27,003 nucleotides of DNA from a virus. The position numbers and the translations under genes are program-made. Each line of letters begins with the position of its first letter. Position 1 is the stretch's first letter. The stretch is from positions 1 through 27,003 of the IMG/VR virus record IMGVR_UViG_3300008267_000861; one strand, given 5' to 3'. Shown here piece after piece: positions 1-27,003 of the stretch. The notes beneath the pieces were generated by a model, which searched no databases, was not told the DNA's origin, and saw only the letters and a program-made list of their open reading frames with translations.

Positions 1-15
1 ATTCTTTACTAGTCA

Positions 16-1296
16 TTATTCTAGTTTTTTAAGTTTAGGTAATTTTAATTCTACTTGTTTTGGTACTTTTGTTTCTAAAATATTATCTAACACTTCAGCC
101 ATTTTATCAAATGAGAAATTTGTTTTAGCATGATGTGCTTGACGTTTACCTAATTCAAAATATTTTTTATAATCACTATAAACATTTTTAAAAGCATCAC
201 CTACACTAGCATCATCAGGAGTAAACCATTGTGCTTCAGCTAATATCATGTTTTGAGCAACCGCTGATTCATGAACATTAGTTAATTTACCTCCTACTAA
301 TATATTATAATCGGAATGTAAGAAATCTAAGTGGCCGCTCCAATTACTTGCTATAATAGGTTTTTTAGATAAACTAAATTCAAGTAATGGTCTACCAAAA
401 CCTTCTCCTTTAGTTAATGACACCATTGCTTTTATTTTATTATGATTATATAGATCATTCATATCTTTATCTTCTAAATCACCATGAAGTAAATAAACAT
501 TAGGTAAATCACCTTTAACTGTTTTTTTAATAGCATCTATTTTCTTAAGTATTTCTTCTCTATCCATAATAGAAGCATTTACTTGAGATGTTTTTAAAAT
601 TAAAGCTGGAGCTATTTTTCTATTTTTAAATGTTTCTAGAAATGCTTTAATCATATAACCTACATTCTTTCTATCCTCACCTATATTACCTTGTAACCAA
701 TGACCTACAAATAAGAAACAAAAATCTTCTTCAATTTCATCTAATGAACTAACTAATTCAGTTTCATCTAATTCAGAATCAGGTATATGAAAATATTTGT
801 TTAAATCAGCTCCTTCAAACAATACTTCAATTGGTTTTTCTAATTTGATAACACCCTCAAGTTGATTATTCATCTTGTTTCTTTTCTCAAAACTAGTACT
901 TTCAAATACTTTTTTAGCATGTTCAGATGATACTAATGTTAAATTCATTCTGTTAATACCTTCAACCCATTCTGGAGCACATACTGTTGTTTCGATACCA
1001 GCTGTAATTCCAATATTATATTTTCCTACTGGTTGGAATTCATTTGGTACTGTAATTTGAATCCAAATATCAGGTTGTTTAGGTAATTGATTTTCTCTCC
1101 AAATTAAATCTAATAATTGCTTATCTTCATCTTTATTAGGATCTAAAGCATTCCATGCTGTGTTACCCCAACGTTGTGAGATAATTTTGATTTCATACTT
1201 ATCGTATTTTAAAAGTGCTTTAATTATATCTCTACTTCTAGCACCATATCCAGACATTGTCTCAACAGGACAACTTATAACTAATAGTGGTTTCAT
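16..1296 (-). CDS. GT4-like glycosyltransferase
   Basis: The 426 aa product reads as a GT-B fold retaining glycosyltransferase that would transfer a sugar from a nucleotide-sugar donor. The C-terminal donor-binding half carries the family's E-x7-E signature: E298 and E306 in GEGFGRPLLE, followed by KPIIASNWSG. The N-terminal half has a glycine-containing SGYGARSRD segment (about residues 15-23), as in the acceptor-side nucleotide-binding loop. There is no signal peptide, so it should act in the cytoplasm. It lies 6 nt downstream of a second, divergent glycosyltransferase, so the two are probably co-transcribed. The pair could glycosylate phage DNA, virion proteins or host surface glycans; the sequence does not decide. 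The family call is firm and the substrate is unknown. Confidence 0.85.
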   Translation of the reverse strand: MKPLLVISCPVETMSGYGARSRDIIKALLKYDKYEIKIISQRWGNTAWNALDPNKDEDKQLLDLIWRENQLPKQPDIWIQITVPNEFQPVGKYNIGITAGIETTVCAPEWVEGINRMNLTLVSSEHAKKVFESTSFEKRNKMNNQLEGVIKLEKPIEVLFEGADLNKYFHIPDSELDETELVSSLDEIEEDFCFLFVGHWLQGNIGEDRKNVGYMIKAFLETFKNRKIAPALILKTSQVNASIMDREEILKKIDAIKKTVKGDLPNVYLLHGDLEDKDMNDLYNHNKIKAMVSLTKGEGFGRPLLEFSLSKKPIIASNWSGHLDFLHSDYNILVGGKLTNVHESAVAQNMILAEAQWFTPDDASVGDAFKNVYSDYKKYFELGKRQAHHAKTNFSFDKMAEVLDNILETKVPKQVELKLPKLKKLE

Positions 1297-1302
1297 AACT
1301 TA

Positions 1303-2736
1303 TTAATATGTTAATTTATGACGTAAATGTTTTTTCTTTAATGGTTGAGTTTTAATTAACTCAAATTTAGGTTTTGGTTTCCAGTTTTCCAAAACTTTGT
1401 TAACATGCTTTATAACATTTTTACTCATGTTCTCAGCTGTCATCATTGATTCATCTGATGTTACCCAGTTATGAGCTAATTTTCCTCTACGTTTTCTTTC
1501 TTCATCTCCTAACTCATACATTTTCATAATAGCATCAGCAGCATCTCTAAAATCAATTCTATCATCAAAAATATAAGGTGTATGAACTGAACCTTGAACA
1601 CTCATGCTTTTTGGAAATACTGGTATAGCCCATTCTCCACATTTTTGATATGTGCCGAAATGGTTACTACAGAAATTTTCATCAAAATCAATCCATTTAC
1701 CATTTTCATCTTCAAAACGCATTTGGTCTTGCATACCACCTGTTACAGTAGCTATAATTGGTTTACCACACATCATTGCTTCTGTAAGTGATAATCCCCA
1801 ACCTTCATTAGATGAAAGTAAAACAACAGCATCTGATAAGTTATAAAGTAAATTCATATCTTTAGATGCTAATCTTTGATCTGAGAAATAAATTTGAGAA
1901 CATTGTTCTTCAGTGAACAACATATCTCTCACAGCATATAAATCAGTACCATGTTCATCAATAGGTTGAGTATGTAATAACATAGCACATTTATCTGCTT
2001 TTTCTTTAGGTAATTTATCTAAGAATAATTTAAATGCTGCTAATGTATCACTAGTCATTTTACGTCTAATGTTTCTAGAATTATACATTAATACAAACTC
2101 ATATTCTCTATTCTTAAAAATAGCTTTTTTAGCTTCATTTAATATTGGATCTTTTTTATCCATTGGGTGAAACATTGTATGATTAATACCATGTGGTATA
2201 TAATCTAATATTTTACTTTTTGCTTTATCACCTAAAGCAATTTTATTGATATTAAATGTTTGTTTTGATATAGCCATTAAACCATCACATGATTCATAAT
2301 ATGACTCATTATACATTGGTACTGGTAAATCATCCCAAATATTAAGATATATCATTGGTATTTTTCTTCTTATTTCATTTTCAATCTGAAATAACCATAC
2401 CCAATATCTTGGATCAGTGAAGAACATTAACGCGTCTGGTTTCTCAACATCAATTAATTGTCTAATCATTTGAGCATCACCATAACCATTAATTGGATAA
2501 ATAAAAACACTAGCATCACTAATACCAGCATGTGTATTAGTATCATGACTAATGTCCATTCGTTTACCCTGTTCTGGATGATTAACTGCTCCTCCTAAAT
2601 TAATCCAATTGAATTGATGAGCTGTACCTACCACCATCTCTCTAGCTATAGTAGCTATACCAGATGTGAAGCGTATGTCATCACTAAGCAGTAAAATTTT
2701 CTTACGCTTTGATTGCTCAATGTAACCTTCTTTCAT
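1303..2736 (-). CDS. GT4-like glycosyltransferase (second copy)
   Basis: This 477 aa protein has GT-B glycosyltransferase architecture. The N-terminal KILLLSDDIRFTSGIATIAR (about 13-32) resembles the first Rossmann strand and glycine loop. The C-terminal signature is NEGWGLSLTEAMMCGKPIIA, with E311 and E319 spaced E-x7-E. The C-terminus is rich in lysine and proline. It is distinct from its neighbour at 16-1296 rather than a close duplicate, so the two may add different sugars or act in sequence. No signal peptide is visible. It is the promoter-proximal member of the pair. Acceptor unknown; DNA, capsid or host-envelope modification are all possible. Confidence 0.85.
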   Translation of the reverse strand: MKEGYIEQSKRKKILLLSDDIRFTSGIATIAREMVVGTAHQFNWINLGGAVNHPEQGKRMDISHDTNTHAGISDASVFIYPINGYGDAQMIRQLIDVEKPDALMFFTDPRYWVWLFQIENEIRRKIPMIYLNIWDDLPVPMYNESYYESCDGLMAISKQTFNINKIALGDKAKSKILDYIPHGINHTMFHPMDKKDPILNEAKKAIFKNREYEFVLMYNSRNIRRKMTSDTLAAFKLFLDKLPKEKADKCAMLLHTQPIDEHGTDLYAVRDMLFTEEQCSQIYFSDQRLASKDMNLLYNLSDAVVLLSSNEGWGLSLTEAMMCGKPIIATVTGGMQDQMRFEDENGKWIDFDENFCSNHFGTYQKCGEWAIPVFPKSMSVQGSVHTPYIFDDRIDFRDAADAIMKMYELGDEERKRRGKLAHNWVTSDESMMTAENMSKNVIKHVNKVLENWKPKPKFELIKTQPLKKKHLRHKLTY

Positions 2737-2760
2737 AACGTTTTTAATTGTTTTTTTTGT

Positions 2761-2955
2761 TTAAGCTTGACTACCTGATAAAGATAAATTTGTGTGGCTG
2801 TGTAATTGTTTTCTAAATTCGTCTTCAGTTAAGTATAAATGTATACTTCTGTCTACTAGTTTTTGAAGAGAGAATTTAGTGCGCACACACATAACCTTAA
2901 ATTCTTCAAATAGCTCCTCATTAACTTTAACACTTGTTAATTTGTTGTCTCCCAT
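2761..2955 (-). CDS. Ribbon-helix-helix DNA-binding protein
   Basis: A 64 aa protein with the length and pattern of an Arc/CopG/MetJ-type ribbon-helix-helix domain. A short strand, TSVKVNEE (about 7-14), is followed by helix LFEEFKVMCVRT and then FSLQKLVDRSIHLYLT. Such proteins bind operators as dimers through the beta strand. The C-terminal tail (SHTNLSLSGSQA) is probably disordered. It sits 24 nt upstream of the glycosyltransferase pair and could regulate that operon or act more widely; its target is not evident. The upstream region is AT-only (around 2956-2992) with no Shine-Dalgarno sequence. Confidence 0.6.
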   Translation of the reverse strand: MGDNKLTSVKVNEELFEEFKVMCVRTKFSLQKLVDRSIHLYLTEDEFRKQLHSHTNLSLSGSQA

Positions 2956-2994
2956 AATAATTTAATAATTTATATATATAAATATATACGGAGA

Positions 2995-3936
2995 TCAAGA
3001 AACGACAAGTTTATCACACAGTTCTTTATTATTGTTGAAAGGACAGTAAGTACAAGAATCTTTACCTACTATTTTAGAATAGTCTTTAATAACATGTTTA
3101 CCATCATTATCAAAACATTCAGTTAGAAACATATTAAATTTCTCAACAGCTTGTTTACGTTTAATTTTTCCACTAGCTGGTTTGAATGGACTAATATAAG
3201 GTATAGCAAATTCATCATTTTCCCATATCTTTCTTTTCAATATAAAGAACTCCACCTCAATTTTATCAACATCAATACTATATTGTTTAGCGAAATATTC
3301 TTTATAAAGTAATATTTGAGCTAATTTAATATCATCTTTTTTATCCTTATCTCTCCATCCTTGTCTACTTGTTTTAATATCATAGATATAAACTTTATCT
3401 AAGTCTTTATCATATAAAACAAAGTCAATATAACCTTTTAAAAATAAATTTTTAGATAAACCAACCATCAAAGGCATTTCAATACCTAATAATACTACAT
3501 TACGAGTAGTGAAAAATTGAGAACGATGTTTTTTAAACCATTCAAGTACATTAACTCCATCATCATAAAATTCTCTCATTTCATCTGGATTAGAGAAATG
3601 TTGTTTGGTTTTTTCAAATTCTTCTTTATATATAGTTTTGAAACGTTCATTGAACATACCTACAATATCTTCTCTATCAGCAGCTGCTCCACTTTGTTCA
3701 TACATTACTTTTAAATAATGTTGCATTGTTTCATGAATAGCAGTTCCAAATATAGTATGGATTGAAGCTGTGTATGGCGCTAAACCTTTAGCATAAGCTA
3801 AAAACCATTGATGAGGACATTTACGCCATATTGAATATTGGGAGTACGAAACTGTATTTTGATATCTATAATCTACTTCTTTAACTGGAGTAGTTTTTAT
3901 TTTAAGTTCAATTTCAGTTAATTTAGTTTTTGCCAT
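2995..3936 (-). CDS. PD-(D/E)XK nuclease, Cas4/RecB-like, with Fe-S cysteine set
   Basis: This 313 aa protein matches the PDDEXK_1 (Cas4/AddB-like) nuclease family. Visible elements in order are C40 in WRKCPHQWFLAY, H68 in AIHE, E153, D171 in GYIDFVLY, the D186-I-K188 active-site pair in YIYDIKTS, Q207 in the LAQILLY helix, and a C-terminal cluster C295-x2-C298-x8-C307. One N-terminal cysteine plus three C-terminal ones is the usual 4Fe-4S arrangement in these exonucleases. It probably processes DNA ends during phage recombination or replication or host DNA breakdown. The gene overlaps the upstream 88 aa gene by 14 nt, so translation is likely coupled. A CRISPR-adaptation role is unlikely because no cas genes are present. 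Confidence 0.85.
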   Translation of the reverse strand: MAKTKLTEIELKIKTTPVKEVDYRYQNTVSYSQYSIWRKCPHQWFLAYAKGLAPYTASIHTIFGTAIHETMQHYLKVMYEQSGAAADREDIVGMFNERFKTIYKEEFEKTKQHFSNPDEMREFYDDGVNVLEWFKKHRSQFFTTRNVVLLGIEMPLMVGLSKNLFLKGYIDFVLYDKDLDKVYIYDIKTSRQGWRDKDKKDDIKLAQILLYKEYFAKQYSIDVDKIEVEFFILKRKIWENDEFAIPYISPFKPASGKIKRKQAVEKFNMFLTECFDNDGKHVIKDYSKIVGKDSCTYCPFNNNKELCDKLVVS

Positions 3937-4189
3937 ATATCTGTCTTATAGTTTTACCTAACTCAGCATCATCACTATGGCTAGATATTAATTGTTGTAT
4001 ATCAGGAATGATTGATTGTTCTTTTTTAATATATTGAGCTGCGTCTAATAACTCTTCATATAAATGGTTCATATAATCATCTTTATTATTACCATTCAAT
4101 GTTGTGTTATATTTTTTATATCCACGATCAGCTCTGGATTTCAAGTCATCAATAACCTGGTTTGTGATTTTATCTTTTGTATATTCCAT
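3923..4189 (-). CDS. Small helical protein, possibly MazG-like
   Basis: An 88 aa helical protein. The segment RADRGYKKYNTTLNGN followed by HLYEELLDAAQYIKKE resembles small phage proteins with an EEx-helix-D pattern reminiscent of all-alpha MazG-type nucleotide pyrophosphohydrolases (GxxKYG then EELxDAxxYL). Only one acidic helix is evident, so catalysis is uncertain. The gene overlaps the nuclease gene that follows it. Its ATG is preceded directly by AT-rich sequence (TTACCTAAATTTATAATAT) that loosely resembles the window's phage promoter, but the spacing does not fit. Function is a weak inference. Confidence 0.55.
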   Translation of the reverse strand: MEYTKDKITNQVIDDLKSRADRGYKKYNTTLNGNNKDDYMNHLYEELLDAAQYIKKEQSIIPDIQQLISSHSDDAELGKTIRQIYGKN

Positions 4190-4208
4190 ATATTATAAAT
4201 TTAGGTAA

Positions 4209-4598
4209 CTTAATTGGGACAGCCAAAGTTAGTTAATTATCCTTGATAGTCAATAGTATTATCTAATCTGTTTTTTTTCGTAACATAGTCACGTTCAATT
4301 GAATTAGCCATTTTATCGAGTCGTGAATCAGTGTAGCTGTAATTTTCATCCACACGATTGTTCACATCTCGAATCATTTGATCTAATGTACGTTCAATTG
4401 AGTCACAACGGTTTTCAATTTCGCTCCATAGAGCATCTTTTTCTGTTTCTAATTGCTTGATCCTTTTTAACTGTTTAATAGTGTCAATTGTGAACCAAAC
4501 AAGCATCCCAATCACTATTGTAACTGAAACGCCTAAAATAAATGTACTCATGATTTTTTTCTCCTTTTTTTATTTGTATTCGGCTGTCCCAAATTAAG
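4209..4598. repeat. Inverted repeat enclosing the 104 aa membrane-protein gene
   Basis: On the plus strand CTTAATTGGGACAGCC occupies 4209-4224, and its reverse complement with one extra A (GGCTGTCCC then AAATTAAG) occupies 4582-4598. The arms lie 13 nt after the stop and about 31 nt before the start of the gene between them. The right arm lies inside the end of the upstream coding region. In the transcript, the arms could pair across the whole ORF and its strong ribosome-binding site. Confidence 0.7.
4237..4551 (-). CDS. Membrane-anchored coiled-coil protein
   Basis: A 104 aa protein with one N-terminal membrane segment (about residues 4-24, FILGVSVTIVIGMLVWFTI), then a charged, heptad-like helix rich in E, R, K, D and N (25-100). 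It looks like a bitopic inner-membrane protein with a cytoplasmic or periplasmic coiled coil; spanin-like or membrane-tether roles are possible but unsupported. Its start codon overlaps the stop of the upstream clamp loader gene (ATGA). It has an unusually good Shine-Dalgarno sequence for this window, AAAAAAAGGAGAAAAAA, which also encodes the lysine/arginine tail of the upstream protein. An inverted repeat encloses the gene. Confidence 0.7.
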   Translation of the reverse strand: MSTFILGVSVTIVIGMLVWFTIDTIKQLKRIKQLETEKDALWSEIENRCDSIERTLDQMIRDVNNRVDENYSYTDSRLDKMANSIERDYVTKKNRLDNTIDYQG

Positions 4599-5096
4599 AG
4601 TATTTTTAATAACGTCTACATCTACTATGTTTATATATTCTTTAGCTTCACGAGTACTACATTGATAATACTCAGCTATAGCTTTGATTGTTTCTAAATC
4701 ATTTTTAATACCTGATTTAATATATTTAAAGAATGATTTTTGTTTAGGTAATAAATTGCAATAAAACTGATAAACATTCTTTTTAGAACAATCTGGGTAT
4801 TGTTGAATTAAATTAACAATATCAATATAATTAGAATTCATACTTACAAAACGATGAATCATATAAGTATTAAACTCAGCTTTATCCTCATCCGTAAATG
4901 TATTCCACGGTTGTTTATAATATGTTATTTGATTTAACCAATCGAATAAATTCACTATTCTTGCTGTACCAGCTAAAAATTTAGATGCTTTTCTAAGCAT
5001 TAAACCTTCAGTGAATACTTTACCCTCACATTTTTCACAAACTACTTCTTGTGTTTTAGTTAAATCAATGTTTAGTCTAGGTTGTTCTTGGCTCAT
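4548..5096 (-). CDS. Clamp loader small subunit (gp62-like) with N-terminal half zinc ribbon
   Basis: The C-terminal two thirds of this 182 aa protein (about 52-160) resembles T4 gp62, the non-ATPase clamp loader subunit. It has FDWLNQIT, an all-helical body, an SMNSNYIDIVNLIQQYP helix, a KSFFKYIK segment comparable to gp62 KRYGKWAK, and YYQCSTREAKEYI matching gp62 RYQVNTNDAINY. The gp44-type ATPase two genes upstream supports this. The N-terminus (about 10-45) has one CxxC (VCEKCEGKVF) followed by GLMLRKASKFLAG. This looks like the first half of a small zinc-ribbon protein I recall from T4-like marine phages, with its second CxxC missing. The gene may therefore be a fusion or deletion product. 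It overlaps the upstream gene by 20 nt. Confidence 0.7.
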   Translation of the reverse strand: MSQEQPRLNIDLTKTQEVVCEKCEGKVFTEGLMLRKASKFLAGTARIVNLFDWLNQITYYKQPWNTFTDEDKAEFNTYMIHRFVSMNSNYIDIVNLIQQYPDCSKKNVYQFYCNLLPKQKSFFKYIKSGIKNDLETIKAIAEYYQCSTREAKEYINIVDVDVIKNTLNLGQPNTNKKRRKKS

Positions 5097-5772
5097 TTGT
5101 ATATATATTTAAAGTTAAATTTTCATTTTCTATAGAGTAAGCTATATGAGTTAAAGTGCTATCTTTATTTTCTTCAAACCAATTATTAATAACTTCAGTT
5201 TCATCAGGATTGATAATACAACATATTTGTTTAAGAATATCACCTAATTTAATCATAGGTTCTAAAACTAAAAAATAATAAATACTTCTGTCTCTAATAA
5301 AACCACCTTTAAAAATTTCATTTGGTTCTGGAATAATTAGTCCAGTATATTTAGTTATTAATTCACATAGTTCATTTATAGGTTCATCAGGATCAACTAA
5401 TGGATAATATTTACTTATTTTCCCATTAGATGAATTATAAGCGTAACAATATGATGATTCACCGGGCTCATACATTTCAAAATATAATTCTGTTTCACCA
5501 TTTGAGTATCCAAAAAATATATTTTGTACTGGGTGATTTTTATAAGTATCTTTAATAAATGAAATTATATCTTGATTATCATCAAATAAAGTAATAAAAT
5601 TATTTAATACAATATCTTCATTTATATTATTATTAGCAATATTAATATTAACTCTATCTGTGTTAACATTATTTTTAGATACTTTTATTCCATGTTCAAT
5701 TATAGGATTAAAATTGAAATCATTAATGTCACAAATATCATTAAATTGTTCTATAAAATCTATTTTACTCAT
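5077..5772 (-). CDS. Hypothetical acidic protein in the clamp loader operon
   Basis: I do not recognise this 231 aa protein. It is acidic and asparagine-rich (a run of NI/NN repeats at about 40-55). It has a mixed alpha/beta pattern with strands such as NIFFGYSNGETELYFEMYE and SIYYFLVLEPMIKLG. There is no signal peptide, membrane segment or clear catalytic motif. It lies between the gp44-type and gp62-type genes, overlapping the first by 4 nt and the second by 20 nt. It is therefore almost certainly co-translated with the replication genes, and a replication-associated role is a positional inference only. Confidence 0.65.
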   Translation of the reverse strand: MSKIDFIEQFNDICDINDFNFNPIIEHGIKVSKNNVNTDRVNINIANNNINEDIVLNNFITLFDDNQDIISFIKDTYKNHPVQNIFFGYSNGETELYFEMYEPGESSYCYAYNSSNGKISKYYPLVDPDEPINELCELITKYTGLIIPEPNEIFKGGFIRDRSIYYFLVLEPMIKLGDILKQICCIINPDETEVINNWFEENKDSTLTHIAYSIENENLTLNIYTNEPRTT

Positions 5773-6653
5773 ATATTCAATAATTTAGCAATACAACTCA
5801 TAAAACAAATTTCTTTATCAGGTATTGTAGTTGAATGAAATAAATACTCTTCTATTATTATAGTTGCTTCAGGTGTTGAATAAGCATTATGTAATTCTTT
5901 ATATACACCAGTGAAGTCATTTATGTTATTATCAGCTATAATTTGTCTAATATTATTAAACGCTGTTTTCTTTTTAGATTTAGCTTCACTAATAATTTGT
6001 TCAATATAATTACCATCAGTAACATTTTTAAGTACTAACTTACCTTTAACAACACTACTTTGAAGTATATTAAGTGATCGTCTAATATCAGGATAAGTTT
6101 TTTTAACAACATTAACTAAATCATTAACATCAAACTCTATTTGTTCTTGTTCTAGTATACCTCTTAAATGTTTAGCTATTTGTTTTGGTTCTGGAGTAAC
6201 TAAATGAAATGATGTTAATCTTGATTGTAATGGATCAATAATACGTTCTACAAAATTACAAGTGAATATAAATCTAGTAGTTAAACTAAATGACTCAATA
6301 ACATTTCTAAGTGCGGCTTGGGCATTTATAGTTAAGAAATCAGCTTCATCTAATATAACAACTTTAAGTGGTTTGAATGTAGCACCTGAAGCAAATTGTT
6401 TTACTTTATCTCTAATTGTATCAATACCATTCTCATCAGAACAATTTAGATATAAGAAATCACAATTAATATTTTTAACTACTAATTTAGCAGCTGTTGT
6501 TTTACCTGTACCAGCAGGACCATGAAGTAATAAATTAGGAAAATCATTTTTATTAATCCACTCTTGTAGACCATTAATAAATTCTTCATTGCCTAAATAA
6601 CCTTCTAATATATCGGGTCTGTATTTTTCAACCCATAATGTATGTTTACTCAT
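5769..6653 (-). CDS. Clamp loader ATPase subunit (gp44/RFC-small-like)
   Basis: A 294 aa AAA+ ATPase that would load the sliding clamp onto primer-template DNA. Motifs are in the canonical order: the N-terminal WVEKYRP RFC box, Walker A GPAGTGKT (45-52), Walker B VVILDEAD (98-105), sensor 1 asparagine N133 in FTCN, and the arginine finger S144-R145 in LQSRLTSFH (the usual SRC without its cysteine). A helical collar domain follows. Length is close to T4 gp44 (319 aa). It pairs with the gp62-like subunit downstream and the gp45-like clamp at 25701-26432. It overlaps its neighbours by 4 nt on each side. Confidence 0.95.
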   Translation of the reverse strand: MSKHTLWVEKYRPDILEGYLGNEEFINGLQEWINKNDFPNLLLHGPAGTGKTTAAKLVVKNINCDFLYLNCSDENGIDTIRDKVKQFASGATFKPLKVVILDEADFLTINAQAALRNVIESFSLTTRFIFTCNFVERIIDPLQSRLTSFHLVTPEPKQIAKHLRGILEQEQIEFDVNDLVNVVKKTYPDIRRSLNILQSSVVKGKLVLKNVTDGNYIEQIISEAKSKKKTAFNNIRQIIADNNINDFTGVYKELHNAYSTPEATIIIEEYLFHSTTIPDKEICFMSCIAKLLNI

Positions 6654-6856
6654 ATATATTCAAATATAACTTCAATATTTCGAGGAGCCAAAAATTTTAT
6701 AGTCTGTACTTGATTAAGATTATATAATGGTTTAGCTTCAGATTCATTTTGAGTCCAATCAAGTTGTCCGCCATTAACTAAACCTCTAAAATAACCTAAA
6801 TCACTATAAACAATAAACTCTGGTTCCTTTTCAACTATTTTCTTTTTTCTTGCCAT
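6650..6856 (-). CDS. Small hypothetical protein
   Basis: A 68 aa protein beginning MARKKKIVEKEPEF. A longer reading from 6892 exists, but it would overlap the upstream phosphatase by 62 nt and adds a hydrophobic leader unlike anything else here. The ATG at 6856, with a 26 nt overlap, is preferred. The body has FIVYSDLGYFRGLVNGGQ and TQNESEAKPLYNLNQVQTIKF, a pattern seen in tiny phage proteins that read as a single beta-rich domain. Function unknown. Its stop overlaps the gp44-like start by 4 nt, so it belongs to the clamp loader operon. Confidence 0.6.
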   Translation of the reverse strand: MARKKKIVEKEPEFIVYSDLGYFRGLVNGGQLDWTQNESEAKPLYNLNQVQTIKFLAPRNIEVIFEYI

Positions 6857-7607
6857 AACCTGGTTTAATTGAATTAAATGATATTTCACCATCAGTAATA
6901 ATCATATATTCCTGACTTGTATCCATTGTATCAATAAAATAATATCTACCACCTGTTGCCCCACCTTTTTTATCTATTCTCTCAACCCATGTATGACCTA
7001 CAACTTGGATTACTTCCTTACGTAATGTATCTCTGTTAGCGGCCATTAATGCTTTAGGTCTAATCCAAACTGGTGTTTGATAAGTATTATTTCCATGTCC
7101 ATCAGATGATATAATTTTATCATTACTATATTGTTTGAATGAACGGAAATTAAATTTATTAGGTTGATATTTAAATAACTCATTTATTTTATCTACCATA
7201 TTATCAATATTCCACCCTATAATATTATCATCTAACCATTCACTACTTACACCAGCATGAGTGAATAAAAACTCATCCATTTTGTAAGCCATTTGTAAAT
7301 GTTCTCTATTAGCATCAATAATAGGTTCAATCTGAAATCTACCTATAGTTTGATAACCTGAAGTACCTGTATCTGATACTTCTGGGTAGTAATGAATATC
7401 ATGATTACCAATTAACAATATAACATCAACACCTGATGTTTTTTTATACTCAATAATATCTAAGAAATTATTTACTTGTTCATCTGTTTTAATTTGAAAT
7501 GAATCAAAATAATCACCTATGAAAATCACTCTATCTGGATTTTCAAGATGTGTAATTAATTTCCAAAATGAACGACCGTGAGTGTCGCCTAATACTATTG
7601 TTTTCAT
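6831..7607 (-). CDS. Calcineurin-like metallophosphatase
   Basis: A 258 aa metallophosphoesterase with all hallmark metal-binding motifs: GDTHG (7-11), GDYFDS (31-36), GNHD (67-70), FTHAG with H117, and a late GHTWVER. This is the PPP-type layout of ApaH or phage lambda serine/threonine phosphatase, binding two metal ions. Substrates could be phosphoproteins, dinucleotide polyphosphates or nucleic acid ends; similar enzymes are common in large phages. It starts 4 nt inside the upstream gene and its 3' end overlaps the downstream 68 aa gene. Confidence 0.9.
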   Translation of the reverse strand: MKTIVLGDTHGRSFWKLITHLENPDRVIFIGDYFDSFQIKTDEQVNNFLDIIEYKKTSGVDVILLIGNHDIHYYPEVSDTGTSGYQTIGRFQIEPIIDANREHLQMAYKMDEFLFTHAGVSSEWLDDNIIGWNIDNMVDKINELFKYQPNKFNFRSFKQYSNDKIISSDGHGNNTYQTPVWIRPKALMAANRDTLRKEVIQVVGHTWVERIDKKGGATGGRYYFIDTMDTSQEYMIITDGEISFNSIKPGYGKKKENS

Positions 7608-7984
7608 TTTTTAATAAATTGAACAAAATAAAATTTCACCGCGTATTGTTTCTTTTCCTTTAACGCTTGAAATGAGTCACTATTTTGTTTCAAATTGTAT
7701 AATTCACTTCTAATTTTATTCACTATACTCTCATCAATATACCTCATTTCACTTATCCCATCTAAATTAATAAAATTATCTAGGTCAAAGTCATAGTTTA
7801 TTTTAGGGTATGTTTGTAAATATTTGTTTTCTAATTCGTTTGCTTTCTCTTTAGTAAACCAGTGACTGAATATGACTCGTAAGTCATATTCTTTTAGCAG
7901 TTCATGATTTTTAAATCTATCCTCAACATTGAACATAGATGTAATTCCAAATTTGCTTATAATAGGTGGATTTTTTATCTTCAT
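7604..7984 (-). CDS. Possible GIY-YIG (T5orf172-like) domain protein
   Basis: This 126 aa protein has features reminiscent of the T5orf172/MUG113 branch of GIY-YIG endonucleases. KFGITSMFNVEDRFKNHELL (about 11-30) resembles the K-x-G-I-T-S-N-x-x-x-R-L core. This is followed by a strand (DLRVIFSHWF), an EKANELENKYLQTYP helix and GISEMRYID, comparable to the late catalytic glutamate region. The leading tyrosine motif is absent or degenerate, so activity is doubtful. It could be a small homing-type or DNA-processing nuclease, or an inactive relative. It overlaps the phosphatase gene by 4 nt. Confidence 0.45.
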   Translation of the reverse strand: MKIKNPPIISKFGITSMFNVEDRFKNHELLKEYDLRVIFSHWFTKEKANELENKYLQTYPKINYDFDLDNFINLDGISEMRYIDESIVNKIRSELYNLKQNSDSFQALKEKKQYAVKFYFVQFIKK

Positions 7985-7987
7985 AAC

Positions 7988-8572
7988 TTATTTGATTTCA
8001 TAATCAGTATATTTTTCTTTAGTTGGAGTAACATTCGGAAAATAAAACTTAATTGTTTTACCTGATTTTTCTAAGTAAATAATTTTAAAGAAACCATCTG
8101 GTACAGTTGCACCTGTAGGTAGTTTATAACTTGTTTTACTAAACACTACATCTATAATAATAGTAGTTGGTTCTTTTTTAGCATACTCTCGTTCTTGTAA
8201 TTCAAGCATTCTCCATACACCACGATTTAAGTATTGGTTTTGTAAAGCGCAGTTTAAATAACTAAAGGTTTTATATAACATTACTTTATCACAGTTAAAA
8301 TCTGCTGCTGGAGCCATATGACCTTTGTCCCACTCATTTTTAACATAATCTTCATTACTTGATGTTTTAACTGAGTCATTAGTATAAAAGTCCATACCTG
8401 CTCTAGATGCGGTTCCATTAGGGCATAACACAGTGTATTTAACCCATCTTGGACTTTCTAGTTTTTCACTATAAATTACTTCAAAAATATCTGTTTTGAT
8501 TCTTACTGAATCTCTTAATTGTGCAGTTGCTAAAAATGGAATTAGCAGTAATGCGAATAATAGTTTTTTCAT
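7988..8572 (-). CDS. Secreted DNA/RNA non-specific endonuclease (NucA-like)
   Basis: A 194 aa beta-beta-alpha-metal nuclease of the NucA/Serratia endonuclease family. A signal peptide (MKKLLFALLLIPFLATAQ) targets it to the periplasm or exterior. The catalytic motif DKGHMAPAAD spans 82-91, with H85 as general base. The magnesium-binding asparagine is N116 in LNRGVWRMLE. It is smaller than the Serratia enzyme but complete at both motifs. It could degrade competing or extracellular DNA, or host DNA after lysis. Export keeps it away from phage DNA in the cytoplasm. It overlaps the upstream lipoprotein gene by 4 nt, so they are probably co-expressed. Confidence 0.88.
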   Translation of the reverse strand: MKKLLFALLLIPFLATAQLRDSVRIKTDIFEVIYSEKLESPRWVKYTVLCPNGTASRAGMDFYTNDSVKTSSNEDYVKNEWDKGHMAPAADFNCDKVMLYKTFSYLNCALQNQYLNRGVWRMLELQEREYAKKEPTTIIIDVVFSKTSYKLPTGATVPDGFFKIIYLEKSGKTIKFYFPNVTPTKEKYTDYEIK

Positions 8573-8829
8573 AGTTGTTCTGTTTTTAATAATAATAATT
8601 TAAAACGCGTTCCTAATACATATTTGTTATTACTATCAATTATATAAAATCGTCCTTTCAACCCACTGCCTTTAATTCCTTTAAGTGAGTAAATACACAT
8701 GTCATTTTCACCTGGTGATACACATATAACTTCAACTTTAAGGGAGGTTGTTTTATGATATTTTAAAGGATGGGCTGTCCAACATGATGTGAGTAAACAT
8801 GTTGTTAATACTAATAGTATTTGTTTCAT
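8569..8829 (-). CDS. Small lipoprotein
   Basis: An 86 aa protein with a lipoprotein signal: MKQILLVLTTCLLTSC, where LTSC is a fitting lipobox. The mature part is about 70 aa, beta-rich and basic (a KGIKGSGLKGRFYIID segment). It should be membrane-anchored in the periplasm. The start overlaps the ThyX stop by 4 nt and the stop overlaps the secreted nuclease start. It might be an accessory or immunity factor for that nuclease, a positional guess only. Confidence 0.6.
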   Translation of the reverse strand: MKQILLVLTTCLLTSCWTAHPLKYHKTTSLKVEVICVSPGENDMCIYSLKGIKGSGLKGRFYIIDSNNKYVLGTRFKLLLLKTEQL

Positions 8830-9446
8830 AAACCAAATGCTTCAATTGTTTCTTTAAATGGATTATTTTCAATTTGTTTAACTAAATCAAGCATATCTTG
8901 AGCTAATTGTCTTACTTCTATTTGAGCATGTTCACTATTCCTTAACTGTTGAAAATGATAAAATGATCTCCAGTTAAACATTATATCCATTGTGATTTGA
9001 GAATTAAATGTTTTAAAAAACCTAGCTGATTCTTTAGCTCGCTTACGTCCTAGAGTAGGTGTTAAATCATCTAAACATTGATGATAAAATGTATTTGACA
9101 CTGATGTCATCCACTCTAATCTTTCAATCCATTTAACAGGCCAATCTTCAGGTATATATTTTTTATCCTCTTTTAGTTCTTTATATCTAGCACTTTCACC
9201 ATTAATACTAACTCCAATTCTATGTTTTAGTAAATGAATATGAGTTGCTTGATCTACAGTTACTAGAAAATGTAATGATGATTTTTCAAATGGTGTATGA
9301 TGTCCTTCACTCGCTAACATTTTAAGTAGTTTACCTACTCTAGCTTTCTTCTCATCAGTTATATCTCTTGATGTTGATGTCCAAGCTGATTGAGCATGAA
9401 CTAAATCTGAACCATAATAACCTATTAATTCTACTTTATTTGGCAT
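8826..9446 (-). CDS. thyX: Flavin-dependent thymidylate synthase ThyX
   Basis: A 206 aa ThyX enzyme that would convert dUMP to dTMP using FAD, NADPH and methylenetetrahydrofolate, supplying thymidine for an AT-rich phage genome. The signature region is KHRIGVSINGESARY (74-88), the phage form of the RHR(x7)S motif: the first arginine is lysine and one residue is inserted. Other matches are EGHHTPFEK (47-55), where H and E bind FAD, and RNSEHAQIEVRQLAQ near the C-terminus, with the family's conserved arginine. Length is near the usual 220-250 aa. It overlaps the nucleotidyltransferase gene by 11 nt. Confidence 0.93.
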   Translation of the reverse strand: MPNKVELIGYYGSDLVHAQSAWTSTSRDITDEKKARVGKLLKMLASEGHHTPFEKSSLHFLVTVDQATHIHLLKHRIGVSINGESARYKELKEDKKYIPEDWPVKWIERLEWMTSVSNTFYHQCLDDLTPTLGRKRAKESARFFKTFNSQITMDIMFNWRSFYHFQQLRNSEHAQIEVRQLAQDMLDLVKQIENNPFKETIEAFGL

Positions 9447-10281
9447 TTTGTATATTTTGTCTAAATTGTTCTTGTTCTTTTTCTAATAGTAAAGTGAATG
9501 GGTCAATTGTTTTATCAAATACTTTTTCAAAGAAATTTTCAGCATTCACTTCTCTTGTTTGAACTAAATGTCTAATATATTGTATTTTAAATTTATCACC
9601 CTCAATATTAGCATTATGTTCATGAACACGAGCTTGCATTTTACCTATTGCTCTAATTTGGTTATAGTATGATTTAGCATTATCCATAAATGCTTTCATT
9701 TTTTCCCAATATTTAAATGTTGTACTTGATCTAACATCTAAAGCGTATCTCATTCTATAACTTAGAGTGATACTTGGATGAACTAATCTAACTGGAAATT
9801 CATCATAATAAACTGTGATAATATCTTTTTTACGAATTATTTCATCGTTAAAGATATCCATTTTAAACTCTACATGTCTGTCTATATCTGGATTGTCTGT
9901 TGATTCACTCCATGATTTATAAAATTGCCATAAATGAGCTTTAGGATCAAATTTTTTATTTAGATAATCTTTTTCAGTATGTTCATACATTTCAGATTGA
10001 TGACTAACTAACCCAAAGAAATTTTTAAGTGATGACCATTCTTCTTCAGTGAATGTATCTAACAATCCAAAATCAAAATCACCTATTTTATCCATAGGTT
10101 CAAAACCTAATAATTTAAGAGATAAACTTCCTGTTAGGACAAATTTATCATTCATAGCCATCATTGGAAGAATATATTTTTCAAATATAATCTTTTTATC
10201 ATCTAATGGATCAAGAATATTATTCTTGAATTTTAAACTCATTAGTCCTGTTTCTGAACTGATATTGTAATGTATATTCAT
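9436..10281 (-). CDS. Nucleotidyltransferase-fold protein
   Basis: This 281 aa protein has the Pol-beta-superfamily nucleotidyltransferase signature: LTGSLSLKLLG with G51-S52, then D68-F-D70 in IGDFDFGL. This gives the two metal-binding aspartates. The rest is helical, with a DIFNDE strand that might supply the third carboxylate. Related folds include CCA-adding enzymes, minimal nucleotidyltransferases of toxin-antitoxin systems and protein nucleotidylyltransferases. None of the window's tRNAs encodes CCA, so a tRNA-tail role is conceivable but unsupported. No signal peptide. It sits upstream of thyX with an 11 nt overlap. Confidence 0.7.
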   Translation of the reverse strand: MNIHYNISSETGLMSLKFKNNILDPLDDKKIIFEKYILPMMAMNDKFVLTGSLSLKLLGFEPMDKIGDFDFGLLDTFTEEEWSSLKNFFGLVSHQSEMYEHTEKDYLNKKFDPKAHLWQFYKSWSESTDNPDIDRHVEFKMDIFNDEIIRKKDIITVYYDEFPVRLVHPSITLSYRMRYALDVRSSTTFKYWEKMKAFMDNAKSYYNQIRAIGKMQARVHEHNANIEGDKFKIQYIRHLVQTREVNAENFFEKVFDKTIDPFTLLLEKEQEQFRQNIQNAK

Positions 10282-10301
10282 AACCTTTTATTTTAATTGT
10301 T

Positions 10302-10757
10302 TTATAATCTACCCGCGCCTCTATAACTGTGAGTGTATTTAGGGTCACTTAGAATTGATATTTTTACTCCTTCATACTTGTTTGAAGCATGAATAAATTT
10401 ATCATCTCCAATATATATTCCACAATGCCATCCACTTGGGCTTGATTTACTTCTAAAAAATACTATATCACCTATTATTAATTCTCCTTTTAATATACGT
10501 TTTGTAGCATTCCATTGTTTATATGCTACATCTGGTAATATTAAATTAAAAACATCTTTATATAAACGTTTTGTAAATTGGGAACAATCTATTCCTTTTT
10601 CTGTTTTGCCCCCTAATTTATAAGGTCTACCTAACCACTCATTAATAAATTTATTTAATACAGATGTTGTATCTTGTTGTGCATATGTGTTTAAAGAGGT
10701 TAATAATAAAAATATTAATAATAATTTACTCAGTTTCTTCTGAAATGATAGTTCCAT
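10302..10757 (-). CDS. Secreted NlpC/P60 cell-wall peptidase
   Basis: A 151 aa NlpC/P60 cysteine peptidase, expected to cleave peptidoglycan stem peptides between D-Glu and the diamino acid. I chose the ATG at 10757 (MELSF) because it is followed at once by a signal peptide ending NTYAQ. A longer reading from 10799 adds 14 non-hydrophobic residues and overlaps the upstream gene more. Catalytic C58 lies in GIDCSQFTKRLY, H111 in HCGIYIG and the third polar residue H123 in FIHAS. Export to the periplasm fits a lysis or entry role. It overlaps the upstream gene by 32 nt. Confidence 0.88.
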   Translation of the reverse strand: MELSFQKKLSKLLLIFLLLTSLNTYAQQDTTSVLNKFINEWLGRPYKLGGKTEKGIDCSQFTKRLYKDVFNLILPDVAYKQWNATKRILKGELIIGDIVFFRSKSSPSGWHCGIYIGDDKFIHASNKYEGVKISILSDPKYTHSYRGAGRL

Positions 10758-11208
10758 ATTGTTTTGCTGCTGTTGGGTTACGCTCCATAAATATTTCATA
10801 AGCGACCTGGTATCTACCTAATTCAATATGTACTGGAAATAATTCAGCAGATAATGAATCTGTTAATTTTTGAAGTGAATCAATAGTTTGAGCTTTAGCT
10901 ATATCTCCACCTTGAATAAACTCAACTTTTTCTTTTCTAAGTTTAGTTAATTCTTTTTGTTGTCGTTTTGATATATTAATAATTGTTTGTTCTTCTTCAT
11001 TAGATAATCTATTCCAATTACCTTTTAGTTTATCAAGTGCCTCATTAAAAAAACTCTCACCTACACTCACTAGTGGATTTTCTTTTTTTTCTATTTGTTT
11101 AGGAATATATCCTTCTTCATAAAGATCATCTACTAATTCTTGTTTTTCATGAGAACTTAAATTCCATAATACATCGTCTATATCGACGTCAACACTTACA
11201 TATGCCAT
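10726..11208 (-). CDS. Hypothetical acidic helical protein
   Basis: An unrecognised 160 aa protein. The N-terminal segment VSVDVDIDDVLWNLSSHEKQ followed by ELVDDLYEEGYIP (about 4-36) resembles a short motif I recall in several phage and bacterial hypothetical proteins. The remainder is a long helix rich in E, K and Q, probably a coiled coil (70-125), and a C-terminal helix. No signal or membrane segment. It starts 3 nt after the 73 aa gene and overlaps the NlpC/P60 gene, so it probably belongs to the transcript started by the promoter at 11440-11464. Confidence 0.6.
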   Translation of the reverse strand: MAYVSVDVDIDDVLWNLSSHEKQELVDDLYEEGYIPKQIEKKENPLVSVGESFFNEALDKLKGNWNRLSNEEEQTIINISKRQQKELTKLRKEKVEFIQGGDIAKAQTIDSLQKLTDSLSAELFPVHIELGRYQVAYEIFMERNPTAAKQYGTIISEETE

Positions 11209-11211
11209 ATT

Positions 11212-11433
11212 TTATTTATTATAATTAAAAAATTTATTTGCTGCTTGTTGTTCACCTTTAGTTCTAGGTTTTGAAACTGGTCGTTCAACTATTTTAGGTT
11301 TTCTACCTCTTCGTTTTCTAGGAGTATCTTCATCATCATCCCATCTTGTGTTTCTTATTTTTTTATAAAGATCCTCTAATACCTGTTTTCTATACTCAGG
11401 ATCATCTTTTGGGTATACTGGTTTCAATTCCAT
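11212..11433 (-). CDS. Small basic protein with AT-hook-like motif
   Basis: A 73 aa hydrophilic protein with a central basic tract PRKRRGRKPK (about 38-48). It contains the RGRKP core of an AT-hook, which binds the minor groove of AT-rich DNA; this would suit this genome. Flanking segments are probably disordered. Its ATG (11431-11433) lies 6 nt downstream of the TATATT box of a phage-type promoter, predicting a leaderless mRNA. DNA binding is inferred from the motif only. Confidence 0.6.
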   Translation of the reverse strand: MELKPVYPKDDPEYRKQVLEDLYKKIRNTRWDDDEDTPRKRRGRKPKIVERPVSKPRTKGEQQAANKFFNYNK

Positions 11434-11439
11434 AACATT

Positions 11440-11464
11440 AATATAGAATAAAAATTAAGGTCAA
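11440..11464 (-). promoter_or_regulatory. Phage-type promoter (TTGACCT-N12-TATATT)
   Basis: Read on the minus strand, TTGACCT (11458-11464) and TATATT (11440-11445) are separated by 12 nt, and the ATG of the 73 aa gene begins 6 nt further on. The upstream box overlaps the TGA stop of the preceding gene. This is one of six copies of the motif in the window. Confidence 0.7.
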
Positions 11465-11655
11465 ATTTTATCTTCAGTGTGGATTTTGTCATCATCCCAA
11501 TCTAACCATCCTTCAGACATATTAACGTCTGGATTTTCTTCTTTGTATTTTGCAGCCGCGTCAATTCCTCTCACCCAAGCATATGAGAGTATAGCTACAA
11601 ACACAAACATAACAATAAAAAATGTAATCATAACTTTAAGTTTTAGTCCCACCAA
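11461..11655 (-). CDS. Small single-pass membrane protein
   Basis: A 64 aa protein with one strong membrane segment (about 7-28, VMITFFIVMFVFVAILSYAW) and an acidic, tryptophan-containing tail (VNMSEGWLDWDDDKIH). The topology suggests a bitopic inner-membrane protein; the function is unknown. It overlaps the upstream 183 aa gene by 13 nt. Its TGA stop forms part of the TTGACCT box of the next promoter. Confidence 0.55.
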   Translation of the reverse strand: MVGLKLKVMITFFIVMFVFVAILSYAWVRGIDAAAKYKEENPDVNMSEGWLDWDDDKIHTEDKI

Positions 11656-12194
11656 TAAGTGGATTTACGTTTTAATATTTCAAATAATAGATTTCTGCAT
11701 TTTTCTTGACGATACATACTTACATACATTGCTAGTCTATGATGGTCTGTGAAGTCAGTACCTTTATGTTTTTTCATTACTTTACGAACATCGTTTGGAT
11801 ACTTATGGATATAATCAATTAAATGTTCTGATTTATAATCATCAAATATTCCTTCCCCATACTCAATATATTTCATATACTCCATCTCATAATATTGATC
11901 ATGTGTGAGTTCAATTAAATTAAGTGTAACTGTCATCCAATAATTATCACGTTCAATATTAGTATGACGATTTGCTTTAACTAAATGCTCTCGTTGATGT
12001 TCAATTTTCTTTTGAAGCATTTTAGTGATAAAATAATCATCCCAATCTTTATCTTTATAAATAGTAGGTATCCATCTAAAGATGTTATGAACACCTTCAA
12101 TAAAAACATTAAACCAAATAGGTGTGTAGCGGCGCCATGTTTTTCTGTTCCATGCGCTATCAGATGGGATTGGAAGTTTTTCGTAACGTTTCAT
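11643..12194 (-). CDS. Conserved-looking phage protein of unknown function
   Basis: A 183 aa protein rich in tryptophan, tyrosine and histidine. Features are a WIPTIYKDKDWDDYFITKML segment (about 42-61), an HREHLVKANRHTNIERD helix and a DQYYEMEYMKYIEYGEG segment. The arrangement of a WxDxDWD core followed by RHTxxERD resembles hypothetical proteins I recall from T4-like marine phages, but no function is known. No signal peptide. The ATG lies 6 nt downstream of a phage-type promoter, so the mRNA is probably leaderless. Confidence 0.65.
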   Translation of the reverse strand: MKRYEKLPIPSDSAWNRKTWRRYTPIWFNVFIEGVHNIFRWIPTIYKDKDWDDYFITKMLQKKIEHQREHLVKANRHTNIERDNYWMTVTLNLIELTHDQYYEMEYMKYIEYGEGIFDDYKSEHLIDYIHKYPNDVRKVMKKHKGTDFTDHHRLAMYVSMYRQEKCRNLLFEILKRKSTYWWD

Positions 12195-12200
12195 ATTGTA

Positions 12201-12226
12201 AATATATGAAACAAAATCTAGGTCAC
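12201..12226 (-). promoter_or_regulatory. Phage-type promoter (GTGACCT-N13-TATATT)
   Basis: On the minus strand GTGACCT (12220-12226) is followed after 13 nt by TATATT (12201-12206), and the ATG of the 183 aa gene (12192-12194) follows after 6 nt. The upstream box has one mismatch to TTGACCT and a spacer one base longer than most copies. Confidence 0.6.
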
Positions 12227-13660
12227 CTAATTAGAAGAATGAGATAAATTAACATCTCCTAATATACAATACTTAATATTTTGAGTGACATCTGATGTAG
12301 TTACATTTATTGTAAAGAATGTTACTGGATTAGTTGTGTTAAAATTAGATTTAGTTATTAAATCGTAATTAGATGGATTAAACCATAATACTTTATTTAT
12401 TAATCTTAGTCCTGTTAAATGAGCAGCTACTAAAAAAGCATCACCTAAATCTAATATTCCATTTTCATTTACATCTGCTGCTTTCCATTGTTTAGTTCCT
12501 GTCATTACCAAACCAGGTAATGTACCTGGAGGGACATTTATATTTTGAGCTTCAAGCCATACCAAATTAAAATCAACTGATGTTATACCTTGTACTGTTA
12601 ATGATGGTACTAATTTATAAGTTGAGTTTTGTTGAGGTAAAGTAAAAGTATAAGTACCATTTGTAGCTACTGTTTTATAGTCTACAAGCTGATCTACTCC
12701 ATTTACTACTCTATAAAGTGTAAGTAATGGTCTTGATGTTAAACCAGCTGGTATTGTAACTGTACCTGTTAATGTATTTGTAATTGCAACTGTATTAGTA
12801 GTATTAGCTGTATAAAAACCTGTAAATGTAGCATCCGCTGGGTTAGACCAATTACCAAATTCAACTATATAAGCACAGTTATAGTTATTAGGTAAGTCAT
12901 TCCAACATCCTCCTCCACCCCATTTAGTAACAGCATAGTGTTCACCTCCAGCATTATTAGGTTCTCCACCACACCAGTTATTATATTGACCAGCTATATT
13001 ACCTGCTGTTTGTCCATTTGCTGTTTTAATTAAAGTACCATTTTCAGGACCAGCATCTATTCTCCAATATCCTTCTTGAGCTACATCTGATAAAGCAAAC
13101 CAAATATTATTTTGAGGTACATTTGCTACTATAAAATTTTGTTCATCTTGTGAAGTAATAGTTACAAGGTAGCCATTTACTCCTTTAAATACTTCAGAAG
13201 CGGCTGATGACTTAGCCGCTGAATAAAACATTGCTGTTGATACTGGTCTATAAAAATGTCCATTAACAGCATTATAATAATATCCAGCTGGGTTAACAGT
13301 TGTTGAGATTGATATTTGAACATTACCTGTAATAGCACTTGTATTTACTTTTAATGATGCTAAAGCATTATTTACATTTGCTTGAGTACCTGTGAAACTA
13401 AGACGAGTTTGGTTTGTCCAAGAATTATATCCTGTAGCAAATGATAATCCTGTAGTTGTAGTAACACTAAATGTCACACCTGCTGGTGGATTAACAAAAC
13501 CAATTGATGTTAGTAATGTTTCTGATCCAAATCCACTAATTACAAATCCACTAGCATCCTGTCCACTAACATTTACTTGATAAGTTCTACCTGGTGGAGC
13601 AGTAATTGACTGTCCAAATGTTATAAAAGGAAATAATAATATGATAAGTAATAATCTCAT
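12227..13660 (-). CDS. Secreted C-type lectin-like protein with dockerin-like end
   Basis: A 477 aa exported protein with signal peptide MRLLLIILLFPFITFGQ. Residues about 40-115 read as a beta-sandwich repeat. About 125-270 is a C-type lectin-like domain, with GYLVTITSQDEQNFI, an EPN calcium/sugar motif in WCGGEPNN, and a WND motif in GGCWNDLPNN. The C-terminal part has an EF-hand-like loop, DVNENGILDLGDAFL, like a dockerin repeat. This last module is related to one in the type IX cargo at 17338-19227, matching through GDVNLSHSS versus GDVDRTHSS. This protein stops there, lacking any sorting domain. It may bind glycans at the host surface. It overlaps the upstream gene by 4 nt. Confidence 0.8.
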   Translation of the reverse strand: MRLLLIILLFPFITFGQSITAPPGRTYQVNVSGQDASGFVISGFGSETLLTSIGFVNPPAGVTFSVTTTTGLSFATGYNSWTNQTRLSFTGTQANVNNALASLKVNTSAITGNVQISISTTVNPAGYYYNAVNGHFYRPVSTAMFYSAAKSSAASEVFKGVNGYLVTITSQDEQNFIVANVPQNNIWFALSDVAQEGYWRIDAGPENGTLIKTANGQTAGNIAGQYNNWCGGEPNNAGGEHYAVTKWGGGGCWNDLPNNYNCAYIVEFGNWSNPADATFTGFYTANTTNTVAITNTLTGTVTIPAGLTSRPLLTLYRVVNGVDQLVDYKTVATNGTYTFTLPQQNSTYKLVPSLTVQGITSVDFNLVWLEAQNINVPPGTLPGLVMTGTKQWKAADVNENGILDLGDAFLVAAHLTGLRLINKVLWFNPSNYDLITKSNFNTTNPVTFFTINVTTSDVTQNIKYCILGDVNLSHSSN

Positions 13661-15096
13661 AGATTAATCTTGCTACCAATTAAGAAAAATGATAATATAG
13701 GAAATTCTGGATTAGTAGACAAATTAGCTTTATAATTCATATTAAATTTAAAACGTTTAGTTATCTGATAATCAAATCCACTTCCTAAAAATCCACTAAA
13801 ATATCTATCTGTTGTTGTTACTTTATCTTTAGATGAATAAATTAATGGGGTTGATATAACATATATCTCTGGTGATATAATTAATCGTTTTCCTGTTTTA
13901 AATGGTCTAGTATAAAAAGCTGTTATTGAAGGAGAGAAATAAGTATTATCTTCTTCAGATACAATTGTACCAGCAGCACTAATATTAAATCCTGTTACAC
14001 CCCATTTACCAGCGTTTAATATACCACTATACCCTACAAACGCTAGTATATTACCATAAGAGTAAACACCAGTTAAATTAAAGTTATGAATAAATTTTAA
14101 ACTACCTGTTTTATTAAAATGTATTTGTGTATAACGTCCTGATAAAGCAAATTGTTTAAAGTTTAACCAAGTCATACTTGTTAAGCCCCAACTAGACATT
14201 CCTGTCATTGATGATTGAGACATACCTAAGTTAAGTATTGGAGTAAAAGTTTTATCTAAGTTTTGAGCTGTAGTTAAGTCAGATGAAACAATAACAGGAT
14301 TATTTCTAGCATTATTACTTTTATTTCCTCCTTTACCTCCACCACCACCACTTCCTCCACTTTCACTTCCTTTATCTTGTCTAGCATCAACATTCATTGT
14401 TGTTGTTGCTCCTACTTCTTCACCTTTATCTTCTCCTTTAGTTTTATTATCACCTGATTGGTTGTTTTGAGAAGTAGTTGGACTTGAGCTAGGGTTACTG
14501 CTGTTGCTAGTACCAGTGTTATTATTATTCCCTGTCCCATTGTTAGTAGTGGTTGACGAACTATTGTTACCACCTGTTTGAGTACCTTGAGTAGTCCCTG
14601 AATTACTTGTATTAGACCCAGTAGAGCCACTATTAGAAACGGAATTGCTATTATTATTATTACTATTTTCATTTTTTTGTTTTTTATTATCACTTTGTGT
14701 ATTGCCTTTAGAAGCAGCATCAGTCCCACCTATTGAGGCGGAGGTAGCTGAAGACATAATACTGCTAACAACACTTTGAACTGTGCTACCTATAATTTGA
14801 GAGGTAATTAAATTTTGATTTACTTGTCCTGATTGAACACCACAAGGAGATATTTTACGATAATCACTATAAACTTGATTAACCCATGAAGCTAAAGTTC
14901 CATTAGAAACATCACCTGGTGTGAAAGATCTAGATTGGTTTAAAAAGAAAATTACAGTTCCTTGAGCTGGGACTGCAAATAATGTAGTTTCTTTAGTACA
15001 TGGGTCTATAAAAGTATAAATAAGATTTTGTCCATTAGCTTTCCAACTAGAAAGTAAAATACAAAATACAATTAAAGTTTTTCTTAAACCCCACAT
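13657..15096 (-). CDS. Exported protein: cysteine-containing head, low-complexity linker, beta-barrel-like end
   Basis: A 479 aa protein with a signal peptide ending KANGQ. An N-terminal domain (about 24-95) has two cysteines, in DPCT and SPCG, that could form a disulfide. A long Ser/Asn/Thr/Gly-rich linker follows (about 120-255). Residues 270-479 show alternating beta strands and end in a phenylalanine-containing strand, like an outer-membrane beta-barrel. This last part is clearly related to the neighbour at 15121-15897: both have a YxIxKRF segment, then STNPEF or NTNPKF, and end IGSKINL or IGNKFNL. It may place a phage-encoded domain at the host outer membrane. No known family recognised. 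Confidence 0.65.
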   Translation of the reverse strand: MWGLRKTLIVFCILLSSWKANGQNLIYTFIDPCTKETTLFAVPAQGTVIFFLNQSRSFTPGDVSNGTLASWVNQVYSDYRKISPCGVQSGQVNQNLITSQIIGSTVQSVVSSIMSSATSASIGGTDAASKGNTQSDNKKQKNENSNNNNSNSVSNSGSTGSNTSNSGTTQGTQTGGNNSSSTTTNNGTGNNNNTGTSNSSNPSSSPTTSQNNQSGDNKTKGEDKGEEVGATTTMNVDARQDKGSESGGSGGGGGKGGNKSNNARNNPVIVSSDLTTAQNLDKTFTPILNLGMSQSSMTGMSSWGLTSMTWLNFKQFALSGRYTQIHFNKTGSLKFIHNFNLTGVYSYGNILAFVGYSGILNAGKWGVTGFNISAAGTIVSEEDNTYFSPSITAFYTRPFKTGKRLIISPEIYVISTPLIYSSKDKVTTTDRYFSGFLGSGFDYQITKRFKFNMNYKANLSTNPEFPILSFFLIGSKINL

Positions 15097-15120
15097 CTAT
15101 TTTTTAAACTATTGTTTATA

Positions 15121-15897
15121 TTATAAATTAAATTTATTACCTATAGAAAAATTATTCATTAATCCAAATTTTGGATTAGTATTAATATTACCTCTATAAG
15201 CGACTAATAATATAAATCGTTTACTTATTTTATACCCTACTGATGTTCCTATTAGAGCATTAAATGTTGGATCTGTTGTTTTTGTATCTAATCCTAAATC
15301 CCAGTACATATGAGAATAACTTAATAATAAATCTGGTGTTATACTAAATTTACCTACTTTATATATTTTATTAGCGAACAATATTACTGATGGGGCTCCT
15401 GTATGCATTGGAGGTAATGTATCAGTTAGTTTACTAAATGTAGATGATAAATTAATTCCAAATCCTTTATTCCATTTACCTTTATATACTTTAGCATAAG
15501 TTAAAGTTGTTGTTCTATTTGTACTTATCTCAGTAAATGAAAGAAATAAATTATTATTATTTTTACTTATAAACCCAGATATACCTTTTTGAGAACCATC
15601 TGTTGTTATGAATCCATTACCACCATAAGAGTAAACACCACTTAATGATTGTCTACCACCACCAATAGAAATAGCTTGTAACCATCCGCCTACATAAGTT
15701 GGTTTTTGTAATAATACTAAATCTGATGATGTTAAAAAAGCGTTTGTTTTAACTATTGAACCTTTTTGTCCTGGTGGGGGTGGTGGAGGAGGAGGTTGTA
15801 AATTATTTACTTGCATTTGCATTTCTCTGTTTTTAGAATCTTGAGAGAATGCTAATGTTGGAAGTAATAATAACAATATATATAATAGTTTTTTCAT
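15121..15897 (-). CDS. Exported beta-barrel-like protein
   Basis: A 258 aa protein with signal peptide MKKLLYILLLLLPTLAFSQ, a short spacer containing eight consecutive prolines (about 35-42), and a beta-strand-rich body. The body shows glycine/aromatic alternation (GVYSYGGNGF, KFSITPDLLLSYSHMYW) and a final strand ending KFNL, typical of outer-membrane barrels. It is a paralogue of the C-terminal domain encoded just downstream at 13657-15096. Surface display, superinfection exclusion or lysis support are all possible. The two genes are 24 nt apart. Confidence 0.65.
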   Translation of the reverse strand: MKKLLYILLLLLPTLAFSQDSKNREMQMQVNNLQPPPPPPPPGQKGSIVKTNAFLTSSDLVLLQKPTYVGGWLQAISIGGGRQSLSGVYSYGGNGFITTDGSQKGISGFISKNNNNLFLSFTEISTNRTTTLTYAKVYKGKWNKGFGINLSSTFSKLTDTLPPMHTGAPSVILFANKIYKVGKFSITPDLLLSYSHMYWDLGLDTKTTDPTFNALIGTSVGYKISKRFILLVAYRGNINTNPKFGLMNNFSIGNKFNL

Positions 15898-15904
15898 TTA
15901 TTAT

Positions 15905-16651
15905 TTATCTTTTAAATATACCTTTCTTATACATTCTAACTAAAATTTTACTAGCAGCTATTTCAAGTGCTTTTTTAGTTGATGTACCAATAGTAGATTG
16001 ATTAAATTTAACTTCACTAAAGTTATCATCATTCATTAATGTTAACTCTCTAACTGTTTTAGCTTCACCTAAACCTGAGCCAGTGAAGTATTCACCTGTT
16101 TCAGCATTAACAAATTTAACTTGTAAACCTAAACGAGTCACAACAGTATTTTTAACTCCGTCTTTCATATTCACTGTTTCATCTTCTGAAACTGAGAAGT
16201 CATATACTTCTATATAAGCAAAGTAATGGGCTAATCTAATTTTACCTCTACCATCTAATTTATCTTCAGTAATTCCAGCTTGGGATGCTTGGAATTGTTT
16301 AACCATTCTATTCTTAATTTCTGTTTTATCTTCAGTAAATAAGAAATGGTTTGTTTCTTCTAAAAATTCAACTACTATATTTGTAACACCTAAACCTACT
16401 CTTTTATCCTTTAATTCAGGATACATAGTATAAACCTCTTCATTAATACCTAAACTAAGTATCTGAATTGGAATTTTAGGACCATCATAATCTAATAAAC
16501 TATCAATATTAATTTTTTTCTCAAATGATGCTTTATAATCTTCTGTTTTAGTAGTACCTATAGTTTGAGCAGGTAAGTTAATAGCTATTAAAAACATAAG
16601 GACAAACCATATAATAGTGGCTATTAGATATTTATATTCTCCTTTTTTCAT
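15905..16651 (-). CDS. CsgG-family protein
   Basis: A 248 aa protein resembling the CsgG (curli export channel) family. It has GLGVTNIVVEFLEETNHFLF (a helix plus strand) and DKTEIKNRM. Later come LAHYFAYIEVYDFSV, then LGLQVKFVNAETGEYFTGSG (VDAETGE-type strand), and an ALEIAASKILVRMYKKG C-terminal helix. An N-terminal hydrophobic segment (about 9-28) ends LPAQ and lacks a lipobox cysteine, unlike canonical CsgG lipoproteins. True CsgG forms a nonameric outer-membrane pore; whether this one does is unknown. It lies 7 nt upstream of the beta-barrel gene, suggesting a shared export or envelope function. Confidence 0.65.
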   Translation of the reverse strand: MKKGEYKYLIATIIWFVLMFLIAINLPAQTIGTTKTEDYKASFEKKINIDSLLDYDGPKIPIQILSLGINEEVYTMYPELKDKRVGLGVTNIVVEFLEETNHFLFTEDKTEIKNRMVKQFQASQAGITEDKLDGRGKIRLAHYFAYIEVYDFSVSEDETVNMKDGVKNTVVTRLGLQVKFVNAETGEYFTGSGLGEAKTVRELTLMNDDNFSEVKFNQSTIGTSTKKALEIAASKILVRMYKKGIFKR

Positions 16652-16668
16652 AAAATTTTTTTAGAAAG

Positions 16669-16692
16669 GTGCCTAGGTTTTATCCTAGGCAC
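16669..16692 (-). terminator. Strong hairpin, possible terminator
   Basis: GTGCCTAGG and CCTAGGCAC form a perfect 9 bp stem around a 6 nt loop, 11 nt after the stop of the 87 aa membrane-protein gene and before the CsgG-like gene. The following U-tract on the minus strand is weak, so it may be a stabilising or partial terminator. Confidence 0.6.
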
Positions 16693-16702
16693 TTTTAATT
16701 AA

Positions 16703-16966
16703 TTACTCTTCAGTTGGGGTATCCTCTGTTGTTTTACCTTTTTTAGCATTGATAAATTTGTCAATAGATCCAATACCAAATGAACCTAATACAATCACCA
16801 TGAAACCATCAAAGATGAATTCATTGATAACAAATTCTTTGCCTAACCATCCAGTAACAATGTCAACGCCTAAAGCGACTACCATCATTAAGAAAGCAAT
16901 AAAACCTACAACTGATTTTTCGTTGATTGTGTTGTTGTCGTCAAATAAATTTTTAAACCAATTCAT
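16703..16966 (-). CDS. Two-pass membrane protein, holin candidate
   Basis: An 87 aa protein with two predicted membrane segments (about 19-38, VVGFIAFLMMVVALGVDIVT, and 50-68, IFDGFMVIVLGSFGIGSIDK) and a charged C-terminal tail (KKGKTTEDTPTEE). Size and topology fit a class II holin, which would trigger lysis by permeabilising the inner membrane. The separately encoded NlpC/P60 and 3D-domain proteins could be partners. There is no sequence proof of holin identity. The hairpin at 16669-16692 ends its transcript or shields its 3' end. The upstream AT-rich leader is nearly identical to that of the next gene upstream. Confidence 0.5.
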   Translation of the reverse strand: MNWFKNLFDDNNTINEKSVVGFIAFLMMVVALGVDIVTGWLGKEFVINEFIFDGFMVIVLGSFGIGSIDKFINAKKGKTTEDTPTEE

Positions 16967-16988
16967 TTTTTTAAATTTTAATTGTTAA

Positions 16989-17318
16989 TTACCATTTTGG
17001 TTCTTCCGAAAACTCCTTCTTAGGCTTAGCTGGTTCAGCTGGTTTAGCTGATTTTTCAACTACGCGTTCGATTACTTTTGTTCCACCAGCAGCTTGTTGT
17101 TGTTGCTGAGTATTATTAATAACAATAGTAGGTTGAGTAACTGGAGCTACTTGTTCAGTTTTTGGTTCATCTTTATCTTCTTTATGACCACCAAAAAATG
17201 TTGTTGTAACCCAAGTACCAGCTCCTAATACTGCTGTACTTAATGTACCAATAATTGTTTTTTTAAGACCTGACCAAGTTCCATCATTGTGGTCTTGAAC
17301 GTTTGTTTCTTCTGACAT
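16989..17318 (-). CDS. Small membrane-associated protein with Pro/Lys tail
   Basis: A 109 aa protein with a single, weakly hydrophobic segment (about 19-42, LKKTIIGTLSTAVLGAGTWV then TTTFFG). A long polar tail has a polyglutamine run and alternating Pro, Ala and Lys (KPAEPAKPKK). The arrangement could be a bitopic envelope protein acting with the holin-like protein downstream. No family recognised. The sequence before its ATG, CAATTAAAATTTAAAATC, matches the leader of the neighbouring 87 aa gene almost exactly. Confidence 0.5.
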   Translation of the reverse strand: MSEETNVQDHNDGTWSGLKKTIIGTLSTAVLGAGTWVTTTFFGGHKEDKDEPKTEQVAPVTQPTIVINNTQQQQQAAGGTKVIERVVEKSAKPAEPAKPKKEFSEEPKW

Positions 17319-17337
17319 GATTTTAAATTTTAATTGT

Positions 17338-19227
17338 TTAACTGATTATAAATTGTTTTGCTAATCTTTTATTATATCCTTCCAAAACTAAAAGATACAT
17401 TCCTTTATCAACATTTAAGTCAACTTTAGTTTTAACTATACCATTGTATTCATTTTTAATTTCACCTATTGTTTTAACTAATCTACCATTGAAATCATAT
17501 ACTTTAGCAACTATAGAATTCATATTAGAATTAGGGAATGTTATTGATACTTCAAAAGCACCTGAGTTTGGGTTTGGATAAATTATAGCTGATAATTCAT
17601 TAGTTGAATTAGAAGCATATGAAGGAGCCATTCTGCTTGTTAATAAAATTCTATCTGAAGCTAAAGCTATATTAAAATGATCTCCATTTTTATCAGACGC
17701 ATCCATTAATTTTCTAATATAAACAGCTGTTGTGACATCATTATTTCCTATAGGTGAAAATTTAAGTTTAAATGGAGTTGAAGTACCATTTAAAAAACCT
17801 CTATCTTGATTATTCATTCCTCCAAATCTAACAATACCATTAACTTCATCATGAGTCATATATTGTAACCAAGGTCCTTGAATATTAGAAACAATTTCTT
17901 CAAATTTAACTTTAGTTGGATCATATTTCATTTCAAATTGTAATCCAGCATTATCAGTATTATTTGTGTTTATATTAAATGGAACATATAATGGTTGTCC
18001 TAAACCAGCATAAGTATCAGGAACCTGAACTCCTAGATTACCATTAAATCTAGCAGCAGCTACTAAAACACCTTGAGCATTATAAACTGGAGATGAATGG
18101 GTTCTATCAACATCACCTAAAACAAAATATTTAATATCTAATGTTAAGTTAGTCACACCAACACTATCATAAATAAAGTTTTCTCTATTAATATAAGTAG
18201 CCCAATCATTCCATTGGTTAGCTCCTAATACTAATGAATCATATTCTTGTTTACTAAATGCACTAATTAATTTAGTTGTGTCAATTGGTTTTAAACCTGA
18301 TACTGAAGCATATATTGAATATGGGTCACCACCATCTAATGTACCTGTTTTATTAATATCACCAATTAGATAAGCTAAACCATTTTGTAAATACTGATGT
18401 CCAAATGTTTGGTTAACATCAGTGTAAGTATATTCATTATAAGATTTAGTAGCATCAGCTATTGTGACACCATTATCTCTTATACTAATTAAACTATCTT
18501 GAGGAAATTGTAAACGTAATTTATATTTTGTATTTTCATCAATATTGATTAAAGTATAAGTACCATTAGCAGCTACAGTTGTTGATGAAATAAAAGCACC
18601 ATTATTAGCTTGAGTACAAATAATTTGAGGTAATGAAGCCATATTTGGTCCTAACCATACTTTACCTGATATAGTTAAGTTACCTAATAATTTAATTGCT
18701 AATTTTTGATTTGTTAATTGAGCAACATTATCACCAATTGTAGTACCATCAACTTTAAACATACGAGCCCAGTTAACAGTGATTGTATCTGACACGTAGT
18801 TTGGTTGTACATTATTAATTTTATACTTATTATGAATTATATATCCATTAGTACTAATAGTTGAACCACTTGATAATACTAAGTAGTTACGACCTACTGT
18901 CCAACTAGTATCAGCTGAGTAAGTATAAGTACCATTTGAATAATTACTATATTTGTAATTATCCCATGTTTTATAACTAACTGTAGGAGTCATATTATTA
19001 ACAGACGCATCTACAGTAGTTGAAATATGAGTTAATAATGTTTTTTTATACTGCCAATCAACTTGGAAAGTACGAACATCTGGAGCACCTGGTCTATAAT
19101 ACCAAGTAACATCTAAAGTGTCTCCTCTTCTTACAGTAGCAAGAGTCTGAAAGTGACCAATTTGAGGAGTTTGAGAATAAGAGGCGAAACTGATTAAAAG
19201 CGAGATTGCTAATAATAGTTTTTTCAT
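17338..19227 (-). CDS. Type IX secretion cargo with cohesin-like and dockerin-like modules
   Basis: A 629 aa exported protein. After signal peptide MKKLLLAISLLISFASYSQ comes a beta-rich region (20-280). Next is a dockerin-like calcium loop, GDINKTGTLDGGD (about 290), with a second GDVDRTHSS. A cohesin-like beta-sandwich follows (about 390-530), with LYVPFNI, AGLQFEMKYDPTKVKFEEI and an FKLKF strand. The last 85 residues are a type A Por sorting domain: IIYPNPNSGAFEVSI, then VYDFNGRLVKTI, and GMYLLVLEG near the C-terminus. This domain directs Bacteroidota proteins through the type IX system to the cell surface. It is strong evidence for the host phylum and unexpected in a phage. It overlaps the upstream gene by 4 nt. 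Confidence 0.85.
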   Translation of the reverse strand: MKKLLLAISLLISFASYSQTPQIGHFQTLATVRRGDTLDVTWYYRPGAPDVRTFQVDWQYKKTLLTHISTTVDASVNNMTPTVSYKTWDNYKYSNYSNGTYTYSADTSWTVGRNYLVLSSGSTISTNGYIIHNKYKINNVQPNYVSDTITVNWARMFKVDGTTIGDNVAQLTNQKLAIKLLGNLTISGKVWLGPNMASLPQIICTQANNGAFISSTTVAANGTYTLINIDENTKYKLRLQFPQDSLISIRDNGVTIADATKSYNEYTYTDVNQTFGHQYLQNGLAYLIGDINKTGTLDGGDPYSIYASVSGLKPIDTTKLISAFSKQEYDSLVLGANQWNDWATYINRENFIYDSVGVTNLTLDIKYFVLGDVDRTHSSPVYNAQGVLVAAARFNGNLGVQVPDTYAGLGQPLYVPFNINTNNTDNAGLQFEMKYDPTKVKFEEIVSNIQGPWLQYMTHDEVNGIVRFGGMNNQDRGFLNGTSTPFKLKFSPIGNNDVTTAVYIRKLMDASDKNGDHFNIALASDRILLTSRMAPSYASNSTNELSAIIYPNPNSGAFEVSITFPNSNMNSIVAKVYDFNGRLVKTIGEIKNEYNGIVKTKVDLNVDKGMYLLVLEGYNKRLAKQFIIS

Positions 19228-19700
19228 AGTAGTTTTTCGATTAAGGTTATAATGGTTTTTTTAAGAGCAGAACGAGCTGACGCTTGATTAAAACCACCAC
19301 CTTCATCGACTATCATAGTTGAAGTGGATATTTCAGAACTTGTACCTGTAGCTATATATTCTTTAGGTTTTTTATTATTGTCGTAAAGAATACCTTTAAC
19401 TCTAATGATTGTCTCATTATTCGTTTTATGAAATACACTTACACCAGTTGTTGTTTGTTGAATATCAAAGTATATTATTTCTATATCTAATTTAAAAGCA
19501 GTACTATCATTATTTAAGTCATGCCCTTTATCTAATATAGCTTCTTCAGCGATGTTTTTAACTCCAAAAACTAAATTCTTATTTCCTGTTAATGGACCAA
19601 TTTTAATTTTATTAGTCACATTACCAACATAAACACTAGCTGGTTGAGCAAATGCTATGCTATATAAGGATATAAGTATAGTTGTTAAAAACAATTTCAT
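19224..19700 (-). CDS. Exported CsgG/FlgO-like small protein
   Basis: A 158 aa protein with signal peptide MKLFLTTILISLYSIAFAQ. The mature part has the alternating strand/helix pattern of small CsgG- or FlgO/YajG-like envelope proteins: FGVKNIAEEAILDKG, then LDIEIIYFDI, TIIRVKGILYDN, GTSSEIS, and a final ARSALKKTIITLIEKL helix. No lipobox cysteine. It is the first gene of the exported-protein cassette, just after the tmRNA terminator, and overlaps the type IX cargo gene by 4 nt. It may assist export or assembly of that cargo; this is inference from context. Confidence 0.55.
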   Translation of the reverse strand: MKLFLTTILISLYSIAFAQPASVYVGNVTNKIKIGPLTGNKNLVFGVKNIAEEAILDKGHDLNNDSTAFKLDIEIIYFDIQQTTTGVSVFHKTNNETIIRVKGILYDNNKKPKEYIATGTSSEISTSTMIVDEGGGFNQASARSALKKTIITLIEKLL

Positions 19701-19731
19701 TACCTTTAATTTTTATCGGTGATAAATATAG

Positions 19732-19756
19732 AAAAAAAGCAGTCACTTGACTGCTT
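19732..19756 (-). terminator. Rho-independent terminator after tmRNA
   Basis: On the minus strand, AAGCAGTCA-AG-TGACTGCTT forms a perfect 9 bp stem (19737-19756) followed directly by a run of T. It closes the tmRNA transcript before the exported-protein cassette begins. Confidence 0.88.
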
Positions 19757-19825
19757 AAAAACTAAATTCTTCTTTTAGTAACCTGATCGCGGGAAGGAAA
19801 GAAGTGGTTTTTTGAATGTTACTTG

Positions 19826-20196
19826 TGGAGGTGGAGGGATTCGAACCCTCGTCTTCATAAGGAACAATAACACTAACGTTTCACATGCTTAGATCTGATA
19901 AATCTGATCAGTAATTAGGGGCCGTTTAGTTTATGGACGGCCGACTCCACCACTTAATTTTTAAAGAATTAAGAAACTTTATTTTGTAACTTTATGTTCC
20001 TTGGTTGTTACCACCAGATTTTGATTAGGCAGCTACTGCGTAATCAGCACCGATGAACGCCATTACGTCGTCAAAGGTCATTGTAGATAATTCTACGTTT
20101 GCGTTTATTTGTTGAAAATTTGTTTAAAGGCGACATATCCAAACGCCTGCATGTAGTGGTACCTTCACATTATGAATCAAATACCTGGTCACCCCC
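19826..20196 (-). ncRNA. ssrA: Transfer-messenger RNA (tmRNA)
   Basis: A 371 nt tmRNA that would rescue stalled ribosomes. Its 5' end GGGGGTG pairs with 3' CACCTCC across the whole gene (7 bp, one G-U), giving the tRNA-like acceptor. The T arm GAGGG-TTCGAAT-CCCTC is perfect, and AAGCATGTGAAACG upstream of it matches the conserved 3' domain of bacterial tmRNAs. A pseudoknot-like stem AGGCG/CGCCT precedes AATAAAC-GCA-AAC, which closely mirrors the E. coli resume site. From resume codon GCA (20100-20102), the open frame runs 25 codons to TAA (20025-20027), beginning ANVE and ending GADYAVAA. That end is a typical ClpXP-type degron. The CCA is not encoded. Confidence 0.93.
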
Positions 20197-20205
20197 ATAG
20201 AGTGA

Positions 20206-20223
20206 AAGCCGCTTACGCGGCTT
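20206..20223 (-). terminator. Hairpin between lipoprotein gene and tmRNA
   Basis: AAGCCGC-GTAA-GCGGCTT (minus strand) forms a 7 bp stem with a GNRA loop, 4 nt after the small lipoprotein stop and 9 nt before the tmRNA 5' end. Only a short T run follows, so it may be a processing or partial termination signal. Confidence 0.6.
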
Positions 20224-20227
20224 AAAA

Positions 20228-20407
20228 TTACTTCACTTCTAAGTTTGGTGTGTTGCTAGTTGAATCAACTTTAACTGAATCTACTTTAACTGAAGTTGAA
20301 TCTACAGTCACAGCAGTTGAATCAGTAGTTGTAGCTGTACCTTCACTTGAACCGTTACAAGCAGCAAACATAATAGTGGCTGCGAACAAAAACATTACTT
20401 TTTTCAT
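20228..20407 (-). CDS. Small serine/threonine-rich lipoprotein
   Basis: A 59 aa gene reading MKKVMFLFAATIMFAAC at its start: a lipoprotein signal with a good lipobox and modified cysteine at residue 17. The mature 43 residues are Ser/Thr/Val/Asp-rich with imperfect VDST repeats (TTDSTAVTVDSTSVKVDS), probably unstructured. Such short acidic lipoproteins are common in flavobacteria. It lies between tRNA-Leu and tmRNA inside the RNA island, an odd place for a protein gene, and is probably transcribed with them. A hairpin follows its stop. Function unknown. Confidence 0.7.
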   Translation of the reverse strand: MKKVMFLFAATIMFAACNGSSEGTATTTDSTAVTVDSTSVKVDSVKVDSTSNTPNLEVK

Positions 20408-20440
20408 CTTACTTTTTTTTGATTAAAATTTAAATTTCAG

Positions 20441-20526
20441 TACCTCGGGCCAGAGTCGAACTGGCACGGGCTTTACAGCCCACAAGATTTTAAGTCTTGC
20501 ATGTCTACCGATTCCATCACCGAGGC
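20441..20526 (-). tRNA. tRNA-Leu (UAA)
   Basis: An 86 nt class II tRNA. The acceptor pairs GCCTCGG with CCGAGGT (one G-U), the anticodon loop CTTAAAA carries UAA, a long variable arm is present, and the T loop is TTCGACT. It reads UUA, a frequent codon in AT-rich genes. CCA is not encoded. Confidence 0.93.
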
Positions 20527-20609
20527 ATGTGTTTGGTAGGTTTAAAATAAAACAACCTGAGACTACAGTTGGCGCACTAGATCTTTTGAGGTATTATTTT
20601 ATTCTCCTC

Positions 20610-21457
20610 TTGTCCAGAGTCTTTTGAACCCTATTCTAGCAATGCTGGTTATTTAAGTGAACCACTCTTTGAGCTACTTTTTATTTTGGACTACTCTCTT
20701 CCTACTCACATCTATTCAAACCTGCCGGCCTGATTCACTCTTGCGGAGTTATAGAGTTTTCTGAAAAATCACTTTCGGCTTGCGACCTCAAGCGGCACTG
20801 GACAACCCAATACTATGTAAGCACCTTTCGTCCGTAGCTGGTGAACACTTTTGCTTAGTTGATATATGATTTTGCAATCTATAATGCAAATAAGTTGTGA
20901 CTGTGGATCATTAAGGTAGCGGTTCACCTTGAGCCGCGTCACCTTTTGAGCGAAACGATACTCAACTACCTTATAAGACATCCCTGCCTTCATATTTTAA
21001 GATATCTTCAGAATCAAAGTCTTGGTAGACTAAAATTAAGATTAGTAACAGCACCACCTGTACACTAATATACCTTCCCTATTTCTAGGCTACGGTTTTA
21101 AGACACCTCTTATATTGAGCAACGCAATCATATATCTGGATAGATATATTTTTTGCAAATACTCTATAGGTTATTCTTATTGCTCTTCCGAGCTCAACCT
21201 GACAACCCACATTGCCAAGTCATTAAACCCTTTCGCTACGGAGTTACCCTCACTACTTCAGGTCCAATGATACCCTACTTGCGTACTCAAGCTCATTTCT
21301 GAGCCGCAAACTGGTTTAGTCAAACCAATTCACTTTATACTGCTTTCACAGTTTATTTAATGACCATACGCGGCCAAATGTTATTTATAATACAGCCGAA
21401 ACTGTATTAATGGACAACAATTATTTCAAAGAACTTTTTTTTTATCTTATTATTGTA
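20610..21457 (-). ncRNA. Giant structured RNA, GOLLD/ROOL-like candidate
   Basis: About 810-850 nt without a credible gene but packed with helices when read on the minus strand. The ends pair: TTGTCCA (21411-21417) with TGGACAA (20610-20616). A second long-range 9 bp helix joins 21356-21364 to 21219-21227 and encloses several hairpins. GAAA tetraloops cap GCTCA/TGAGC (21291-21304) and CCTA/TAGG (21078-21089), and GGAA caps GCTC/GAGC. Other perfect hairpins lie at 21388-21409 and 21130-21149. GNRA loops fold only on this strand. Size, position among phage tRNAs and two tandem promoters immediately upstream match the GOLLD and ROOL giant RNA classes; the exact class needs a covariance-model search. 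Boundaries are approximate: the 5' end is set by the predicted start near 21457. Confidence 0.75.
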
Positions 21458-21463
21458 TAATAA

Positions 21464-21487
21464 ATATACAACAAATCTTTAGGTCAA
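21464..21487 (-). promoter_or_regulatory. Phage-type promoter for the giant RNA (proximal)
   Basis: Minus-strand TTGACCT (21481-21487) and TATATT (21464-21469) are 11 nt apart. A start about 7 nt downstream falls near 21457, some 40 nt before the closing helix of the giant RNA. Confidence 0.7.
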
Positions 21488-21541
21488 ACAAATTTTTTAT
21501 TTTCTTTCTTCACTTTTCTTTTTTCACTTTCTTATATATTA

Positions 21542-21566
21542 AATATATAATAAAACTTTAGGTCAA
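21542..21566 (-). promoter_or_regulatory. Phage-type promoter for the giant RNA (distal)
   Basis: Minus-strand TTGACCT (21560-21566) and TATATT (21542-21547) are 12 nt apart, giving a predicted start near 21535. It lies in tandem with the copy at 21464-21487; the AT-rich sequence between them holds no gene. Confidence 0.68.
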
Positions 21567-21586
21567 AAAACTATTTTACTAAATTG

Positions 21587-21693
21587 TGCGAGGTCCAGGA
21601 CTTGCACCTGTAAGCTATTACTAGCAAAATGATTGGACTCATTTCGTGTCTTCTATCGGCAGTCGTACGCCCGCTCGCTTCCACCACCCTCGC
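21587..21693 (-). tRNA. Abnormal class II tRNA-Leu-like gene
   Basis: A 107 nt tRNA-like sequence. The acceptor GCGAGGG/ACCTCGC pairs except at the seventh position. TGGTGGAA and a short variable arm (TGCTAGTAATAGCTTA) follow the bacterial tRNA-Leu pattern. Three departures are visible. The D-loop region has about 22 extra bases. The anticodon stem AAATG/CATTT closes an 8 nt loop, AGTCCAAT, instead of 7. The T loop reads TGCAAGT rather than TTCAAGT, with an A-G mismatch in its stem. The anticodon could be read as CCA or CAA, or as a quadruplet. It may be decayed, a frameshifting tRNA, or repurposed. CCA is not encoded. Confidence 0.6.
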
Positions 21694-21698
21694 ATTTG

Positions 21699-21770
21699 TA
21701 GTCCCGACAAGAATCGAACTTGTATCCGCTGCTTAGAAGGCAGCTGTTCTATCCGTTGAACTACAGGACC
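21699..21770 (-). tRNA. tRNA-Arg (UCU)
   Basis: A normal 72 nt cloverleaf: acceptor GGTCCTG/CGGGACT, anticodon stem GCTGC/GCAGC with loop CTTCTAA, T loop TTCGATT. It reads AGA, the usual arginine codon in AT-rich phage genes. Confidence 0.93.
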
Positions 21771-21791
21771 TTGTTTTCCGAAGCTCCTTAG

Positions 21792-21865
21792 TGGACCCTG
21801 CTGGGCTCGAACCAGCGACCCGCAGATTATGAGTCTGCTGCTCTAACCAACTGAGCTAAAGGTCC
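21792..21865 (-). tRNA. tRNA-Met (CAU)
   Basis: A 74 nt cloverleaf with acceptor GGACCTT/AGGGTCC, anticodon stem GCAGA/TCTGC, loop CTCATAA. The fully paired acceptor end argues for an elongator tRNA rather than initiator; a lysidine-modified Ile (CAU) tRNA cannot be excluded by sequence. Confidence 0.9.
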
Positions 21866-21869
21866 TAAG

Positions 21870-21956
21870 CGGAGGCTCAGGGATTCGAACCCCGGTTACA
21901 ATTTCTCGTAAATCGGTTTTCAAGACCGACGCATTCAACCACTCTGCCAAACCTCC
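21870..21956 (-). tRNA. tRNA-Ser (UGA)
   Basis: An 87 nt class II tRNA: acceptor GGAGGTT/AGCCTCC with discriminator G, anticodon loop CTTGAAA (UGA), extended variable arm, and T loop TTCGAAT. It reads UCA. Confidence 0.93.
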
Positions 21957-21957
21957 G

Positions 21958-22028
21958 TTACCACTCCTGGATTCGAACCAGAACTAACAGAACCAAAATC
22001 TGTTGTGCTACCGTTACACCAAGTGGCA
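21958..22028 (-). tRNA. tRNA-Gln (UUG)
   Basis: A 71 nt cloverleaf: acceptor TGCCACT/AGTGGTA, anticodon stem ACAGA/TCTGT, loop TTTTGGT (UUG). Only one base separates it from tRNA-Ser, so the primary transcript must be processed precisely. Confidence 0.92.
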
Positions 22029-22034
22029 CTTTAG

Positions 22035-22134
22035 CTGACCCTGCTGGAATCGAACCAGCGGCACGACTTATTTCCTCATGGTTGGTAAGCCTTGAGTACT
22101 ATAAGCTTGCTCTAACCTACTGAGCTAAGGGTCA
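22035..22134 (-). tRNA. Abnormal tRNA-like gene with expanded anticodon arm
   Basis: A 100 nt sequence with perfect tRNA ends: acceptor TGACCCT/AGGGTCA, a standard D arm (TAGCTCAGTAGGTTAGAGCA) and T arm GCTGG-TTCGATT-CCAGC. Where the anticodon arm should be there are about 30 extra bases. The best fold pairs GCTTAT with ATAAGT (one G-U). It then has an internal loop AGTA opposite GAA, resembling a bacterial loop-E/sarcin-ricin motif, then CTCA/TGAG capped by a 14 nt loop containing GGCTTACCAACC. No ordinary 7 nt anticodon loop is visible, so its amino acid and decoding role are unclear. Confidence 0.65.
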
Positions 22135-22142
22135 GATATTAG

Positions 22143-22214
22143 TACTCGGTACGGGAGTCGAACCCGTATTTCATCCGTGAAAGGGACGCGTCCTAACCAT
22201 TAGACGAACTGAGC
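22143..22214 (-). tRNA. tRNA-Glu (UUC)
   Basis: A 72 nt cloverleaf: anticodon stem CGTCC/GGATG with loop CTTTCAC (UUC), T arm ACGGG-TTCGACT-CCCGT. The acceptor GCTCAGT/ACCGAGT has one A-C mismatch at the fifth pair. It is the first gene after the tRNA-cluster promoter and reads GAA. Confidence 0.9.
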
Positions 22215-22223
22215 GACTGACAA

Positions 22224-22248
22224 AATATAGTAAAATAATTTAGGTTAA
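22224..22248 (-). promoter_or_regulatory. Phage-type promoter for the tRNA cluster
   Basis: Minus-strand TTAACCT (22242-22248) and TATATT (22224-22229), 12 nt apart. The predicted start near 22217 is about 3 nt before the 5' end of tRNA-Glu. One mismatch from TTGACCT. Confidence 0.62.
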
Positions 22249-22256
22249 AAAATTAT

Positions 22257-22679
22257 TTAAAGAACATATAATTTAGCTTTCCTAAATGATCTTGCTTTAT
22301 CATCAGGATTAATTAATATGTCAATTTTATTTTTAAATCGACTATTCATTAAATCTCTAACTACATAGACACCATTATATTTACCTATACCCTCTATTCT
22401 AACCTTTTTACCGAATTTAAGTATCCTTCTTAAATCATGACTGATAGCTATTATTCGGTGTTTTTTAGGGTTTAAAGAGTCAACTATAAACCCACTAGCT
22501 GTTTCTGTTGGGCTACTATCTGTTTGTAGTGGATCAACAGTATACATAGTCACACTGACAACACGATAATCCTTTTTCTTTTTCTTTTCTTCTTCTACTA
22601 ATTGTCTATTGTGTCTGTAATTTCCAATTAACATAGGTATAGATACTATTCCTATTATTATAAAAATCATTTTTCTCAT
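22257..22679 (-). CDS. 3D-domain (MltA/RlpA-like) putative peptidoglycan-active protein
   Basis: A 140 aa protein with an N-terminal membrane anchor (about 3-19, KMIFIIIGIVSIPMLIG) and a 3D double-psi beta-barrel domain. The domain has SVTMYTVDPLQTDSSPTETA, IIAISHDLRRILKFGKKVRI, GKYNGVYVVRDLMNSR and KIDILI, with the conserved aspartates that name it. In MltA-like transglycosylases this fold cleaves glycan strands, so a lysis or wall-remodelling role is likely. An ATG two codons earlier (22685) exists. The ATG at 22679 is preferred because it lies 7 nt from the promoter TATATT box, as in the other two promoter-linked genes. Confidence 0.78.
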   Translation of the reverse strand: MRKMIFIIIGIVSIPMLIGNYRHNRQLVEEEKKKKKDYRVVSVTMYTVDPLQTDSSPTETASGFIVDSLNPKKHRIIAISHDLRRILKFGKKVRIEGIGKYNGVYVVRDLMNSRFKNKIDILINPDDKARSFRKAKLYVL

Positions 22680-22686
22680 AGGCATT

Positions 22687-22711
22687 AATATAAAAATAAA
22701 ACTGAGGTCAA
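22687..22711 (-). promoter_or_regulatory. Phage-type promoter (TTGACCT-N12-TATATT)
   Basis: Minus-strand TTGACCT (22705-22711) and TATATT (22687-22692), 12 nt apart, lying 7 nt before the preferred ATG (22679) of the 3D-domain gene. The upstream ATG at 22685 would lie before the expected transcription start. Confidence 0.7.
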
Positions 22712-22727
22712 TGTTAATGCATATATA

Positions 22728-22755
22728 AAGCCCTAAACTTTTCAGTCCAGGGCTT
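22728..22755 (-). terminator. Terminator after groEL
   Basis: On the minus strand AAGCCCT and AGGGCTT pair (7 bp) around a 14 nt loop, followed by TATATAT. It lies 23 nt after the groEL stop and before the next promoter, separating the two transcription units. Confidence 0.7.
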
Positions 22756-22778
22756 ATATTTAATACATATGACTTAAT

Positions 22779-24419
22779 TTAAAATCCTAAGCCTGGATTT
22801 CCGTATTCTTCTTCTTTCTTTTCTTTAGTTGGTTCCTCATGAACAATTGTTTCTGTTGTTAACACTGTTCCAGCTACTGCTGCTGCATTTTCAACCGCTA
22901 AACGAGTTACTTTAGTTGGATCTAAAATACCTTCATCTTCCATATTAACAAATGTTTCTGATTTTAAATCATAACCATACCAAGTACCTTTTAATTTACC
23001 TAATTCATATAAATAATAAGTTGGATTAGATAAACCAGCGTTTTCTAAAATTTGAATAAATGGTGATGATAAAGATGAGTAAACAATTCTTTTACCTGTA
23101 TTAAAGTCATCACTGTCTTCTTTACTATATGTAATTGCTTCTCTAGCGTATAATAAAGCAGCTCCACCACCTGGTAATACTCCTTCTTCTACTGCTGCGC
23201 GTGTAGCAAATAAAGCATCTTCAACTCTATCTTTATATTCTTTTAACTCAATTTCATTATTACCACCTACATTAATAATAGCAACACCACCTACAAGTTT
23301 ACCTAAACGTTCTTGTAATTTTTCTTTTTCAAAGAATGATTGTGCTTTATCAATTTGTATTTTAATTTCTTCAGCTCTATTTGTAATTGCTTCTTCAGAA
23401 CCTTTACCATCAACAACTGTTGTTTTATCTTTACTTACAGTTACTGTTCTGGCTTTACCTAAATAAGATCTTAATTGATCTGAAGTCATTTTATCTAATT
23501 TCAATCCTTTGTCTTTAGATATAACTTGACCACCAGTTACAATAGCTAAATCTTCTAATAATAATGTTCTACGTTCACCAAAGTCAGGAGCTTTAACAGC
23601 TACTACTTTAACAATACCTCTCATTTTGTTAACAATGAGTGTCGCTAATGCTTCACCATCAATATCTTCAGCTACAATTAATAATGATTTATTTTCACCA
23701 TTTACTTTTTGTAATACATTTAACAAATCAGCAGCCGCATTAATTCTTCCATCATAAATTAAAATATATGGATCATCAAGTGTAGCTTGCATTGTGCTAT
23801 TATTAGTAACAAAATAAGGTGATTTATAACCTCTATCAAACTGAATGCCTTCAACTACTTCAAGTGTTGTTTCACCTGTTTTACTTTCTTCAATAGCTAC
23901 AACACCATCACGACCTACTTTTTCTAAAGCAGTCGCTACTAAATTACCTGTAAATTCATCATTGTTAGATGAAATAGTAGCTACTTGTTGTAATTGATCT
24001 TCTGATGAAATATCTCTACTGTTTGATTTTAAAGCTTTAATTACTTGTTTAACAGCTGAATCAATACCTTTTTTAATTTCAACAGCATTTGCTCCAGCTC
24101 TAACTTTACTTAAACCTTCTTTTACCATTGTATTGGCTAATAGAGTAGTTGTAGTAGTTCCATCACCTGCAGTGTTAGCTGAGCGTATTGCGGCTTGTTT
24201 AACAATCTCAGCACCAATGTTCTCGATTGGATCTTTAAGTTTAATAGATTTTGCGACAGTAACTCCATCTTTTGTTGCCTGTGGTAATTCATTTTCTTTT
24301 TCAATAATGACATTACGACCAAATGGACCTAATGTTGTGACAACGGCTTTTGATAATTGATCAATACCGTCAGCTAATTTTTGTCTAGCTTCTGTGTTAT
24401 ATACAATAATTTTACTCAT
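22779..24419 (-). CDS. groL: Chaperonin GroEL (Hsp60)
   Basis: A 546 aa, full-length group I chaperonin subunit that would form a 14-mer and fold substrate proteins with GroES and ATP. Conserved elements are TTLGPFGRNVIIEK (about 28-41), TKDGVTVAKSI, the ATP-site TAGDGTTTTT, and DALFATRAAVEEGVLPGGGA, whose VEDA aspartate matches the hydrolytic residue (E. coli D398). The apical domain includes FDRGYKSPYFV. The usual C-terminal GGM repeats are replaced by KKEEEYGNPGLGF, as often seen outside Proteobacteria and in phage versions. It follows groES with an 8 nt overlap. It probably folds phage virion or replication proteins. Confidence 0.96.
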   Translation of the reverse strand: MSKIIVYNTEARQKLADGIDQLSKAVVTTLGPFGRNVIIEKENELPQATKDGVTVAKSIKLKDPIENIGAEIVKQAAIRSANTAGDGTTTTTLLANTMVKEGLSKVRAGANAVEIKKGIDSAVKQVIKALKSNSRDISSEDQLQQVATISSNNDEFTGNLVATALEKVGRDGVVAIEESKTGETTLEVVEGIQFDRGYKSPYFVTNNSTMQATLDDPYILIYDGRINAAADLLNVLQKVNGENKSLLIVAEDIDGEALATLIVNKMRGIVKVVAVKAPDFGERRTLLLEDLAIVTGGQVISKDKGLKLDKMTSDQLRSYLGKARTVTVSKDKTTVVDGKGSEEAITNRAEEIKIQIDKAQSFFEKEKLQERLGKLVGGVAIINVGGNNEIELKEYKDRVEDALFATRAAVEEGVLPGGGAALLYAREAITYSKEDSDDFNTGKRIVYSSLSSPFIQILENAGLSNPTYYLYELGKLKGTWYGYDLKSETFVNMEDEGILDPTKVTRLAVENAAAVAGTVLTTETIVHEEPTKEKKEEEYGNPGLGF

Positions 24420-24702
24420 AAACTGCTAATATTTCTGTTTCTTTGGTTATATAATAATCTTCACCATCAATAGTAAGTTTCATTGATCCCATTTTAGGAA
24501 TAAGCACTTTATCACCTTCTCTTAAATGAGTTGGATACAAAGCACCTGTGTGCCAATTGTATGTGTCACTTGTTTCAACTACTATTCCTATCTCAGGACG
24601 TTCTTTTCCCATATCAGGGATTACGATGTTGCCATATGTTTGTTCCTCTTCTTCTAGTGGTTTAATAACAATATGGCCATTTAATGGTCTTATTTTACTC
24701 AT
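24412..24702 (-). CDS. groS: Co-chaperonin GroES (Hsp10)
   Basis: A 96 aa GroES, normal length. The N-terminal IRPLNGHIVIKPLEEEEQT matches the family start. The mobile-loop region YGNIVIPDMGKERPEIGIVV is shorter than that of E. coli but keeps the hydrophobic IVIP tripeptide that binds GroEL. GDKVLIPKMG (about 63-72) and ETEILAVYE at the end are typical. It would cap the GroEL ring encoded immediately downstream. Encoding both partners frees the phage from the host pair, unlike T4, which supplies only the gp31 cap. Confidence 0.95.
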   Translation of the reverse strand: MSKIRPLNGHIVIKPLEEEEQTYGNIVIPDMGKERPEIGIVVETSDTYNWHTGALYPTHLREGDKVLIPKMGSMKLTIDGEDYYITKETEILAVYE

Positions 24703-24726
24703 ATACTTTATTTATTTAAAATGTAA

Positions 24727-24936
24727 TTAATTTTCTTTTGGTAGCCAATCTATTACTTGAGCTTCTTCTACTTCTTCTAAAAAATATAAATAACCTTCTT
24801 TTCTTAATACTTTATCAGCACCAACCCATTTAGTATATAGGTCTAATTTTTCACCAACGTAACTAGGATCATCTAATTTACGTAGAAGCAAAATATATAA
24901 TTTATCACTGAATTTAATAAATTGGTTTATTATCAT
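24727..24936 (-). CDS. Small hypothetical protein
   Basis: A 69 aa protein, mostly helical at its N-terminus (FIKFSDKLYILLLRKLDDPS), then VGEKLDLYTKWVGADKVLRK and an acidic EEVEEAQVIDWLPKEN end. No signal peptide or recognised family. It lies between hsp20 and groES, 24 nt before groES, in what looks like a chaperone operon. A small chaperone-adaptor role is only a positional guess. Its start comes just after the 3' arm of the hsp20 inverted repeat. Confidence 0.55.
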   Translation of the reverse strand: MIINQFIKFSDKLYILLLRKLDDPSYVGEKLDLYTKWVGADKVLRKEGYLYFLEEVEEAQVIDWLPKEN

Positions 24937-24946
24937 AACAGAGTTT

Positions 24947-25668
24947 GGTAGGTCTCTTTTTAAATTATCCTTTTAGGACTTGTTTTGGTGATTTAATTTC
25001 AATTTTCTTTGGCTTATTTTCTTTAGCAAACGGAATGTCTAATGTTAACAATCCTTTGTCTAAACTAGCCTCTAATTTAGCTAAATCATATTTACTTGAG
25101 ATCTTCCAAGCGATGTCAAAACTAGCTTTCTTAATTGAACGATGTAAATATCTATACTCGTTCTTTTCTTTTTGTTTTTCATCTTCCGTTTTACGGTAAG
25201 CGATACGAAGTGTTTCTGAATCAACAATGATTTCAATTTCGTCATTTGTTAATCCAATTGCTGCGACTTCAATTTTTAATCCATTGTCTGTTTCTTGAAC
25301 ATCACAAGGATGATTAACAACTTTCTCTTTAATTGGTTTAAAGATAGAATTGCTGTCGAAAAATGATTTCCATAGTAAATCAAATTCCTCATTGAAATTC
25401 CAAAAGTCGTTATAAGTTGGTGAATGATAAGTGGCTGGATTGTAAAGATTTGTTGTGCCACTTGTTAGGCCATTTGTTGTTGTTATATAGCCATTAACAT
25501 TTGAAGTGCCCGTTAATGTTGGGCCTGCGATTGTGTTTGTGTAGTACGCGCTATTTAAGCCGTCCGTTACTACGAATACATCTGTAGTACTCATTTTTTT
25601 CTCCTTTTTTGTGCTCCCCTAAGGTAAGCGGTTAATTATTAATTGTTTTCAAAACCTAGAGACCTACC
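24947..25668. repeat. Inverted repeat enclosing hsp20
   Basis: GGTAGGTCTCT at 24947-24957 and its exact reverse complement AGAGACCTACC at 25658-25668 (plus strand) flank the hsp20 gene. The 3' arm lies 7 nt past the stop and the 5' arm about 63 nt before the start. The mRNA ends could pair into an 11 bp stem around the ORF and its ribosome-binding site. Confidence 0.7.
24965..25594 (-). CDS. Small heat-shock protein (Hsp20/alpha-crystallin)
   Basis: A 209 aa small heat-shock protein that would hold unfolding proteins in a refoldable state. The alpha-crystallin domain spans about 95-195, with PCDVQETDNGLKIEVAAIGL, ILVDSETL-like IEIIVDSETLRIAYRK, EYRYLHRSIKKASFDIAW, and the signature LEASLDKGLLTLDIPF. 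The C-terminal KKIEIK carries the I-x-I anchor. The N-terminal 65 residues are Gly/Thr/Asn/Tyr-rich and low complexity, unusual for bacterial Hsp20. It has a strong Shine-Dalgarno, AAAAAAGGAGAAAAAA, 5' of ATGAGTAC, the same as the gene at 4237-4551. Hsp20 is common in T4-like marine phages. Confidence 0.92.
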   Translation of the reverse strand: MSTTDVFVVTDGLNSAYYTNTIAGPTLTGTSNVNGYITTTNGLTSGTTNLYNPATYHSPTYNDFWNFNEEFDLLWKSFFDSNSIFKPIKEKVVNHPCDVQETDNGLKIEVAAIGLTNDEIEIIVDSETLRIAYRKTEDEKQKEKNEYRYLHRSIKKASFDIAWKISSKYDLAKLEASLDKGLLTLDIPFAKENKPKKIEIKSPKQVLKG

Positions 25669-25700
25669 GTATCTCTGTTTTTATATATATAAATATACTA

Positions 25701-26432
25701 CTAGTTTGAAAGACGAACAAGATAATAAACAGATTCTATATCTCCTTCTTTAAATGTTAATTTCATTAAACCTTCATTACTAACTTGAATAGTACCACTA
25801 GTTGCTTCTTCATTTGCTTTTAATACTTCAGTTAATACATCAGCTGGAAATGGTAATTCATCTAAACCAAACATTGATTCACATGGTGTTTTAAATTTGA
25901 TTTTATTAGCATATCCATTTCCATCTCCAATTACTACTAATAAATTCATTCCTTCACCTTCAGTATATTCAGATTTAATAGATGCTTGTTTAACATCACC
26001 TAATGCTTTTTTAGCATTAATAAATCTAGTTATAAACTCATTTGTTAAAGGAATATCAGCATCATAACTAGCTGGTTCAGTAATTGAAGGTACAGACTCA
26101 ATTAGATTTAAATCTGATAGATAATAATTCAAATCATATTGATTATCTGATATTGTTAGTTCAAGTGGTGTACCACGTTCACTTTTATTTAGTTTTAAAA
26201 TAATAGTCTCATTCATAATTTTAATTAACTTAGAAAATTGACTAGTATTGTAAATACCAATACTACTATCTTCCAAATCAATATTAGGACTAGTTACTTT
26301 ACCAACTAGATTTTTAAATGGCGTAATAAAGTCAACTGTTATGTTTTTGTCCTTTATATCCCATTTAACTGATTCTACTGTACCATTTAAATAGTACTTA
26401 TCGATAACGGATGTTATTGTGTTTTTATTCAT
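25701..26432 (-). CDS. Sliding clamp (gp45-like)
   Basis: A 243 aa protein read as the DNA polymerase processivity clamp. Two repeats with alternating strands are visible. SSIGIYNTSQFSKLIKIMNE (about 56-75) compares with T4 gp45 VAIYDLNGFLGILSLVND, and LNYYLSDLNLI compares with the ADARSTIFWPA region. The second half has FITRFINAKKALGD and ADVLTEVLKANEEA, ending in ESVYYLVRL. Length is close to T4 gp45 (228 aa). The call is strengthened by the neighbouring polymerase end and by the clamp loader genes at 4548-6653. It overlaps the upstream membrane-protein gene by 4 nt. Confidence 0.82.
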   Translation of the reverse strand: MNKNTITSVIDKYYLNGTVESVKWDIKDKNITVDFITPFKNLVGKVTSPNIDLEDSSIGIYNTSQFSKLIKIMNETIILKLNKSERGTPLELTISDNQYDLNYYLSDLNLIESVPSITEPASYDADIPLTNEFITRFINAKKALGDVKQASIKSEYTEGEGMNLLVVIGDGNGYANKIKFKTPCESMFGLDELPFPADVLTEVLKANEEATSGTIQVSNEGLMKLTFKEGDIESVYYLVRLSN

Positions 26433-26692
26433 ATTATTTCCAAAATATTTGTAATTATTGTAAATATAATAACACCTGTTCCAAAACCAATTAGTCTACC
26501 TGGCCAATTAGCTTGAAAATAGTCATTATATATTCGTGTTGTTTTAATAAACACATATGATATAGGTAATCCTAATAACATCATAACTAAAGGATGTTCA
26601 CGTGGAAATTTCCAAGCCATTTGTCCTTGTAACTGAATAAAAGATATTACTTGAGCCACAGCACTAAGTAATAAAGCATAAACTAATTTCAT
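26429..26692 (-). CDS. Small membrane protein, three predicted segments
   Basis: An 87 aa integral membrane protein with hydrophobic stretches at about 3-20, 34-50 and 66-85. A conserved-looking LGLPISYVFIKTTRIYNDYF and WPGRLIGFGTGVIIF resemble small multidrug-transporter-like hypothetical proteins I recall in T4-like marine phages. No function is known. It sits between the DNA polymerase and the sliding clamp, overlapping the clamp start by 4 nt. A TATATT box lies 7 nt before the ATG without a clear upstream TTGACCT. Confidence 0.6.
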   Translation of the reverse strand: MKLVYALLLSAVAQVISFIQLQGQMAWKFPREHPLVMMLLGLPISYVFIKTTRIYNDYFQANWPGRLIGFGTGVIIFTIITNILEII

Positions 26693-26714
26693 TATATTAA
26701 ATATATGATCTTTT

Positions 26715-27003
26715 TTAGAATGAGAAAAACTTATTTACATAAGCATTTAATGAAGGAAAAGACCATTTTAAATCTTCATAAATACCTTGTAGTTTATTTA
26801 ATAGTGTTGAGTTGAATCCTTCTTCCTTATCAATAAATTTAGTTATAAACTCATTTATAAATTCTGGATCATTTCCTGTAAATCCTAACACTTCAATTTT
26901 ATATGGATTATCTTTTAATTGTATATAATACATTTTATCACCCTCAGTGAAACATGGATATTGTTTATCTAATTTTTTGAAACGTAATAAATCATTATAC
27001 CAT
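26715..27003 (-). CDS. DNA polymerase (gp43-like), C-terminal end, partial
   Basis: The frame is open from the stop at 26715 to the right edge, so the gene starts outside the window. An internal ATG at 26933 is not the true start: in-frame codons upstream read WYNDLLRFKKLDKQYPCF, then TEGDKM. The end resembles the C-terminus of T4-family B DNA polymerases from marine phages: EGDKMYYIQLKDNPYKIEVL, PEFINEFITKFIDKEEGFN, LNKLQGIYEDLKWSF, and a final YVNKFFSF. That tail is consistent with a clamp-binding peptide. The adjacent clamp gene supports the call, but only about 96 residues are visible. Confidence 0.7.
   Translation of the reverse strand, partial: WYNDLLRFKKLDKQYPCFTEGDKMYYIQLKDNPYKIEVLGFTGNDPEFINEFITKFIDKEEGFNSTLLNKLQGIYEDLKWSFPSLNAYVNKFFSF

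Follow-up and report, generated by a model that had tools for sequence, protein, structure and literature searches.

Organization of the cassette

The window analysed here is the whole 27,003-nucleotide stretch of the IMG/VR record IMGVR_UViG_3300008267_000861, and its positions 12227-19700 hold a tightly packed cassette for six proteins with predicted Sec signal peptides and two small membrane proteins. The eight consecutive genes described by a preceding sequence-only reading are all present as open reading frames on the minus strand, with intergenic gaps of -4 to +51 bases, and are named A to H in the following, H being the first and A the last. The window also carries a tmRNA; a terminator-like hairpin (19737..19756, minus strand; an 8-pair stem followed by a T-run, by consensus match only) lies between the tmRNA and the cassette, and a scan for sigma-70 promoters returned matches no commoner than chance. 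Beyond gene A, an NlpC/P60 peptidoglycan hydrolase with a signal peptide is encoded at 10302..10799 on the minus strand (PF00877, E 7.9e-25), likely representing the endolysin that adjoins the module in this window.

The two small membrane proteins fared differently when their relatives were considered. E (16703..16966, minus strand; 87 aa) has two predicted transmembrane segments in 35 of 45 members, in agreement with the original assignment. For F (16989..17318, minus strand), a small core member with a hydrophobic N-terminus and a Pro/Gln-rich tail, the picture is divided: 32 of 53 members have one segment, and in the other 21, which include the window copy, no segment reaches the threshold.

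Export signals

Export was assessed using a heuristic, namely a signal peptide with Gln directly after the cleavage site (the Bacteroidetes Q-rule). This pattern is present in D (154/158), B together with C (152/152), G (154/165), A (81/85) and H (81/135), as compared to 157 of 2161 other open reading frames (7%) and 0 of 96 endolysins. For D, the heuristic places a signal peptidase I site before the Gln in these 154 proteins, and no N-terminal lipobox was recognised. The N-terminus of G, MKKLLLAISLLISFASYSQ, reads as a Sec signal peptide. Motif and Q-rule across relatives thus strongly support the six export signals claimed at the outset, and the six proteins most probably exit the cytoplasm via the host Sec pathway.

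Lectin A and cohesin protein G

A (12227..13660, minus strand) scores 25.7 bits against Pfam Lectin_C (PF00059, cut-off 22.6), and its profile matches solved C-type lectins down to 7.9e-13. The EPN and WND sugar-site motifs are found together in 78 of 85 A proteins and in 1 of 813 background open reading frames, and the site is invariant across 20 aligned A sequences. These data confirm the lectin assignment and strongly support a predicted C-type lectin with an intact mannose-type (EPN/WND) sugar site. At the C-terminus, a 12-residue dockerin-like Ca-loop occurs in 79 of 85 A proteins versus 37 of 813 background open reading frames, whereas scores against the Pfam dockerin model stay below its cut-off (best Dockerin_1 E 0.039-0.068). 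The dockerin likeness suggested earlier is therefore kept at the level of a motif, the single Ca-loop. The possibility that the lectin is the target of a diversity-generating retroelement was considered separately and rejected, as A is evenly conserved.

G (17338..19227, minus strand; 629 aa) is a core member, with all its modules on the same strand. A region common to A and G, including the dockerin-like Ca-loop motif (18088..18369; BLASTP between A and G, E 1e-12), is followed by a cohesin domain (17638..18030) and a type A sorting domain of the type IX secretion system (T9SS; 17344..17583). The window copy of the cohesin falls below the Pfam cut-off (E 0.024), whereas relatives lie well above it (5.9e-9 in Flavobacterium phage immuto, 5.7e-11 for the best), so the cohesin-like module first proposed from this sequence is borne out by its relatives. 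The sorting domain exceeds both cut-offs (PF18962, Por_Secre_tail, 35.3 bits vs 27; TIGR04183, 37.1 vs 23), as foreseen when G was read as type IX cargo, and this signal was detected in 13 of 18 large phage records, with one copy in each and in every case on G. It is strongly supported that G combines a true T9SS sorting domain with a cohesin, and G would thereby be marked as cargo of the host T9SS.

The sorting domain of G alternates with a separate small lipoprotein encoded beside G, c10: 85 loci have one, 34 the other and 0 both. c10 itself resembles a sorting domain (hhalign 89%, E 2.5e-6), its commonest Pfam match is Por_Secre_tail (11 of 23 members), and a weak sorting-domain match in record G006 falls inside it. 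In 18 loci, G is split between the dockerin-like and the cohesin parts, as a natural break.

Cohesin-dockerin assemblies of the cellulosome type resemble the module in that a cohesin is placed on a surface-directed protein and a dockerin-like Ca-loop ends a carbohydrate-binding partner, and also in the split G genes. They differ in that here one full cohesin per scaffold is recognised, the dockerin is half-degenerate, the partner is a C-type lectin and not an enzyme, and the parts are phage-encoded. Phage-encoded T9SS cargo is known from Cryophage (PMC7468147), where phage genes likewise carry a T9SS type A sorting domain and presumably use the host secretion system; the Cryophage cargo consists of variable enzymes and a PA14 protein, whereas the module has a single cohesin protein in a fixed place.

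Lectin and cohesin proteins could alternatively be carried on the phage particle as virion or adsorption parts, one of the two roles offered by the sequence-only reading. C-type lectin folds are found in phage receptor-binding proteins, and tail-fibre genes lie close to the module in one lineage. However, we regard this as highly unlikely because the main members carry Q-rule signal peptides and the host T9SS signal, which direct them away from the cytoplasm, the site of tailed-virion assembly. Nor did any of A to H convincingly match a virion family in PHROGs or Pfam, the best match being A to a baseplate wedge family at E 0.71, so that the refuting outcome named beforehand, resemblance of most members to ordinary virion proteins, did not occur. 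PHROGs assigned no function to cassette members.

Barrels B and C

Sequence profiles compared to PDB chains returned only low-complexity or unrelated chains for B and no usable match for D, G and H, and the folds of B and D were therefore taken from models. B (13657..15096, minus strand), a core member, is predicted to comprise an exported N-terminal domain, a helix, a disordered linker and an outer-membrane barrel, with 12 confident strands at residues 268-478 of the AlphaFold model. Its structural neighbours include NalP (VIA Z 23.2) and FapF (VIA Z 18.4). C (15121..15897, minus strand) is a short paralogue without the N-terminal domain of B, sharing 31% identity over 121 aa with the B C-terminus (E 5e-14), so the two proteins are related barrels as had been claimed; C-like second copies are present in other loci, too. 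The modelling strongly supports an outer-membrane barrel in B (and C), 12-stranded in the B model.

The 12-stranded barrel is shared with the autotransporter translocators NalP and EspP and with the amyloid exporter FapF, and the helix of the B model aligns with their pore helix. B is set apart by a ~140-residue disordered linker between helix and barrel, by an identity of 6-8%, and by having no passenger of known type.

CsgG-like protein D and the possibly similar H

The AlphaFold model of D (15905..16651, minus strand), the most conserved core member, matches CsgG in Foldseek at E 1.6e-7, with the top 19 matches all being CsgG, and superposes on CsgG with a VIA Z of 9-10 over 156-177 residues. 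The model hence strongly supports the fold of the curli pore CsgG, and the CsgG/FlgO likeness previously proposed for D is one of fold and not of sequence profile. As a pore, D is putative, because its likely membrane hairpins are polar. H (19224..19700, minus strand; 158 aa), an exported core member and the second protein to which that likeness was ascribed, is linked to D by a weak profile match (hhalign 52%) and possibly adopts a small CsgG/LptE-like fold.

The CsgG profile PF03783 matched neither the window nor 17 further records, with the positive control matching in four genomes. CsgF (PF10614) and the curlin repeat (PF07012) were found in 0 of the 18 records, some of them fragments, with the E. 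coli control matching; amyloid fibres were rejected on this ground.

Phage-encoded CsgG/F pores have been published for pelagimyophages, HTVC023P-type pelagiphages and the methylophage Melnitz, with sibling capture, superinfection defence and lysis control as suggested roles (PMC7029224, PMC9599517, PMC9004378). As in these phage curli, or type VIII secretion, genes, the module has its CsgG-fold protein within a compact, conserved cluster that the host lacks, and Melnitz carries a tmRNA, as does the window. Unlike them, the module has no CsgF, curlin repeats or CsgG profile match, D has no lipobox and is placed alongside outer-membrane barrels, a T9SS-labelled cohesin protein and a lectin, and the hosts are Bacteroidota.

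The CsgG fold of D, together with a B barrel that resembles FapF among others, invites the explanation that D and B export a fibre subunit, curli-like or other, by which infected cells aggregate, sibling capture having been proposed for phage curli. We consider it improbable, since the curli profiles are all missing from the 18 records, the module has no repetitive fibre subunit, and the autotransporter barrel is structurally nearer to B than FapF is.

Distribution and conservation

At least 512 relatives of D are present in IMG/VR. Synteny is kept, more than by chance, across 158 loci with distinct D proteins, 95 of them with complete flanks; the loci are mutually related and the counts do not represent independent events. 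Near D, the complete loci contain B (95/95), G (93/95), H (93/95), F (86/95) and lectin A (63/95). As A is missing from part of the loci, the lectin is not the whole point of the module. Contigs that bear the module range from about 67 kb up to 434 kb, and one isolated virus has it, Flavobacterium phage immuto, whose host is Flavobacterium sp. LMO8; its D protein is gp017, and its cohesin and sorting domain are on gp015.

No D was found in host chromosomes: among 84,980 species genomes, matches were confined to 2, both on contigs of metagenome-assembled genomes (MAGs) that look viral. One (L084, 12.6 kb) has an endolysin gene adjoining the cassette, and the other (L085) carries a terminase. 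Among 397 scanned genomes of the bacterial family to which the former belongs, the sole match was that MAG itself. A host-derived or prophage island was rejected on the basis of this rarity and of the viral look of the two contigs. Rather than being confined to this contig beside host genes, the eight genes are supported as a genuine phage cassette for exported proteins directed to the envelope, conserved in hundreds of viral contigs.

Median identity decreases from D (64%) and F (50%) to A (34%), H (30%), G (25%) and B (23%), with the endolysin at 68%. A gradient of this kind would be predicted for a conserved machine whose outer parts are host-specific.

Association with lysis genes

Cassette genes usually adjoin holin-candidate and endolysin genes. 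A GH19 endolysin is encoded at most 9 kb from D in 68 of the 95 complete loci, upstream of D in some lineages and downstream in others, and amidase or NlpC/P60 hydrolases are near the module in further lineages. E is directly upstream of the endolysin or c9 in 42 of 83 cases, and in locus L087 a Phage_holin_4_1 gene adjoins the endolysin. One relative of E has a weak holin match in PHROGs (E 0.025), other profile matches being weak or absent, and E is a candidate holin. The sequence-only reading had not remarked on this neighbourhood of a holin candidate in E and nearby GH19, amidase or NlpC/P60 genes.

The main rival to the surface display proposed below is a module for lysis or egress, in which D, B/C, H, F and E would help open the outer membrane as holin and endolysin act, in phages without a recognised spanin, with G and A as accessories. 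It fits the adjacency to lysis genes described above at least as well as display does; D is conserved to about the same degree as the endolysin, and the CsgG/F of Melnitz has already been proposed to act in lysis. On the other hand, lysis needs neither a lectin, nor a cohesin scaffold, nor a T9SS signal, complete holin-endolysin sets are located apart from D, B and G in the same loci, and none of A to H was recognised as part of a spanin-like pair. Overall, we judge a lysis role rather unlikely.

Discussion

We propose, with a confidence that stops just short of even, that the cassette is a conserved late envelope module through which Bacteroidota phages display a phage-made adhesin on the infected cell. 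D, with H, would form an outer-membrane-associated ring together with the B/C barrels. The host T9SS would move G to the surface and anchor it there, and A, which has no sorting domain, would be held via its dockerin-like end docked to the cohesin on G. Where G is without a sorting domain, c10 may fill that part, and E would act as the holin. Late in infection, the lectin on display would cover surface glycans or link them to one another, which might block superinfection and the re-adsorption of progeny to debris, or keep sibling cells together.

More tentatively, the cassette may constitute a new phage system, i.e. a self-contained, horizontally moving module that would use the host type IX pathway to build, on the infected cell, a cohesin scaffold that carries the lectin, beside a CsgG-fold ring and barrels, and would control which binders (competing phages, released progeny or sibling cells) attach as the infection of a Bacteroidota cell nears its end. 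The earlier statement that no such phage system had been described holds for the combination of parts and not for its components. Phage curli pores and phage T9SS cargo are known separately, as detailed above, whereas no description of their combination was found in the open-access literature searched, and the combination is apparently undescribed.

Little is understood of the abundant phages of Bacteroidota, including the ways in which they breach or exploit an outer membrane decorated through the T9SS. If surface display is correct, these phages actively use the secretion system of the host to cover the infected cell with a sugar-binding layer; if the lysis role is correct, the module supplies their missing outer-membrane step. 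Either answer would also help to interpret the unexplained curli genes that marine phages carry. The role is directly testable, as the isolated phage immuto already has the module. In immuto, the lectin gene is also adjoined by a homologue of the secreted DNA/RNA non-specific endonuclease that the window encodes at 7988..8572 on the minus strand (PF01223, E 2.8e-26); homologues are present in 30 of the 158 loci, a loose association.

Proposed role of the module

We propose that the module formed by genes A to H most likely serves surface display late in infection. D, H and the barrel proteins B and C would operate in the outer membrane, the host type IX secretion system (T9SS) would carry the cohesin protein G outward, and G would hold the lectin A, yielding a sugar-binding coat. 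Median identity falls from 64% for D and 50% for F to 34% for A, 30% for H, 25% for G and 23% for B, a gradient in keeping with an inner machine that is conserved and outer parts that vary with the host, and thereby with the display reading.

Organization and spread

All eight genes lie on the minus strand of the window, an IMG/VR virus record of 27,003 bases, in the order H (19224-19700), G, F, E, D, C, B and A (12227-13660), with spacings of -4 to 51 bases. As the sole minus-strand terminator predicted in 7500-22300 (consensus match only) is located just upstream of H, H to A may form one transcript, perhaps extending to the hydrolase and nuclease genes further 3'.

A search with D detected relatives on at least 512 viral contigs. 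In 82 fetched loci, A to H recur in 45-82 as against 0-13 for window genes outside the cassette, the count for A including matches to a segment common to A and G. Two scans from distant D proteins enlarged the set to 158 loci with distinct D, 95 of which have at least 6 kb on each side of D. Near D in these 95 are B (95), G (93), H (93), F (86), a GH19 endolysin (68), lectin A (63), E (54) and the recurrent family c7 (53), counts that are not independent as the loci share kinship. A to H constitute a module. Gene order is variable, with H first, as in the window, or last, and C-like second barrels are recurrent.

Carriers range from fragments to contigs of 434 kb. Terminase is present in 13 of 18 tested records and a sheath match at E value 0.001 in 8 of 18 (5 above cut-off), hence the carriers include phages with a detected sheath and phages in which none was detected. 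Among 84,980 species genomes D was found twice: one copy is on a 12.6 kb MAG contig where an endolysin adjoins the cassette, the other on a contig bearing a terminase; across 397 genomes of the first MAG's bacterial family, that MAG alone gave a match. Among isolated phages the module is represented by Flavobacterium phage immuto, whose equivalents gp012 (nuclease), gp013 (lectin), gp014, gp015 (cohesin), gp016, gp017 (D), gp018 and gp019 are annotated in part as hypothetical.

Export signals

Glutamine at the new N-terminus after signal peptide removal is the Bacteroidetes Q-rule (PMC5837995). By heuristic calls, such signal peptides are found on nearly all D, B, G and A proteins, compared to 7% of other ORFs and 0 of 96 GH19 endolysins, a pattern in keeping with Bacteroidota hosts. 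They favor an envelope location and speak against virion parts, the least likely reading of the module.

Putative outer-membrane components

D gave no Pfam match and no PDB match by sequence. A structure search with its AlphaFold model (pLDDT 67.6) returned CsgG as the first 19 PDB hits, with E values down to 1.6e-7. A second aligner gave Z 9-10 across 156-177 residues for CsgG, followed by the LptE/PelC/FlgT fold group, and Z 11 over 133 residues for the smaller protein Cj1090c. At the CsgG membrane-hairpin positions D has inserts of similar length but polar, as read from alignments, and pore formation by D therefore remains putative. D (15905-16651) and its relatives are far more conserved than other core members, at 64% median identity, close to the 68% of the endolysin, a level that interaction with a conserved partner would explain.

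The fold assignments of D and B rest on two AlphaFold models. In B (13657-15096), 12 confident strands span residues 268-478, and the closest structural neighbors are autotransporter translocators (NalP, Z 23.2), the amyloid exporter FapF ranking lower (Z 18.4). An N-terminal helix of modest confidence superposes on the pore helix of these neighbors. The B linker is of low complexity and its type varies by lineage, both flanking domains being kept: Asn/Ser/Gly-rich in the window, elsewhere Ala/Ser with period 4, then Lys/Glu/Ser-rich. H is exported and has a weak profile link to D.

Phage curli modules (PMC7029224, PMC9599517, PMC9004378) and phage-encoded T9SS cargo (PMC7468147) have been published. 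D may work like its curli counterpart, yet by the tests made it is not a member of that system; as neither CsgF nor curlin repeats were found in the 18 records searched, curli-like fiber secretion is less likely. We place the module among phage-encoded envelope modules; in the literature searched we found no description of this combination, its spread or its association with lysis genes.

Proposed anchoring of the lectin

G combines a cohesin with a T9SS type A sorting domain, which in 13 of 18 large records scores above cut-off exactly once, on G. A, a C-type lectin, has EPN and WND motifs that are invariant and make up a mannose-type Ca site; the protein terminates in a dockerin-like Ca-loop common to A and G. 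The sorting domain is on G without a c10 gene in 85 loci, c10 accompanies a G without the domain in 34, and no locus has both; in a further 28 neither was detected, in some (e.g. immuto) because the sorting domain is too distant for the model used. Lectin A and c10 never co-occur in the locus set.

The c10 proteins (L055:8762-9124, L013:2895-3272 and relatives) are small lipoproteins with a single sorting-domain-like domain that adjoin cohesin proteins lacking one. Judged by sequence, c10 is related to the T9SS sorting domain: hhalign gives 89% (E value 2.5e-6), Por_Secre_tail is the commonest Pfam match (11 of 23 members, below cut-off), and the weak sorting-domain match of the large record G006 falls within c10. 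In the L019 lineage, G and a long A are both cohesin-type proteins that lack a sorting domain; after them come two small lipoproteins, one of which spans the weak sorting-domain match of the L019 record. Separate genes encode the dockerin-like end and the cohesin-plus-sorting-domain half of G in 18 immuto-type loci, and both products carry a signal peptide. These natural rearrangements, of split-G and c10 type, support assembly of the pieces by what would be non-covalent docking. We know of no other stand-alone lipidated sorting-domain-like protein.

Lysis neighbors

The strongest rival to display is a role in lysis or egress, as endolysin and holin-candidate neighbors recur in varied arrangements and a role of that kind was proposed for CsgG/F of methylophage Melnitz (PMC9004378), which, like the window phage with its CsgG-fold gene, has a tmRNA. 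E is a holin candidate: it has two transmembrane segments, and in 42 of 83 cases its gene directly precedes the endolysin or the single-transmembrane gene c9. It may not be the sole holin, since in L087 a Phage_holin_4_1 gene directly follows the endolysin. F has a hydrophobic N-terminus and a Pro/Gln-rich tail with a conserved end.

In one large group, a c9 gene (e.g. L066:4744-5376) separates E from the endolysin. The c9 proteins have about 210 residues, one N-terminal transmembrane segment and a C-terminal part that looks beta-rich, and may have a spanin-like role. Directly after H in many loci is an exported protein of about 150 residues (L152:13718-14170, L188:14475-14927), weakly SprT-like, present in 49 of 158 loci and with HExxH in 97 of 97 homologous ORFs. 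This putative secreted metallopeptidase may belong to a wider module. In one lineage, which accounts for 8 of the first 83 loci, a class 3 lipase gene (L042:12985-13764) adjoins the cassette; its product could target membranes as the phage exits.

Window neighborhood

The cassette is followed 3' by several small genes, a signal-peptide-bearing NlpC/P60 hydrolase, a thymidylate synthase-like gene and a secreted DNA/RNA endonuclease. On its 5' side the phage has its own tmRNA (19823-20196) and, about 360 bases away, GOLLD RNA (20554-20973; 261 bits), together with six tRNA genes, side-by-side GroEL and GroES genes (22779-24702) and, near these, an Hsp20-like gene (24965-25594). Two tandem glycosyltransferase-like genes at the window edge (16-2736, translation judged by eye) are possibly for glycan or DNA modification.

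Follow-up and report, generated by a model that had tools for sequence, protein, structure and literature searches.

A boxA-like leader motif upstream of a full-length GOLLD RNA in a probable Bacteroidota phage

In one branch of phages the giant RNA GOLLD is almost always preceded by a boxA-like leader motif, and this association is one of two new observations, the other being that the corresponding site in four syntenic relatives has no GOLLD. The window, by which we mean the entire stretch of viral DNA that was analyzed (27,003 nucleotides, positions 1 to 27,003 of IMG/VR record IMGVR_UViG_3300008267_000861), carries the motif as GTTCTTTGA at 21426 to 21434 on the minus strand, directly upstream of the GOLLD 5' domain. 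Between −70 and +15 relative to the 5' domain, the exact sequence GTTCTTT(G/A)A was found in 32 of the 37 distinct GOLLD clusters with enough leader, and three of the five exceptions were one- or two-base variants (GTTCTTAAA at loci L006 and L120, GTTCTTTAT at locus L038). Dinucleotide-shuffled leaders carried the sequence at a rate of 0.34% (25 of 7,400), and elsewhere in the same loci it occurred 63 times in 740 kb, both strands counted, or 0.7% per 85 nt. Since the loci had been gathered by DNA patterns internal to the RNA, together with blastn in phage genomes, the leader motif was not selected for. The motif was absent before GOLLD in the 642-kb phage LR756502 (L013) and in Acinetobacter phages (L014 and L159), nor did we see it ahead of the GOLLDs of streptococcal phages. 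It is therefore a feature of a lineage, and boxA as a general feature of GOLLD was rejected. The leaders of ROOL RNAs at two loci in Bacilli contained neither GTTCTTT(G/A)A nor TGTTC(A/T)TTGA. The literature that we searched, to which the original description of GOLLD did not belong, yielded no paper treating boxA together with GOLLD.

The RNA had been put forward as a giant RNA akin to GOLLD or ROOL, occupying positions 20610 to 21457. A search with cmscan against Rfam 15 aligned the complete GOLLD model (RF02032, model positions 1 to 416 of 416) to 20554 to 20973 on the minus strand with 261.5 bits and an E value of 1e-73, the gathering score of the model being 150 bits, and ROOL (RF03087) gave no match even at an E value of ≤1 in a search of 20000 to 22300. 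These were the two models that the original prediction had suggested running; the GOLLD part of the proposal stood, and the ROOL part did not. RF02032 represents the 3' half of GOLLD only, with the 5' domain outside the model. The 5' domain was placed at 20974 to 21415 on the minus strand by an nhmmer profile built from ten full-length sequences, one of which was the window itself (hit at 21415 to 20556, E value of 2.4e-213), and an alignment of homologs (A1) showed compensatory pairs throughout it. Judged by its sequence, the region from 21415 to 20554 on the minus strand is an ordinary full-length GOLLD member. It is about 860 nt long and consists of a 5' domain of about 440 nt, a variable linker (at about columns 765 to 835 of the alignment), and the universally conserved 3' domain of 420 nt; the 5' domain could be aligned in 36 loci. 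The RF02032 match means that the interval first proposed was short by its last 56 nt (20554 to 20609), and at its other end it had included about 40 nt of leader and promoter.

The full-length profile produced 78 hits in the fetched loci, of which 60 were full length and formed 38 clusters at 93% identity. Among the carriers of GOLLD, an Acinetobacter phage and two phages with genomes of 634 and 642 kb were confirmed with the Rfam model. A pattern scan of a genome collection returned four loci, none of which scored in the homolog search, and these were taken as chance matches. Among 399 Bacilli genomes, no GOLLD passed a scan whose filters were so strict that the negative carries no information.

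The predicted lack of a protein gene and the dense folding of the minus strand were both borne out. The only open reading frame of at least 60 amino acids inside the region is 74 amino acids long, sense-strand open stretches in the 38 homologs were barely longer than in shuffles, and a hidden protein gene was rejected, as no long frame was consistent across the homologs. The minus-strand fold (−240.6 versus −198.5 kcal/mol; z = −5.8) was more stable than 20 of 20 dinucleotide shuffles. Covariation among homologs, which had been named as a check, was extensive: in A1, a plain MAFFT alignment of 36 homologs from other phage contigs, RNAalifold predicted 193 pairs over both domains (folding term, −132.7 kcal/mol; covariation term, −54.7 kcal/mol), and 137 of them had at least one kept double change, counts that do not represent independent events because the sequences are related and the alignment is plain MAFFT. 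Among the individual elements proposed, the 9-bp long-range helix AAGGUAGUU/..CUACCUU showed compensatory changes (columns 696 to 704 with 751 to 759), and the GAAA of a GAAA-capped hairpin was invariant in 36 of 36 homologs. A helix closing the two ends, UUGUCC/GGACAA, fared differently; it is present in the sequence of the window and not conserved, with 68% of cells able to pair, a single double-change cell, and a covariation score that was reached by 435 of 500 shuffles. It was rejected on these counts, and several relatives show AUCC opposite GGAC.

Two tandem promoter copies had been described upstream, and exact copies of TTTGACCTAAAG indeed lie at 21477 to 21488 and 21556 to 21567. They belong to a proximal and a distal promoter-like element on the minus strand, each of the form TTTGACCTAAAG ... 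TATATTTA (21461 to 21488 and 21540 to 21567, respectively), the −7-like TATATTTA of the proximal element being read from the sequence. Elements similar to the proximal one precede GOLLD at other loci, and in most clusters, as read by eye and uncounted, a TTTG ... TAnnTTT(G/A)-like promoter is followed by the boxA-like motif. We take this promoter-like element to be of the Bacteroidota kind.

The placement of the RNA among tRNAs in a phage was confirmed by ARAGORN, which called seven tRNA or tmRNA genes. A tRNA-Leu (TAA) at 20440 to 20526 on the minus strand begins 27 nt past the GOLLD 3' end, a tRNA cluster occupies 21698 to 22214, and a phage tmRNA (19825 to 20196, minus strand; Rfam tmRNA, 82.7 bits) follows further downstream, apparently as part of one transcription unit with GOLLD. 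Between 19700 and 22800, a single terminator-like hairpin was detected past GOLLD on this strand, at 19737 to 19756. Of the 38 GOLLD clusters, 34 have a same-strand tRNA within 600 nt, and roughly half of the distinct loci have a tRNA that starts no more than 30 nt from the GOLLD 3' end. The window also holds a tRNA whose anticodon arm exceeds the normal length by about 30 nt (22035 to 22134, minus strand; Rfam, 42.3 bits) that was not called by ARAGORN; it is about 84% conserved in three related contigs (L015, L016, and L021), and its slot in a fourth (L019) is taken by a normal-sized tRNA-Phe. A further tRNA-like element at 21588 to 21690 on the minus strand, with a GCGAGG...CCTCGC acceptor and an apparently enlarged D-loop, was called by neither ARAGORN nor Rfam and had no relative in the fetched loci; it lies within the segment that the related contigs lack.

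The leader motif is shared with host-type rRNA operons. When the best motif match within 400 nt upstream of 16S genes was taken, in genomes sampled from the phylum to which a Prevotella record belongs and from one of its orders, exact GTTCTTT(G/A)A was found in 22 of 42 Bacteroidota leaders, compared with 0.6% in mononucleotide shuffles, and several of these leaders share with the phage leaders an extension like GTTCTTTGAAAATATTG. In E. coli, boxA has the consensus GYTCTTTAANA (PMC5725501). The GTTCTTTGA of the window resembles an rrn-type boxA in two respects, namely, its sequence identity with the rRNA leaders of the phylum and its conserved position between promoter and RNA. The identity of the motif with the Bacteroidota 16S boxA suggests that transcription of GOLLD may borrow the host NusB/S10 machinery. 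Of 339 tRNA or tmRNA genes in the GOLLD loci, 22 have the motif in the sense orientation no more than 80 nt upstream, and none has it in the antisense orientation. A second boxA-like motif in the window, GTTCTTTAA at 22257 to 22265 on the minus strand, lies upstream of the tRNA cluster. In relatives without GOLLD, GTTCTTTAA or GTTCTTTGA stands on the plus strand directly before the phage tmRNA (L015, 5441; L016, 11239; L017, 7501; L019, 10657; L021, 11156), a place where the window has no such motif.

The phage probably infects Bacteroidota, as had been predicted; the support is indirect and comes from a Por_Secre_tail domain, a GroEL closest to those of Flavobacterium phages (56%), and the type of the promoter and boxA. 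The domain, a sorting signal for type IX secretion that is characteristic of Bacteroidota and was here found on a phage contig, is part of a 629-amino-acid protein encoded at 17338 to 19227 on the minus strand. The GroEL-like chaperonin (phrog_5725) is encoded at 22779 to 24419 and an Hsp20-family protein at 24965 to 25594, both on the minus strand.

The segment between tRNA-Arg and tRNA-Leu (20527 to 21697, minus strand) appears to be a site of GOLLD gain or loss. It measures 1,171 nt in the window but only 58 to 59 nt in four syntenic contigs (L015, L016, L019, and L021), as established by blastn synteny and junction alignment. These contigs share the flanking GroEL gene, with proteins 90 to 91% identical, and their short gap holds one element similar to the distal promoter-like element. 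No GOLLD was detected in 12 relative contigs by a search that recovered it in known carriers; these contigs are fragments, and so GOLLD may lie elsewhere in those genomes. Given the short gap in the four relatives, it is probable that the lineage of the window acquired the GOLLD unit, gain being a simpler explanation than loss.

We propose that the tandem host-type promoters would transcribe GOLLD and that the nascent boxA would bind host NusB and S10, modifying RNA polymerase as on rRNA operons. The modified polymerase would then complete a long, untranslated, and highly structured RNA that folds properly, whether by antitermination or through co-transcriptional folding. The tRNA-Leu, and possibly the tmRNA, would share the GOLLD transcript, and RNase P cleavage at the 5' end of the tRNA-Leu would contribute to the release of the 3' end of GOLLD. 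By homology with GOLLD env-38, which forms a hollow 14-mer RNA cage as seen by cryo-EM (PMC12286853), the product may assemble into a homo-oligomeric hollow cage that would be abundant during infection; GOLLD expression goes up during lysis (PMC12286853). We consider this scheme as a whole, from a complete GOLLD with tandem promoters through boxA-NusB/S10 and tRNA-Leu processing to cage assembly, to be likely. In E. coli, rRNA folds with the help of Nus factors and boxA, maturation being their main role there, and in a reporter boxA can prevent Rho termination of a noncoding RNA (PMC4807359). We give roughly even chances to the more specific idea that GOLLD in the branch carried by Bacteroidota-type phages is made by hijacking boxA and NusB-S10 as both an antitermination system and a folding chaperone, in mimicry of rRNA biogenesis. 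If this were the case, Nus factors and S10 could be drawn away from ribosome synthesis.

The leader motif might instead be a structural part of GOLLD that pairs with the conserved AAGAGUGG of the 3' domain and is not a NusB/S10 site. RNAalifold does pair columns 74 to 77 with columns 1031 to 1034, and this pairing can form in nearly all sequences; however, it is a weak helix of 4 bp in which none of the four pairs has changed on both sides. Further against this idea, the distance between the motif and the 5' domain varies across loci from −9 to −59, the 3' segment is kept in GOLLDs that have no motif (L013 and L014), and the same motif also stands before tRNAs, tmRNAs, and 16S rRNA. We regard a purely structural role as unlikely.

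We find it less probable still that the window holds a decayed, nonfunctional GOLLD copy captured with the tRNA cassette. The close relatives with no GOLLD at the same site make the RNA look dispensable, and the adjoining tRNA-like element at 21588 to 21690 looks degenerate, but few pairs are broken in the end-to-end alignment to the model, none of the conserved loops is disrupted, and both the leader and the promoter-like elements are present. The original prediction had also allowed for a new class akin to neither GOLLD nor ROOL, a reading to which the large, structured, phage-borne, and tRNA-linked character of the RNA would lend itself. The full-length RF02032 match, far above the cutoff, counts as its refutation, and both domains align at the sequence level with dozens of GOLLDs, so that we assign this reading almost no probability.

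The conservation of a ribosomal-type leader across one large phage branch offers a concrete, testable handle on the transcription and intracellular folding of an RNA that forms RNA-only cages, and the boxA-like leader may be linked to the ribosome association that has been reported. The relatives with an empty site form natural plus/minus pairs that could reveal how GOLLD benefits a phage.

Among known systems, the RNA of the window is most directly compared with GOLLD env-38, which it resembles in its full-length covariance model match, its two domains of about 420 to 440 nt, its variable linker, and its location in a phage among tRNAs. It differs from the RNA described in the env-38 cryo-EM paper in having a boxA-like leader, of which that paper makes no mention (PMC12286853). 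With ROOL (RF03087) it shares the size class and the phage and tRNA neighborhood, and cage formation is a ROOL feature as well, but it has no match to that model at an E value of ≤1. The comparison with the Bacteroidota rRNA operon leader differs in that the phage leader would drive GOLLD or tRNA and tmRNA genes rather than rRNA and in that its NusB site is putative; the two have in common an identical 9-mer, a promoter upstream, a long structured RNA downstream, and, in some leaders (for example, L172 and L005), the AAAATATTG that follows the motif.
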